Notes under the pieces: model-generated | What the model saw: the letters and a program-made list of their open reading frames with translations, nothing else | The model's database searches: none | Told to the model about the DNA's origin: nothing | Part shown: positions 1 to 55,872 of the stretch, one piece after another | Layout: every line of letters starts with the position of its first letter | Position numbering within the stretch: the stretch's first letter is position 1 | DNA from: Sedimentisphaerales bacterium | GTDB lineage: Bacteria > Planctomycetota > Phycisphaerae > Sedimentisphaerales > Anaerobacaceae | Direction of reading: 5' to 3' | DNA: 55,872 nt | Assembly: GCA_028277585.1 (NCBI GenBank) | Contig: JANQFY010000087.1 | Location: 1-55,872, forward strand | Program-made: the position numbers and the translations under genes

Positions 1-1525
1 AGCGATACAGATCGCCCGGAACCGGTTCGTTGCGGGCCCAGCCCGGGATGCGCAGCGACAGAGAGAAAGTCGCTTGCTGCTGGGGCCGAACCTCGATCGC
101 CACCCGCCCGGTCCAGGGATAGTCCGTCTTCTGGACGAGCGTCACCGTTTGGCCGCCCAGCGACACCTCGGCCCGACCACCCACGTAGAGGTTCGCATAG
201 ATCGTGTCCGAGGCGGTGGCGTACACCATCCCGGGGATTGAGGGCAAGAAGCGAACGATGTTGACAGGACAGCACGAGCAGCCGAACCAGGGCTGTCGCG
301 TGGCAGCGCCATGATTAAACTTCTCTGCGCCGTCGCAGACCAGCGGATTGGGATAGAAGAACCGGTCGCCACTGAACGAGACGCTCGCCAGGAAACCGTT
401 ATAGAGAATGCGCTCGAGTACATCGACGTACTTGGCGTCGCCGTGCAACAGGAACATGCGCTGATTCCACAGGGCGTTGCCAATCGCGGCACACGTCTCG
501 TTGTAGGCGTTGTTCGGCAACTCATAGTCGGTGCCGAAACCTTCGATCCCACGTTCGGCCCCGATGCCGCCGGTGATGTAGAGCTTGGCGAAACTGACGC
601 TGCGCCAGAGAGCGTCGACCGCCCGGCGATAGGCTGCGTCGTCGAGGATCGCTGCGATATCCGCCATGGCCGAATACATGTAAGTCGAGCGAACGGAATG
701 ACCGACTGCTTCCGTCTGTTCGGTCACCGGCTTGTGATCGGAGTAGTACGTCGGTCCCAGGTGCCCGCCGGGCTTGACGTACTTGCCGCGTCCCCGACAG
801 TCCAGCAGGTACTTGGATAAGTTCAGGTATTTGACGTCACCAGTGGCGCGATAGAGCTTGATCAGGCCGATCTCGATCTCCTGATGCCCCGTGGCGATAT
901 CCAGCTTGCCGGGCCGCCAGTTCTCGGCGATCAGATTGGCGTTCTTGATCGCCACGTCGAGCAGGGTCCGCTTGCCGGTCGCCTGGAAGTGGGCGACCGC
1001 CGCTTCGTACATGTGCCCCACGTTGTACAATTCGTGACTGTCCTGGCCCTCGGTCTGGGCGCCGCGCTCGTTGAGCCAGCGGTCCTTACCCGCCCGGGCA
1101 TGGCCGCTCTTGAGGGTGCGAGCCGTGTAGAGATAACCATCGTCCTCCTGGGCGGCCGCGATCTTGGCGATCAGGTCGTCCAGATAGGCGTCGAGCTTGG
1201 GATTGGGGCCCATCGCGAGGATGTAGGCGGCGCCCTCGATCACCTTGAACACGTCTGAGTCGTCGAACGGACAACCGCGGAAAGTCCCGGCCATCAACCC
1301 GCCGGCCTTGGCGAAGTTGTCGATTCGCCCGGTCTCCTCGCACTTCTTGAAGTCGTACCAGACGGTGACATCGCGATTCGTATCCAGGCGCGGCTGCCAG
1401 AACGCGTCGCCAATCGTCACCTCGGTAAACGGCACCGGTTGAATAGGGTAATCCCGCAACGGCACGGCAGCGGATAGAACGGAGCTGAACAGCACAGCCA
1501 GTACGACAGTTGCAACACGTTTCAC
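1..1525 (-). CDS. GH127-family beta-L-arabinofuranosidase-like glycoside hydrolase, 3' end cut by window edge
   Basis: Secreted glycosidase of the GH127 (DUF1680) type, which removes L-arabinofuranose from plant or glycoprotein glycans. The frame opens at GTG 1525 (RBS GAAAGG six to seven bases before it; a second GTG lies in frame at 1531) with a hydrophobic signal peptide, then about 508 residues with no stop before the edge. Family landmarks are visible: GHQEIEIGLIKLYRATG near the middle, NETC with Glu343 and Cys345, and GCSCCP with Cys417, Cys419 and Cys420. In characterised GH127 enzymes a Glu and three Cys in the same pattern (E-x-C ... CC) bind zinc, and one Cys is the nucleophile. The active site therefore looks intact. 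The missing part is the C-terminal beta domain. Family assignment is strong; the substrate is inferred. A sigma70-like promoter sits at 1592-1620. Confidence 0.9.
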   Translation of the reverse strand, partial: MKRVATVVLAVLFSSVLSAAVPLRDYPIQPVPFTEVTIGDAFWQPRLDTNRDVTVWYDFKKCEETGRIDNFAKAGGLMAGTFRGCPFDDSDVFKVIEGAAYILAMGPNPKLDAYLDDLIAKIAAAQEDDGYLYTARTLKSGHARAGKDRWLNERGAQTEGQDSHELYNVGHMYEAAVAHFQATGKRTLLDVAIKNANLIAENWRPGKLDIATGHQEIEIGLIKLYRATGDVKYLNLSKYLLDCRGRGKYVKPGGHLGPTYYSDHKPVTEQTEAVGHSVRSTYMYSAMADIAAILDDAAYRRAVDALWRSVSFAKLYITGGIGAERGIEGFGTDYELPNNAYNETCAAIGNALWNQRMFLLHGDAKYVDVLERILYNGFLASVSFSGDRFFYPNPLVCDGAEKFNHGAATRQPWFGCSCCPVNIVRFLPSIPGMVYATASDTIYANLYVGGRAEVSLGGQTVTLVQKTDYPWTGRVAIEVRPQQQATFSLSLRIPGWARNEPVPGDLYR

Positions 1526-1591
1526 AGTCACCCTTTCGAACAGAAAGACCGATGCACAAGAGACTCAACACCAAGCCCCCAAGACGCAGAC

Positions 1592-1620
1592 ATTATCCCA
1601 CGAAGGCGCCTCCCTGGCAA
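1592..1620 (-). promoter_or_regulatory. sigma70-like promoter of the GH127 gene
   Basis: On the minus strand, TTGCCA (1620-1615), a 17-base spacer and GATAAT (1597-1592) match the sigma70 boxes at 5 of 6 positions each. Transcription would start near 1585, giving a leader of about 60 bases to the GTG at 1525. Confidence 0.5.
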
Positions 1621-1644
1621 GATGCGAACTCGCTGAGAACCGGC

Positions 1645-1690
1645 GCAAAGAAGAAGCGGGGCTCGCATCACACGGACACAAGCCCCGCTT
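1645..1690 (-). terminator. rho-independent terminator after the LamG protein gene
   Basis: A perfect 10-bp stem, AAGCGGGGCT (1654-1663) with AGCCCCGCTT (1681-1690), is followed on the minus strand by CTTCTTTG. It lies about 85 bases past the stop of the gene at 1774-4191 and before the promoter of the next minus-strand gene. Confidence 0.65.
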
Positions 1691-1773
1691 GCGTATCACG
1701 ACACTAACCACGTACTGGAATGGTTGCTGTCCAAAGGTTGCCGAGACAGCACGACTCCAGCGATCCGCTCAGC

Positions 1774-4191
1774 CTATTGAGCGGGGGCCCCCGCCAGTTC
1801 CACCTCGGCGATCTGCATGCTGTTTGCACTAGCAGCATCCCGCACGGATGTGAAGAGGAGCTGGTAGCTGGTGTAGGCCACATCGTTGTTGAACAGAATG
1901 GCCGTCTCGTTTTTCGTGAAGCGCGGCCACGCTTCTTCGGCGGCGAAATCGGAGATTTCACCACTGGCGATCAGCGTGTACGGCCCGTCAATACCATCGT
2001 TCGAGCCGGACAGCTCGAAGGTGACCGGATCGCGTTCTACGGCGTCGTTGGCCGTGGTGAACGTCAGGCCCGTCACGATAGTCGCACCAATGGAGGGCGT
2101 CACCTGGATACTCGTGGGCTCCACCTCGCCTTTGAAGTGCAGGAACTTGGTGTTGACGTCGTCGTCGATCGCCAGATCGGGCGTCTCGGCGCCAGGCCAT
2201 CCGTTATCGCCTCCACCGGTCGTTTCGCCATCATTCGGAACGCCCTGAATGGCGTCGCCCGGCGCGGTGACATCGGGCAGGTACCCGGCCAGGTACATGA
2301 TCTCGCCACCGGACAGGGCCCGGTCAAAGATCATGACCTCGTCGATGCCGCCGATCCAATCGCTGCCCCAGCCGTCCTGTCCGATGAGGACCGGGGCGGG
2401 GCTACTGGTAATCGCGCCCATCGGTGTGGATTCGGTTGCCACGCCGTTGAGATAGGCTGTCAGCGTCGCGCCGTCGTGCGCGCAGGCGATGTGGGCCCAC
2501 TCCCCTTGCTCGAGGTTCTGACCGACATAGGCCCAGGCCCGAGGCGAGGTGTTGAACGTGAACGCCATGTAGGGCTGCGGGCTGTTCCAGCCGTAGCGAA
2601 CCTGCCAACTCCAACTGGGGCTCGCTGAACTAAGGGCCTTGCACATCGGCGCCGTCTCCAGGCCGGTACCTTCCGGATCATCGGCATCAGGCCTTATCCA
2701 GAGGGACAGGGAGATCTGACTGGCGATGTCCAGGCTGGCGTCGTTGCCGCAATCGATATAGTCGCCGTCGCCATCGAACTGCATAGCGCCGCCCATGATG
2801 CCTTCGATCGGTTCCGGGTCGCCCATGATGGTCCCGTCGAGGCCATTGCCCGAAGCGTCGGTGGCGTCGGCATCCAGCGGATAGTAAGCGACGAGCCCTT
2901 CACTGCCCGGATCAACCGGGATCGGCCGCAAGCCGGCCAGCCACTGCACCTCGCCGGCCGACAGGGACCGGTTGTAGATCATGACCTCGTCGATCGCACC
3001 GAGCCAATTGCTGCCCCACCCGTCCTGCCCGATGAGGACAGGGGTAGGACTGCCGGTAATGGCGCCCATGGGGGTCGAATCGGTCTCCTCGCCATTGAGA
3101 TAGCACAGTAGCGTCTCGCCATCATGCGAACACGCGATATGGGCCCACTCGTCACGCTCGAGATTCTGACCGACGAAGACCCAGGCCCGGGGCGAGGTAT
3201 TGAACGTGAACGCCATGTAGGGCGCGGGGCCACCCCAGCCGTAGCGAACCTGCCAACTCCACGGGGGATTGATCCCGTTCATCGCCTTGGCCATCGGCGC
3301 CGTCTCCAGGCCGGTCCCTTCCGGATCATCGGCGCCAGGCCTTATCCAAAGAGCCAGGGCGATCGGACCCGGGATGTCCAGGCTGGCGTCAACGCCGCAA
3401 TCGATGTAGTCGTCGTCGCCATCAAACTCCATGGCGCCGCCCATGATGCCGGCGGTCAACTCTGGATCGCCCATGATGGTCCCATCGAGCCCATTGCCGG
3501 AGGCATCGGTGGCATCGGCGTCCAGGGGATAGTAGGCTGCAAGCCCTGCCGTACCGGGATTGATCGGTTCGACCACTTCCAGTGACAGTACAGCCGACTC
3601 GACCCAATCGACCTGCCAATCGCTGGACGCGCCTTCCTGGAACGCGGAGACCGCGATGGTGTCGTCCGGAGTCAATCCCAGATCCGCCAAAGGCAGGACC
3701 GCGTGAATCGTGTCACCCTCATTCGTGTATTCGAAATCCTCAAACAGAATCTCTTCGGTCAAGGGATCATAGACTTCCACGCCGTTGGGGTTGCCGTCGC
3801 GCCAGCCGAGCATCACGACTAGGTCAGCGCCAATGGGGGTTTGCAGATTCGTGGCGTTGCCCTCGTATTCGGAGTTGCTGAAGCCCGTGGCCGGATCGTT
3901 GTCCGTATCGAGGAGCCAATGGTAGTAGTATCGATTGGTCATGCGTGCCGGCGTCTCTTCTATCGAAGGCGCAGCGACACCGTACACCGTCATCGTCAGA
4001 TGCAGGTTGCCTCCGTCCACCCATGCCTCAATGCGCTTGATGTCGCCGCTCGAATCGTCCATGTCGGACGGATCGTCCACCCCGGCGACCTGCCCGAAGG
4101 CCATGCCGCCGTACCCGGTCATCGTCCAGACGACGGCCAATGCCACCAGCCACATGACGCGGGGTGCTCGCACAGACAATTTCTTGCACAT
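1774..4191 (-). CDS. secreted protein with two tandem LamG (concanavalin-like) domains and a C-terminal discoidin-like domain
   Basis: 805 residues; ATG 4191 is preceded by AAGGAG. Signal peptide about residues 1-33. An N-terminal beta domain (about 35-205) resembles carbohydrate-binding or DOMON-like modules of secreted planctomycete proteins, with W/Y-rich strands and TGFSNSEYEGNATNL. Two LamG domains follow (about 213-425 and 432-640), both opening AAYYPLDADATDASGNGLDG or a near copy and carrying the DDYIDCG, VLIGQDGWGS and IDEVMI signatures. The last 150 residues look like an F5/8-type (discoidin) fold (DLAIDDDVNTKFLHF). No catalytic motif was seen, so the likely role is glycan or surface binding outside the cell. 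The two LamG copies are unusually alike, which suggests recent tandem duplication. Confidence 0.8.
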   Translation of the reverse strand: MCKKLSVRAPRVMWLVALAVVWTMTGYGGMAFGQVAGVDDPSDMDDSSGDIKRIEAWVDGGNLHLTMTVYGVAAPSIEETPARMTNRYYYHWLLDTDNDPATGFSNSEYEGNATNLQTPIGADLVVMLGWRDGNPNGVEVYDPLTEEILFEDFEYTNEGDTIHAVLPLADLGLTPDDTIAVSAFQEGASSDWQVDWVESAVLSLEVVEPINPGTAGLAAYYPLDADATDASGNGLDGTIMGDPELTAGIMGGAMEFDGDDDYIDCGVDASLDIPGPIALALWIRPGADDPEGTGLETAPMAKAMNGINPPWSWQVRYGWGGPAPYMAFTFNTSPRAWVFVGQNLERDEWAHIACSHDGETLLCYLNGEETDSTPMGAITGSPTPVLIGQDGWGSNWLGAIDEVMIYNRSLSAGEVQWLAGLRPIPVDPGSEGLVAYYPLDADATDASGNGLDGTIMGDPEPIEGIMGGAMQFDGDGDYIDCGNDASLDIASQISLSLWIRPDADDPEGTGLETAPMCKALSSASPSWSWQVRYGWNSPQPYMAFTFNTSPRAWAYVGQNLEQGEWAHIACAHDGATLTAYLNGVATESTPMGAITSSPAPVLIGQDGWGSDWIGGIDEVMIFDRALSGGEIMYLAGYLPDVTAPGDAIQGVPNDGETTGGGDNGWPGAETPDLAIDDDVNTKFLHFKGEVEPTSIQVTPSIGATIVTGLTFTTANDAVERDPVTFELSGSNDGIDGPYTLIASGEISDFAAEEAWPRFTKNETAILFNNDVAYTSYQLLFTSVRDAASANSMQIAEVELAGAPAQ

Positions 4192-4530
4192 AGCAATTCT
4201 CCTTGCCCCCCACCTTCCTCGAATGGTGTGTCACGAAACGCTCTTGCTTCCCTGGCGATGGAACACGTGACCTCCTTCCCTGAAAGCCCCATCGGAGCAC
4301 CCTCATGGATTGAACCTGTCGACCTCCATACGAATAGACATCACTCACCTCGGAGCCAGCAATCCACCGACGCCCGCACACAACTCGCTACGTCAATTGC
4401 CCGATCCAGCGCACCCTTCCCCAGAAGCATATGCTGAACTGTGTCGATTTCCGGCAGCAACGTCAATTGTGGAGACTACGTATTCGGCGTCATCATTTCT
4501 GATGAAGCCGCAGCGCTGAGGTGAAGGCTA
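4192..4530. other. intergenic, divergent leaders
   Basis: Lies between the minus-strand LamG gene and the plus-strand trkH promoter. I see no convincing gene. It should hold the promoter of the LamG gene, but I found no clear pair of boxes. Confidence 0.4.
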
Positions 4531-4563
4531 GTGGATGACACATCCACGCCAGACTGGTATAAT
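4531..4563 (+). promoter_or_regulatory. trkH promoter with an operator-like palindrome over the -35 box
   Basis: ATGACA (4535-4540), a 17-base spacer and a consensus TATAAT (4558-4563) preceded by TGG, an extended -10. A perfect 7-bp inverted repeat, GTGGATG-aca-CATCCAC (4531-4547), covers the -35 box, where a repressor would block polymerase. The start site would be near 4570, leaving a leader of about 80 bases to trkH. Confidence 0.6.
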
Positions 4564-4652
4564 CGCCCGCCGCGGATAAGGATAGAACAGGGTCGCCACC
4601 TGGTACGGTAGGCGAAGGATTCAGCCAGCCCGGCCGAGAGTATCGCAACGGA

Positions 4653-6179
4653 ATGAGAAGACGATTCGACCGCTTGAGCAGCATCCTACACCATACGGGC
4701 CATCTCCTCGAGATCCTGGGGCTCGTGCTTCTTCTGCCTCTCGTCGTGGTCGTTCTCTACTGGCATGAGCGCGGCGACGGGCGGATCATGACCCTCGCTT
4801 TCCTTCTTCCGGCCGCTGTTTCGCTCACGTTCGGACTGATTCTGCGAAACCTGTGCCGATCAAACCGGCTCGACACGGTCAGTTCTCTATTGATGTGCGC
4901 CGTCGGCTGGCTGGCCTGCTCGGCGGTCGGCGCAATCCCGTTTGTCGTTGGGACCGGGGCGAATTACCTCGACGCCTATTTCGAAGCCATGAGCGGTTTC
5001 ACGACAACCGGAATTACCCTCTTCACGGGCCTGGACACCATGCCGCACAGCCTTCTCTTCTGGCGCGCCCTGACCCAGTGGTTTGGCGGGCTGGGCATTC
5101 TTTCGTTCTTCCTCATCGTCACGTTCCGGGCCAGCAGCGCGCACCACATCTTTGGCGCCGAGAGCCACAAAATCTCGGCCACGCGGCCCGCACCGGGTCT
5201 GTTTAACACACTGAAGATTCTCTGGCTCATCTATGGCGGGTTCACCCTGGGCGCCATCGCGATTCTAGCACTCCTGAAAATGCCAATCTTCGACTCTTTC
5301 TGCCACGCGTTCACCGCTGTCTCGACCGGCGGATTCTCCCCGCACGACGCCAGCATCGAATTCTATCGTCAGAGCGGGCACGCCAACTACCGCCTGATCG
5401 AATACGCGCTGGCCTTCTTCATGATGCTGGGCGGCATCAACTTCCTCGTCCATTACCGCGTGCTCACCGGGGACATCCGGGCCCTGTGGGACAACATCGA
5501 GATCCGTTACTGGTGGCGCCTGATCGGCGCGTTCACCATTGTGGTCTTTCTGGACCATCTCCGCACGTCCGGCCTGCTCAGTTCGATACTGGCGCAGCGG
5601 GCGTTGCCGGATGGGATGCGAATTGAATCGGCGTTCCGCCACTGTCTGTTCCAGGTGATGGCGATGCTCAGCGGAACCGGCTTCAAGACGCAGGACATCA
5701 GCTCGAGCTTCTTCGGCGCCGCATCGAGACAACTCTTCCTCGTCATGATGGTCATTGGCGGCTGCGTCGGGTCCACCGCCGGCGGATTCAAAGTCCTGCG
5801 CGTCGCGATCCTCAACCGCCTGATGCTGCGCGAGCTGTTCAAGGCAAAGGTCTCGCCCCGCGCCTCGACGGGATTGATCATCGACAAGCGTATCGTCCCC
5901 GACGCGGAGATCCATCGCGTCGCCGCCCTGTTCTTCTCCTGGATCGCCCTGCTGATCATCGGCGGAACAATCACCTCGCTGTTCTCGAACCAGAGCGCCA
6001 TGGCGTCGTTCTCGGGGATGTTCTCTGCGCTGGGGAACATCGGTCCCTGCTATATTTCCATACCGGATATGATTGCGATACACCCGGTGGTCAAAATAAC
6101 GTACATTCTGGGCATGCTGGCGGGCCGATTGGAGATCTTGCCCGTCTTGCTGCTGTTCTCGCCGCGCGCCTGGCGCTGA
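4653..6179 (+). CDS. trkH: TrkH/KtrB-family potassium uptake channel subunit
   Basis: 508-residue polytopic inner-membrane protein that conducts K+ inward. The four pore-loop filters of the superfamily are recognisable: TTTG (117-120), STGGF (224-228), LSGTGF (339-344) and LGNIGP (460-465), each with the selectivity glycine. The length is typical of TrkH. The trkA-like gene starts 48 bases downstream, so channel and gating subunit are probably made together. The start at 4653 gives a basic N-terminus (MRRRFDR) before the first helix. A strong promoter with a palindromic operator candidate lies at 4531-4563. Confidence 0.93.
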   Translation: MRRRFDRLSSILHHTGHLLEILGLVLLLPLVVVVLYWHERGDGRIMTLAFLLPAAVSLTFGLILRNLCRSNRLDTVSSLLMCAVGWLACSAVGAIPFVVGTGANYLDAYFEAMSGFTTTGITLFTGLDTMPHSLLFWRALTQWFGGLGILSFFLIVTFRASSAHHIFGAESHKISATRPAPGLFNTLKILWLIYGGFTLGAIAILALLKMPIFDSFCHAFTAVSTGGFSPHDASIEFYRQSGHANYRLIEYALAFFMMLGGINFLVHYRVLTGDIRALWDNIEIRYWWRLIGAFTIVVFLDHLRTSGLLSSILAQRALPDGMRIESAFRHCLFQVMAMLSGTGFKTQDISSSFFGAASRQLFLVMMVIGGCVGSTAGGFKVLRVAILNRLMLRELFKAKVSPRASTGLIIDKRIVPDAEIHRVAALFFSWIALLIIGGTITSLFSNQSAMASFSGMFSALGNIGPCYISIPDMIAIHPVVKITYILGMLAGRLEILPVLLLFSPRAWR

Positions 6180-6227
6180 GTGTGACAGAGCCCGGAGCCC
6201 GACCTCGGGCGTCTTGGAGGATATGCG

Positions 6228-6911
6228 ATGTACATCGTAGTAGCAGGCGGCGGCATGGTCGGCGGACGACTCGTGCGGCGACTCTTGGAGAAACGGCACG
6301 ACGTGGTCATCGTCGACACGAGCCGGGAGGTGTGCAACAAGCTGTACGCCGAGACCGGCGTTGTGGCAATCTGCGGCAAAGCCACGAAGATCGACGTTCT
6401 GAAAGAGGCTGGCGTGGAGAAAGCCGATGTCGTGGTCGTCGCGACACCGGACGACGCGGACAATCTCGCCAGCGTCATCCTGGCCAAGAGCCTCAATGTC
6501 CCCCGCATCATCGTACGGATGCGCGATCCGGAGTACGAGAACGCCTACAAGGTCGCCGGCGTGCACAAGATCGTCCGCGTCACGGACCTGATGGTCAATC
6601 AGATGATGATGGAGGTCGACGACCCCAAGGTCCGGCGCATCACCACCATCGGCGGCGGACGCGCCAACATCTTCATGGTCATCGTCCCCAAGGGAGGCCA
6701 GGCGGCCGGAAAAACGGTCAAGGAAATCGCCGGCGACGAGAATTTCCCCTCGCAATGCGTGTTCATCGCCATCTACGGCGAGGAGAAGAGCGAACTGTCC
6801 ATCCCGCGGGGTGAGCAGGTGATCCGCGAAGGTGACGAGCTGTTTCTGATCTCCACGGCCGAGAATATCCGCAAAGTCGCGGATTTCCTGACCGCCGTGC
6901 AGCCGGAGTAG
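6228..6911 (+). CDS. trkA: TrkA-type NAD-binding regulatory subunit of the K+ uptake system
   Basis: 227 residues: one RCK_N Rossmann domain with the dinucleotide loop AGGGMVGG (5-12) and an acidic end of beta-2 (IVDTS), then an RCK_C domain (about 140-220). E. coli TrkA has two such units in tandem; the single-unit form here resembles KtrA and archaeal TrkA and would form multimers under the TrkH dimer. A good RBS (GGAGG) precedes ATG 6228. Cytoplasmic, gating by nucleotide binding. It follows trkH directly, and no other gene seems to belong to this unit. Confidence 0.92.
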   Translation: MYIVVAGGGMVGGRLVRRLLEKRHDVVIVDTSREVCNKLYAETGVVAICGKATKIDVLKEAGVEKADVVVVATPDDADNLASVILAKSLNVPRIIVRMRDPEYENAYKVAGVHKIVRVTDLMVNQMMMEVDDPKVRRITTIGGGRANIFMVIVPKGGQAAGKTVKEIAGDENFPSQCVFIAIYGEEKSELSIPRGEQVIREGDELFLISTAENIRKVADFLTAVQPE

Positions 6912-6969
6912 CGCTGCGGGCGCGACACCAGGATTATTGGACACGGAGCCCAGGCCGAATTGCCACCCC

Positions 6970-6998
6970 TCGACAATGAAACCGCCATAGGATATAAC
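6970..6998 (+). promoter_or_regulatory. sigma70-like promoter of the ECF sigma operon
   Basis: TCGACA (6970-6975), a 17-base spacer and TATAAC (6993-6998), each 5 of 6 to consensus. The predicted start near 7005 leaves a leader of about 160 bases before the sigma factor gene. No ECF-type -35 (GGAAC) was identified, so autoregulation is not evident. Confidence 0.45.
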
Positions 6999-7167
6999 CA
7001 TAGCCTTTGGAAGAGTTTAGGCCCACGCCGGGCGATCTTCGTCGGTGGGAAGATAGTGAGAATAGGAGTGCTTTCTTTGAAGGAAAACCGTCACTGGGAG
7101 TCTGTATATGCAGAAGCCGATAGTTGCGATCAGACTGGGACCCGGGGGGATTCGGGAGTGATCGGAA

Positions 7168-7815
7168 TTGGCCAGTTTATGTAAACAAGATGCGACAGTG
7201 ACGTGGGACGCCTCCGGGAGCACGCGCGAAGCGTTCGAGGTCATCGTCAACCGGCATATGAAGGACGCCTATTTCATTGCGCTGGGATTGGTGGGCAACC
7301 GGGAAGACGCGTTGGAGCTTTCTCAGGAAGCGTTCTTCCGGGCCTACAAGAACTTCGACCGGCTGAATGACAAGGACAAGTTCTTTCCCTGGTTCTATCA
7401 GATTCTGAGAAACCTGTGCTTCAGTCATCTGCGTAAGCGAAAGGTCCGACGTGCGTATGAATTGGAGGCCAGTGATGGCGAATCGGCAGCGGGCGACTCG
7501 ACCCGGTATCCGCGTTCGGCCGCGGGAAGCGATTCCTTCGACCCTGAGATGGTGGCCGAGCGAAACGAATCCAAGGACCGCGTCTGGAAGGCCATCAGCC
7601 AACTAGACGAGAAGCATCGGGAGGTGATCGTCTTGAGACACTTCCGCAACCTTTCGTACGACGAGATGGCGAAGGTACTGTTCTGTAACCGCGGCACGGT
7701 GACCAGCCGCCTGTACTACGCCCGCAAACGGTTGAAAGAGATCCTGGACCGTGAGAGTGGCTCCGCAGATGCCGATTCGAGCGTTTTGGAGCCCCGGAAA
7801 GGAGGTCAGAAGTAA
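7168..7815 (+). CDS. ECF-type RNA polymerase sigma factor
   Basis: 215 residues. Sigma region 2 lies at about 20-95 (GNREDALELSQEAFFRAYK, then FFPWFYQILRNLCFSHLRKR) and region 4 at about 140-195 (QLDEKHREVIVLRHF, SYDEMAKVLFCNRGTVTSRL helix-turn-helix). The linker is a 45-residue Ser/Ala-rich stretch. I chose TTG 7168 because GGGAG sits nine bases before it; GTG 7198 is a possible alternative that would spare region 2. The stop overlaps the ATG of the anti-sigma gene by one base, the usual arrangement of a sigma/anti-sigma pair. It probably directs transcription in response to an envelope signal; the regulon is unknown. Confidence 0.9.
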   Translation: MASLCKQDATVTWDASGSTREAFEVIVNRHMKDAYFIALGLVGNREDALELSQEAFFRAYKNFDRLNDKDKFFPWFYQILRNLCFSHLRKRKVRRAYELEASDGESAAGDSTRYPRSAAGSDSFDPEMVAERNESKDRVWKAISQLDEKHREVIVLRHFRNLSYDEMAKVLFCNRGTVTSRLYYARKRLKEILDRESGSADADSSVLEPRKGGQK

Positions 7816-8261
7816 TGACCTGCCAAGATTATAAAGACTCCATGATGGCCTACCTCGACAACGAACTGGACGCCGAACAGAAGCAAGCGTTCGAAGCGCA
7901 CCTAGCCTCCTGCTCGAAGTGTACGCAGGAGTTGGAAGAGTTCAAGAAGCTCAAACAGATCACCGACGGTGTGGAACTCGTCGAGCCGGAAGATCGCATG
8001 TGGGAGCAGTATTGGGGAGGTGTCTACAACCGCGCCGAACGAGGGATCGGATGGGTGGTGTTCTCCATCGCCGGCATCCTCCTGCTGATCTATGGAGGGT
8101 TCACGGCTATCGAGAGTGTCATCACCGACCCTGGCGTTCGGCCCTTGCTGAAGATCGGTCTACTGGCCCTTCTGGCCGGTCTGGCGATCCTGTTCGTCTC
8201 CGTCGTAAGGGAGCGAATCTACTTCTGGAGCAAGGACCGCTACAAAGATGTAAGGAGATAG
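7815..8261 (+). CDS. membrane-anchored zinc-finger (zf-HC2) anti-sigma factor
   Basis: 148 residues. The N-terminal anti-sigma zinc-binding motif is complete: Cys3, His29, Cys33 and Cys36 (HLASCSKC). Two transmembrane segments follow (about 79-101 and 109-131) and end in a short basic tail, so almost nothing is exposed outside. A signal would have to be sensed within the membrane or through a partner. The start codon overlaps the sigma stop, implying translational coupling and tight stoichiometry. It would hold the cognate sigma factor at the membrane until released. Confidence 0.88.
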   Translation: MTCQDYKDSMMAYLDNELDAEQKQAFEAHLASCSKCTQELEEFKKLKQITDGVELVEPEDRMWEQYWGGVYNRAERGIGWVVFSIAGILLLIYGGFTAIESVITDPGVRPLLKIGLLALLAGLAILFVSVVRERIYFWSKDRYKDVRR

Positions 8262-8265
8262 GCCC

Positions 8266-8580
8266 ATGCTGATGGCGACGACGGATACGATCTGCGGAAA
8301 GACTATTGTCAAACACCTCGGCCTGGTGCGCGGCAACACCATTCGGGCCCGCCACATCGGCCGTGACGTGATGGCCAAGATCAAGAACGTGGTGGGCGGG
8401 GAGATCAGCGACTACACCAAACTCATGGGCGAGTCGCGCGAGCAGGCCATCGACCGGATGGTAGAGGATGCCCAGGAATTGGGCGCCAACGCGATTATAG
8501 GAATCAGATTCTCGACCTCGGAAGTCATGGACAGCGCGGCCGAAATCCTGGTCTACGGCACGGCCGTAATCGTCGAGTGA
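8266..8580 (+). CDS. YbjQ/UPF0145-family protein
   Basis: 104 residues, a full-length member of the UPF0145 (YbjQ, heavy-metal-binding-like) family: TIVKHLGLVRGNTIRARHIG at the N-terminus and ANAIIGIRFSTSEV followed by AEILVYGTAV at the C-terminus are the family hallmarks. These proteins form pentameric rings. Their function is not established, and they often sit beside membrane-stress genes. AAGGAG eight bases before ATG 8266 supports that start. It lies four bases after the anti-sigma gene and so probably belongs to the same operon. Confidence 0.85.
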   Translation: MLMATTDTICGKTIVKHLGLVRGNTIRARHIGRDVMAKIKNVVGGEISDYTKLMGESREQAIDRMVEDAQELGANAIIGIRFSTSEVMDSAAEILVYGTAVIVE

Positions 8581-8627
8581 ACGACGCGCGATAGCGCGTC
8601 ACCCGTGCCCTGTTGAAAGGACATGAA

Positions 8628-9086
8628 ATGGACTGGCTCAAAGAATTCCTCAAGCCCGAACTGATATGGTTCGTGATCGGCGTACTGTTGCTGCTGGCGG
8701 AGTTCGCCATTCCCGGGCTGATCGTCCTGTTCTTCGGCATCGGCGCCTGGATCGTCGCCGGCGTCTGCCTGTTGACCGACGTATCGCTCAACGTGCAGTT
8801 GGGGATCTTCATCGGCGCTTCGGTGCTGTCCCTGGTTCTCTTGCGCAGCTGGCTCAAGGGAATGTTCGTAGGCCATGTGCGGGCCAAACAGGACCTGACC
8901 GAGGACCTGCAGGAATTCATCGGCGAGCGCGTCGTCGTCCGGGTAGCCATCAGCCCCAAGCTGGCCGGCAAGGTGGAGGTGCATGGAACCAACTGGAGCG
9001 CCGAAGCGGACGAGGAGATTGCGGAGGGAGCCGTCGTGGAGATCGTCGCCAAGGACAACCTGACACTGAAAGTCAAGACCGTCTAG
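8628..9086 (+). CDS. NfeD-like membrane protein
   Basis: 152 residues. Three hydrophobic segments (about 11-65) are followed by a C-terminal OB-fold (about 85-150), the architecture of short NfeD proteins. These pair with SPFH/stomatin proteins in membrane microdomains. ATG 8628 has GAAAGGA six bases upstream and is preferred over an in-frame TTG at 8613. The SPFH gene starts 17 bases downstream, the conserved nfeD-stomatin gene pair. Confidence 0.88.
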   Translation: MDWLKEFLKPELIWFVIGVLLLLAEFAIPGLIVLFFGIGAWIVAGVCLLTDVSLNVQLGIFIGASVLSLVLLRSWLKGMFVGHVRAKQDLTEDLQEFIGERVVVRVAISPKLAGKVEVHGTNWSAEADEEIAEGAVVEIVAKDNLTLKVKTV

Positions 9087-9103
9087 GGAAAGGAGAATAC
9101 ACT

Positions 9104-10045
9104 ATGTTGGCAGCCGTCAATCCACTGACCATTGTACTCATCGGACTTCTTGTTGTCGGCTTCGTTGTTCTCGTCACGGTCATTCGGATCGTGCCGCAGA
9201 AGAGAGCCTATATCGTTGAGCGACTGGGCAAGTATCACAAGACGCTGAATGCCGGGTTCCATATCCTGGCGCCGTTCGTCGACAGGGTCTCCTATCGCCA
9301 TACGCTCAAGGAGCAGGCCGTGGATGTGCCCCCGCAACAGTGCATCACCAAGGACAACATCGCGGTCGAGGTCGATGGCATTCTCTATATGCAGGTCGTC
9401 GATCCGAAGAAGGCGTCCTACGGCATCGACAACTATCGCTTCGCCGCGACGCAACTGGCCCAGACCACGATGCGTAGCGTCATGGGCAAGCTCGATCTCG
9501 ACAAGACCTTCGAAGAGCGTGAGAAGATCAACACCGTCATCGTCGAAGCCGTCGACAAAGCCTCCGATCCGTGGGGCGTCAAGGTCACGCGTTACGAGGT
9601 CAAGAACATCCTGCCGCCCCAGAGCATCAAGGACGCGATGGAAAAACAGATGCGGGCCGAGCGTGAGAAGCGCGCGACGATCGCCGAGTCCGAGGGTGAC
9701 CGCCAGGCGAAGATCAACCGCGCCGAGGGCGACCGCCAGGAAATGATCGCCCGCTCCGAGGGTGAAAAGCAGAAGCGCATCAACGAGGCCGAAGGCCGCG
9801 CCGTGGAGATTCAAAGGGTCGCCGAAGCAACGGCCGAGGGAATTCGCAAGATCGCGGCCTCCATCAACGAAAAAGGCGGCGCCGATGCAGTGAACCTGCG
9901 GATCGCCCAGCAGTATCTTGACGAGTTCGGCAAACTTGCCAAGACCAACAACACCATGATCATCCCGTCCGACCTGGCCGACATCGCCGGCATCATCAAG
10001 ACCGCCTCATCGGTCCTGAAAACCACAGGCGGTGCATCGGCCTAA
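9104..10045 (+). CDS. SPFH/stomatin (QmcA-like) membrane-scaffold protein
   Basis: 313 residues: an N-terminal membrane anchor (about 7-28), an SPFH/PHB domain (about 30-190: VPQKRAYIVERLGKYHKTL, YRHTLKEQAVDVPPQ) and a long Ala/Glu/Arg coiled coil with EGDRQAKINRAEG-type heptads. It forms oligomeric rings or cages at the inner membrane. AGGAGA seven bases before ATG 9104 supports the start. The frame stays open upstream inside the nfeD gene, but this overlap has no coding meaning. It is the last gene of the sigma operon and ends at the hairpin 10056-10096. Confidence 0.92.
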   Translation: MLAAVNPLTIVLIGLLVVGFVVLVTVIRIVPQKRAYIVERLGKYHKTLNAGFHILAPFVDRVSYRHTLKEQAVDVPPQQCITKDNIAVEVDGILYMQVVDPKKASYGIDNYRFAATQLAQTTMRSVMGKLDLDKTFEEREKINTVIVEAVDKASDPWGVKVTRYEVKNILPPQSIKDAMEKQMRAEREKRATIAESEGDRQAKINRAEGDRQEMIARSEGEKQKRINEAEGRAVEIQRVAEATAEGIRKIAASINEKGGADAVNLRIAQQYLDEFGKLAKTNNTMIIPSDLADIAGIIKTASSVLKTTGGASA

Positions 10046-10055
10046 GAGTTCTGTC

Positions 10056-10096
10056 AGTTCCATAGGTCCTATTCGTCCTATAGGGCCTATGGAACT
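10056..10096. terminator. 17-bp hairpin between convergent genes, probable bidirectional terminator
   Basis: AGTTCCATAGGTCCTAT (10056-10072) pairs with ATAGGGCCTATGGAACT (10080-10096) over 17 positions with a single G-U pair and a 7-base loop. It begins 10 bases after the SPFH stop and ends one base before the ZIP stop codon. Neither side has a clear T-run, so termination could need help or the hairpin may act as a 3' stabiliser. It could also be a dispersed palindromic element. Confidence 0.55.
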
Positions 10097-10097
10097 T

Positions 10098-10874
10098 TCA
10101 CAGCATCAGCAAACTCGCCGCCATGATAAGCATCCCCAGCACGACCCCTCCAATGACGAGATGCCCGTGCCCATACCGGTGGGCGGTGGGGAGCAACTCA
10201 TCAAGCGAGATATAGATCATCACGCCGGCAACGAAAGCCAGTGTTCCCGCCAGCACCATCGGAGTCAGGAAGGGCATGAGTAGCAGATAGCCCAACAGGG
10301 CGCCGGCCGGCTCGGAGACACCCGAAAGGAACGAATAGAAGAACGCCTTGTTCCGGCTGCCCGTGGCGTAGTAAATGGGCACGGAGACCGCGATCCCCTC
10401 CGGGATGTTGTGGATCGCAATGGCCAGGGCAATAAAGGCGCCCAGTTTGACATCGCTCAGCGCCGCTGCGAACGTCGCCAGCCCCTCGGGGAAGTTGTGC
10501 ACACCGATCGCCAGCGCCGTGAACAGCCCCGTGCGCATCAGCTTGTGACTGCCGTGCGCGACCGTCGGCTCATCCAGATCCTCATAGTTGTGTGGATTCT
10601 CGGGCTCGGGAACAACCAGATCGACCAGCGCCATGATGCCGATACCCGCGAAGAAGATGAGAAGGGCCCTAACCTCACCCATCGTCTCCATCGCATCGGG
10701 AAGCATTTCCATGAAGGAGATGTAGATCATCACGCCCGCCGAGAGCCCCAGCGCGAATGCCAGATAGACGATCTTGGGACGCTTGATGAAGTAGGCGATC
10801 GCGCTGCCGATCCCCGTGGACAGGCCGGCGATCATCGTCAGGCCCAACGCAATGCCAACGTTCTCTGCTGTCAT
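10098..10874 (-). CDS. ZIP-family divalent metal transporter (ZupT-like)
   Basis: 258 residues, eight predicted helices. The metal-binding motifs of helices 4 and 5 are present: HNFPEG (126-131) and HNIPEG (155-160), plus SGVSEPAGA in helix 6 and EMLPDA in helix 2. A His/Asp/Glu-rich cytoplasmic loop (about 90-112) is typical of ZIP regulation sites. It moves zinc or iron into the cytoplasm. AAGGGGG upstream of ATG 10874 gives a plausible RBS. It stands alone and is convergent with the SPFH gene. Confidence 0.92.
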   Translation of the reverse strand: MTAENVGIALGLTMIAGLSTGIGSAIAYFIKRPKIVYLAFALGLSAGVMIYISFMEMLPDAMETMGEVRALLIFFAGIGIMALVDLVVPEPENPHNYEDLDEPTVAHGSHKLMRTGLFTALAIGVHNFPEGLATFAAALSDVKLGAFIALAIAIHNIPEGIAVSVPIYYATGSRNKAFFYSFLSGVSEPAGALLGYLLLMPFLTPMVLAGTLAFVAGVMIYISLDELLPTAHRYGHGHLVIGGVVLGMLIMAASLLML

Positions 10875-11053
10875 GGTCAGCTGTCCCCCTTCATCTCGAC
10901 ATCATCCAAGTAGTCATCGAGCGCCATGTTAGTCGCCCCACCAGCGCTTGGCAAATCCGTTTTTGGGGAAGGTTCTTGGCATTGTACCACCAGCCACGCC
11001 GCCACAGTCCCACCGAGGTGTCACGCAACGGGAGTCACGCCATTCGTCTCCCG

Positions 11054-11082
11054 TTGTTTCGCGAGGCCCAATATGCTACGAT
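11054..11082 (+). promoter_or_regulatory. sigma70-like promoter of the repeat-protein gene
   Basis: TTGTTT (11054-11059), a 17-base spacer and TACGAT (11077-11082). The start near 11089 leaves about 60 bases to ATG 11150. This fits the downstream start and argues against translation from an upstream in-frame ATG near 10976. Confidence 0.4.
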
Positions 11083-11149
11083 GACTTCCGGCCGGCAAGA
11101 TCAGGCGTTCTTCGATAGAAACGTTGCGTTCAGTCAGAAGGAGTGGTCG

Positions 11150-13705
11150 ATGCATCCACGATCGGTTCGCGTACCGTTGTCACCCTGTCTCGCCCTCATC
11201 CTCATCGCTCTGACACCGTTGCCTGCTCTGGCAGAAGAACCTCCCACGAGCTGCCAGGAAACAACCAGGCGCGTGCTGAAGCCGTTCCTGGATCGACTGG
11301 CGGCCGCGGAGAAGGCCGCCGAGCATTACGAGGAGCAGAACGCCGAGAAGATCGCCCTGATCAACGAACAGATCCGCCTGCGTCAGGAAGCCCGTAAGAT
11401 CTTCGACGACGCCCGGGCCAAGGAGAACGAGGCGTTCGGCGATCGCATCAAGTGGGGCAACGAAGCCATTGCCGAAGCTCGAGCACATGCCCAGAAACAG
11501 ATCGCCGAGAAGCGCAAGCTGGCAGCTCGGGAGCGTACGATAGGCCACCCGGATATCGCCAAGGCCCACACCGAAGCCGCCGCCAAGATCGCGGCCGACC
11601 TGGCCGCGGGAAAGACCAGTTGGTTTAAGAAAGAACTGGGCCTGCGTTACAGCATCAAGGGCTGGAGGAAGTACGTTTCCGATCAGACCCAGCAGCGCGC
11701 CAAACGCATGGCCGCCTACGGCGCCGGCGAGGTGTCGCAATTCCTCACCAAGCTCGGCTACCGCGACACCTGGAAAGGCGTCGTCGCCAGCACCAAGGAG
11801 AAGCAGGAGGAACTGGCCAAGGCCAAGGCCCGCAAGTACAGCCATTTCATGAAGGCAATCGGCCTGCGTCTGACGGGCAAGGAGATGGACGATTATCTCG
11901 CTCAACGCCAGGAAGAACTGGCCGACGCCCGGGCCCGCATCGCAGCCGGAACGTTCACCGTGTATGTCCCGGCGCTCGGGATGCGTCTGGATCGCAATGC
12001 CGTCCAGAAAATCGTCGGCGAAGCGAAAGACAAGTACCGAAAGACATCCAACGCCTGGGACGCCAAGACCTACAGCAACTACAATCCTCTATGTGGTTTT
12101 CGCCCGACCAATGGCGATATCGAGAAGACCATCGCCAAGAAGAAAAAGGAACTGGCGGACTTCCAGGCGGCCGGTGACGATGCCGAGGCGTATGCGGTCG
12201 GCATGCGGCGAACGGGTCGGCAGGTCCGCCAAGAGATCGCCGCGGCGCAAGCCCGTGGTAACAGCGACGCCGCCAAGAGGGGACACGAAATCCTGGCCGC
12301 GTGGAAGAAATCGTGCGCCAAGTGGATCGCTGAGAAACAGAAGGACATCCAACGATGGGAGAAGATCCTGGCCAAGCACAAGGAGATTCACAAAGAGGAT
12401 CTAGAGAAGCAGAAAGCCAACATCGATGGTCGCCTTCAGGATGCGCTGAACCAAACCCCCTGCGGCGGATCGGCCGGTGCGATCGATCCCGACAAAGCGA
12501 CGGTAGACGAGCACCACGACAAACTGGACGGGCTCAGCGAGTCTGACGCCGAGAAGAAACGTCGCCGCGACTGGTATGACGACAAGATCTACGTCGAACC
12601 CGACGGCACCGTGCACGGCGATCCCCGCGAGGCCTGGCTCAACGCGTTGCGCGATACGGGATTGACGCCCTCACAGCAGCAGTCGCTCGCCGAGCAACTG
12701 CTCAGCCTCCAGGGCATCATGAGTTCGAAGAACTTCGCCGACTGGCTCGTCGCTTTCAAGGACGCCAACGAGATGCGCAAAGCAACGGGCGTGATCGAAG
12801 AGTTCATCAAAGCCATGGAGGGGATCGACATCAACACGATGAAGAACGCCGACTTCTACAAGCGGCGTCGCGAGATCCGCAAGATGCTCCCGCTCGTCAG
12901 CGAGGCCCTGGAGAAGGGCATGCTCAGCCCGGGCCGGATCCAGCGCTACATCGACGCGCTCAAGAAGTCGGGCAGCGGCACGCGTCAGACGCGTGACCAG
13001 TTGAAGATGCTGCAGCGCCTGCTCGATACATCACAGGACGCCAAGAACATGTGGCGCAGCAGCAGCGCCCTGCGCAACATCGGCCGCACGCTGGCAACCG
13101 ACGCCGCCGGGGCCTATCGCAAGTTCGTCTCCGGCTCCTCAACACAGGTCGCCCAGCGCCTGGACGATGCCTTCGCCGGCATGAGCAAGCTCGACAAAGG
13201 GCTGCTCGTCCTGAGCGTCGCGGCCGCAACCGCCGAAGCCTATGACCGTATCGAGAAGGGAGAGGCCGCGTCGGAAGCAATCGCGCGCAGCAGTGTGAAC
13301 TTCGTCATCGATCTGGCTATCGCGGGCGTTCCGGTCACGGCGGCGGCCGAAATGGCTACTCAGATCCTGTTCACCTCCTATGCCTATGCCACCGGCGATG
13401 AGGGCGTCTCCGATGCGACCCTGAGCAACACGACCAAGTGGGCCGCCCAGGAGGCCTTGAACCAGGTCGCCGACGGCGCGGCCTACCTGGGAGAAGCCTC
13501 GATTGCACTGGAGCGGATGGTGTTCAATGAGCCCAATGTCCGCGCCATCCTGGGCAATGTCAGTCATCACCGGCTGCGCCAATCGCTCAGCCGGGTCGAG
13601 GACCAACTGGACGCCCTGCCCCCCGGACACGCCACCGAGGTCCGGCTGCTCCGCATGCGCGAGGCGTTCCGCATCCTGATCCGCGCCAAGCAGGAGCAAG
13701 GCTAG
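11150..13705 (+). CDS. secreted coiled-coil protein with a novel 35-39-residue repeat, function unknown
   Basis: 851 residues; I recognise no family. ATG 11150 has AGAAGGAG six bases upstream and opens directly into a signal peptide (about 1-28, ending ALAEE). Next comes a charged helical region (about 35-150), then four units built around an LG-[LYM]-R core at 163-166, 202-205, 237-240 and 276-279, with a fifth, weaker one at LCGFR. Each unit begins with a short aromatic/Ser strand (TSWFKKELGLR, VSQFLTKLGYR, YSHFMKAIGLR) and ends in a helix. A long coiled coil (about 300-420) and a helical domain (about 480-850) follow, including an Ala/Val-rich segment (about 700-760) that could be membrane-seeking. 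It stands alone with its own promoter. It could be a periplasmic or surface structural protein, or an effector. Confidence 0.75.
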   Translation: MHPRSVRVPLSPCLALILIALTPLPALAEEPPTSCQETTRRVLKPFLDRLAAAEKAAEHYEEQNAEKIALINEQIRLRQEARKIFDDARAKENEAFGDRIKWGNEAIAEARAHAQKQIAEKRKLAARERTIGHPDIAKAHTEAAAKIAADLAAGKTSWFKKELGLRYSIKGWRKYVSDQTQQRAKRMAAYGAGEVSQFLTKLGYRDTWKGVVASTKEKQEELAKAKARKYSHFMKAIGLRLTGKEMDDYLAQRQEELADARARIAAGTFTVYVPALGMRLDRNAVQKIVGEAKDKYRKTSNAWDAKTYSNYNPLCGFRPTNGDIEKTIAKKKKELADFQAAGDDAEAYAVGMRRTGRQVRQEIAAAQARGNSDAAKRGHEILAAWKKSCAKWIAEKQKDIQRWEKILAKHKEIHKEDLEKQKANIDGRLQDALNQTPCGGSAGAIDPDKATVDEHHDKLDGLSESDAEKKRRRDWYDDKIYVEPDGTVHGDPREAWLNALRDTGLTPSQQQSLAEQLLSLQGIMSSKNFADWLVAFKDANEMRKATGVIEEFIKAMEGIDINTMKNADFYKRRREIRKMLPLVSEALEKGMLSPGRIQRYIDALKKSGSGTRQTRDQLKMLQRLLDTSQDAKNMWRSSSALRNIGRTLATDAAGAYRKFVSGSSTQVAQRLDDAFAGMSKLDKGLLVLSVAAATAEAYDRIEKGEAASEAIARSSVNFVIDLAIAGVPVTAAAEMATQILFTSYAYATGDEGVSDATLSNTTKWAAQEALNQVADGAAYLGEASIALERMVFNEPNVRAILGNVSHHRLRQSLSRVEDQLDALPPGHATEVRLLRMREAFRILIRAKQEQG

Positions 13706-13984
13706 GGTGCATTGGCGGGGGTCCACCACCCACAGAAAGGGGATTCAACTTCGGAGAGCGCATAAAAAAAGGACGCCTCGGATCATCCGCAGGCCGAAGC
13801 CTCGGTCCACCGCAAGCGCCCCCCAGTGGTTCAACTACTATGATATACCATTAAGCCGGGGGCTTGTGCGTCCGGTAAAAGCGACCTCCCAATAAGTAAA
13901 TGGCTACGCCCACTTAGCCTAAGGCTGCATTCCAGAGGCTTGGCCGGCAGCGCCCCCCATCAGCCATGTGTGTCGTCGCAGACC
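13706..13984. other. intergenic between convergent genes
   Basis: Nothing convincing was found. It is moderately structured, without a T-run terminator or a recognisable RNA gene on either strand. Confidence 0.3.
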
Positions 13985-16444
13985 TTAGGTCGGTTTGCGG
14001 TTCTGCTGGCAGAACTGGCCCATCAGTTCCATCGCCTTGCCCGTCTTGTCGAGCGCGCCGTCCAGTTGGGCAAAGGCATCGACCAGTTCCAGCAGCCCTG
14101 GGTCGGGCTCCACGGAGCCGTACTTGTGGGCGACGTTGACAATGCCGGCGTCCAGGCCGTACTCCATCGCCTTGGCTACGTACGCACGACAGACGCCGAT
14201 CCGCCGACCGGGCAGGTCGCGAACGGAGTTGCTCACGCCCAGCGAACAATGCACGCCCTTCATCTCGGGATCATTCTTGATCTTAGCGATGGTCTCGAAC
14301 GTTCGGTAGGTATAGCCCGGCACGCCCGGCTCCATCGGCATATCGATCGCCAGAGGAAAGACCGTCGAATCGAAGAAGATCTGGTTGGCTTCGAAACCAT
14401 AGTGTCCGACCGCTTTGTCGAAGATCTGCTTGGCAAGGTCGAACAACTCATCGACCGAATGCGATCCCCCCGGGCCGGTCGCCTTGTCCTCGCTGACCAG
14501 CAAACCGATGACGGCGAAGTTATAGTTCTTCTTCCAGGGCAGGACGCGGTCCATGGTGTAGACCTTCACCGAGTTGATTAGCGGGGGTTTGACCGGCTCG
14601 GTCGTGTTGTACCACTCCTTCAGGCCCGCCTCCAGGACATTGTCATCGCTGCTATCGATGCAGATCGGGACCCCGTCACTCCACTGGCGAACGAGCTTCG
14701 TGTATGCAATCATCATATCGGCCGCGACCTGTGGGTCATCCTCCCCGAAGGCATCGAGATTGACGGCAATGTAGTCGGCGCCGTCGGCGGCCTGGGATTC
14801 GATCAGCGCCTTGATGTAGTCGAGCGGTTCGCTCGGCGTCGTGTAGGCGTCGGGACCCAAATCCTGAAGCTGCTTCATGACCCGGCCCGTCTTGGGGATG
14901 GAGGCGTGTACCGATTCGCCGATGGAGATGAGTGCATTGGTCATTGTATGATCCCTCCCGAACAGATAGTTGAGAATAGACGAAGTATGCTTCAGCGCGG
15001 GAACCCGAGCCGGGTTGATGATGGTGCGCAACCGATCGCGTCCCCCCTTCTCCGAGGCGGCCGCCTGATAGATCCGGTCTCCGATGCAGACCCGCTCCAG
15101 GTTGTTGCCGCAACGACCGTCCACAGTCGCGTCGCCGCACGGGGCGTTGTCCAGGCCCTTCTCGCAGCAGCCGAGCGTGCAGAGCCCGAAGTTCTCGGGC
15201 AGGAAGCAATCGCCACATTCCTCACAATCGAAGAGGAGGTACTTGAAGGCCTTTTCGTTGGCGTTGAAGACCTTGTAGACGAATCCCTTGCCCTTCTCGG
15301 CGCCCAGGAACTTCATCGTCCTCTTGAAAGCATGAAAACCGAAATGGTCGGCGTCGAGAACCGCGCGGTGCGAGAAGTCAAAGAACCGCTTGCCGAGTGT
15401 GGCGCCCGGGTTCGAGAGTGTCACCTGCGCGCCGTCGGAGTTGTACAGGTAGAACGCCTCCTTGGCAGGCCAGCACAGGTTCTCCTTGGAGGATTCCCAG
15501 TCATCGCCGATCTCGGCCGCTCGGTCCAGGATTCTGGTGAACATCGCGAAATCGTGCACGCCCCCGACATCCACGCCGGCCGCTCCGATCGCCTTGTACA
15601 TCGCCACCTGCTGGGCGGCCCGCTCGATGTGGTCGTCCAGGCTCTCGGCGTAGACCTTGGCCAGCAGCTCGTCGCTGACGAAACACCCGGGCAATTTGAT
15701 GTCGTGCATCAGGCGCGGCGCGGGCGTAATCGTGCTGAGCAAATACACGTTCCCGATCACCGGCACGTCCAGTTGCCGCGCCTTCAAGTAGGTGAACAGC
15801 TCGAGCGACTTGCGCCAGTCCCAGCCGACCTGCGTGATGAGGAACTCCGCGCCGCTGCGGATCTTCTTCTCCATCTTGTAATACTGCTGCATCTGCGCCG
15901 CTTCGGAGTACTTGAACGGAGAGACCGCCGCCCCCGTGATGAACTGATGCACGTCGGGCAGAGCGTCGGGGCTCGCTTTGAGATACGACTGTTGATTGAG
16001 TTGTCTGATCAAACGCAGCAACCCGACCGATTCGAGTTCGAACACCCCCTTGGCCGAAACCGGCTTATCCCCGGTCAGCGCCAACACGCTGGTGATGCCG
16101 GCCTTTTTGAATCCGGTCAAAGCACTGACGACCGCATCGGAGTTGGCGTCTTTGCAGGTAAGATGCGGCACGACATCGAGACCTTCGAGCAGATCCTTCG
16201 CGTTGAGGTAGCTGATCACGTCCGCCGGTTCGATGTTCGCGACACCGCCCGGATTCTGAGGCAACGCGATGGCGGCGAAGTCGAACCCCTCCGGCACGAC
16301 GGCCGAACCACTCTCAGAGGCTTTCTCGTGCGCTTCGAGGAACGCTTCAATCGGCCGGAAGCTGAACCCAGGACCGCCGGTCAACTCCGCAAGAACCACA
16401 AAACCAGATCGCTCCCTCAGCTTCTGCCCAAGACTCGTCTGCAT
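13985..16444 (-). CDS. fusion of methylenetetrahydrofolate reductase, MetV-like zinc domain and methyltetrahydrofolate methyltransferase
   Basis: 819 residues from ATG 16444 (GGAG nine bases upstream; an in-frame TTG at 16471 is less likely). Residues 1-310: MetF-type TIM barrel, with Glu20 in VVLAELTGG at the position of the catalytic Glu. Residues 400-460: MTHFR C-terminal (MetV-like) domain with nine Cys (407, 410, 413, 422, 426, 427, 436, 445, 453), able to bind zinc or an Fe-S cluster. Residues 501-780: pterin-binding domain of the AcsE/MtrH/MetH kind (YIAVNLDAFGEDDPQ, PICIDSSDDNVLEAGLK, INSVK, VHCSLGVSNSV). One chain could reduce methylene-THF and pass the methyl group to a corrinoid protein. 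No corrinoid protein is nearby. An internal RBS precedes Met501, exactly at the last junction. Confidence 0.88.
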   Translation of the reverse strand: MQTSLGQKLRERSGFVVLAELTGGPGFSFRPIEAFLEAHEKASESGSAVVPEGFDFAAIALPQNPGGVANIEPADVISYLNAKDLLEGLDVVPHLTCKDANSDAVVSALTGFKKAGITSVLALTGDKPVSAKGVFELESVGLLRLIRQLNQQSYLKASPDALPDVHQFITGAAVSPFKYSEAAQMQQYYKMEKKIRSGAEFLITQVGWDWRKSLELFTYLKARQLDVPVIGNVYLLSTITPAPRLMHDIKLPGCFVSDELLAKVYAESLDDHIERAAQQVAMYKAIGAAGVDVGGVHDFAMFTRILDRAAEIGDDWESSKENLCWPAKEAFYLYNSDGAQVTLSNPGATLGKRFFDFSHRAVLDADHFGFHAFKRTMKFLGAEKGKGFVYKVFNANEKAFKYLLFDCEECGDCFLPENFGLCTLGCCEKGLDNAPCGDATVDGRCGNNLERVCIGDRIYQAAASEKGGRDRLRTIINPARVPALKHTSSILNYLFGRDHTMTNALISIGESVHASIPKTGRVMKQLQDLGPDAYTTPSEPLDYIKALIESQAADGADYIAVNLDAFGEDDPQVAADMMIAYTKLVRQWSDGVPICIDSSDDNVLEAGLKEWYNTTEPVKPPLINSVKVYTMDRVLPWKKNYNFAVIGLLVSEDKATGPGGSHSVDELFDLAKQIFDKAVGHYGFEANQIFFDSTVFPLAIDMPMEPGVPGYTYRTFETIAKIKNDPEMKGVHCSLGVSNSVRDLPGRRIGVCRAYVAKAMEYGLDAGIVNVAHKYGSVEPDPGLLELVDAFAQLDGALDKTGKAMELMGQFCQQNRKPT

Positions 16445-16465
16445 TGTCGCCGTCTCCAAGGAGAA

Positions 16466-16550
16466 GATCAAATATCAGGAACCACACTCTGCGGAATCGC
16501 CGCGATGCGGCGAGGACTTGCTCAATCCTAACATTTTGCGTTTTGCCTTT
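16466..16550 (+). repeat. dispersed palindromic repeat, copy A
   Basis: Core hairpin TCGCCGC-gat-GCGGCGA inside GGAATCGCCGC...GCGGCGAGGACTT, flanked by GATCAAATATCA on the left and TTTTGCGTTTTGCCTTT on the right. It matches copies at 24744-24834 (same orientation) and 41011-41095 (inverted). This copy lies in the leader of the MTHFR fusion gene and is the most diverged of the three. Confidence 0.7.
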
Positions 16551-16596
16551 GGGTTTTTTACGCCTTTCGAACGGCGAGAACATACCAAATATCCCA

Positions 16597-16625
16597 GCCG
16601 ATTGCCATGCTAATCCCCAATCGGC
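16597..16625. repeat. 8-bp inverted repeat, possible operator
   Basis: GCCGATTG (16597-16604) and CAATCGGC (16618-16625), separated by 13 bases, lie in the divergent region between the one-carbon fusion gene and the exported TIM-barrel gene. The size and spacing suit a dimeric regulator. No promoter boxes were assigned here. Confidence 0.35.
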
Positions 16626-16727
16626 AACCTCCAATCAGCTATACTCCTGGACACGTCGCCCCGCGATTCTGTAGAATCTAAAGAACGATGCTGAACCTTG
16701 CTGACTTCCTTCGCTATGAGGTGGACT

Positions 16728-17732
16728 ATGTCGCACGAGTTGGATCGCCGTCGTTTCCTGCAAACCTCTCTGGCCGGCTCGGCCGCGGGGGCCCTGGGGC
16801 TGAGTTTTGAGGAGAAGGCCCTACTCGCCCAATCGAACAAATCGTCCGGCCCATCGGCGCCGGCCGAATCAATGAACCTGATGCAAACGGGCAAGATCGG
16901 CAACCTGACCATCACCCGCCTGATCGTCGGGGGCAATCTGACCAGTGGTTTCGCCCACGACCGAGACCTGATCTACGTCTCATCGCTGCTAAACCACTAC
17001 TTCACCGATGAGAAGGTCTTCGAAACCTGGCGGCTTTGCGAAGAGTGCGGCGTCAACACCGCAATCCTGAGACTCGACGACAAAGTCATTCGACTGATCA
17101 ATCGGTACTGGGACGAACGGGGCGGCACGCTGCAATGGATCGTCCAGGTCAAGCCGCGCAAATGGGATCTGCAACACTTCAAGGAGGACATCGCCCGCGC
17201 CGTCGACAACGGCGCCGTCGGCGGCTACATCCAGGGCAGCGTCGGAGACGGGCTGGTCAAGAACAACCAGATGGACCTGCTGGCCAGGGCGCTGGACGTG
17301 CTCAAGGACGCCGGCATCGTCGCCGGCGTTGGGGCCCACTCGTATGAGGTCCCCGTCGCCTGCGAGAAGGCGGGCCTCAAACCCGACTTCTACATGAAGA
17401 CCCTGCACAGTCCCAACTACTGGTCGTACAATCCGGATGGCAGAACATACGGCAAATTCGAAGCGACCAGCAGGCAGTCCCAGGACAACGTCTGGTGCAC
17501 GCGCGCCGCCGATACGATCGAGTTCATGAAGACCGTCAAGACGCCGTGGATCGCATTCAAGGTCCTGGCCGCCGGCGCCCATCACCCCTCCGACGGATTC
17601 CAGTACGCCTTTGAGAACGGCGCCGATTTCATCTGCGCCGGCATGTTCGACTTCCAGGTCCGCGAGGATGTCATCATCGCCAAGAACATCCTCAGCAAGA
17701 AGGTGAAACGCCAGCGCCCCTGGCGCGCCTAG
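16728..17732 (+). CDS. twin-arginine exported TIM-barrel protein (aldo/keto reductase-like)
   Basis: 334 residues. ATG 16728 follows GAGGTGG and leads into a Tat signal (DRRRFLQTSLAGSAAGALG), so the protein is folded and probably cofactor-loaded before export. The rest resembles the aldo/keto-reductase-like or luciferase-like TIM barrels common in planctomycete secretomes (ITRLIVGGNLTSGFAHDRDL, VNTAILRLDDK, HSPNYWSYNPDG, KVLAAGAHHP). No zinc motif was seen. It lies tail to tail with the alpha/alpha-barrel gene at 17757, possibly part of a sugar-degrading set. The substrate is unknown. Confidence 0.75.
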   Translation: MSHELDRRRFLQTSLAGSAAGALGLSFEEKALLAQSNKSSGPSAPAESMNLMQTGKIGNLTITRLIVGGNLTSGFAHDRDLIYVSSLLNHYFTDEKVFETWRLCEECGVNTAILRLDDKVIRLINRYWDERGGTLQWIVQVKPRKWDLQHFKEDIARAVDNGAVGGYIQGSVGDGLVKNNQMDLLARALDVLKDAGIVAGVGAHSYEVPVACEKAGLKPDFYMKTLHSPNYWSYNPDGRTYGKFEATSRQSQDNVWCTRAADTIEFMKTVKTPWIAFKVLAAGAHHPSDGFQYAFENGADFICAGMFDFQVREDVIIAKNILSKKVKRQRPWRA

Positions 17733-17756
17733 ACATCCGAGAACCCGACCACCGAA

Positions 17757-19769
17757 CTACCTCTCGGTACCGCTTCCGTCGGGAGTGACTTTGACGGCCT
17801 TCACAGGGATCGTCTCAATGACCGAACGCAGCTCCTTGTCCGCGAGGATGTCGAGTCGCATGGCGGTCGGCCAGGCGGTGAGCCACTGACTGGCCGAGCC
17901 GCGCGGATTGCGGGTGTCCAGGTTGCCCGAGGAGGCCCACATCAGACACCAATCGGAGTGCGAATAGGTCTCATCCTGACCACCAACCGGCCTGGGACCT
18001 CGGTCCATGAACGCATAAGAGCCGTCCGAGATACCGATCGTGCTGACGTTCCACATGGCGATCGCCCGCTGTTTCCAGAGGTCGTTGCCCGTGTACTCGG
18101 CCAGCTTGAGCAGATACTTCAAGGTAGGCAACGAGAATGAGTGGATACACATGTGCAGCGTCGCGACGGTCTGGGCGCCGAACGTCTCGAATTCGACGGC
18201 CTCCATCAGACTGCCCACCGGCGCCGGAATGCTCTGGGCGATCTGCCAAGTAGCGTGGTAGTAGGCAACCTCCTCAGCCTGCACCAGGTACTTCCTGTCT
18301 CTTGTCAGCTCGTACAGGCGGACATTGCTCTCCAGAAGCGGATTGGATGACTCGGAATCGGCGCCGTTCGTGTCGAGGGTCGCGCCCCAGAGATAACCCT
18401 CCTCATGAAACATGCACATGTAGTATGCGTTGGCCGCGATGGCGGCGTTCAGATAGCGTTCCTCCTTCGCCTGCTCGTGCGCCGAGAGGAGGGCGGGAAT
18501 CAGACTGGCTGCGATATGCCCCTTCGAAGTGGAGGCATCCTCGAACCCACCGTCTTCGCGCTGGCAGGCGATGGCGGCCTCACAGATCCCAAGGGCCAGA
18601 GCCCGATAGGCAGGTCGCTGAACGTCACATCGCCTCGCCAGTTCGCAGCCTCTGAGAAACTCGAAAGCCGCCGCCCCAAGGTTGCCCGCGTCATTGGCGA
18701 TTCCGTAGTAATCCGACAGCCTTGGAGCATCCTGGTTGCTCTCGTTCGGGTCGATCTGCACGCGTGCGGCCCATGCATCCAGACACGCAATACCGATGTC
18801 GCGGGAGGAGACATCGCCGCGTTTGAGGTAGTCGTGTAGAAACGCGTTCGCCAGGGCACCGTTGCGACCGCACCAGCCAATCTGAAAATGCCCCAACGGC
18901 TTCCAAACCGTGCCGTCATTCATCAGAGCCATCGCGAACATGTTGCGCTCGGGATCCCAAAGGGACTCCCTGGCAAATTGGATGCCCATCGTCCAAAGCT
19001 CGTCTGACGACCGATGGGCGGTCGTCTCGTGGAAGTTCCGCCGCCAGGCCACGTCGAGCATCTTGCGGTAGGCCAGGTGCGGTCGATCGATCCGAGCGAT
19101 AACGATATAGGCCTTGGCGACGAACTCTGTGCCCTGCTCGAGATGCAACGTGTTGGCCCGCCCTTCGATCATACCGCTCTCCCGGCACACGATGCGGCGC
19201 GGCTGCTCCTCTTCGGGGAAGATGAGGCGGTGCGTCGTCGCCTGCGCTTGAGGAATCAAGGAACAAGCGAGCCCGACCGCCGGATCGCCGACTTCTCCAA
19301 ACAGACCGACGCCGTAGCGACGCCCCTCGGAGTACGTCGCACCCGGCACGGTCGTACGATGCCACGCGAAGGAGTACGGGGTTCCCTCGTGGTCGTACCC
19401 TTTGTAGATATTGCCCTGATCCAAACCGTGGTCAAGCTGATTGCCGTTGAACGAGATGCCCGGAATCATCGAGTAGACGCATTCATGAGCCGCTTCGAAG
19501 TCCATGGTCAGGCGTACGGCCTGTCGCCCCCGGCCGTCCTTCAACGAAACCCGGCGGGTCCAGGCGAAGACGCCCGACTCGATTTGCGTCACCAAGTCCG
19601 AACACACCAGAGCCTCGGAAGCGAACGGGACGATGCGCCCCACCGTGTGGTCGCCCTCGATCAGATGGACGCCGGAAGCATCCGTCTTGACCGTGAAGGC
19701 GTCGCCATAGACGCCAACGCAACAAACCAGTGACAGAGACGTCGCTACGAAGAAACGAAGCTTGCTCAT
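17757..19769 (-). CDS. secreted alpha/alpha-barrel (six-hairpin glycosidase-like) protein
   Basis: 670 residues from ATG 19769, with a signal peptide (about 1-22). An N-terminal beta-rich part (about 25-240) is followed by a helical region (about 250-640) with repeated helix pairs of the six-hairpin glycosidase kind (WTMGIQFARESLWDPERN, HFQIGWCGRNGALANAFLHD, YYGIANDAGNLGAAAFEFLR, HIAASLIPALLSAHEQAKEE). The fold class matches unsaturated uronidases, GH127 and related hydrolases, but I cannot fix the family or name catalytic residues. It probably acts on an oligosaccharide in the periplasm or outside. It is followed at distance by the protease and isomerase genes on the same strand. Confidence 0.65.
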   Translation of the reverse strand: MSKLRFFVATSLSLVCCVGVYGDAFTVKTDASGVHLIEGDHTVGRIVPFASEALVCSDLVTQIESGVFAWTRRVSLKDGRGRQAVRLTMDFEAAHECVYSMIPGISFNGNQLDHGLDQGNIYKGYDHEGTPYSFAWHRTTVPGATYSEGRRYGVGLFGEVGDPAVGLACSLIPQAQATTHRLIFPEEEQPRRIVCRESGMIEGRANTLHLEQGTEFVAKAYIVIARIDRPHLAYRKMLDVAWRRNFHETTAHRSSDELWTMGIQFARESLWDPERNMFAMALMNDGTVWKPLGHFQIGWCGRNGALANAFLHDYLKRGDVSSRDIGIACLDAWAARVQIDPNESNQDAPRLSDYYGIANDAGNLGAAAFEFLRGCELARRCDVQRPAYRALALGICEAAIACQREDGGFEDASTSKGHIAASLIPALLSAHEQAKEERYLNAAIAANAYYMCMFHEEGYLWGATLDTNGADSESSNPLLESNVRLYELTRDRKYLVQAEEVAYYHATWQIAQSIPAPVGSLMEAVEFETFGAQTVATLHMCIHSFSLPTLKYLLKLAEYTGNDLWKQRAIAMWNVSTIGISDGSYAFMDRGPRPVGGQDETYSHSDWCLMWASSGNLDTRNPRGSASQWLTAWPTAMRLDILADKELRSVIETIPVKAVKVTPDGSGTER

Positions 19770-20036
19770 GGTGTCCTTTCCAGACCGCGAGACAAAGACA
19801 TGATACTAACCGATGCAGAGACAAAGCAGACAGGAGGATTCCTGGATTCCGCATCTTGCGCTTCGACCGATTCACCAGCCTCCCGCCTACAGGTCTGCCG
19901 AGCGAGGGACTCGACAACGCCCGTGTCACCGTCTCGGGTCGGCGAGCGCAAGGTCGGGAGGTACGGGATCAGCAACGGAGGGAGAATCCAGAAATATCTC
20001 GTTACCACGTGACACTGTCCTCCTTCGAACAAGCCT

Positions 20037-22544
20037 CTATGGCGCAGTCGTGAAGGACCAGATCGGGCCTGTGGTCTGTCCAGCCGCGTTTTGGGCAATG
20101 ATCCGCCAGTAATACGTCCGCCCGGATTCCAGGCCGGAGGCGTTGTACTGCGGCGCAGCGCCTTCTGCATCCACCTGAGCCAAATTGTCGGGATCGGTCC
20201 CAAGCCAGACCGTGTAGCTCGGAACGAGGTTGCTGAACGCCGTCGTACGGACGACCCTCTCCCAGAGCGGACATCCCGAATCGGGACAGACGTTGGAACG
20301 GACGCAGCCGTTGTCCCAGTCAGCCACAAAATCGTCGTTCCCTGCGACCAGGATACCCTCCACCGCCAGCGTCTCGAGATTGAAGACGGCCGAGCCCGAA
20401 TTGCCCCCGAACGTGTCGAGATTAGCATCGAAATAAGACAGCATCCAGTTGTCGCGGACGATCCCGCCACTGTCGTACTTGCGGGGCAATCCGACGGGAT
20501 GGCCGACCACCAGGAGTGGCTGCCGCTCCGGCACGAAGTCCGTCCGGCGGATGCGCACGGGAGCATGGCCCGTCACGGAGCGGTCCAGCCGAATCAGCGA
20601 CCAATCGGGCGTGCCCGTCTGACTGGCTACGATTTCCTTGCAGAAGTAGACATCCTCGATATCGAATTCCATCGTCACGGTCTCGGCATCCTGCATCGCA
20701 TAGCCAAAGACGACCGCCATCTCCGTGATCTCGTCGCCACAGCCCTGGCAATGGCCCGCCGTGACGATCAGATCGGGAGCCACCAGGAAGCCCGAACACA
20801 GCCCAGCCGTGGGCTGATCCCGGAAAGGCTCATCAGGGCACAGCCCCTCGACATACTCGCTGAGGCTCGGCGCCTCGGCCAGAAGATAACCCTTGCGCCC
20901 CTCCCCCAGGGAGGTGCGTTCGACCAGAACAACCGTGGCGTCTCCCGCGGCCAGGAGGCGCGGGTCCTGAATCTGATACTCATCCAGTCGGTCATCGCGT
21001 CCATAGATGCCCCGAACGACCGGAGACGCCCCACTGCTGCGCGCCCCGTACGAATTCGCCGGCTCCGGAACGTCCCAGTTGTCCCACGACAAGACAACCG
21101 CCGGCGAAACCTGCCGGGCGCCATCGGCCGGGTTGGGACTGCCGGGCGTCTTCGGTAGAGACTGGACGACGGGATCCAGGGTCAGTGTGTAGGGCCCGGT
21201 CATGCCGTCGTAGCCGGCGACACGAATCAGATAGGACGTGTCCTGAACCAGATCCACATAGAGGCTCGAATCCACCGAGCAGTCGTTGACATCGTCATTG
21301 CAGGCCAGCGTGACGCCTCTGAACTCATCGAATACGGCGAGAGTCGCATCGAACCCGTCGCCGTCGAGCGTGATCCGAACATAGCCGGACGCGGCGGGCA
21401 CATAGGAATGCCACACGTCCCGGCTGTCGGCGATGCTGCACTCGGTATACGCCAACGTACTGGTTGCCCCATCCGTGGAACCTTCAAACGGTTGGGAAGC
21501 GTCGATCGAAATCGCCTTTCCGACGGTGTCATGGGGCGGCGGCGTCACGGACGTCACCTTCAGTCGATAGCGTCCCGTCTCGCCCATCCACCCGGAGACA
21601 TTGATGGAGTAGGTCGTCCCTTCGTACAGATACATCCCCAGACGCGAGAACATATCGTCGCTGTCGTCGTTGTACCCCAGAGCCGGGCCTCCACAACCGT
21701 CATAGACGGCCAGGATCGTATCGAACTCGCTCTCCTTCAGACTGATCACATAATCCCCGGACTTCGAGGGAGTGAAGGCGTACCATGCCTCCGGCGCCGT
21801 CATTTGGATGACGCCTTCGTTCACGCTATCCAGTGCGATCTCCACAGCCGACAAACAGGACTCACCCGGTGCGGCCATCGACGATTCGACGCGCAGGATG
21901 TAGTTGCCCGAATCGCCCCAGAAGCCGTCGATCAGGATGTAATACGTAACGCCCGCCTCCAGCGGCATGGTCAACTCGGAAGTCATGAGGAAGCCATCAT
22001 CGTCGTTGAAAGCCAACGATTCGCCGTCACAGGTGTCGAACACAGTCAGTGTCGTGTCGAACGCGCTATCGGCCAGGCTGATCGCGAAGACCCCCGACTC
22101 ATCGGGCGTAAACGCGTACCACACCTGGGGCGCCAGGAACGTCGTGGCGCCGGTGTAGGAGACCCCCGCCTCGATGGGAACGGCGTTGGCGCACTGCTCA
22201 CCGTCCTTGAGTTGCCGCGCATCCGAGGCGTCTTTGGCGGGCTTCACGGAAAAGCCTCGCCGCGCCAGCGTCTTGGCGGTAGACAACGGCAATTCCGCCA
22301 GCACGGTGTCTCCGTCGGCGCTAACATGAACTGTCCCACCAACTCCCTCAGCCAGAATGGTCAACTCATCCAGCAGCGCGGCGCCACCGGGGATAGCCAC
22401 TTCTGCAAGCGACTGGCACGGCCGACAGTCTTTCAGCTTGGTCGGCTTTCCGAACGCTTCGCCAGTCAGCGAGTACATAGCCAACGCTATTAGGATCGCT
22501 GCGCGGCAGGTTGTGCGGTGAGTTCTTCCGGCCGACTCAAACAT
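20037..22544 (-). CDS. secreted trypsin-like serine protease with three PPC-type domains, inserted into an Fn3-like domain
   Basis: 835 residues from ATG 22544 (GGAGGG six bases upstream). Signal peptide about 10-31. Three beta-domains of the bacterial pre-peptidase C-terminal (PPC) kind at about 116-220, 227-331 and 338-456, each with a VWYAFTP-, AWYAFTP- or VWHSYVP-type strand and an FDTTLTVFD-type strand. The protease domain (about 510-770) has a complete triad: His598 (TAGHC), Asp647 (DWSLIRLD) and Ser716 (GGNSGSAV). Residues 466-488 (SPNPADGARQVSPAVVLSWD) and 775-835 (SYTVWLGTDPDNL ... YYWRIIAQN) are the two halves of one Fn3-like domain, so the protease sits inside it. It may be a type II secretion substrate. 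Confidence 0.85.
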   Translation of the reverse strand: MFESAGRTHRTTCRAAILIALAMYSLTGEAFGKPTKLKDCRPCQSLAEVAIPGGAALLDELTILAEGVGGTVHVSADGDTVLAELPLSTAKTLARRGFSVKPAKDASDARQLKDGEQCANAVPIEAGVSYTGATTFLAPQVWYAFTPDESGVFAISLADSAFDTTLTVFDTCDGESLAFNDDDGFLMTSELTMPLEAGVTYYILIDGFWGDSGNYILRVESSMAAPGESCLSAVEIALDSVNEGVIQMTAPEAWYAFTPSKSGDYVISLKESEFDTILAVYDGCGGPALGYNDDSDDMFSRLGMYLYEGTTYSINVSGWMGETGRYRLKVTSVTPPPHDTVGKAISIDASQPFEGSTDGATSTLAYTECSIADSRDVWHSYVPAASGYVRITLDGDGFDATLAVFDEFRGVTLACNDDVNDCSVDSSLYVDLVQDTSYLIRVAGYDGMTGPYTLTLDPVVQSLPKTPGSPNPADGARQVSPAVVLSWDNWDVPEPANSYGARSSGASPVVRGIYGRDDRLDEYQIQDPRLLAAGDATVVLVERTSLGEGRKGYLLAEAPSLSEYVEGLCPDEPFRDQPTAGLCSGFLVAPDLIVTAGHCQGCGDEITEMAVVFGYAMQDAETVTMEFDIEDVYFCKEIVASQTGTPDWSLIRLDRSVTGHAPVRIRRTDFVPERQPLLVVGHPVGLPRKYDSGGIVRDNWMLSYFDANLDTFGGNSGSAVFNLETLAVEGILVAGNDDFVADWDNGCVRSNVCPDSGCPLWERVVRTTAFSNLVPSYTVWLGTDPDNLAQVDAEGAAPQYNASGLESGRTYYWRIIAQNAAGQTTGPIWSFTTAP

Positions 22545-22673
22545 GCGACACCCTCCGATCATCAATGGAAAGGGGGAAAGGACCGTCAAGCGTCCACAAA
22601 ACGTTGAACACCTCCGCGCGCGCCGGACTATGCGCCCAACCTCAGTGCGGCACAGTTCCAATTCAGTACCTAA

Positions 22674-22703
22674 AGGATACCTGTTTTTGGGGGGCAATGT
22701 CAA
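22674..22703 (-). promoter_or_regulatory. sigma70-like promoter of the serine protease gene
   Basis: On the minus strand, a consensus TTGACA (22703-22698), an 18-base spacer and TATCCT (22679-22674). The start near 22667 gives a leader of about 120 bases. It supports ATG 22544 rather than an upstream in-frame start at 22703, which would overlap the -35 box. Confidence 0.5.
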
Positions 22704-22781
22704 GCCAATTGCCCGCGGTGACGCTCGGCGGATTCGCTTCGTGTTTGTAGGCGAATGGCGTCCCTGCGTCTACGCCGGCCT

Positions 22782-23789
22782 CTACTGATGCCGGCGTTCG
22801 AAGTCTTTCATGTAGGTAACGAACTTCTTCGCCGTGCGGTCGAGGTTCTCGATGGAGCCGCCGCCGTCAAGGACTTCGCACATCTCATAGGTAACATAGC
22901 CCTGGTAACCGATCTCTTTGAGCGCCTTGAAGTAGGTCTCGTAGTCAACGATGCCCTCGCCGATCGGTACGGCGCGGATCGCATCGGTCTGCTCGAGGAA
23001 ATTGGTCAGCGTGCTTTCATAGTGATACCGCGGGTGCCTCACGTAATCGGCGGCGGTCATGTGTACGATGTACGGCTTCATCTTGAGCACGGCTTCGCGC
23101 ATCTGCTCAGCGTTGAAGTTCTGCAGAGTCGGCGTCCAGGGATCGAAGGCGGCCTTGATGTTGGGGTGATTCACCTCGTCGAGCAACCAGCGCATCGTGT
23201 CGTGATGTGAGGCAATGTCGTGATGGTTCTGCACGGCCAGCGTGATGCCATACTTGGCCGCCTTCTCACCGGCCAGGCGCAGCCCTTCAGCAACCACGGC
23301 GTATTGCTTGTCGTACGCGATGCCCGGCCGCTCGTAGCCCGTGAAGATCCGCACCATATCGGTCCCAAGGTCGCGGGCCAATCGCGCCAACTCCTCCACG
23401 TAGGCAACCTGGATCTCCATGTTGGGAATACCGGCCTTGTCGATCCCGGCAGTGAAATCGGTATAGCCGGCCAGGCAGACCAGTTCCAGGCCCAGCTTCT
23501 CGATCCGGCGACGCAGCGCCTTACGGGCCGTGGCGTCGTAGTCCAACACCGAAACGTGGGGCCGCTTGGCCATGATCATCACGCCGTCATAGCCCAGTTC
23601 CTTGGCCTTGACGAGGAATTCGTCGATGGTCAGACGGGCCTGCCCACGCCAGAAGCCGGCATAGCTAACTGAGTGCAGACAGGTCTTGACCTTGAAGTCC
23701 TTCGGGTTGCCCGTCGGCAGCTTCTGGGCCAGTGCCGTTGCGGCGGTGAATGTACAGATGACGAGTACGACAGTCAGTAGCCTGCGCAT
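22782..23789 (-). CDS. secreted sugar phosphate isomerase/epimerase-like TIM barrel
   Basis: 335 residues with a signal peptide (about 1-21, ending ALAQ) and the AP_endonuc_2/xylose-isomerase-like TIM barrel: LGYDGVMIMAKRP, YVEELARLARDLGTDMVRIF, LAVQNHHDIASHHDT and IKAAFDPWTP, carrying the Glu/His/Asp metal ligands expected at strand ends. The family isomerises or epimerises sugars, or opens inositols. Export of such barrels is common in planctomycetes, and the true substrates are mostly unknown. GGGAGT precedes ATG 23789. Confidence 0.82.
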   Translation of the reverse strand: MRRLLTVVLVICTFTAATALAQKLPTGNPKDFKVKTCLHSVSYAGFWRGQARLTIDEFLVKAKELGYDGVMIMAKRPHVSVLDYDATARKALRRRIEKLGLELVCLAGYTDFTAGIDKAGIPNMEIQVAYVEELARLARDLGTDMVRIFTGYERPGIAYDKQYAVVAEGLRLAGEKAAKYGITLAVQNHHDIASHHDTMRWLLDEVNHPNIKAAFDPWTPTLQNFNAEQMREAVLKMKPYIVHMTAADYVRHPRYHYESTLTNFLEQTDAIRAVPIGEGIVDYETYFKALKEIGYQGYVTYEMCEVLDGGGSIENLDRTAKKFVTYMKDFERRHQ

Positions 23790-23835
23790 GACAACACTCC
23801 CTCTACAAAACCGACCTACTGTTGAAACGCAACAC

Positions 23836-23909
23836 GTAGGGTGGGTCCTCGACCCACGCGTGATGCGCCGTTGCTTTTCAGAGCCGCGTGGGTTGAGAAC
23901 CCACCCTAC
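23836..23909. repeat. 74-bp REP-like inverted repeat
   Basis: Arms 23836-23860 (begins GTAGGGTGGGTCCTCGACCC) and 23885-23909 are 25 bases each and complementary at 23 positions; the loop is 24 bases. The sequence type (GTAGGGTGGGTNNTCNACCC) resembles dispersed palindromes seen in many bacterial genomes. The right arm supplies the TAG stop codon of the gene at 23906-24718. It is a plausible insertion and may also act as a terminator. Confidence 0.65.
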
Positions 23910-24718
23910 TCTTCATCCTTGGGTTTCATGATGCCTTTGAGTCCCTCGGTGATTCCCTTGCCGATCTCTTCGACGCCCTTCTGCAAACCTCCGCCGGCGT
24001 CCTGACCGGCGTCGAGAATGATTCGCCCAAGATCGACGGCGGTGCCCAATACCGAGGTCAGGCCCGTGATCATCTCCTGGGGCAAAACGTCGGCGCCCTG
24101 CTGGGCGATGCCGGCCGCGACTGCCAGAATGATCTTGGTCGTTAGCGTAGCGATGTCCATGACTTCATCGCGCCCCAGATCAGTCATCTCGATCGGCGCC
24201 AGCGTGAGCTTGACCGTATCGATCTTCCCCGGGATCGGAAGCAGTTTAACACTGACCGTGACGTTCGAGAGAGTCAGTTTGTCGATGTAGAGCTTCTTGC
24301 CTGTCGGCTCTTTGCCTCGCTTGAGAGTCTTGACGATGTCCTGGAGATTGTTGCTGAGCCCTTTCTGCTCGACGACAACCGCCATATCCTCGAGCTTCAT
24401 GTCCTTGATCAGCACTTCATCACCGAGCAAGGTTTTCGTCTCAACCTGCACGTCACCTCGGCCTAGCGCCAGGAAGGTCTCATGCTGATAGCCAGGCGGG
24501 TTGGCGACTGACACGTCGTGCAAGCTCAGAGCGCCGTCAATAATCGCCAGCTTGGCGCTGTCCACGTCGACCCCGACGCTCAGCGCCTTGGTGCCGGCCG
24601 TCTCCACCGCCACACAGACGGCGCGGTCGGCCAGGAAATTGACGGCAAGCACGGCGGTGAGGACGATCACCGCCAGGACGACAATGATCAGCTTGAGCGA
24701 CTTGAAGAGCTTGCGCAT
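23906..24718 (-). CDS. AsmA-like membrane-anchored protein
   Basis: 270 residues from ATG 24718 (GGAAGGATG upstream). An N-terminal transmembrane anchor (about 7-30) is followed by a periplasmic beta-rich region with AsmA/DUF748-like strands (VDVDSAKLAIIDGALSLHDV, LIKDMKLEDMAVVVEQ, LYIDKLTLSNVTVSV). The C-terminus is helical with Gly-rich segments and a Lys/Glu tail. Short AsmA-like proteins bridge or organise the envelope and may move lipids. The stop codon TAG comes from the arm of the inverted repeat at 23836-23909, so the C-terminus may have been cut or altered by that insertion. Confidence 0.65.
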   Translation of the reverse strand: MRKLFKSLKLIIVVLAVIVLTAVLAVNFLADRAVCVAVETAGTKALSVGVDVDSAKLAIIDGALSLHDVSVANPPGYQHETFLALGRGDVQVETKTLLGDEVLIKDMKLEDMAVVVEQKGLSNNLQDIVKTLKRGKEPTGKKLYIDKLTLSNVTVSVKLLPIPGKIDTVKLTLAPIEMTDLGRDEVMDIATLTTKIILAVAAGIAQQGADVLPQEMITGLTSVLGTAVDLGRIILDAGQDAGGGLQKGVEEIGKGITEGLKGIMKPKDEE

Positions 24719-24743
24719 CGACACATCCTTCCGGATGGAAAGG

Positions 24744-24834
24744 CAAATATCAAAGATCAAAAATCAAAATTTCGGAATCGCCGCAACGCGGCGATGACTT
24801 CCCTAGTTTTGCACTTTGCGTTTTGCATTTTGAT
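24744..24834 (+). repeat. dispersed palindromic repeat, copy B (best preserved)
   Basis: Left flank GATCAAAAATCAAAATT, core ATCGCCGC-aac-GCGGCGAT (24777-24795) followed by GACTT, and right flank TTTTGCACTTTGCGTTTTGC. Shares the full plan with 16466-16550 and, inverted, with 41011-41095. It sits between murA and the AsmA-like gene and could work as a terminator-like hairpin between them. Confidence 0.75.
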
Positions 24835-24839
24835 GTTGC

Positions 24840-26108
24840 CTATGCATTTTCGCGATAGATCTTGGCCCCGAGGGGATTGAGTCGTTTCTCGATCTGCTCG
24901 TAACCCCGATCGATATGATAGACGCGATTGATGACCGTCGTTCCTTCGGCGGCCATGCCGGCCAGTACGAGCGCGGCCGAGGCGCGGAGATCGGACGCCA
25001 TCACCGGCGCGGCGACGAGTTTCTCGACGCCGGCGACCACCACGGCCGGACCTTCCTTGCGTAGGTCGGCCGCCATGCGGTTCAGCTCGGCAACATGCAT
25101 GAACCGGTCGGGGAAGATCTTCTCGATGACCACGCTGTTGCCCTCGGCCAGGGCCAGCAGAGCCATGAACTGGGCCTGCAGGTCAGTGGGAAACCCCGGA
25201 TAGGGCTGAGTCGTGATTTCAGCCGGCTTGATCGGCCCGGTGCGCGCTACTGCACAGCCCGAGCCGGCCTTCTCGACAGCCACCCCGATACTTCTGAACC
25301 TATCCACCACCGCCATCATGTCGTCGAGTCGACAATTAATCAGTTCCAGTTCACCTCCGGTAATCGCGGCGGCGACCATGAACGTCCCGGCCTCAATGCG
25401 ATCGGGGATCACGGTGTATTCAACCGGGTGCAACTGAGAGACACCCTCAATCACAAGCCGGGGAGAACCGATCCCGGAGATCCGAGCACCCATGGCGTTG
25501 AGGCAGTGCGCCAGATCCGCGATCTCGGGTTCGCAGGCGGCCGATTCGATCATCGTGCGACCCTTGGCCAAGGTGGCCGCCATCATGACGTTGGCGGTTC
25601 CCAGGACCGTTGAGCCGAACGACCCGCCCAGGAAGATGCTCGCGCCGGTCAGCCCGTCGGGGGCTTCGGCGATCACATAGCCGTTCTTGAGATGGATCTT
25701 GGCCCCGAGTTCGCGCAGGCCGCGAACGTGCAGATTGATGGGACGATCGCCGATCGCGCAGCCGCCCGGCATGGACACTTCCGCCCTGCCGCACCGGGCC
25801 AGCAGCGGACCTAGAATACAGATGCTCGCCCGCATCTTCCGCACGATTTCGTATTCGCCCACGGGGTTGTCCACCACCGTCGAATCGATGAGCATATGAC
25901 CCTGGTCGTTGCGTTCGACCCGGCAACCGAGGTGCTTGAGCAGTTCGACGAACACCCGCACATCGGAGAGATCCGGAACTCCGATCAGCGAGGACTGGCC
26001 CTCGGCCAATAGAGCGGACGCCATGATCGGCAGGGCCGCGTTCTTGGAGCCGTTAACGGGAACCTGACCTGACAGCCGGACCGGTCCCTCAATCCGAAGT
26101 ACATCCAT
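24840..26108 (-). CDS. murA: UDP-N-acetylglucosamine 1-carboxyvinyltransferase (MurA)
   Basis: 422 residues from ATG 26108 (AAGGAAAA upstream). First committed step of peptidoglycan synthesis: transfers enolpyruvate from PEP to UDP-GlcNAc in the cytoplasm. Lys22-Asn23 (NGSKNAALP) and the loop GGCAIGDRPINLH with Cys117 are intact; this Cys is the residue attacked by fosfomycin. Further EPSP-synthase-like repeats are visible (IEAGTFMVAAAITGG, TQPYPGFPTDLQAQFMALL, ASDLRASAALVLAGMAAEG). Full length for the family. Its presence supports a peptidoglycan wall. Divergent from the CPBP gene. Confidence 0.96.
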   Translation of the reverse strand: MDVLRIEGPVRLSGQVPVNGSKNAALPIMASALLAEGQSSLIGVPDLSDVRVFVELLKHLGCRVERNDQGHMLIDSTVVDNPVGEYEIVRKMRASICILGPLLARCGRAEVSMPGGCAIGDRPINLHVRGLRELGAKIHLKNGYVIAEAPDGLTGASIFLGGSFGSTVLGTANVMMAATLAKGRTMIESAACEPEIADLAHCLNAMGARISGIGSPRLVIEGVSQLHPVEYTVIPDRIEAGTFMVAAAITGGELELINCRLDDMMAVVDRFRSIGVAVEKAGSGCAVARTGPIKPAEITTQPYPGFPTDLQAQFMALLALAEGNSVVIEKIFPDRFMHVAELNRMAADLRKEGPAVVVAGVEKLVAAPVMASDLRASAALVLAGMAAEGTTVINRVYHIDRGYEQIEKRLNPLGAKIYRENA

Positions 26109-26292
26109 GGTCCATTTTCCTTGAAAAGACGCGGGGCTTCTGCCATACTTCGCACGACCCAAACCCCGTCGGCGTAGTGTATGGGAACGAGGGGGGCTTT
26201 TCAACCCTCTTGGGTTCCGATCGAGGGCATTCTGCGAAAAACCGAGGTCGGTAGCGCTTCGGGACACACTCAAACAACGGACGAGTCTCATC

Positions 26293-27099
26293 ATGATCGA
26301 TTGGGTGATCTATGTGATCGGCGTCGGCCTTCTCGCCGCCTGGCTGCTGAGGACCTCGCTAGGGCGTCGCTCTCTTCTCGACGCGCCGCTACGACGCAAC
26401 AGCATGGCCCCCTATACGCCGTTCATCCCCTTCTTCGTGTGGTTCCTGGGGTTCGCTCTGGTCAAGTCGGTAGTCGACCAATTCGTCGATCCGGCCCCGG
26501 GGGTGGCGACGAGGTTCTACGAGAATGCCATGTTCGCCACCGGCGCGATGGTGACAGTCCTGTGCCTAGTTCTACCCCTGGCGCATATCCACTTCGCGCG
26601 CGGGCTGAAAGGCTTCGGGCTGCGGTGGCGCACCATCCCGCGCGACCTGGGGGCGTCTTTCGTCCACCTGATGGTCGTCTGGCCCATCATGGGGGCGATG
26701 TTCTTTGCCACGGAGAACATCGGGGAACTGATGAAGGGCCCAGGTTTCGAGATGCCCAAGCATGAGACCCTGCAGACCGTGACGGAGTATACGAGCACGT
26801 CCCTGCAGATCCTGTTGGTCTTCGTCGCCGTGGTGGTGGCCCCACTCATAGAAGAGACGGTCTTCCGCGGCCTGTTCCAAACGACCATTCGCTCGTATCT
26901 GGGGCGCCCCTGGATGGCGATCATCGTGACATCCTTCCTCTTCGCCTCGGTCCATGAGAATTTCACCCACTGGCCCGCCCTGTTCGCGCTGTCGATGGGT
27001 ATGGGGTACAGCTATGAGAAGAGCGGCTCGCTCTGGCGCCCGATCTTCATGCACGCCATCTTCAACGGCATGAGCGTGGCGGCGGTACTGGCCGAGTAG
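26293..27099 (+). CDS. CPBP-family intramembrane metalloprotease
   Basis: 268 residues, about seven hydrophobic segments. The CAAX-protease/bacteriocin-processing (CPBP, Abi) motifs are complete: EETVFRG with Glu187-Glu188, FASVH with His221, and HAIFN with His254 and Asn258. Members cleave within the inner membrane; bacterial substrates are mostly unknown, though roles in peptide immunity and anti-sigma processing are known. A T-rich stretch just after the stop may end transcription. The divergent region to murA is short (184 bases), so the two promoters must be close together. Confidence 0.88.
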   Translation: MIDWVIYVIGVGLLAAWLLRTSLGRRSLLDAPLRRNSMAPYTPFIPFFVWFLGFALVKSVVDQFVDPAPGVATRFYENAMFATGAMVTVLCLVLPLAHIHFARGLKGFGLRWRTIPRDLGASFVHLMVVWPIMGAMFFATENIGELMKGPGFEMPKHETLQTVTEYTSTSLQILLVFVAVVVAPLIEETVFRGLFQTTIRSYLGRPWMAIIVTSFLFASVHENFTHWPALFALSMGMGYSYEKSGSLWRPIFMHAIFNGMSVAAVLAE

Positions 27100-27223
27100 C
27101 GGGCAGTTTCTCTTTTTTTTGCTTATCGCAGGCCCGCAAGGCCACTAGAATGGACCCGTGCCAGGCGGACGAGCACAGACCCGCCGGCGGGCATCGAACG
27201 GAATTCAACGCAGAGGTCAGTCT

Positions 27224-27550
27224 ATGGAACCGAAAGAATCCAAGGTCCGGGTCGAGTACGGAACGGATGTCAGCATCGTCACGTTCGACGACGAGAACAT
27301 TCTGGAAGAGCAGCAGATCAAGCGTCTCGAGCAGGCCCTGATGCCGATCATCAAAGAAAACGAGGAGAGGAAACTGGTTCTGAATTTCGAGAATGTCCGC
27401 TTCATGTCATCGGCCTTCCTCGGGCTGCTCGTCAAGGTCCACAAGCGCGTGGCGGAACAGGATGGTCATCTGCAATTGCTGAACCTCGACCCCAAGATTC
27501 ACAAAGTCTTCGAGATCACACAATTGACCAAGGTCTTCGACATCGCCTAA
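27224..27550 (+). CDS. STAS-domain protein (anti-sigma factor antagonist-like)
   Basis: 108 residues, a single STAS domain: VEYGTDVSIVTFDDENILEE, LVLNFENVRFMSSAFLGLL and the C-terminal amphipathic helix. The Ser-Ser pair in FMSSAFLG sits where SpoIIAA-type proteins are phosphorylated. In this class the unphosphorylated form binds an anti-sigma kinase. No such kinase gene is beside it. RBS GAGG lies eight bases before ATG 27224; an in-frame upstream ATG at 27158 has no comparable site. Confidence 0.83.
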   Translation: MEPKESKVRVEYGTDVSIVTFDDENILEEQQIKRLEQALMPIIKENEERKLVLNFENVRFMSSAFLGLLVKVHKRVAEQDGHLQLLNLDPKIHKVFEITQLTKVFDIA

Positions 27551-27689
27551 GACACGAGACTGGGCGAGAGGAAATCACACCGGCGCGCCTTGGGTGCGCC
27601 TCACGTGTTTGTCGGAGCCGTTCGAACTGACGTCGCTGGGGAGGAGGACGAGCGCCAACGATTGATGTCACGCGCCTGAATGGAGGGGG

Positions 27690-28619
27690 CTACTGCACGG
27701 CGTCCCGGGGAAGGTAGAAGATTCCGGCGCCACCGTCCGGATAGGGAGGAATACCTTCCGGCGTCATTGAGACTTTCATGGGGACCGTCTCCGAGGCCTT
27801 GTAGCGTTCCACATGCCCGTCTGTGTAGACGGCGCTGAGTTTCACCTTGGGCATGGCGATGTCCGGGTCGCCCGCAACGGCCCAGTACGAGGACAGCAAC
27901 TGCGTCTCAGGAACCACCACCGCCCCCTTGAGTTTCTCGCAACTGCCAAAGGCTCCCGGATTGCGCCAATGATCGTATCCGAAGTAGTCAGTCATGAGCA
28001 ACTTGCTATGGCGTCCCGAACTGGCCGGTCCGGTCGGCCCGCGGAACAACGTGTCAGTCTCCGTCAGATAACCTATGTAGTTCCAATAGAAACAGTACGT
28101 GCCGTTGAAAGGATCGGAGGACACCGGCGTATCAGGATTGTCCCAGTCATCACCGGCATCCCAGATTTCCTGGAGATGCTCGTGCTCCTGCGGGGCGCTC
28201 GGGCAGAACATGACCTTGGCATCGGGAACGTAGCTGCCCAGGTAAGCACTCATCGAGCGATGGAATTGAGGACTTCGCTTCCGCGGGCCCGTCATGCTGG
28301 TCGGGTCTGACCAATTGAAGGTATCATCAAAACCAACAGTCGCCACGGAATCGGGGTAACGATCACGGTTGTCCATGGCGAAGAGGTTCAGGGCCGTGCC
28401 AACCTCCCGCTGGCGCTGCATCCCCACCAGCGACCGCGCCTGACGTCGCGCCAGATTGACAGACGGAACTACGATCGCCATGAGCGCAGAGATTATGGAG
28501 ATGACCACAAGCATTTCGACCAGCGTAAACGCCCGTACTCTTCCGACTCCAACAGAGATGGGATGACATCTCCTGCCGATCAGACTACCCTCCGAAATCT
28601 GGGTAAGCTTACAACTCAC
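27690..28619 (-). CDS. prepilin-leader protein of the planctomycete DUF1559-like group
   Basis: 309 residues. An N-methylation site and helix (RAFTLVEMLVVISIISALMA) follow a 30-residue leader. The residue before the cleavage site is Ala rather than the usual Gly, which could slow processing. A globular domain follows with FCPSAPQEHEHLQE and, near the end, AVYTDGHVERYK, the H-x9-DG type signature of this group. The start is GTG 28619; no good RBS was seen. These proteins are thought to be type II/IV pseudopilin relatives of unknown role. The locus is 9 kb from the type II secretion genes. Confidence 0.78.
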   Translation of the reverse strand: MSCKLTQISEGSLIGRRCHPISVGVGRVRAFTLVEMLVVISIISALMAIVVPSVNLARRQARSLVGMQRQREVGTALNLFAMDNRDRYPDSVATVGFDDTFNWSDPTSMTGPRKRSPQFHRSMSAYLGSYVPDAKVMFCPSAPQEHEHLQEIWDAGDDWDNPDTPVSSDPFNGTYCFYWNYIGYLTETDTLFRGPTGPASSGRHSKLLMTDYFGYDHWRNPGAFGSCEKLKGAVVVPETQLLSSYWAVAGDPDIAMPKVKLSAVYTDGHVERYKASETVPMKVSMTPEGIPPYPDGGAGIFYLPRDAVQ

Positions 28620-29054
28620 CCAAACAACGTCCTATTATATTACCTGCCTTGGCTTCGTACAAGCCTAATATGTAGTGTACGCTCGAATTGCGAGAATCGT
28701 GCAGTCTTTTTTGACTACTACATACCAAGCCAGGAAGCCCACAACCTACCACCTATAGTACCTGCCTGCCATCATTGGCCCTGTCCGGGCAACGAAGGCC
28801 GTAATTCCAGCAATGGAGAGCGGCCGCACAGCTCAGTTCGTGGCTTCGATCGCCCTGCGCCGCTCTCCATTGCCCTGGGCCGGCGTTGCTGACAAGCCCT
28901 GGATTCCCATCACCGCACTCGAGCGTTTGCGATTCTTGCAGGAGCTACTCCTCAGGTGCAATACAATCACCCTGCAATCGTCCGAAGCCAAGATTGTCGT
29001 CCACTCAAACACTCTCAAACATCCTTTGCGACGGAACAGGAATCGCACGCTTGA
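28620..29054. other. intergenic with a 14-bp perfect inverted repeat
   Basis: No gene seen. CAATGGAGAGCGGC (28811-28824) and GCCGCTCTCCATTG (28859-28872) form a perfect 14-bp stem around a 34-base loop, and CCAG/CTGG could extend it. It lies about 180 bases past the beta-helix stop codon without a T-run. Structured 3' end or mobile palindrome are both possible. Confidence 0.5.
28634..28662 (-). promoter_or_regulatory. possible promoter of the prepilin-like gene with a very short leader
   Basis: On the minus strand, TTGTAC (28662-28657), a 17-base spacer and consensus TATAAT (28639-28634). The predicted start near 28627 is only about 8 bases before GTG 28619, which would leave almost no leader and no RBS. 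Confidence 0.35.
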
Positions 29055-31607
29055 TTAGAACTCGGGCCACCCACTCAGACTCGCGTACGGCGTGCCTCCG
29101 TAAGCGCCCATATTGATCCGCAAACCATTGGGCATCCGCTCGGCGCGGGCGTCTTCTTCGGAATCGCCCTTATCGATACAGGGGCTGCTAGCGTAATCGG
29201 TCACCCATGTATCGAGATGCGAAACATAGCGCCCATTCACCGACTTCAGATGGAAATCACCATTGTCGGGATCCGCAAACAGCGGGTCGTCCTCGATGTT
29301 GCCCGCAGCCACATCCGGGGGGTCGTGCTCAACACAGCTATAGCGCGCTTTGCACCCAAACAAATCGCCATCGGTATTGCCCCAGAGGATGCAGCTGACA
29401 ATATACGGGTCTGCCCCTCCCAGTGCAGTTACCCCGAACAGGTTCTGCACAATGGTCAGATTCTTCAGCGTCGGAGACGCTCCGTTACAGAAGATGGCCC
29501 CTTCGCTGCAACGTCTGATCACGAAGTTGCTCACCATGCTCTTGGAACTCTCAGCACCAAAGAAGGAAAACGCGTATGCGTCCTCCGCCTCGACTACCGC
29601 CGGCTCGGCGGCGCTGCTAACGGTGATGGCCTTGCTGTCGAAATTGACGTCCTCGCGATACGTCCCCGGCCAGACCAGAACCGTATCGCCGCTATTGGCC
29701 ATGTCGATCGCCTTTTGAATGGTTGCAAAGGCGCTCTCTCTGCTGAGCCCATTGGACCAATCACGACCGGTCGCGACATCCACGTGAAAGATGAGATGCT
29801 CGGGGCTCCGGCTCGCTTCACGCGTGCCGCCGTAGGCGCCCATATTGATCCGTCTGCCGTTGGGCGTCGGTTCCCCGGTGACAGATGATGTCGGGGCTCC
29901 GGCGTCGATACTCGGGCTGCGCAGATTGTCCCGAGCCCAGAGACCGCTGGCCGGATCGTAACGACCATCACTCGACTGGAGATGGTAGTCCTCGCCCGCC
30001 AGATTGGCAAACAGAGGATTCTGGTTAATGTTCCCCACTCCGGCATAGCCCCCCTGGATATTGGAGTAGGTGACATTCACCGACGCGCCGCTGGCGACCA
30101 CCGCAGTGCCGGCATTGTTCCAGAGAATGCTGTTCTCGACCACCAGATCGGCGCCGCTGGACTCGATGCCTCCGCCGGGAGAGGGCCATCCCAGGGCGCC
30201 AGGGATCTGATTCTGCGCGATCGTGCAGTTCACGACACCCACCCTGGCGCGTTGCCAGGTGGACCCCATTGAGTTGTTCCATTCGGCGAAGATCCCAGCG
30301 CCGGCGCTCGCGGCGTTCTTCGAGAACACACAGTTCTGAAAGACGATGTTCGTCTGGCTACCCCCGCAATAGGCGCCGCCGCCGTTGACCTCGCCCGGGG
30401 CGGAATTGCCCGCAATGCGACAGCCCGTGACCAGGGCGGTGCTGGCCCAGCCATAGATCCCGGCGCCCATACTGTTGTAGTGCGCCTGGTTGTCTTCGAT
30501 GACACAATTCGCGATCGTCGCATCGGCCTGGCGCATCAGACCGATCGCCCCGCCTCGTCCGCCGGACTCAGCCGGACCGAATCCCCCCGCCTGGCACGCG
30601 GTGATCAGACAGTCCGCAATCACCGGGGCGCCCCCCACGACGCCGATGCCTCCGCCAACCTCGGCGCCGCAGTCGATGATCACACAGTCGGAAATGGTCG
30701 GACTGCTGAATTCACAGTAGATGCCCCCGCCCACCGGGTGGTTCGCGCTCGGTGTCCAGTTGGCCGAATCGGCAGGGATATGGCTCCCGGCGGCGCGGCC
30801 GGCCCGAATGGTGAAGCCCGATACGAGCGTCTCGGCGCCTTCGCCCGAGTGGAAGTAGAAACCACGATGGGCGGAACCACAATCGATGATGGTGCTCTCA
30901 CGACCCGAAGCGCTGCGCAGGACGATAGCCTTGCCGCACAGATCGATGTCCCGATTCCCAACTCCTGTGTAGGTCCCGGAGGCGACCTCGATGACATCCC
31001 CATTGCCGGCGAAATCGACCGCCGCCTGGATCGTGGAGAAGTTCTGCGGCACTCGGATCGTCGCAGCCGGGGAACTCAGAGAGACGCGCAGGTTGTCGAT
31101 CACCGCACGCGTCCCCGAGAAGACGATACGGCATTCGCCCCCCACCGACGAGAGGGCGATGGTATGGTGACCGGCGCCCAACGCGGTCAGGGCCGACCAA
31201 GCCTTGCCGTCACTGGAGGTCTTGTAAGAGAGGTTGCCCGAATGGTACTGTGAAATGGTCTCGTTGCTCGGGAACGAGACATGCAACTCGAGCGTCCCCT
31301 TAATCTCTCTCTGGGCCGGCGCCGCGCCGATGGGGAAGCAATACCCCAACTCAGCGGGTTGGCCCTCATAGTCCATGAAGCCGATTCCGCGCCCCTGCGC
31401 GGCGTTCAGATAATAGAGATACGGTTCCGGCGAGGGTGACGTGTCGGGGGACCAGAAGACCGAGTGCAGGCAACTTTCGCTCTGCGCCCGATCGGTCTCA
31501 AAATCATCGGCGTAGCTGTACAGCCAGTCGGCCTGGACCGTCCCCGCGGCCAAGACCGCGATGAGGATCGCCAGAAGAACAAATTGTGAACGTGTCGTTC
31601 CACGCAT
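29055..31607 (-). CDS. secreted right-handed parallel beta-helix protein
   Basis: 850 residues from ATG 31607, chosen because a signal peptide starts there (MRGTTRSQFVLLAILIAVLA); an in-frame GTG at 31631 is an alternative. An N-terminal beta-sandwich (about 30-175) is followed by two stretches of beta-helix, each opened by the same kind of strand (VPQNFSTIQAAVDFAGNGD, ATIQKAIDMANSGDTVLVWP), with many short turns such as VENSILWNN. GRRINMGAYGGT and GLRINMGAYGGTPYA close the two halves, so the gene looks like a duplication. Polysaccharide lyases and surface adhesins share this fold; no catalytic residues could be assigned. An attenuator-like terminator lies in its leader. Confidence 0.82.
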   Translation of the reverse strand: MRGTTRSQFVLLAILIAVLAAGTVQADWLYSYADDFETDRAQSESCLHSVFWSPDTSPSPEPYLYYLNAAQGRGIGFMDYEGQPAELGYCFPIGAAPAQREIKGTLELHVSFPSNETISQYHSGNLSYKTSSDGKAWSALTALGAGHHTIALSSVGGECRIVFSGTRAVIDNLRVSLSSPAATIRVPQNFSTIQAAVDFAGNGDVIEVASGTYTGVGNRDIDLCGKAIVLRSASGRESTIIDCGSAHRGFYFHSGEGAETLVSGFTIRAGRAAGSHIPADSANWTPSANHPVGGGIYCEFSSPTISDCVIIDCGAEVGGGIGVVGGAPVIADCLITACQAGGFGPAESGGRGGAIGLMRQADATIANCVIEDNQAHYNSMGAGIYGWASTALVTGCRIAGNSAPGEVNGGGAYCGGSQTNIVFQNCVFSKNAASAGAGIFAEWNNSMGSTWQRARVGVVNCTIAQNQIPGALGWPSPGGGIESSGADLVVENSILWNNAGTAVVASGASVNVTYSNIQGGYAGVGNINQNPLFANLAGEDYHLQSSDGRYDPASGLWARDNLRSPSIDAGAPTSSVTGEPTPNGRRINMGAYGGTREASRSPEHLIFHVDVATGRDWSNGLSRESAFATIQKAIDMANSGDTVLVWPGTYREDVNFDSKAITVSSAAEPAVVEAEDAYAFSFFGAESSKSMVSNFVIRRCSEGAIFCNGASPTLKNLTIVQNLFGVTALGGADPYIVSCILWGNTDGDLFGCKARYSCVEHDPPDVAAGNIEDDPLFADPDNGDFHLKSVNGRYVSHLDTWVTDYASSPCIDKGDSEEDARAERMPNGLRINMGAYGGTPYASLSGWPEF

Positions 31608-31751
31608 CGGTTCACCGACCTCGAATCTCACAGAGGGCCTTCAGGTGGGTTTGCCGCCCACCCGAAAACCCGCCGTTCAACAACCAGAAACCACGTGTTT
31701 CACTGCCCAAATTCGTTTCTTCGGCAATTTCCCCGCTTCGGTCCAGCACGG

Positions 31752-31794
31752 GAAAAAAGGCTCCGGGACCGGCCCAATCGTCCGTCCCGGAGTC
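31752..31794 (-). terminator. rho-independent terminator in the leader of the beta-helix gene
   Basis: CTCCGGGAC (31761-31769) pairs with GTCCCGGAG (31784-31792), extendable by two pairs, and is followed on the minus strand by six T (31758-31753). It is about 145 bases upstream of ATG 31607. It may end read-through from the sigma gene upstream or act as an attenuator of the beta-helix gene. Nearer the gene, GGCGGGTTT can pair with AAACCCACC, while GGTGGG/CCCACC offers a competing hairpin (31644-31674). Confidence 0.6.
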
Positions 31795-32433
31795 TTTCAG
31801 AACGTCGCGCGTCCGCTCTGTGCCAACAGCGGTTGACAACCAAGGGACTACCTCCTCAGAGTCCCTCATCTTGCCTGTGGATCCACCTTCCCTGGCGAAA
31901 CCGTCCCCCCGTACTCCATCGGCACAGTCAGCGGCCCCATCCCTGGCGCCGTGACGCCGCCCGAACGAGCGCGGCGCCGCCAACAAGTCGGACGCACGCT
32001 GAAACGGCACGTCCTGCGCTTTTCCCCCGAATACCCCAATCGTACGCGTACTAGCGAGGACGTCCGTCCCCTCGCCCACGCACGAGATGATTTCCGTCGC
32101 CCCAGTCAACGGTCTCTGGCCCCCCGTAGTCCGGAGTGGGGCGTGGATGCGACAAGCCCTCGGCGAAGCCATAACAGAACACACGATCGGAGACGGTCCT
32201 GTCGACCCAGGCTGGGCGGACCGGCGCGGACTCGTAGCGTCCGTCCCGCTGCCCCTGGCCGCCCCAGAGGGCGTCATGCCTGTATCGAATGACCGTTTCG
32301 CCATCATGACCAATCTCCGTATTCTGCCAACGAGTGGCATTACTGTGAATCCTGTGTCCTTTTCTGCAACGAACCTTCAGTTAAAGCTATACAAAACAAG
32401 CGCTTGTGCAATGCATCCCCAGCATCGGCCGTG
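31795..32433. other. long intergenic stretch, no gene accepted
   Basis: Over 600 bases between the sigma-fusion stop and the terminator. Open frames exist on both strands (for example minus 31612-32340), but none has a recognisable domain, good start or consistent codon pattern. It could be a long leader of the beta-helix gene or a decayed gene. Confidence 0.4.
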
Positions 32434-34311
32434 CTATCCTTTGAATGCACCGTCGGCCAACTGAATGAGCCAGAGCATTCCCTGACTGTCCCGAGGCGTA
32501 ACTCGGGTGTCGATCTTGCGGGGTGCTCTGAACTCACTGAGATCTCCGTCGAGATCCTGGAGGTATTCGAAATCCAACTGGCCCAGGGACCGGCCGGCCT
32601 TGGAGAACTCGATCTTGCGAACGAGGTCCGCTTCGAGATCGATGGTGTAGACAAGTTCAATCCCATCGCGCGTCACCGTGATCTGGACATCGCGACCGCT
32701 ATCCATGACTTGCGTCTCGAACGAGGCGCGGCGGGCGGCCGCATCGCGACGAACGGTATCCATGGCGTGCAGCCCCATCCAGGGCTGGCTGAGCCCCTGG
32801 AAGAAGTTACCCCGGGCGTACCGACCCATGGACGAACCGTCCGCCCGCAGAAGGAACGCGCCGGACCCGACATCCGCCAGGGTGAAGGCGTCGCCGATCT
32901 GCAGCTTCAGCCACGGCCCATGCTCTCGCATCGCCGCGTACACGAACGGGATACGCCCGACGCCGCGAACATCCTGCCCGCTGACCTGGCCGCGGACCCG
33001 GAAGTACGTCCATTGGCGCTTGTGCATGGCGTCACGGTTGTCCACCTTCCGAGCACTGGTTGGCCAGTCGCTCTGGAAGTAGCCTTCGTCCAGGACATTG
33101 GCGTGACGGACCACCAGGGGACGCTCGACCGGGCCTTCTTCATCGCCCGGTTCGTTGCGATCGACCATCACCAGCAGTCTCTGCCCCTTGCGCGATACAC
33201 GCTGCATATCGCTGGGCTTGCCCTCGACGCGCGACAGGAAACGGCTCAGCGCCTCGCTGTCCGTGTGGAGTCGCATGACGCTCAGATCCGAAGACCAGAC
33301 GCGGAAGTTGTTGATCGACACGGTGCCGTTCTCGTACGAGTAGTTCGCTTGGTCGTTCTGCAGGACGACCCGCGAGGTCAGACCGTCATCGCCCTTGAGT
33401 TCGGCCCGCAGCATCAGAGGACCGCCGGGGCCCTGCGGGAATGAGTAGCGATACCGACCGGCCGCCTCGGCTGGGGCGCCAAGCGTGCTAACCATCCGTG
33501 TATTGCCACCGGCCTTGACGGCGAGATTGCCCGTCTCGCGTCCCAGCTGGGAAGTCGTCGCGACCGTGCCAACGGCGATGGCGCCGGCCGCTGTCATGGA
33601 AATGATCGCCGTCTTGGTGGTGGCGGCACCCACAACACTGGCCAGGACGCCCACTTTCGTGGCCGCTATCGGAACGGTCAATTGCGCTGCCGCAGCCTCA
33701 CTCGGCGCTGTCATCTTTCCGAACACGACGAGAGCCGCCAACAGCGAGCCCTTGCCGAATCCATTTCGGGAAAGCTCTTTCTGCAGCGCCCTCTTGGCCC
33801 GGACGAACAGCATCCGCGTGCTAAACTCCGTACAACCCATAGAATCCGCAATTTCGGCATAAGACATGCCATCGTAACAACGCATGACCAGCACGGCCTT
33901 GTGTCTGGTTCGGAGTTTCTGCATGGCCTTGGAGATGATCTGCTTCAACTCCTGCCCCACCAGATTCTCCAGACCCCCCTGTCGCTCTTTCATCGGCCCA
34001 CGACGCCTTTCTTCCGCAGCGGCGGCGTTTCTCTGCGCCTTCTCGGTGCGGAAATGACGATGCAGCTTGTTAGTGGCGATGCCGTACAGCCAGGACCAAA
34101 ACCGATCGGTCTGCTTCAGTTTGCCCAGTACTCTGCACATTTCGAACAAGCTCTCCTGAACTATTTCCTGTGTCAAATCCTCGTTTTGGGTCAGGCGGTA
34201 CACGTACGTGCGCAGGCGGTCTTTCGCCATGCCCGCCAACTGATTCAGGCTCTGCTTATCGCCGCTGCGAGCCCTCTCAACCAACTCGATGTAGTCAACC
34301 TGCCTGTCCAT
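32434..34311 (-). CDS. ECF-type sigma factor fused to a membrane segment and extracytoplasmic domain
   Basis: 625 residues. Sigma region 2 at about 20-90 (DLTQEIVQESLFEMCRVLGK, FWSWLYGIATNKLHRHFR), region 4 at about 125-185 (RTRHKAVLVMRCYDGMSYAE, IADSMGCTEFSTRM). Next is an Ala/Val/Thr-rich stretch (about 195-255), long enough for one or two membrane spans. The C-terminal 360 residues are beta-rich and would lie outside the cytoplasm; they resemble LolA/DUF1571-like folds (YRYSFPQGPGG, IELVYTIDLEADLVRKIEF, LDFEYLQDLDGDLSEF) but I cannot name the family. Here sensor and sigma share one chain, with no separate anti-sigma gene. Release would need proteolysis or a conformational change. A promoter with an extended -10 sits at 34360. 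Confidence 0.82.
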   Translation of the reverse strand: MDRQVDYIELVERARSGDKQSLNQLAGMAKDRLRTYVYRLTQNEDLTQEIVQESLFEMCRVLGKLKQTDRFWSWLYGIATNKLHRHFRTEKAQRNAAAAEERRRGPMKERQGGLENLVGQELKQIISKAMQKLRTRHKAVLVMRCYDGMSYAEIADSMGCTEFSTRMLFVRAKRALQKELSRNGFGKGSLLAALVVFGKMTAPSEAAAAQLTVPIAATKVGVLASVVGAATTKTAIISMTAAGAIAVGTVATTSQLGRETGNLAVKAGGNTRMVSTLGAPAEAAGRYRYSFPQGPGGPLMLRAELKGDDGLTSRVVLQNDQANYSYENGTVSINNFRVWSSDLSVMRLHTDSEALSRFLSRVEGKPSDMQRVSRKGQRLLVMVDRNEPGDEEGPVERPLVVRHANVLDEGYFQSDWPTSARKVDNRDAMHKRQWTYFRVRGQVSGQDVRGVGRIPFVYAAMREHGPWLKLQIGDAFTLADVGSGAFLLRADGSSMGRYARGNFFQGLSQPWMGLHAMDTVRRDAAARRASFETQVMDSGRDVQITVTRDGIELVYTIDLEADLVRKIEFSKAGRSLGQLDFEYLQDLDGDLSEFRAPRKIDTRVTPRDSQGMLWLIQLADGAFKG

Positions 34312-34359
34312 TCGGGATTACCCACTCATTTCAAAGTTCGTTTGACGTCCTAAAGTGCC

Positions 34360-34380
34360 ATTATACCAGGGTTACGTAAC
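34360..34380 (-). promoter_or_regulatory. extended -10 promoter of the sigma-fusion gene with a palindrome
   Basis: Minus-strand TGGTATAAT places the -10 at 34365-34360. The perfect 10-bp palindrome GTTACGTAAC (34371-34380) fills the spacer, where a regulator could act. No good -35 is present, so the TG motif or an activator must compensate. The start near 34353 leaves about 42 bases to ATG 34311. Confidence 0.45.
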
Positions 34381-34674
34381 GCTTTTTTTGCATTTCGGAG
34401 CAGTTTTCCGCCCGCTAAATCCGATTTTGGCGCCCGAGCCTGCTTAGGGGTACTTCTGTGCGTTCTATCCGGCTTGCCATAGTCCCATAAGCCAAGTGAG
34501 GAACCGGTGTTCGGATCATTTCTACGCCCCCCGGCCCCGGGAACCAGCATCCCCCTAGAGCCCGGCAAATCCTGGGCTAAAGTGGCTCTGTCACCAAGTC
34601 GATACACCCATTCCGATGGGTGAACGGAGCGAGGAGCAAGGTAAGGACAAGGACTGTTAGAAGAGGGCCAAGAT
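34381..34674. other. rest of the divergent intergenic region
   Basis: Apart from the promoter at 34360-34380, no gene or clear signal was seen. It must carry the promoter of the CBS-GGDEF gene. Confidence 0.35.
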
Positions 34675-36819
34675 ATGCTCGAATCATCCAGCCGCCCAGG
34701 CAAGATAGTCACCGTCAGTCAGACGGATACGGTCAAGCAGGCCGCCGCTACGATGCTGAGCCACAATGTCGGTTGCCTTATCGTCAACGACGATGACGGC
34801 CAATTCGTGGGCTTGATCACCGAACGCGACATCGCCCACCACCTCGCGGAATCATCGGAAAGCGTTGGCAATGCTGATGTTACGAACATCATGACCCACA
34901 ATGTCGTCTCTTGCTCGCCGGGCACGGCCGCCAGTGAAGCCCGTGAGCTGATGACCAAGCACCGCATCCGACATCTGCCGATCGTAGACGCCGGCGTGGT
35001 CGTGGGCATCCTCTCGGCCCGGGACATCATGGGCCAGCAGTTGGTTGAGGACCGAGCGGCCGCGGAAGAAGTGGCAATGCTCTCGAACTGCCTCAAAAGC
35101 ATCGATCTCAACGAGGCGGCGGAAATCGTCGCCGCCGAAGCGCCCAAGCTCTTCGGCGCCAAGAACTCCGTCCTCTGCCTGCATGACCCCAATGACCCTA
35201 CCGGTGGGCCGGAACTGGTCAGCTCAAACCGGTGCCCTTGTCTCGACGGGCATCTCAGGAGTCCGGGGGCAGTCGCAACTCTGACCGAGGAGCAGGGGTA
35301 TCTCAGCGATGAAATCCCCACCGAGTGCGGAAACTGCGGCGGGGAGGCCCCCCGCGTGGTCATTCCGCTCGAGATCCAGGGTCTGAAAGAGGCCGACTCG
35401 GGAACGGAGAAGAGACTTTCAGGCTATCTCTGCATGTGCGGATTGGCTCCTGTTGGGGCCTCGGGCCGAGAGTTGATCTCCTACAAAGCCAGGCTGACCC
35501 GTGAGATCGTCACCGCACACCTGACGAACGCGACACGCTATCAGCAGGCTAGGCTTACGGCGCTGACCGACGCTTTGACGGGAGTCGGATCGCGCAAGCT
35601 GCTCGAAGACAAACTGCAAGCCGAATACGCCCGCGCCAAACGGTACAAACGCCCGTTTTCCGTCGCAATCATCGATCTGGACCATTTCAAGATGATCAAC
35701 GATGTTTTGGGCCATGCGACCGGCGACGAGGCAATCAGAAAACTCGCGGCCTGTATGAAGGCCGAGAAACGGACGCCGGACGTCCTGGCGCGCTATGGAG
35801 GGGACGAATTCGTCATCCTCATGCCGGAGACCAAGGCCGACGACGCCCAGACTCTCCTTGAGAGAATCCGGGCCAAAGCCGCCGAGATCAGGCTTCCTCA
35901 GGACACGGCGCTATCCATCAGTTGCGGCGTCGCCGAGAGCGATCCGAACCATGATGACCCCAGGGATGTGATGCGGCGGGCGGATTTGGCCCTCTACGGC
36001 GCCAAAGACGCGGGCCGAAACTGTGTCCGGTTGTGGGATGAGACGATGGCTCGGCTCATCGACACGAATGATCTGGAGATCGAAAACATCAAGACCCTCC
36101 AGAGGCGGGTCGCGGGCCTCTCGGAGAAGGCGGAGAAGATGTTCATGGAGAGCATCTGGGGACTGGTCCAAGCATTGGAAGCCAAGGACAGCCACGCCAA
36201 GCGACACACCGAGAACGTGATGCACTACGCGGTGGGAATCGCCCAGACGATGGAATTGGGCCCCAAACACGTCGATTTGATCCGGCGGGCCGCCATGATT
36301 CACGATATCGGCAAGATCGGTATCCCCGACGCCATCCTGTCCAAACCCGGCGATTTGACACCCCACGAGCGTAAAGTTATCGAGCAACACCCGGTGATCG
36401 CCGTGCGTATCCTCGAGAAGATGAGCTTCCTGGAGCGGGAAGTCGTGATCGTGCGCCACCACCACGAGAAATGGAACGGTCAGGGCTATCCGGACGGTCT
36501 GGCCCGCACGGCAATTCCCCTCGGCTCACGGGTCATTGCTGTCGCCGACACGTTCGACGCCCTGACAGCCAACCGAGCCTACCACGGATCACGCTCCATC
36601 TCAGACGCCCTGGGCATCCTGACCGACTCAACCGGCTACGATCTGGACCCCGATGCTGTCGCAGCGATCGTGACCTGGTTCGTCAATATCGGCAAGCAGT
36701 GCGGCAAGGACCTGGAGAACCTGACCCTGGAAGACCTGCACCTCTGGCCTTGCACCCAGGGTGAACCCATCAGCCCCAGCGAGATCCTCGTTCCCCAACC
36801 CGTGGGATCCGCCGATTAG
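34675..36819 (+). CDS. CBS-pair / Cys-rich sensor / GGDEF / HD-GYP cyclic-di-GMP signalling protein
   Basis: 714 residues, cytoplasmic. Two CBS domains (about 8-60 and 68-122) for adenine nucleotide sensing; a GAF-like region (about 130-290) with Cys168, 187, 189, 218, 221, 253 and 255 in CxC...CxxC...CxC order, suited to a metal or Fe-S site; GGDEF domain (about 295-455) with intact GGDEF (375-379) and an inhibitory I-site RTPD (366-369) exactly five residues upstream; HD-GYP domain (about 490-690) with HDIGKIGIP (His543-Asp544) and HHEKWNGQGYP. Both a cyclase and a phosphodiesterase look active, so the protein may switch c-di-GMP up or down. RBS GAGG precedes ATG 34675. It is divergent from the sigma fusion and followed by the secretion locus. 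Confidence 0.9.
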   Translation: MLESSSRPGKIVTVSQTDTVKQAAATMLSHNVGCLIVNDDDGQFVGLITERDIAHHLAESSESVGNADVTNIMTHNVVSCSPGTAASEARELMTKHRIRHLPIVDAGVVVGILSARDIMGQQLVEDRAAAEEVAMLSNCLKSIDLNEAAEIVAAEAPKLFGAKNSVLCLHDPNDPTGGPELVSSNRCPCLDGHLRSPGAVATLTEEQGYLSDEIPTECGNCGGEAPRVVIPLEIQGLKEADSGTEKRLSGYLCMCGLAPVGASGRELISYKARLTREIVTAHLTNATRYQQARLTALTDALTGVGSRKLLEDKLQAEYARAKRYKRPFSVAIIDLDHFKMINDVLGHATGDEAIRKLAACMKAEKRTPDVLARYGGDEFVILMPETKADDAQTLLERIRAKAAEIRLPQDTALSISCGVAESDPNHDDPRDVMRRADLALYGAKDAGRNCVRLWDETMARLIDTNDLEIENIKTLQRRVAGLSEKAEKMFMESIWGLVQALEAKDSHAKRHTENVMHYAVGIAQTMELGPKHVDLIRRAAMIHDIGKIGIPDAILSKPGDLTPHERKVIEQHPVIAVRILEKMSFLEREVVIVRHHHEKWNGQGYPDGLARTAIPLGSRVIAVADTFDALTANRAYHGSRSISDALGILTDSTGYDLDPDAVAAIVTWFVNIGKQCGKDLENLTLEDLHLWPCTQGEPISPSEILVPQPVGSAD

Positions 36820-37171
36820 CCTGGTCTGAGCAGCGCTGCATCACCGCCTGCCATGAGCGGGCGGGCGGTTCATAGCCTCGCAGCATCGCCGCAATTCCCA
36901 GATCCTCCCCCCCGCCCATCCGTTCTGACCATCGGTAGCACTGGAGCCGGAACGGGCCTCTGTCGCTCTGTTGCCCACGCCGGTCTTTGTCGATCACCTG
37001 AAATATCCCCGCCGCTCCTCACGTCCCCCTTTGAGACGGATCGCCCGTTCGGCGCCGCATCCATGGGAAAACGTCGATTCCTTGTAACCGCCGGTCGAAG
37101 GCCGCCCACTGATTCAGTGAAACGTCGAATATCCGCTCCGACAGGAGTTTCTTGGGAAAAGGAATGGAACG
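36820..37171. other. intergenic upstream of the type II secretion locus
   Basis: A GC-rich hairpin (ACCGCCTGCC with GGCGGGCGGT, from 36846) lies about 26 bases after the stop codon and may end the GGDEF transcript, though no T-run follows. Two direct repeats, GAAAACGTCGATT (37067) and GAAACGTCGAAT (37119), are 52 bases apart and could be sigma or regulator sites. No gene was seen. Confidence 0.35.
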
Positions 37172-37399
37172 ATGAGTGCAGAGGAAATGAGGACAGAGCT
37201 TGAATCATTCGTCAACCAGGGGCTCACAGAAGGCTGGCGAGGCTGGCCAACCCGGTCTCAATCCCAGCGTTACGAGCAATGGGCAGAGATCTACCACGTC
37301 AGGCCCGTTACGCTGGCCGCATGCTGCGGATCCTGGGGCCGGCCGAAACACACGGCTAGTGAGCCTGTGCCGCACCGAATGGAAACATGGCTTCCGTGA
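37172..37399 (+). CDS. small hypothetical protein, uncertain
   Basis: 75 codons from ATG 37172 with AAAGGA nine bases upstream. The first half (MSAEEMRTELESFVNQGLTE) looks like a normal acidic amphipathic protein start, the second half (Trp, Cys, His, Pro rich) does not. The stop lies inside a hairpin (GGCTTC-cgt-GAAGCC, about 37388). No known family. It could be a short leader peptide or a truncated gene ahead of the secretion locus. Confidence 0.35.
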   Translation: MSAEEMRTELESFVNQGLTEGWRGWPTRSQSQRYEQWAEIYHVRPVTLAACCGSWGRPKHTASEPVPHRMETWLP

Positions 37400-37451
37400 A
37401 GCCTGATAGACCACAACGATGTCGTTCAAGGTTTGAAAAAGGAGAAGAAAC

Positions 37452-38039
37452 ATGCGAAGGAAGATGATTAGCATCGGAGTCGTTGGCTGCATCGTCGCTC
37501 TCACGGCCGCCGGCCTGGTGGTGGCGCAGCCTCAGGGCCGTCGCGGGGAACGCGGTGGGCAGCGTGGTGGCCCGGGAGGCTTCGATCCGGCTCGGATGCG
37601 CCAGATGATGGAACAACGAATGAAGACCCAGCTCGGGTGCACGGACGACGAATGGAAAGTCCTCGGCCCGCGTCTGACCAAAGTCATGACCCTGCGTCGG
37701 CAGACCAGCGGCGGCATGGGCCGCATGTTCGGACGCGGCCCGGGCGGACGCCCCGGTGGTCGGCCCGGTGGCCCGCAGGGCGGTCAGCAGGGCCAACGGC
37801 AGAGGCCGCGCGGTCCCTTCGGCGGGGAACCCACGGCCGTAGATACGGCCGGGGACGCCCTGCAAACCACGTTGCAGAACACCGCCGCAACCCCGGATGA
37901 AATCAAGGCGAAGCTCACCGCGCTGCGGTCGGCCCGCGAAAAGGCCAAGCAGGAACTGGCGGTCGCCCAGAAACAACTGAAAGAGGTCCTCACGCTGCGG
38001 CAAGAAGCTCAACTGGTCATGATGGGAATGCTGGATTAG
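37452..38039 (+). CDS. secreted Gly/Arg-rich protein, first gene of the secretion locus
   Basis: 195 residues with a signal peptide (about 1-25, ending VVAQ). After a Gly/Arg-rich segment comes RGGPGGFDPARMRQMMEQRM, then a helical segment, a second Gly/Pro/Arg-rich block (about 93-130) and a C-terminal coiled coil (about 148-190). Unknown family. The stop is two bases before the gspE start, so translation is coupled to the secretion genes. A very similar RGGPGGF-x-P-x-RM cassette ends the secretin N-domain protein at 47289-48206, which suggests a shared partner. RBS AAGGAG precedes ATG 37452. Confidence 0.7.
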   Translation: MRRKMISIGVVGCIVALTAAGLVVAQPQGRRGERGGQRGGPGGFDPARMRQMMEQRMKTQLGCTDDEWKVLGPRLTKVMTLRRQTSGGMGRMFGRGPGGRPGGRPGGPQGGQQGQRQRPRGPFGGEPTAVDTAGDALQTTLQNTAATPDEIKAKLTALRSAREKAKQELAVAQKQLKEVLTLRQEAQLVMMGMLD

Positions 38040-38041
38040 CC

Positions 38042-39772
38042 ATGACAAGCCCCATGAAGACACTTGTATACAAGATGGTCGAACAGGGGCTGATCGACGA
38101 CGCGACGGCCCGGGAGGTGAACGGCTTGCTCACAACGGGCGAGCCTCCGACCCGGGCCTTCGCGGCTTGTGGATTGGCCGACGAAGCTCTCTTGCGATTC
38201 TGGAGCGAGCAATTCGACTGGCCCTACGTGGAACTGGAAGAGGGTTCGTTTGGTAAGGCCTTCCTCGCCAAGTTCCCCGCCCGGATTCTGCTCGAAAAGC
38301 ACGTGATTCCCGTTCAGAACGGGGACGATGATGTCCTAATCGTTACGAGCAATCCGTTCGACACGTCGGCCATCGACGAACTGCGTCTGGCGACCGGGCG
38401 TGATCTGCGCCTGGGACTGGCGCCATTGGCGGACATCGACCGGTGCATCAAACAGCACCTGGGCGTCGGAGCCGACACGGTTCAGTCGATGATCACCGAG
38501 GCCGGTGAGAACGGTCTGCAGGTCATCGATACAGACGCCGACGAGGACATGGACCTGACCGACGCGGCCGAGGGCGCCTCGATCATTCGCTTCGTCAACC
38601 AGATCCTCACCGAAGCCATCGAATTGCGGGCAACGGACGTCCACATCGAACCGTTCGAGAACACGTTGCGCGTCCGTTATCGCATCGACGGCGTGCTCCA
38701 GGAAACCTCTATCGCCAGCGAGGTCAAGCACTTCCAGGCCGCGATCGTCTCGCGCCTGAAGATCCTCAGCAAGCTGGATATCGCCGAGAAACGCATCCCC
38801 CAGGACGGTCGCATCAAGATCCTCATCGCCGACCGGGAGATCGACGTCCGTGTCTCAGTCATTCCTATGCTGTATGGCGAAGCGGTCGTCTTGCGTCTGC
38901 TCGACCGATCGTCGGTCCTGCTCGGGCTCGACAAGCTGGGCATGTCCGATCGTGATCTGAATGTCACCAAGACGATCCTGGAGCGGCCGCACGGCATTAT
39001 CCTCGTCACCGGACCGACCGGATCAGGCAAGACAACCTCGCTGTACGCCGGGCTCTCGCAGATCAATGACGTTCAACGCAAGATCATCACCATTGAGGAC
39101 CCCATCGAGTATCAGCTTCATGGCATCAATCAGATTCAGGTCTCCCGCAAAGCGGGCCTGACCTTCGCCAGTGGATTGCGGTCCATCCTGCGTCACGACC
39201 CCGATGTCATCCTCGTTGGTGAAATCCGCGACGTCGAGACCGCCGAGATCGCCATCCAGGCGTCCCTGACCGGCCACCTGGTCTTCTCCACCCTGCACAC
39301 AAACGATGCACCCACGGCGCTGACGCGTCTGGTGGACATGGGCATCGAGCCGTATCTGGTCGCCTCCTCGCTGGAAGCGGTCATCGCGCAGCGACTCGTG
39401 CGCGTAATCTGCTCCGAATGCAAGGAGGAGCTTGCCGGGCCCGAACTTGAACGGCTCAAGCAGCGGTTCGGCGACGCGGTGCCCGAGAAGCTCTATCGAG
39501 GGCAAGGCTGCCGGCGTTGCCAAGGGACCGGCTACCGAGGTCGGATGGGCATCTTCGAGATGATGGTCGTCACCGACGAGATTCGTACCCTGATCCTCAA
39601 GAACGCGTCCCCGCTCGATCTGCGTCAGGCGTCGGCGAAACAGGGAATGACCAGCCTCCGCGACGACGGATTCCGCCATTTGCAGCAGGGGCGCACAACG
39701 GTGGAGGAGATCCTCAGAGTCACGAAAGACGACACCTTCAGCGAGCACAATCTTGGAGGTCTCACGACGTAG
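38042..39772 (+). CDS. gspE: type II secretion ATPase GspE
   Basis: 576 residues. An N-terminal T2SSE_N domain (about 10-150), then the hexameric ATPase: Walker A GPTGSGKTT (from 324), IEDPIEYQLHGINQIQV, Walker B region (DPDVILVGEIRD) and His box (TGHLVFSTLHTND). Cys457, Cys460, Cys490 and Cys493 form the zinc motif of secretion ATPases. It drives pseudopilus assembly on the cytoplasmic face. Full length. It overlaps nothing but starts two bases after the preceding stop. Confidence 0.95.
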   Translation: MTSPMKTLVYKMVEQGLIDDATAREVNGLLTTGEPPTRAFAACGLADEALLRFWSEQFDWPYVELEEGSFGKAFLAKFPARILLEKHVIPVQNGDDDVLIVTSNPFDTSAIDELRLATGRDLRLGLAPLADIDRCIKQHLGVGADTVQSMITEAGENGLQVIDTDADEDMDLTDAAEGASIIRFVNQILTEAIELRATDVHIEPFENTLRVRYRIDGVLQETSIASEVKHFQAAIVSRLKILSKLDIAEKRIPQDGRIKILIADREIDVRVSVIPMLYGEAVVLRLLDRSSVLLGLDKLGMSDRDLNVTKTILERPHGIILVTGPTGSGKTTSLYAGLSQINDVQRKIITIEDPIEYQLHGINQIQVSRKAGLTFASGLRSILRHDPDVILVGEIRDVETAEIAIQASLTGHLVFSTLHTNDAPTALTRLVDMGIEPYLVASSLEAVIAQRLVRVICSECKEELAGPELERLKQRFGDAVPEKLYRGQGCRRCQGTGYRGRMGIFEMMVVTDEIRTLILKNASPLDLRQASAKQGMTSLRDDGFRHLQQGRTTVEEILRVTKDDTFSEHNLGGLTT

Positions 39773-39787
39773 TGAGAACGGCCCAAC

Positions 39788-40999
39788 ATGGCGACATTCA
39801 CCTACAAAGCGATCGACGCCAACGGACAGGAAGTCTCCGACAAGCTCGTAGCCGCCGACCGGGCGACGGCCATCGAGCAGCTCTTCGACCTCAGCCTCAA
39901 TCCCGTATCGGTCGAGAGAACGGAGGAGGCGCAACCTCAAGGGCTCTTCGCTCGCTTCGGCGGCATCTCAAAACGCGAAATCGACAGCTTCACGCGTCAG
40001 TTGGCCAACCTCCTGGCGGCCGGCGTGCCCATGAGCCGGGCCCTGAGCATTCTCAGCCGGGAGGCGTCCCGCGTGGCGTCCAAGAAACTCTGGGCCGTGA
40101 TCCACGATCAGGTCGCCGGCGGCATGTCCCTGGCCGACTCCCTGAGCCTGCACCCGAAAGCGTTCTCTCCGATCTACGTAGCGATGGTGCGAGCCGGCGA
40201 AACCGGCGGCTTCCTCGACATCGTCCTCGAACAGATCGCCACCTTCCGGGCCCGCGAGGCGGATCTGAAGGGCCGCGTCAAAGCGGCGCTGGTCTATCCG
40301 ATCATCCTCGCCGTCCTGGCGGCCGGCATTATGGTTTTTCTACTGACGTTCTTCATCCCGCGTTTCTCGCAGATGTTCGCCGAGTTCGGCGGCTCGCTGC
40401 CCGCGCTGACGCGTTACATCGTCGTCGCCAGCGACATTCTTGTGAAATACTGGTTCGTGCTGGTGATCGGGATCGCCCTGATCGTCTTCGCCATCCAACG
40501 CATGCTGACCAGCGACGAAGGACGACGGTCCATGGAAGGACTGATGCTGCGCACCCCCCTGTTCGGGACGGGCATGGCGCGGTTCGCCCTGGTGCGCTTC
40601 TGTCGCATGCTGGGCACGCTCGTCGGCGCCGGTGTCCCGCTGATCGCCTCGCTGCGGGTGGCCAAGGAAGCCATCGGCAACCAGGTATTGGCCGACACCG
40701 TCAGCAGCGCCACCGAGAGCGTCCAGAAAGGCAACCCGCTGGCCCGCAGCCTGGAGGGCTGTCGCTTGCTATTCCCGGCGTCGGTGATCGAGATGGTCTC
40801 TGTCGCGGAAGAGAGCGGGCGGCTGGACCAGGAACTGGTGCGATTGGCCGGCGCGTATGAAGAGGAATTGGATCGCCATCTGAAGATGATGGTGACATTG
40901 ATCGAGCCGGCGTTGCTGTTTCTGATGGCGGTTCTGGTCGGGACGGTGGTGATCGGCATGCTCCTGCCCATCTTCAACCTGCAGGAATTGATCCGCTAG
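39788..40999 (+). CDS. gspF: type II secretion inner-membrane protein GspF
   Basis: 403 residues with the paired T2SSF domains (about 70-190 and 270-395: ISKREIDSFTRQLANLLAAGVP, FALVRFCRMLGTLVGAGVP, each followed by SR/L-R-x-A) and three transmembrane helices. The N-terminal FTYKAIDANGQEV is typical of GspF/PilC. It forms the inner-membrane platform with GspE and GspL. RBS is weak, and the gap to gspE is 15 bases. The following gap of 127 bases carries a palindromic repeat. Confidence 0.95.
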   Translation: MATFTYKAIDANGQEVSDKLVAADRATAIEQLFDLSLNPVSVERTEEAQPQGLFARFGGISKREIDSFTRQLANLLAAGVPMSRALSILSREASRVASKKLWAVIHDQVAGGMSLADSLSLHPKAFSPIYVAMVRAGETGGFLDIVLEQIATFRAREADLKGRVKAALVYPIILAVLAAGIMVFLLTFFIPRFSQMFAEFGGSLPALTRYIVVASDILVKYWFVLVIGIALIVFAIQRMLTSDEGRRSMEGLMLRTPLFGTGMARFALVRFCRMLGTLVGAGVPLIASLRVAKEAIGNQVLADTVSSATESVQKGNPLARSLEGCRLLFPASVIEMVSVAEESGRLDQELVRLAGAYEEELDRHLKMMVTLIEPALLFLMAVLVGTVVIGMLLPIFNLQELIR

Positions 41000-41010
41000 G
41001 CCACGCATGA

Positions 41011-41095
41011 AGATCAAAGTGCAAAACGCAAGATGCAGAATTGAGGAGGTCATCGCCGCGACGCGGCGATTCCGCAGTTTTGATGTTTGATTTCC
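41011..41095 (-). repeat. dispersed palindromic repeat, copy C, inside the secretion operon
   Basis: Core ATCGCCGC-gac-GCGGCGAT (41052-41070), with the flanks AGATCAAAGTGCAAAACGCA and TTTTGATGTTTGATTT in reverse order relative to copies at 16466 and 24744. It separates gspF from gspG and could attenuate or process the operon mRNA. Confidence 0.75.
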
Positions 41096-41126
41096 AATCT
41101 TTACATTTCACAAGTTGAGGACTGAC

Positions 41127-41591
41127 ATGAAATCGGCAAGCCAACAAGACGAAAGACAGATGCAACACCGGTCGAACCGGGCGGGCTTTACCCTGATCGA
41201 ACTGATGCTCGTGCTGGTCATCCTGGCGACTTTGGCGGCCATCGTCTTGCCCAAGTTCACCGGACGCTCCCAGCAGGCGAAGATCACGTCGGCCAAGACA
41301 CAGATCTCCCAACTCGAGGTGGCGCTGGACGCCTTCGAGATCGACATGGGTCGCTATCCCACCACCACGGAAGGGCTGCGAGCCCTGGTCGTCAAGCCGA
41401 CGTCCGATTCGGACGGATGGCAACAGCCGTATCTCAAACGCGAGGTGCCGCAAGATCCGTGGGGCAATGACTACGTCTACCGCTACCCGGGCCAGTACAA
41501 CGAGAACGGCTACGATCTGTACTCCGTCGGCCCCGATCACAAACTGGGCGGCGACGACGACATCAAGAATTGGTCGGACAAGACAAGATAA
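41127..41591 (+). CDS. gspG: major pseudopilin GspG
   Basis: 154 residues from ATG 41127 (GAGGA upstream). Leader ends RSNRAG, followed by FTLIELMLVLVILATLAAIV. The C-terminal globular part has the GspG fold features: YPTTTEGLRAL, DPWGNDYVYRYPGQ and GPDHKLGGDDDIKNW with the calcium-binding Asp cluster. It is the main subunit of the secretion pseudopilus, processed by a prepilin peptidase not found in this window. Confidence 0.95.
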   Translation: MKSASQQDERQMQHRSNRAGFTLIELMLVLVILATLAAIVLPKFTGRSQQAKITSAKTQISQLEVALDAFEIDMGRYPTTTEGLRALVVKPTSDSDGWQQPYLKREVPQDPWGNDYVYRYPGQYNENGYDLYSVGPDHKLGGDDDIKNWSDKTR

Positions 41592-41637
41592 TCGTCCCCT
41601 CATGGCAAGGGTGGAGCTGTTCCATACGGGCAATCGC

Positions 41638-42171
41638 ATGAACACAGTGAAGAGAAAAAGCGGAACGGACCAGGGCTTCACGCTCCTGGAACTGATCCTG
41701 GTGATGGTCATCCTTTCGACCGTCCTGGCGATGGCGGCGCCGTCTCTGCGCGGGTTCTTCACCTCCCGCAAGACCCACGACACCGCCGCCCAGATCCTGG
41801 CGCTGACGCAGTTCGCCCGGTCTCAGGCCATCAGCGAAGGAGTCGTCTATCGCCTGAACTTCGACACGCAGGACCGCACTTACTGGCTGACCGCACGACA
41901 GGCCGGCATCTTCGAGGAGTTGGAGACCGAATTCGGCCGAACCTTCGAACTGCCCAAGGACATTGTCATGGAGTTGGAGGACCTGGACCAGGAGGACACC
42001 GATATCTATCTGAAGTTCACCCCTCAGGGCACCGTCACCGCCGGCACGGTCCGGCTGATCGATCGGGCGGGGCTGGCCCTGGAGATCGCCAGTCCCAGTG
42101 TCACGGAATCGTTTTCCATCGTCGAAGGCGAGCGGAGCAATGACTACTACGCTTCCAAATACGACAATTAG
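41638..42171 (+). CDS. gspH: minor pseudopilin GspH
   Basis: 177 residues from ATG 41638; 41602 is an in-frame alternative, and neither has a good RBS. The shorter choice gives a 13-residue leader (MNTVKRKSGTDQG) before FTLLELILVMVILSTVLAMA. The globular beta domain is about 50-175 with FARSQAISEGVVYRLNFD, the GspH/FimT signature. It belongs to the pseudopilus tip complex. Its stop overlaps the gspI start by 32 bases. Confidence 0.88.
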   Translation: MNTVKRKSGTDQGFTLLELILVMVILSTVLAMAAPSLRGFFTSRKTHDTAAQILALTQFARSQAISEGVVYRLNFDTQDRTYWLTARQAGIFEELETEFGRTFELPKDIVMELEDLDQEDTDIYLKFTPQGTVTAGTVRLIDRAGLALEIASPSVTESFSIVEGERSNDYYASKYDN

Positions 42172-42544
42172 CAGGAGCCGCCGGCGCCGCGGCTTCACGT
42201 TCGCCGAACTGCTGGCGACCGTGGTCTTGATCGCCATCATCATGCCCGTGGCGATGCGAACGGTCGCTCTGTGCACGCGTTTGGGAGGTCTGTCGCGTAA
42301 GGAGACGGAAGCCGCTTCGCTGGCCCGCGCCAAACTGACGGAACTGATCACCTCGGAGGACTGGCAGAGCGGCGGTCAACGGGGCGACTTCGGCTCGGAC
42401 TGGCCGGGGTACCAGTGGTCGACCGACGTCTCGAGTTGGTCGGATTCGCTGGTCAGCGAGGTCCGCCTGACGGTGAAATGGCAATCGCAGGGGCTCGACC
42501 GGCAGATCACCCTGGCGACGCTGGCCTATGCGGAGGAGGAGTGA
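42140..42544 (+). CDS. gspI: minor pseudopilin GspI
   Basis: 134 residues. ATG 42140 lies inside the end of gspH, so translation is coupled. A leader rich in Arg (SRSRRRRG) precedes FTFAELLATVVLIAIIMPVA; the family usually has FTLLEV, so Phe-Ala here is a small divergence. The C-terminal part with ARAKLTELITSEDW fits GspI tip proteins. Confidence 0.85.
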   Translation: MTTTLPNTTISRSRRRRGFTFAELLATVVLIAIIMPVAMRTVALCTRLGGLSRKETEAASLARAKLTELITSEDWQSGGQRGDFGSDWPGYQWSTDVSSWSDSLVSEVRLTVKWQSQGLDRQITLATLAYAEEE

Positions 42545-42545
42545 G

Positions 42546-43280
42546 ATGAATCCCGCCGCAAGGTCATCTCGAGGTTTCACACTGCTCGAACTGCTGGTGG
42601 CGATGAGCCTGATGGTCGTCGTAGCGGCCTGCCTTTACTCAGCCCTCTACACGGGCTTCAAGGCGCGGCGCAGCGCCCTGGCGGCCGTCGAACCGACCGC
42701 CCAGGCGATCAACGCGATCGAACTGCTCAAGCAGGATCTGGTCGGTGTCCTACCCTTGGGCGGCGGGCTGGCGGAGACCTTTCTGGGGACCAGCAGCCGC
42801 AACAGCAAAGGCGACGACAGCGATACCGTCGAGTTCTATACGACACATGTCTACGGCGATGAGGATGAGTTGGTCGGAGGGTTGGGCAAGATCGAACTGG
42901 CACTGGAGGAGGACGACGACGAGGATCGAGAGAACTATCGACTCGTCCGTCGAATCACGAGAAACCTGCTGTCGCCTCGCGATATCGACCCCGAGGAGCA
43001 GGTGCTCTGTCGTGATGTCATGTCGCTGAACTTCCGGTACTACGACGGAGAGAGTTGGCAGGAGGAATGGGATTCCAGTGCGGACGCCAACAGTCTGCCG
43101 CTGGCGATGGAGGTCGACATCGAGGTCGCTTACAGCAATGGCGGCGCTGCAACGACACAAGACCCAAGGCGGCGTCTCATCCAGAGCTTCGCCCTGCCCT
43201 GCGGAGGAGAGGCCGCCTCGACAAGTGAAACAGAAACGACGACAACGACGGGCCAGGCAGCCGGGGGGATCGGCGGATGA
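42546..43280 (+). CDS. gspJ: minor pseudopilin GspJ
   Basis: 244 residues from ATG 42546 (GAGGAGGAG upstream; an in-frame ATG at 42528 overlaps gspI). Leader MNPAARSSRG precedes FTLLELLVAMSLMVVVAACL. GspJ features include INAIELLKQDLVGVLPLGG and MEVDIEVAYSNGGAA. The tail is Thr/Gly-rich (TTTTTGQAAGGIGG). It overlaps gspK by four bases. Confidence 0.88.
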   Translation: MNPAARSSRGFTLLELLVAMSLMVVVAACLYSALYTGFKARRSALAAVEPTAQAINAIELLKQDLVGVLPLGGGLAETFLGTSSRNSKGDDSDTVEFYTTHVYGDEDELVGGLGKIELALEEDDDEDRENYRLVRRITRNLLSPRDIDPEEQVLCRDVMSLNFRYYDGESWQEEWDSSADANSLPLAMEVDIEVAYSNGGAATTQDPRRRLIQSFALPCGGEAASTSETETTTTTGQAAGGIGG

Positions 43281-44647
43281 AACGGCTGACTCGAAATGCT
43301 GGAGGAAGCGCACGCCAACGCCAGGGCACTGTCCTGATCGTCACGATCTGGGTCGTCCTGGTTCTGGCCGGCCTGGCGCTGGTCTTCGCGCGGTCGATGC
43401 GTGTGGCCGCCCTGGTTTCAGCCAACCACGTCGCCACCTTGGAAACTGAATGCATCGCCGCTGGCGCCGCCCAGTACATCCGGGCCCGCCTGACATCGGG
43501 CGCCGAAGAAGAAGCCGACGAAGCCGATATCGAAGACGCCTACAAGGGAATGCAGGTCGGCGAAGGCTACTTCTGGGTCCTGCACTCGAACCTGGAGAAC
43601 GACGACGCTTACGACTATGGATTGACCGACGAAGCGAGCAAGATCAACCTGAACTCGGCCTCGCTCGAGATGCTGCAGAACCTGCCCGGCATGACCGCCG
43701 AGCTGGCCGCGTCCATTATCGACTGGCGCGACGAGGACAGCGAGGTATCGACCAGCGGCGCCGAAAGCGAGTATTACCTGCTGCAATCGGAAGCATACAA
43801 CTGCAAGAACGCGCCGCTGGAGACCGTCGATGAGATTCTGCTAATCAAGGGCGCCTCGGAGGAGTTACTCTACGGCGAGGACACCAATCTCAACGGCATC
43901 CTGGACGACCACGAAAACGACGGCGACCTCAGCCAGCCCGACGACAACCAGAACGGTTCGCTGGACACGGGCTTCTACGACTATGTCACGGTCTACAGCG
44001 TCGAGGCTAATACCGACAGCGAGGGCAACGAACGTATCAATATCAACGACGCCGGCTCGCGCAGCACTCTGCAGACGACGCTGCAAGAAAACTTCGATGA
44101 GGAGCGGGCCCTGGAGATCATGACGCTGGTCCCGACCAACCCGCGCTACGACAACATTCTGGATTTCCACTTCCAGGCCGGCCTGAGCGCGGAAGAGTTC
44201 GGCAAGATCGCCGATCGCCTGACCACCAGCGATGAAGACACGCTGCCCGGCCTGGTCAACGTCAACACCGCCTCGAAAGAGGTCCTGATGTGCCTGCCCG
44301 GATTGGAGGAGAGTGACGCTGACGCGCTGCTGTCCTATCGCGGCACAACCAATGCGGAACTGACCTCGATCGCCTGGGTCGTCAACGTCCTCGACGCGGC
44401 CAAGGCGGTCGGGATCGGCAGCTATATCACGGTGCGATCGTCGCAGTATTCGGGCGACATCGTCTGCCTCTCGGGCAACGGACGCGCCTACAAACGCTAC
44501 AAAGCGGTCTTCGACATGCAGACCGGATCGGCACGAATCGTGTACTGGAAGTCGCTAACTTCTTTCGGATGGCCCCTGGACGAGGAGATTGTCTCGACGT
44601 TGCGGGAAGGCAAGCCTCTGACGGAATCCATCCTGGGTATGAATTGA
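43277..44647 (+). CDS. gspK: pseudopilin GspK (helix-hairpin-helix type)
   Basis: 456 residues. Start codon overlaps the gspJ stop (ATGA). The N-terminal helix is GTVLIVTIWVVLVLAGLALV; the usual prepilin Gly-Phe site is replaced by Gly-Thr, a known feature of GspK. Two helix-hairpin-helix domains (KINLNSASLEMLQNLPGMT near 125 and VNVNTASKEVLMCLPGLEES near 330) flank an acidic Asp/Asn-rich insert (LNGILDDHENDGDLSQPDDN) that may bind calcium. It caps the pseudopilus tip with GspI and GspJ. Confidence 0.9.
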   Translation: MKRLTRNAGGSARQRQGTVLIVTIWVVLVLAGLALVFARSMRVAALVSANHVATLETECIAAGAAQYIRARLTSGAEEEADEADIEDAYKGMQVGEGYFWVLHSNLENDDAYDYGLTDEASKINLNSASLEMLQNLPGMTAELAASIIDWRDEDSEVSTSGAESEYYLLQSEAYNCKNAPLETVDEILLIKGASEELLYGEDTNLNGILDDHENDGDLSQPDDNQNGSLDTGFYDYVTVYSVEANTDSEGNERININDAGSRSTLQTTLQENFDEERALEIMTLVPTNPRYDNILDFHFQAGLSAEEFGKIADRLTTSDEDTLPGLVNVNTASKEVLMCLPGLEESDADALLSYRGTTNAELTSIAWVVNVLDAAKAVGIGSYITVRSSQYSGDIVCLSGNGRAYKRYKAVFDMQTGSARIVYWKSLTSFGWPLDEEIVSTLREGKPLTESILGMN

Positions 44648-44660
44648 TTGGACAAGCACT

Positions 44661-46085
44661 ATGTTGGGCAATCGGACGGTATTGGGATTAGCCATTGACG
44701 AATTGGGCGTCGGTGTCGCCGAAGTCGGCGCCCGGGTGGGCCGATCGCAGGTTCGCCGGGCGGGCCGTTGGGACTTCGCCGAACCATTGAGCGACGCCAA
44801 CGCACAAGAATTGGGCGGGCAGTTCAAGCTGTTCCTGCGCTCGAACCATTTCGCGTCGAAACAGGCGATTGTCGGGATTCCGACGAAGTGGATCATCGCC
44901 CGCGAGATCGTCGCCCCGCCGGCGGTCGCCAACGCGCTGGCGGGTCTGTTGACCATCCAGGCTGAGCGGGCGTTCTCTCTGAACGCCGGTGAGTTGGTCC
45001 TGGATTATTGCGGCGCCCCTAGCGATTCGGAGCGCACCACGATCACGCTATTGGCGACACGCCGACAACTGGTCGACCAGATCCGAGAATTTGCCACCGC
45101 GGCAGGGCTGCAGATCCAGGTCATGACGGTTTCGGCTCTGGCGCTCGACGAAGCGTCCGGCCCCACGGGTGAAGGGCGAAGCTACGGGCTCTATAGCCGC
45201 CCCGGCTATTGCGAGTTCTGGAGCCGATCGGAGAATCGCCCGGAAACGATCAGCCATATCCCGACGGCGGGAGTCAACGGCGCCCCGGACGAGAAGGTCA
45301 AGCAATTGACAGCTACTCTGCAACGGCTGATGCTGTTGCTTCCCCAGCAGAACCAGTCGCCGCCGTACCGCGTCACGTTATACGACGCCTGTGGTCTGCC
45401 GGCCGGCGCGGTTGATCGGCTCAACGAGCAGTTGGCGCCTCAGATCCAGGTCGACGACGGGCAGATCCGAATGTCGATGATGGGACTGGACACGGTGGAT
45501 GACACGGAGCGTCGCGAAGCAATGACCGCCGCGGCGGTCGCCATCACAGGAACCGGCACGACGCCGCCGACGGTGGATTTCCTGAATCCGCGCATTGGGC
45601 GCAAAGAGATCTCCTCGCGCAAGCGTCTGACCGGCTGGGTCGCCTTCGTCGCGGTGGCGTGTATGGTCGCGGTTGGCGCCGTCGCCGCCGACTGGCAGAT
45701 GACACGCTCCGATATCGCAACCTACACCAAGCAGTTGGAGTCGATGAGCGAGGACCTGGCCGACGCGCGGTTGGTCGTCGAGCGGATGTCGTACGCTCGC
45801 GGCTGGACGAGCCAGAAACCTGAGTTTCTCGAATGCATCAGACACCTGACACTCGCCTTCCCCGAGACGCCCAGCGTTTGGGCGACCAGCCTGGCGCTGA
45901 CCGAGAACGCCGAAGGCTCGCTGGTGGGACGCGCGGTCGATGACACGAGCGTGATCGAGGTCCAGGACAGCATCAAGCAGAACGAGGTCTTCTCTGACGT
46001 GCAGATGATCCACATCCGCGACGTTGGGAGGAATTCGACCGAGAAAGAGTTTGCCGTGAAGTTCAAATTCCAAGGCGTGAGATAG
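44661..46085 (+). CDS. gspL: GspL/PilM-PilN-like inner-membrane platform protein
   Basis: 474 residues. An actin-like cytoplasmic domain (about 1-310: LGLAIDELGVGVAEVGARVG) is followed by a membrane helix (about 327-345) and a periplasmic PilN-like ferredoxin-fold part with coiled coil (about 350-474: MSEDLADARLVVERM). This is a single-chain merger of PilM and PilN, as in GspL. Starts 13 bases after gspK, whose product it follows in the usual order. GspE would bind its N-terminal domain. Confidence 0.85.
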   Translation: MLGNRTVLGLAIDELGVGVAEVGARVGRSQVRRAGRWDFAEPLSDANAQELGGQFKLFLRSNHFASKQAIVGIPTKWIIAREIVAPPAVANALAGLLTIQAERAFSLNAGELVLDYCGAPSDSERTTITLLATRRQLVDQIREFATAAGLQIQVMTVSALALDEASGPTGEGRSYGLYSRPGYCEFWSRSENRPETISHIPTAGVNGAPDEKVKQLTATLQRLMLLLPQQNQSPPYRVTLYDACGLPAGAVDRLNEQLAPQIQVDDGQIRMSMMGLDTVDDTERREAMTAAAVAITGTGTTPPTVDFLNPRIGRKEISSRKRLTGWVAFVAVACMVAVGAVAADWQMTRSDIATYTKQLESMSEDLADARLVVERMSYARGWTSQKPEFLECIRHLTLAFPETPSVWATSLALTENAEGSLVGRAVDDTSVIEVQDSIKQNEVFSDVQMIHIRDVGRNSTEKEFAVKFKFQGVR

Positions 46086-46087
46086 AT

Positions 46088-46654
46088 ATGGTTTTGTCGA
46101 AACGAGAACGCATCATCCTGATAGTCGCCGCCCTGGTTGTCGGCGCGCTGATCGTGGACAAGCTCATCTTCGGGCCGGTCAAGACCCGCTTGGATGACCA
46201 GAAGGCGCGCCGTCAGCAACTGTTGGCGGAATTGAACGAAGCGCAGTCTCTGTTCGAGCGACAAAGACTCCTGGCGCCGCGCTACAGGATGATGCTCTCC
46301 GACGGCTTCCGCACCGACACAGAAGCGGAGAGCCGCATCCTCAGGGCGCTGCGTGAGTGGTCGTCCGAGGCGATGCTGACGCTCAGTTCGGTCAAGCCCG
46401 AGCGAGTCGCCAGCGACCAGGGGCTCAAGGAAATGACGTTTGTCATCGCCGGCAAAGGGACGCTTCGCTCCGTGGCGCCGTTCCTGTGGCGCATTGAGAC
46501 GGCGGCCCTGCCAGTCAAGGTCAAGAGCATGCAGCTCGGTTCGGCCAGCGAGTCGGGCGACAGCATGTCGCTCCAATTGCGTCTCTCGGCCCTCTACCTG
46601 GATGACAAAGAAGAACAACCCCAAGCGACACAGTCCGAGGTCAGCGATGAATAA
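46088..46654 (+). CDS. gspM: GspM/PilO-like platform protein
   Basis: 188 residues: short cytoplasmic start, one transmembrane helix (about 9-27: IILIVAALVVGALIVDKLIF), coiled coil (about 35-70) and a small periplasmic ferredoxin-like domain (EMTFVIAGKGTLRSVAPFLW). It pairs with GspL in the inner-membrane platform. The stop overlaps the next gene by eight bases. Confidence 0.82.
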   Translation: MVLSKRERIILIVAALVVGALIVDKLIFGPVKTRLDDQKARRQQLLAELNEAQSLFERQRLLAPRYRMMLSDGFRTDTEAESRILRALREWSSEAMLTLSSVKPERVASDQGLKEMTFVIAGKGTLRSVAPFLWRIETAALPVKVKSMQLGSASESGDSMSLQLRLSALYLDDKEEQPQATQSEVSDE

Positions 46655-47234
46655 GAACTGCAATAGGATCGTAATAGGGATCCTGATGACGGCCGTATTG
46701 GGATCGGTCCTGACCCTGAGCCCAACCGCCGGGCTGGGTCAGACCACCGTCGAACAGCAGAGTCCGTGGACGCGCTACGAGGTCATTCTCGAACGCAACA
46801 TGTTCTCGCGACAACGGGGTTTCGCCCGACAACGTCGCGACGAGCCAGGCCAAGTAGCGGCCGTCCCCAATCCCGAATCCTATCTGCTGCTCAAGGGCGT
46901 TGTTCAGGAGAACGGCCAGTTCATCGCCTTCCTGGAAGATACCCGCAGCAATAGCGTGCTGCGTCTGCAAACGGGCGCCCAGGTGGCGCGAGGCGTGATC
47001 AAGTCACTGACCCTGGATTCGATCGAGTACGCGTTCGGCGAGCGGACCATCACCGTCCGAATCGGTCAGGACCTCGAAGGCGGCTTCGGCGCCGTGACCA
47101 TGACCGAATTGATGGAGTATTCAGACAGCCCGACAGGCGCCCTGCAAGACGCGACAACCGAAGCCCCCACCGGCGAAGAGGCGGACATCCTCAAGCAACT
47201 CATGGAACGCCGCAAGCAGGAGCTCGGGGGTTGA
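46647..47234 (+). CDS. GspC/PilP-like periplasmic linker protein
   Basis: 195 residues from ATG 46647 (GAGG six bases upstream). A signal anchor (about 8-30) is followed by LERNMFSRQR and a beta domain (about 60-145: YLLLKGVVQENGQFIAFLED) that fits the HR domain of GspC or the PilP/PulC core. There is no PDZ domain, so it is more PilP-like. Its role would be to connect the inner platform to the secretin N-domains encoded next. Confidence 0.72.
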   Translation: MNKNCNRIVIGILMTAVLGSVLTLSPTAGLGQTTVEQQSPWTRYEVILERNMFSRQRGFARQRRDEPGQVAAVPNPESYLLLKGVVQENGQFIAFLEDTRSNSVLRLQTGAQVARGVIKSLTLDSIEYAFGERTITVRIGQDLEGGFGAVTMTELMEYSDSPTGALQDATTEAPTGEEADILKQLMERRKQELGG

Positions 47235-47288
47235 ACGAACCGTGGGACATTTGCCAAGTCATAATCGAATGCGTAGGAGACCATAATC

Positions 47289-48206
47289 ATGCGAACGTAC
47301 CGAACGATCATCCTGACCGGGATACTGGCGACCGCGAGCCTGCTGGCGCCGGGGCATAGCGCCGCTCAGCAGCCGAACGAGTCAACTCCTCCCGAAGAAG
47401 CCCAAGCTGTCACCACACCGGCCCCCAAACCAGCCGTCTCACCTGCTTCAGCCGCCCAGCCGGTTGAGGTGGTCAAGACCAACGGGGACGTCATGGTGAA
47501 GCTGAACTTCCAGGATACGCCGCTGCAGGCCGTGCTGGAATACCTGTCGGAAACGGCGGGCCTGACGGTGATATCCAACGAACCGCTGATCGACGGCCGC
47601 ATGACGGTGATCAGCCGGCAACCGATCGCGCTGAAAGAGGCGGTCTCCTTGATCAATTCCATGCTGAAGGAGAAGGGCCTGACCACCGTCCTGACAGGCA
47701 AGGTCCTCAAGGTCGTCACGCTCGAGGCGGCCAAGAAGGAGAACCTCCCGGTCTATACCGGGCGCGATCCGCAAGCGGTTCTCCCCAGCGACGACGTCGT
47801 CACCTATGTCATCCCCGTACGCTATGTGACCGCCGATGCGCTGAAGGAGAATCTCACGGTGCTGATCCCCGAGCACGCCAGTCTCGAAGCCAACGAGGAC
47901 GGTAACGCCCTGATTATCACCGACACCATGGCCAACATCCAGCGGCTCATGAAGATCGTCGCCGCCCTGGACACGCATATGGCGTCGGTCTCGGAGATCC
48001 GGGTCTTTCGCCTGGTCAACGCGGACGCCGCCAGCGCCGCGACGATGATCAACACCATGTTCGAACAGAGCAATCAGAGCAACGGACGCAGCAGTCGCGG
48101 CAGCGGCCGTGGGGGCGACCGCGGCGGACCTGGAGGATTCAATCCCATGCGGATGATGATGGAGCGAATGGGCCGGGGTGGATTCGGCGGACGCGGTGGG
48201 CGTTAG
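47289..48206 (+). CDS. secretin N0/N1-domain protein (split GspD, front half)
   Basis: 305 residues with a signal peptide (about 1-26). After a Pro/Ala linker come a secretin/TonB short N-terminal domain (about 68-145: VKLNFQDTPLQAVLEYLSET, LKEAVSLINSMLKEKGL) and one N1-type domain (about 165-255: TYVIPVRYVTADALKENLTV, NALIITDTMANIQRLMKIV). It then ends in a Gly/Arg/Met-rich tail (RGGPGGFNPMRMMMERMGRG) with no secretin core. It is not a frameshift product: the next gene has its own RBS, ATG and signal peptide. It should act as a ring below the real secretin. Confidence 0.85.
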   Translation: MRTYRTIILTGILATASLLAPGHSAAQQPNESTPPEEAQAVTTPAPKPAVSPASAAQPVEVVKTNGDVMVKLNFQDTPLQAVLEYLSETAGLTVISNEPLIDGRMTVISRQPIALKEAVSLINSMLKEKGLTTVLTGKVLKVVTLEAAKKENLPVYTGRDPQAVLPSDDVVTYVIPVRYVTADALKENLTVLIPEHASLEANEDGNALIITDTMANIQRLMKIVAALDTHMASVSEIRVFRLVNADAASAATMINTMFEQSNQSNGRSSRGSGRGGDRGGPGGFNPMRMMMERMGRGGFGGRGGR

Positions 48207-48260
48207 CGGACAGACAACACAGGAATAGAGGCGCGATTCGACGCGAAGGAGATAGCAGCA

Positions 48261-50354
48261 ATGAGCACTCTCAAGACGTTTATCATGGGCATGGCGCTGA
48301 TCGGCATGGGCCTGCTGTTGCCCCGTATCGGCTGGGCCCAGCAAACAGACGACACCCCCTCCGAGATGACCCCGCAGGAGATCATGGCCGAGTTCGTGCG
48401 GCAGCGTGAGCGCGCCGCCGCGGAGGAAAGCGACGACGAGAATCAGGGGGGAGGAAGTGTCAACACCCAGATCATCGCCACTTCGGACGAACGGACGAAC
48501 TCCGTGGTGGTCCGGGGACCGGCCGAGGTGCTGGACCTCATCGCCGACGTGCTGGCGTCGCTGGACGATACGACCACTCAGGTCGCGGGCGTCAAGATCT
48601 TCCAGCTTCGCTACGCCGACGCCATGAACACAGCCGAGGTGATCAACCAGCTCTTCGGGGAGGGGCAGGACACCCAGCAATCCAACCAGCGCGGCTTCTT
48701 CGGCCCCATGATGTTCCGAGGTCCCGGCGGGCGGACTTCCCAGAACGATCAGGAGAGCGGCAGCCAGGCCCAGGTCGTCGCCGCAGCGGACAGCCAGACC
48801 AACACCGTGGTCGTGACCGGCCCGGACAACATCCTGGAAGTCGTGGCCAGTGTGGTGGAGAAGCTGGACGCACCAATCCCCAACGTGGCGGACGTCAAGG
48901 TATTCCATCTGGAGTACGCCGATGCCCAGGATACCGCCGAGCTCATTAACGAAGTCTTCGGCGAGAGCAGCAACTCGCGCACTCAATCGAGCAATCAGCA
49001 GAATCAAATGACGCGGTTCATGCGGGGCGGATTCGGGGGACAGCAACAGAGCACCTCGACCGGCGGATCGGACATCGAGGTGACCGCCGCCGCTGATTCG
49101 CTGACCAACTCGGTGGTTGTCAGCGGCCCCCCCGAAACACTGAAGGTGATCGCCGACGTCGTCGAAGAGCTTGACGAGAACCCCGAGCAGGAACGACAGA
49201 TCTTCGTCTATCCGCTCAAGAACGCGACCGCCTCGAATCTCATGGAGATCCTCAACAGCCTGTTCGAGCAACTGCAGGCGCTGAACCAGCAAGGCACCGG
49301 CACGACGGGCCAGCAGTTCCAGGGAGGGCAGAGAGGCGGGCAGGCGGCGGGCGGTGGCGGCACTACATCGGCGTCTCAAGCCTCAGGCGGCGCCAACGAT
49401 CTTGACGAAGAGACCTATTTCGAGGCCGACGCCGACACCAACTCGCTGCTCATCCTGACCTCGACGAAGAACTACGAGCGTATCAAACCCATCATCGACG
49501 AACTGGACAAGCCCGTCGGACAAGTGCTCATCAAGGTGCTGTTTGCCGAGCTGAGCCACAACAACAGCGTGGACCTGGGAACCGAGTTCTCCATGCTGAA
49601 CCTGCGCGACAGCGGTGGGTCGACCGAGTCCATCACAAGCTTCGGTCAACCCCTGTCGGGTCTGACCGTTCAGACGTTGGAGGGCGATCTCGACTTCACG
49701 ATCTCCGCCTTGCAGGAGGCGGGTCGACTCAACGTGCTGTCGCGACCCTACATTCTGACGCGAAACAACCAGACCGCCACCATCACCGTCGGTGAGGAAG
49801 TGCCGATTCCCACCGGCAGCAGCCAGGGGACCGCCACCACGACAACCACGTTCGACTACCGCGACGATATCGGCATCGTTCTGGACGTGACGCCGTCCGT
49901 CAATCCCTTTGGACTGGTCAACATGATCGTGACGCCCCAGATCACCACGCGAACGGGCGAGACCGTTCAGATCTCCGAGGATCTCTTTCCTGAAGTCTTC
50001 AACACCCGCTCAGCCGACACGCGTGTCGCCGTTAAGGACGGACAGACCATCGTCATCGGCGGTCTGATCGAGGATCAGATCACTGATACGGTTCGGAAGG
50101 TCCCCCTCCTGGGAGACATCCCGATCGCGGGACACCTGTTCAAGCGCACCATCAAGGAGAAGAGCAAGACGGAGCTGCTGATCTTCCTCACGCCTCACGT
50201 CGCCATGGAACCCGAAGACCTGACGCCTCTGTACGAAACGGAAAAGGCGCGCAGCAATCTCGGTACAGACGAGAAGTCCGCCGAGATCTTCCAGCGTCAC
50301 ATGACCGGCATGCAGGGACCGGAATCGGACCCCAACGAAGCGAAGAAGCCCTAG
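48261..50354 (+). CDS. gspD: type II secretion outer-membrane secretin (split GspD, main part)
   Basis: 697 residues with a signal peptide (about 1-27). Four N1-like domains are visible (beginning about 74, 170, 271 and 380), the first three sharing [DS]xxTN[ST]VVVxGP and the fourth ADTNSLLILTST; Gln/Gly/Ser-rich linkers separate them. The secretin core (about 475-660) carries VLSRPYILTRNNQTATITVG, VPIPTGSSQG, VNMIVTPQITTRTG and VPLLGDIPIAGHLF. RBS AAGGAG precedes ATG 48261. It forms the outer-membrane channel. It is the last gene before the terminator at 50379. Confidence 0.94.
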   Translation: MSTLKTFIMGMALIGMGLLLPRIGWAQQTDDTPSEMTPQEIMAEFVRQRERAAAEESDDENQGGGSVNTQIIATSDERTNSVVVRGPAEVLDLIADVLASLDDTTTQVAGVKIFQLRYADAMNTAEVINQLFGEGQDTQQSNQRGFFGPMMFRGPGGRTSQNDQESGSQAQVVAAADSQTNTVVVTGPDNILEVVASVVEKLDAPIPNVADVKVFHLEYADAQDTAELINEVFGESSNSRTQSSNQQNQMTRFMRGGFGGQQQSTSTGGSDIEVTAAADSLTNSVVVSGPPETLKVIADVVEELDENPEQERQIFVYPLKNATASNLMEILNSLFEQLQALNQQGTGTTGQQFQGGQRGGQAAGGGGTTSASQASGGANDLDEETYFEADADTNSLLILTSTKNYERIKPIIDELDKPVGQVLIKVLFAELSHNNSVDLGTEFSMLNLRDSGGSTESITSFGQPLSGLTVQTLEGDLDFTISALQEAGRLNVLSRPYILTRNNQTATITVGEEVPIPTGSSQGTATTTTTFDYRDDIGIVLDVTPSVNPFGLVNMIVTPQITTRTGETVQISEDLFPEVFNTRSADTRVAVKDGQTIVIGGLIEDQITDTVRKVPLLGDIPIAGHLFKRTIKEKSKTELLIFLTPHVAMEPEDLTPLYETEKARSNLGTDEKSAEIFQRHMTGMQGPESDPNEAKKP

Positions 50355-50378
50355 CTTCATGCTCACCACGGAGTCACC

Positions 50379-50422
50379 GAGGCGCCGCCCTGGAAGAACC
50401 CAGAGCGGCGTCTCGTTCTTTT
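50379..50422 (+). terminator. rho-independent terminator of the secretion operon
   Basis: GAGGCGCCGC (50379-50388) pairs with GCGGCGTCTC (50405-50414) over 10 positions with one G-U pair; the 16-base loop is followed by TTCTTTT (50416-50422). It is about 25 bases after the secretin stop. Confidence 0.7.
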
Positions 50423-51024
50423 CGAACCGACCGCTTCAAGGAAGAACGCCCGAACGCGCTGCGCACGATCCGAAGCGTCTTCACAACCGTCTACGCGGAC
50501 ACCTGCCAATCGAACGGCAAGACAGAGGACCACTTGGCCGCCGACATACAAACCGCATGTCGGCGTACAGTCCAGACCTGGATGTAGGATAGGGAGGGAT
50601 AGGCTCACCCTGCTCACATGAACCTTCAGCGCACCGCAGATCTCTCGCGTCGCACCATATGGTGCACGGCACATCTTTCCACGCCCAGACGTAGCCGCGG
50701 CCACAGCCACCCATCTAGATGAATGGGTGCTTCAGGACAGACCAGCCGGACGCGTAGGTGTCTGCGGGATCGAACACTACGCACCTGTCGGTCCAAGGCG
50801 GCGTGTCACCACCCGAAAGGACAGTCACTCGCGCGAACCGACAGTGATGCGCGTTCCGGTCACTGAATTCTGAGAGGTAGGGGTATACACCAACCGTGGC
50901 TGCGAAACACTACCTTACAGCCTCCGATTCTCCCGTCGATCTAGTACGGGCTCCGGGACATGCTACCCGGCACAGAGTAGAGACTCGACTGTGAGCCCCA
51001 CCCATTCACTACCCTCTCCCGATG
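50423..51024. other. intergenic with two short palindromes
   Basis: No gene accepted. GCACCATATGGTGC (50652-50665) is a perfect 14-base palindrome, and CACCCAT/ATGGGTG (50708-50729) is a 7-bp inverted repeat. I saw no tRNA, SRP or other known RNA pattern. Confidence 0.35.
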
Positions 51025-51228
51025 TCAGCAGGGCGTAACGTTCTGGGCTTCCGGGCCTTTCCTGCCCTCAGCCGCGACGTACTCGACGCTCTGACCTTCG
51101 GCCAACGTCTTGAAGCCGGTGCCGTTGATGTTCGAGTGATGGACGAACAGGTCCTCACTGCCATCGTCGGGGACGATGAATCCGTAACCCTTCTGATCGT
51201 TGAACCACTTCACTGTGCCCTTTGCCAC
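51025..51228 (-). CDS. cold-shock domain protein
   Basis: 67 residues, a single OB-fold with RNP1 (KGYGFI) and RNP2 (LFVHHSNI) and the family start [17 protein letters not shown]. It begins at GTG 51228 with AAGGAG six bases upstream; longer in-frame starts are ruled out by the fixed N-terminus of the family. It binds single-stranded RNA or DNA and acts as an RNA chaperone. Its leader and the AT-rich DNA behind it (51300-51400) suggest the long 5' region typical of csp genes. Confidence 0.95.
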
Positions 51229-51440
51229 GATGTTCTCCTTGGACTCGCAAGTCCATAACGCATTTGCCCTCTGAAACTGTGTAAGGGATGGGTCTTGAGG
51301 GCGAGAAACCATACACCTTGACTAACCTATTAATGTAACGTTTTGCTAACACAACGTCTATAAAATTAATTTTAAAAAGTGGAAAAACGCTAAAGTTTCT
51401 CCACCTAATGCGCCGCCACACCGGCCGCGATACAACTGCC
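51229..51440 (-). promoter_or_regulatory. AT-rich leader/promoter region of the cold-shock gene
   Basis: 51340-51400 is far richer in A and T than the rest of the window (TAAAATTAATTTTAAAAAG at 51361). Several -10-like hexamers are present on the minus strand, but I cannot fix one start. The leader would be 100 bases or more, which fits cold-induced RNA switching. Confidence 0.4.
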
Positions 51441-51476
51441 GGTGGATAATGGTGTTATGCATCCACTGTATCCACA
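51441..51476. promoter_or_regulatory. two DnaA-box-like 9-mers
   Basis: GGTGGATAA (51441-51449, complement TTATCCACC) and GTATCCACA (51468-51476) each match TTATCCACA at 8 of 9 positions, 18 bases apart and on opposite strands, next to the AT-rich stretch. A weaker third match (GCATCCAC) lies between them. They could be part of an origin or DnaA-dependent regulation, or chance. Confidence 0.3.
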
Positions 51477-51528
51477 GATGCAACACACTGTCACACCCTT
51501 GCGAAACCGCCCCAAAAGGCAAATAATA

Positions 51529-51546
51529 ATGTGAACTATATCACAT
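51529..51546. promoter_or_regulatory. CRP/FNR-family palindromic binding site
   Basis: ATGTGA-actata-TCACAT is an exact TGTGA-N6-TCACA site with one extra matching pair. It sits in otherwise empty AT-rich DNA about 300 bases upstream of the cold-shock gene and is not clearly placed against a known promoter. Confidence 0.5.
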
Positions 51547-51754
51547 AAGATTCTAAGTCGACGTGTCTACCTGTCTCGAAAACGGGAGAAATAAGTAGTT
51601 TCCACAATCGCAACGGCCTTGACGGCTCAGCAACCGCGAAACGTGACATCACCGGGCAGAGAGACTCCGGGCGACGAGTTGCCCCTTGTTTCGGGGCGTC
51701 ATGGATTGCGCGTCCAATGAAGGGACGCTAATAGAAATGTCCCGCCCATCCGAA
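51547..51754. other. rest of the intergenic region
   Basis: About 200 bases after the ABC ATPase stop on the minus strand. No terminator with a T-run and no gene seen. Confidence 0.3.
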
Positions 51755-52732
51755 TCAGGCAACGACGCTGCCCGCGTCGCCTGTCAACTCGAGGAACTGG
51801 GCCTCCAGACTGCGCCCTTCAGTGAAGCCGCGCGGCGTGACACCCATGTCCAGAACACTTCGAAGCAGCGCCGTCGTCACCGCGTCCTGATCGACGCGGC
51901 CATCAGAAAGGTCCAGTCGAACGGCATAATCCGCACCGCCCTGACTCGCACCGACTACCGAGACCGCCGCCTCGCGCACTTCCCGCACACCATCCAGATC
52001 GCAGAGACGGGCCAACTCCTCTTCGGTCAGCGGCCGTGACAGACGCAGGTCGAATTGCCGATCGGATCGCGTGATCTCGTCAACAGAGCCGGCCAGCACA
52101 AGTTTGCCGTGATCCATGATCGCAACGCGATCGCAGAGTTCCTGGATCTCGGCAAGGTTGTGCGAACTGACGACGATGGTCGCGCGCGACTGCAATTGCT
52201 TTATCAGATCACGAATCTGTCGAGCGTTGGCCGGATCGAGCCCGGCCGTCGGCTCGTCGAGCAGGATCACCTCGGGTTGGCCCAGGAAAGCCTGAGCAAT
52301 CCCCAGTCGCTTCACCATGCCGTGCGATAGGCTCCCGATACGCCGCTTCGCGACCGATTGCAGTCCGACCATTTCGAGGCTCTGGACCACTTCTTCTCGC
52401 GCCTCGGACAGCGTCCGATCGGCGAGAAGGCGAAAAAAGACAAGTTGATCCAGAATGGGCACGTTCCGCTGAAACTGCGCATCCTGGGGAAGGATGCTGA
52501 GCCGCCCGCGAAGTTGCGTGATGTTACGCGTGTCGACGCCGAGCACTTCCACAGAGCCGGCGTCCGCCTTCAGGAAATCGGCAACGATTGAGAAGAGCGT
52601 GGTCTTGCCCGCACCGTTGGGCCCGAGCAAGCCAAAGATCGAATGGGCCGGAATGGTGAAGGACACCTCGCGCAGGGCTTGGATCCGCCCGAACTGCTTG
52701 GAGAGCCCCTTGATCGAAACCACGTCTGTCAT
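51755..52732 (-). CDS. ABC transporter ATP-binding protein
   Basis: 325 residues from ATG 52732 (AGGG six bases upstream). Nucleotide-binding domain: Walker A GPNGAGKTT (37-45), a degenerate signature LSHGM (near 140; usual LSGGQ), Walker B VILLDEPTAGLD and switch His (SSHNL). The C-terminal 90 residues (about 230-325) form an extra domain seen in gliding/NosF/CcmA-type exporters (DUF4162-like). The frame is open far upstream inside the permease gene, but without family content. It pairs with the permease nine bases upstream. Probably an exporter of unknown substrate. Confidence 0.92.
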   Translation of the reverse strand: MTDVVSIKGLSKQFGRIQALREVSFTIPAHSIFGLLGPNGAGKTTLFSIVADFLKADAGSVEVLGVDTRNITQLRGRLSILPQDAQFQRNVPILDQLVFFRLLADRTLSEAREEVVQSLEMVGLQSVAKRRIGSLSHGMVKRLGIAQAFLGQPEVILLDEPTAGLDPANARQIRDLIKQLQSRATIVVSSHNLAEIQELCDRVAIMDHGKLVLAGSVDEITRSDRQFDLRLSRPLTEEELARLCDLDGVREVREAAVSVVGASQGGADYAVRLDLSDGRVDQDAVTTALLRSVLDMGVTPRGFTEGRSLEAQFLELTGDAGSVVA

Positions 52733-52740
52733 GGCAAACC

Positions 52741-53697
52741 CTATAGATCGCGTTTGGCGAAACGAACGTATCCAACCATAAGAAAGACACTGGTATAGGC
52801 CAGGCATGCGCCGCCGGCCGCCATCCAGTGACTCGACGCCGGGTGAAGCAGATGGCACTGCCATGCCCAAGGCAAGGCGTACAGCAGGTACTTGGCCGGT
52901 TTCCACGCCAACCCGCCGAGGACCGCGACGAGCAGGACCCCGGCAATAGCAACCTTCGCAAGGACCAGAGACAAGAAAGGCGAATCTACGGAAGCCGAGA
53001 TGAGCGAACAGAGGGCGATGTAGGGCAGCATGAGAATCGCCAGCGCCGCAAAGCCCTGCGCCGCCCAGACGAGCAAGGCGCCTCCCGGATAGATGCGGAT
53101 CTTCATAGTCATGTAGAGAACAATGGTCGCGACGATCAGGGCCATCACCAGCGTGGAGAACAATGCGACGCCCAGGAAACGCCCGAAGTAGATATGGCGC
53201 CGTTCGGTGCGCAGCAGCAGGTAGCGCAGGCCGCGACTCTGGACGTCGCCACTGACCTGATTGAACGCCAGGAAGGAGATAACGAAGGGCATACCGAAAA
53301 GCATGACCAGCAAGATCGCCGAGAGCAGTGCGGGCTTCTCCTCCAACAGGTAACTCGTCCATGGATCGTCCGCACGTGCGTCTTCAGCTGAGGACGGAGG
53401 CGCCGCGCTCTCCTCGGCGATCTCCTGCATGGATCGCAGCCCCAGAACCCACTGAGCGATAGGCCGCCCCACGCCGACGATCATCTGGTTGACCGCCTCG
53501 GGATCGGTTTGCCCCAGTTCACGCTTCTGTTTCAGCATGAGTTGCTCGACCGGCATGATCAGGATATGCGCCACCGAGAGGCCAAAGACCAGCGCCACCA
53601 TCAGGTACACCAGGCCCGACCCGCTCCGCATGGCATGACGACACCAGTGGAGGCAGATGAGCCGTATGTGTCGCATCGTCGAGCTCTTCGATGCCAT
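52741..53697 (-). CDS. ABC transporter permease
   Basis: 318 residues, six predicted helices. A large extracytoplasmic loop (about 60-120) lies after the first helix, the ABC-2 arrangement of NosY/GldF-like permeases; FLAFNQVSGDVQSRGLRYLLLR is the family motif between helices 2 and 3. Start at ATG 53697, GGGAG about 12 bases upstream; ATG 53676 is possible. The stop is eight bases before the ATPase start codon, so the two are cotranscribed and form one transporter. Confidence 0.85.
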   Translation of the reverse strand: MASKSSTMRHIRLICLHWCRHAMRSGSGLVYLMVALVFGLSVAHILIMPVEQLMLKQKRELGQTDPEAVNQMIVGVGRPIAQWVLGLRSMQEIAEESAAPPSSAEDARADDPWTSYLLEEKPALLSAILLVMLFGMPFVISFLAFNQVSGDVQSRGLRYLLLRTERRHIYFGRFLGVALFSTLVMALIVATIVLYMTMKIRIYPGGALLVWAAQGFAALAILMLPYIALCSLISASVDSPFLSLVLAKVAIAGVLLVAVLGGLAWKPAKYLLYALPWAWQCHLLHPASSHWMAAGGACLAYTSVFLMVGYVRFAKRDL

Positions 53698-53747
53698 CGT
53701 TTGGATTCACTCCCGGCCTGGGGACACCGATGTGACTGTCCCCGAGT

Positions 53748-54206
53748 TCAATTGGTCAGGTCGTCTCGGAAGGTCGTATTGAGTAGAATAAGTGTCACCA
53801 CTGGATAGATCAGGCCGATGAGCGTCGCGATATTGACCCCGCCGCCCATCTCGGCGGTGAACATCCGAGCCGAGACTACACTGCTGATGATACTGACGAT
53901 CGCGTAGCCGTTGCCGACCATGCGACCCAGAATCCGTTTCTGTTTCAGATAGCCAATGCCCGCGACGAGCAGCAGCACATTCGCAATAACCGAGAGCGCG
54001 ATGATGACCCCGAACGAGGAAAGGCTCATCTCCTGGAGGGCCTCCATCTGCGCCCGCTCAGCCTCGTCCATGTTTTCCGTGGGGATCTTGTCGCGGAAGG
54101 CAAGGAAGGCGCCGAAAGCCAGGAGGCTGAGAAAGCCCCAGCCAGCGAAGACAAGATTGAGCACCGCCAGCGCGGTCAGTCCACCGGGCCGTTTCTCCTC
54201 GTTCAT
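53748..54206 (-). CDS. small four-helix membrane protein, unknown
   Basis: 152 residues with about four transmembrane helices (near 10-35, 65-88, 98-115, 124-143) and an Asp/Glu-rich loop between helices 1 and 2. I recognise no family; the shape resembles DUF-type membrane proteins near ABC transporters. The stop is 50 bases upstream of the permease start on the same strand, so it may belong to the transporter unit. Confidence 0.7.
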   Translation of the reverse strand: MNEEKRPGGLTALAVLNLVFAGWGFLSLLAFGAFLAFRDKIPTENMDEAERAQMEALQEMSLSSFGVIIALSVIANVLLLVAGIGYLKQKRILGRMVGNGYAIVSIISSVVSARMFTAEMGGGVNIATLIGLIYPVVTLILLNTTFRDDLTN

Positions 54207-54266
54207 TGTCCTGTCCTTTCTTGCACGTGCCGGCTCGGCCGGGGGAAGACCCCCTCCGTCCGGCCC

Positions 54267-55085
54267 CTAGACGCCACTAAAGGCGGAGAAACCGCCATCG
54301 ACAGGGACCACAATCCCCGAAACGAACTTGGCCGCGTCGCTGATCAACCAGATCAGTGTTCCAATCAATTCGTCCGGCTCTCCAAACCGCCCCATCGGCG
54401 TGTGATCGATGATCGTCTGGCCGCGTGCGGTCAGGTCCCCGGTCTTCTCGTCGGTCAACAGGAACCGGTTCTGTTCGGTCAGGAAGAAGCCCGGCGCGAT
54501 CGCGTTGACCCGAATGTGCGGCGAATGACGCTGAGCCATATAGGTGGAGAGCCATTGGGTGAAGTTGCTGACCGCCGCCTTGGCGCCGGAGTAGCCCACG
54601 ACGTTGGTCAACGGCTGGAACGCACACATCGATGAGATGTTGATGATCGTGCCGGCGTTCTGCTCGGCCATGTGCTTGCCGAAGATCTGGCTGGGGATCA
54701 TCGTACCGATGCAGTTCAGATCGAAAACCATCCGCAGCGCGTCCTCGGGCAGATCGAAGAACGTCGTGGGCGGGACGCAGGTCGCCTTCTTCTGGTTGCC
54801 CCCGGCTCCGTTGATTAGACAATCGACCGGGCCCAGCGACTCGACAGCGCAGGCGAACGCCGCCTGGACGGTGTCGCGCTCGAGCACGTTGATCTTGACG
54901 GGCAAGGCGGTGCCGCCGTCAGCCTCGATCTCCTGGCACAGTTCCTGGGCCCGCTTCTCGTCGAAGTCAGCGACGCAGACCTTGGCCCCTCGTGCGGCCA
55001 GCGCCCGCGCCATCGCCCCACCCAGCACCCCGGCCCCGCCGGTAATGACCACGTTTTTGCCTTGCACATCGAACAGTGTGTCCAT
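54267..55085 (-). CDS. SDR-family oxidoreductase, D-mannonate oxidoreductase-like
   Basis: 272 residues. Rossmann fold with TGGAGVLGG (15-23), NGAG (92-95), catalytic Ser151/152, Tyr165 and Lys169 (YSGAK). The segments GGNQKK, DLPEDALRMVFDLN, FGKHMAEQNAGTIINISS and GFFLTEQNRFLLT match the SDR subgroup of D-mannonate oxidoreductases (fructuronate reductase in glucuronate breakdown). NAD(P)-dependent, cytoplasmic. No other uronate gene is adjacent, so the substrate remains inferred. Confidence 0.88.
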   Translation of the reverse strand: MDTLFDVQGKNVVITGGAGVLGGAMARALAARGAKVCVADFDEKRAQELCQEIEADGGTALPVKINVLERDTVQAAFACAVESLGPVDCLINGAGGNQKKATCVPPTTFFDLPEDALRMVFDLNCIGTMIPSQIFGKHMAEQNAGTIINISSMCAFQPLTNVVGYSGAKAAVSNFTQWLSTYMAQRHSPHIRVNAIAPGFFLTEQNRFLLTDEKTGDLTARGQTIIDHTPMGRFGEPDELIGTLIWLISDAAKFVSGIVVPVDGGFSAFSGV

Positions 55086-55397
55086 CGGTTCCCTTTCGCC
55101 AGCGGCGCCCTTCTACGGGCCGGTTTGTCGGAATCGTGCCTATCGCTCACGTTGCGGGCGAATATACACGACCGACGCGGCCCTTTCAACCGTCGGCCCG
55201 GTTCGCTCAGGAATAGACGCCTCAGCGACGGGTTTCTCACGGATTTTGAGCGCCTGTAAGCAAAAAGAATTGATTATCAGCGTGGATCGCGCATCCATGG
55301 AGAAGGGACCGGCCGATGCCAGGGCGCCATCGGTCGGTTAGACACGACACGGGCGAGACAACCAAACGGCGGATCTCGCGGATGTGGGAGAAGAATA
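55086..55397. other. divergent intergenic region
   Basis: No gene or clear promoter found. It must hold the promoters of the SDR gene and of the small membrane protein. Confidence 0.3.
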
Positions 55398-55646
55398 GTG
55401 GACTTGGCACGAGTATGGCTGCTGCTGTTTCTCTGTAACAGCCCGATCTACTTCCTCTGGGGATGGGTGCTCTTCCGCCACTGGGCCAATTTCTGGGAGG
55501 CGATCGTCTTCTGGTTCAAGCCCGAGATGTGGTCCATGTTCGAGGGAGAGTACTGGGACGACATCTACGCGGAGATGAAGCTCGCCCTGTGGTTCTTCGC
55601 CCCCGTGGGGCTGATCCAGTTCGAGATGTGGTTGCTGGGCCTCTGA
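55398..55646 (+). CDS. small membrane protein, unknown
   Basis: 82 residues from GTG 55398, with GGAG seven bases upstream. Two hydrophobic helices (about 5-27 and 62-80) rich in Trp and Phe (FLWGWVLFRHWANFWEAIVF) flank a short acidic loop. No family recognised. Its Trp content and clean start make it a probable real gene. Confidence 0.65.
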   Translation: MDLARVWLLLFLCNSPIYFLWGWVLFRHWANFWEAIVFWFKPEMWSMFEGEYWDDIYAEMKLALWFFAPVGLIQFEMWLLGL

Positions 55647-55764
55647 CGGGCCGGATATCGGACCCCGCCGAACGGGTCCCGGCTCGGCGATTTCCCCTTG
55701 ACCGAACGCAGAGCCGTTGCTAAAAGGTTGGCGTTGGCCGGACCGATGGAATGGGAGTCAGATC

Positions 55765-55872
55765 ATGACAGAGACAGACAACGGACAACAGGCCGAACCG
55801 GCCGTCGAGGGGCAGGCGGCCCCCTTGTCCTCAGGCTATAACCCTGATGATGAGAATGATGCTCAGCTCCCG
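55765..55872 (+). CDS. start of an unknown gene, cut by the window edge
   Basis: 36 codons from ATG 55765 with GGGAG seven bases upstream, open to the end of the window. The visible part (MTETDNGQQAEPAVEGQAAP) is acidic and disordered, as in many leaders or linkers. No function can be given. Confidence 0.6.
   Translation, partial: MTETDNGQQAEPAVEGQAAPLSSGYNPDDENDAQLP

Follow-up and report, generated by a model that had tools for sequence, protein, structure and literature searches.

A MetF-MetV-methyltransferase fusion gene of Sedimentisphaerales with a putative internal start for a free methyltransferase

The window analysed here, a stretch of 55,872 nucleotides (contig JANQFY010000087.1) from a Sedimentisphaerales bacterium, contains on its minus strand a gene joining a MetF-type MTHFR, a MetV-like part and a pterin-binding methyltransferase (MT), and we put at roughly 0.7 the probability that this one gene encodes two proteins. 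The full-length fusion would feed a split, B12-dependent methionine synthase, and a free MT would be made from Met501; the internal start would have been acquired after the fusion, and some relatives would have kept the MT alone. This reading is built on the architecture of the gene, its conserved active-site positions, the codon bias at an internal Shine-Dalgarno (SD) sequence, the fission debris found in two relatives and the co-occurrence of partner genes; from these we infer that the second product is expressed, in which direction methyl groups flow, that a corrinoid protein is the partner and in what order the events took place. The source genome (GCA_028277585.1) is a 7.2-Mb draft in 532 contigs and is 80% complete.

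Results

Architecture of the fusion gene

Positions 13985-16444 of the minus strand form one frame of 819 codons, running from the ATG at 16444 to the TAA at 13985 without an internal stop (Table 1). An in-frame TTG at 16471 offers an alternative upstream start; the GGAG at 16457-16454 favours the ATG. In the 819-aa chain Pfam places MTHFR first, DUF5981 second and Pterin_bind third (residues 546-770, E 1.4e-9) and finds no homocysteine or B12 domain, so that the pterin module is separate from these. We take DUF5981, whose Pfam name is MTHFR C-terminal, to be MetV. The preliminary description of this DNA had proposed a three-part one-carbon enzyme in a single frame, and the open frame and the three Pfam domains bear this out; the stop codon between domains that would speak against it is absent from the fused matches in related genomes.

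The presence of PF02219 together with a cysteine-rich PF12225 bearing eight invariant Cys fits a MetVF-type MTHFR as the reductase part, in which D126 and Q205 of the MTHFR part are retained in most homologue rows of the alignment. The nine cysteines first counted in the MetV part are indeed present in the window gene, of which eight are invariant across the 75 distinct homologues and the ninth, Cys C426, occurs in the window row only. Acetogen MetVF-type MTHFR is described, in the available part of the report, as MetF paired with a cysteine-rich MetV in two subunits (PMC8760232), whereas here the two form one chain in the order F-V, with the MT added.

An AlphaFold2 model of the fusion, computed from an alignment of 46 rows, has a mean pLDDT of 89.4 and a pTM of 0.89. 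In a Foldseek search one part of the model matches the MetH folate module 5voo with a TM (target) of 0.82 and another part the MTHFR 1v93 with a TM (target) of 0.75. The C-terminal domain shares with MetH both this fold and the four THF-binding positions; unlike MetH, the fusion has no homocysteine, B12 or reactivation domains and carries MTHFR and MetV instead. The four positions presumably correspond to Asp75, Asn96, Asp160 and Asn199 of AcsE. All four (D597, N624, D692, N739) are intact in the window MT by alignment, their loss having been named at the outset as an argument against the three-part enzyme, and by Pfam, alignment and fold the domain combines a Pterin_bind fold with the THF-binding D, N, D, N of a methyl-THF:corrinoid methyltransferase.

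Of the 75 distinct homologues, 12 have a fused MT in which one to three of these positions are lost (the incomplete sequences L056 and L087 were not scored as losses), and the domain stays recognisable even so, a caution for annotation. Among these rows are L074 and L075, which lie beside CdhD and AcsE-like genes and have lost three positions each, and L111, beside a free and intact MT. The loss rows (L111/L089, which are the same gene, L074, L075, L117 and others) fall mostly in one divergent clade. MT domains of this kind perhaps have a structural or docking role.

Table 1. Features of the fusion gene and its methyltransferase junction, in window coordinates
Feature	Position	Strand	Description and basis
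Fusion gene	13985..16444	-	819 aa: MetF-type MTHFR + MetV-like DUF5981 + pterin-binding (methyl-THF:corrinoid) methyltransferase (MT); frame, Pfam, homologues
SD of full-length start	16454..16457	-	GGAG; dG -6.4 to anti-SD
MTHFR (MetF) domain	15611..16183	-	residues 88-278; Pfam PF02219, E 7.7e-20, above cut-off
MetV-like DUF5981 domain	15011..15271	-	residues 392-478; Pfam PF12225, E 1.4e-12, above cut-off
Conserved junction	14945..14992	-	residues 485-500, KHTSSILNYLFGRDHT; G-R-D codons form the SD; alignment of 77 fused ORFs
Internal SD-like sequence	14953..14959	-	GGGAGGG; dG -10.2 to anti-SD; synonymous-site bias
Putative internal start codon ATG (Met501)	14942..14944	-	sequence; homologues with a start at the same place
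Predicted second product, free 319-aa MT	13985..14944	-	THF-binding D597, N624, D692, N739 intact; 5voo fold match

Distribution of the fusion

Within its order the fusion architecture is ordinary. In a survey of 61 genomes, the own genome and 60 relatives, the fusion is present in 40 (the own included), a free MT only in 15 and neither in 6, which answers the question, raised with the first reading of the sequence, whether other planctomycetes share it; five of the 40 fusion genomes also carry a separate MT. MetF and MT lie in one frame in 73 of 76 loci drawn from genome contigs. The nearest named loci belong to Planctomycetota, Phycisphaerae and Sedimentisphaerales MAGs, and fused loci from outside the order come from Aminicenantes, Sumerlaeota, Omnitrophota, Acidobacteria and Kiritimatiellales records. 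Across the phylum, a sample of 294 genomes (at least 90% complete, the own excepted) gave 15 matches at E 1e-30, ten of them over the MT and all ten in this order, the other five being distant and confined to the MetF-MetV part. These five, from the distant planctomycetes G115, G140, G160, G170 and G261, are frames of 560-632 aa and are perhaps a two-domain forerunner of the fusion. The occurrence of the fusion in 40 of 61 genomes, together with a codon choice at the SD that departs from each gene's own usage (below), places the observation beyond chance.

No MetF-MetV-MT fusion was found among the titles and openings of abstracts listed, a search whose coverage lies mostly outside subscription journals. 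The best 10 of 1,430 matches of a literature search on Sedimentisphaerales were all on human genetics or MTHFR in general and do not mention the order.

Partner genes and metabolic role

Among the 55 genomes with an MT, a corrinoid protein is found at E 1e-60 or better in 49, a PF02574 gene in 52 and a RamA-like reactivase in 51; in 44, both MetE and a full MetH activation domain are missing. Over all 61 genomes, the corrinoid protein query, itself found via L098, has matches at E 1e-10 in 56 (MetH and fragment matches included); PF02574 is present in 58, in G040 solely inside MetH, the RamA-like reactivase (PF14574) in 56, the own included, and MetE in 11. A full MetH activation domain occurs only in the own genome (G000) and in G040, with short partial matches in eight others, and G040 encodes a 1249-aa MetH and has neither a fused or free MT nor a RamA-like match. 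Of the 10 MT genomes in the phylum sample, one has the MetH activation domain, as against 210 of the 284 others.

Two loci place such genes side by side. At L098 a corrinoid protein gene is accompanied by FTHFS, by a gene that we take from its sequence to be FolD-like, by a fusion homologue of which the contig end leaves the first 270 aa and, nearby, by a homocysteine methyltransferase; at L112 a free MT adjoins a homocysteine methyltransferase-MTHFR gene. None of the 20 loci fetched around corrinoid genes has the fusion beside it, and among the 25 of 152 window ORFs that were scanned, the fusion included, no corrinoid or other methyltransferase family was found. PF02574 proteins can act on other substrates.

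Separate homocysteine, pterin-binding and corrinoid proteins make up the split methionine synthase of Phaeobacter inhibens, where a RamA-like reactivase completes the set (PMC5764234), and MtgBCDE of Ruegeria pomeroyi, where a metF paralogue lies downstream of mtgD (PMC12478193), as far as the available parts of both reports describe them. The partner set found here, compared with theirs by description rather than by sequence, is alike, and its co-occurrence together with the L098 and L112 loci fits the Phaeobacter synthase and the MtgBCDE hub. The present system would differ from both in having its pterin module fused to MetF and MetV and in its internal start.

Probably, then, the three-part enzyme generates a methyl group and transfers it to a vitamin B12 protein, and its likely role is to provide a split B12 methionine synthase with both MTHFR and folate module. 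The MetF-MetV reductase part of the full-length protein would produce 5-methyl-THF, and the C-terminal MT would transfer the methyl group onto a separate corrinoid protein of about 210 aa, from which a separate homocysteine methyltransferase would take it to form methionine, with a RamA-like ATPase repairing the corrinoid. Such an enzyme would be a split B12-dependent methionine synthase with its folate module fused to its own methyl-THF supply, and it may explain methionine synthesis in bacteria that mostly have neither full MetH nor MetE.

The flow could also run in the catabolic direction, the MT moving corrinoid-bound methyl groups from demethylases to THF and MetF-MetV oxidising them, a reading that we consider unlikely yet worth keeping in view. 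MTTB-family genes occur in 22 of the 61 genomes, in G019 two MttB-type genes adjoin the corrinoid gene, and oxidation of methyl-THF is what the available part of the R. pomeroyi report proposes for metF2, downstream of mtgD (PMC12478193). However, 39 of the 61 genomes have no match to MTTB, the one demethylase family covered, and the near-universal PF02574 and RamA-like genes, set beside the rarity of the full MetH activation domain, speak against it. The two roles are compatible, as one corrinoid hub could serve both directions. In three genomes (L144, L145, L147) the corrinoid gene is close to URO-D-family genes and PocR-type regulators, neighbours that hint at other methyl donors. A protein of about 560 aa beside the corrinoid gene was considered as a methyltransferase and rejected as sigma-factor-like.

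MetE, on contig C305, and a MetH split over two frames are both present in the own genome, where the corrinoid gene appears as a fragment cut off by a contig end. This MetH (G000:C426, L119) consists of overlapping frames for a homocysteine part of 312 aa and a pterin, B12 and activation part of 909 aa, perhaps through a frameshift; the C426 stretch, at 58% GC where the window has 61%, may be foreign DNA or may have been binned in error. Separate metV-like and metF genes lie on another contig (G000:C363, L118) with genes that, from their sequence, we take to resemble Hdr, so the own genome, which has no CdhC match, may have a second MetVF system.

Codon bias at the internal start

GGGAGGG (14959-14953) lies eight bases before the ATG of Met501 (14944-14942), exactly as the preliminary description had it, and its placement of Met501 at the MT boundary agrees with the AlphaFold2 model, in which the first MT strand is predicted to begin at residue 506. 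A 16S tail with CCTCC was found by exact match in 31 of the 61 genomes, the own one (G000:C12:36-53) among them. The junction reads mostly LF[GAS][KR]DHT in the 77 fused ORFs, and residue 501 is Met in 39 of these. For the codon test two rows were removed as duplicates, L116 of the L066 gene and L089 of the L111 gene; of the remaining 75 distinct homologues 41 have a start codon at position 501 (ATG, or GTG once and TTG twice) and 34 do not. In L067, G057 and G060 an ATG stands one codon earlier, and L067 was scored as having no start in the codon test, G057 and G060 as having one in the genome count. All the start-codon rows that cover the THF site (40 of 41) keep all four THF-binding positions.

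Since the SD-like bases code for conserved residues, the SD could be a by-product of a conserved G-[KR]-D at the domain junction, with Met501 an ordinary linker residue and no second protein; hence we looked for codon bias beyond the protein sequence. Fusions that have no start codon show the same conservation of the junction residues, codons chosen at random for these residues already average a dG of -2.9, and a strong SD (dG -3.7 or lower) is present in 17 of the 34 rows without a start, as against 37 of the 41 with one, two of the 41 having no SD. When amino acids were held fixed and codons were drawn from each gene's own usage in 400 simulations, the 41 start-codon rows showed an SD dG of -4.58 kcal/mol where -2.91 was expected (z -6.5, reached in 0 of 400 simulations), whereas the same test on the 34 rows without a start codon revealed no SD bias (z 0.17).

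The bias is visible at single residues. With the other columns of the same alignment, which share the same tree, as a control for kinship, the start rows use AGR for the junction Arg in 14 of 14 cases (rank 1 of 52 Arg columns), AAG for the junction Lys in 22 of 27 (rank 3 of 92 Lys columns) and GGR for the junction Gly in 22 of 29 (rank 2 of 76 Gly columns), and in the rows without a start the corresponding ranks are 13 of 60, 50 of 71 and 40 of 85, no bias. Elsewhere Arg before Asp is encoded by AGR in 24 of 87 cases and Lys before Asp by AAG in 66 of 134, so the dipeptide context leaves the junction bias unexplained. Ranked by z in a scan of 811 columns of the start rows, the windows that cover the junction SD come 1-4 and 6. 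Column 501 is the one at rank 6 and stands 44th of 811 by dG alone; in rows without a start codon its rank by z is 377 of 802. A z of -5.9 and one of -5.7 occur in two other start-rich columns, whose SDs are weak (dG -1.15). An independent-pairs comparison of start codon and strong SD yielded four pairs on starred branches, in two to three of which the SD tracks the start, too few to link the two, and the openness of the mRNA at the junction is not significant (z 1.35).

These results suggest that SD and start codon are under selection beyond the protein sequence. The by-product reading is improbable: codon choice favours the SD in start-codon rows only, the non-Met residues at 501 include those GTG and TTG codons, and the free MTs of L100 and L101 have an ATG at the 501 position. 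A live second start giving a free MT, one of two possibilities raised at the outset, is thus supported by a bias confined to genes with the start codon and by the ATG at the same place in two relatives, and ribosomes starting at Met501 would produce a free MT able to serve the corrinoid protein alone.

Order of events

The other possibility raised was that SD and ATG are a relic of a separate MT gene fused to metF-metV. A free MT without a fusion does exist in 15 of the 61 genomes, and in the MT tree, 30 of whose 90 inner branches are open, a 74-row clade (98/99) has the free MT L109 as its earliest branch. However, the fusions that branch off outermost lack a junction start and 15 of the 16 free MTs lie among the fusions of that clade, with the root placed on distant AcsE-like outgroup rows, and L100 retains fusion debris upstream of its free MT. 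On these grounds the relic is highly improbable and the internal start looks to have been acquired after the fusion; given the position of L109, the open branches and the distant root, this order is likely rather than proven.

The debris points to the opposite step. In L100 (genome G008) the free MT is preceded by fusion residues 2-37, a stop, and residues 471-499 out of frame, so that the full-length start is unable to feed the intact MT; the MT frame retains two possible starts, an ATG at the place of residue 501 and, ten codons before it, a TTG. In L101 (G028) stops are followed by the final dozen codons of the linker, and the choice is again between ATG and TTG. Some relatives would thus have dropped MetF-MetV later and retained the MT.

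A separate MT gene accompanies the fusion in 4 of 10 genomes whose fusion has no start and in 1 of 30 whose fusion has one (p 0.010, post hoc). The contrast falls to p 0.11 when two genomes whose fused MT lost THF residues are set aside, and with G057 and G060 recounted as having no start it becomes 4 of 12 versus 1 of 28 (p 0.022).

Relation to the Wood-Ljungdahl pathway

The pathway context suggested by acetogens, in which the MT would act as AcsE and methylate the corrinoid iron-sulfur protein, has given way mainly to a split methionine synthase. The best NCBIfam match of the MT is the AcsE-related NF005719 (PRK07535, E 1.7e-25), its best PDB sequence matches are 2yci and 2yck, and the fusions L074 and L075 lie in operons with CdhD and FTHFS. 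Yet the curated AcsE cut-offs are missed by far (89.7 of 259 bits for NF005719, 47.6 of 370 bits for NF040758), and AcsE is absent among the best 50 Foldseek matches listed for the fusion model. With CdhC (PF03598) matched in 18 of the 61 genomes and not in the own, 80% complete, with a separate AcsE-like protein in L074 and L075, where the fused MT lost three THF positions, and with CdhC in family f1 accompanying the free-only state, this reading is the least probable of all and was dropped for the window copy.

In f1, CdhC is found in 10 of 10 free-only genomes and 4 of 22 fused ones (p 1.6e-5, a value from which relatedness was not removed). Outside f1 it occurs in 0 of 5 free-only genomes, and over all 61 in 10 of 15 free-only and 5 of 40 fused. 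At least 8 of the 10 free-only f1 genomes have separate metF and metV among the matches listed, so the fused MetF-MetV may be redundant there.

Discussion

We consider it an even bet that a metabolic fusion here evolved a live internal start which then became its exit route: where MetF and MetV also exist separately next to Wood-Ljungdahl genes, deletion would have removed the front half and left the MT to be made from the internal start, so that fusion, dual coding and fission would all be seen in one family. This suggests a route by which fused genes might split again with their last part expressed throughout. The junction also lets comparative sequence argue for an internal in-frame start with a built-in control, since the same residues occur with and without a start codon and the bias only with it.

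Cas11 is produced from internal in-frame starts in the cas8 and cas10 genes, according to the available part of the report (PMC11899642), and is likewise a case of one gene giving two proteins, with a separate C-terminal product from an internal start. The present case concerns a metabolic enzyme, not a CRISPR subunit, is predicted from sequence, and comes with fission debris in two relatives.

Elsewhere on the plus strand of the window, a type II secretion cluster extends over 38042-50354 with T2SSE, T2SSF, T2SSK, a weak PilM match and a secretin. At 10976-13705, also on the plus strand, is a 909-aa protein without a Pfam match, relatives of which occur on the loci of three close relatives (L024, L061 and L070).
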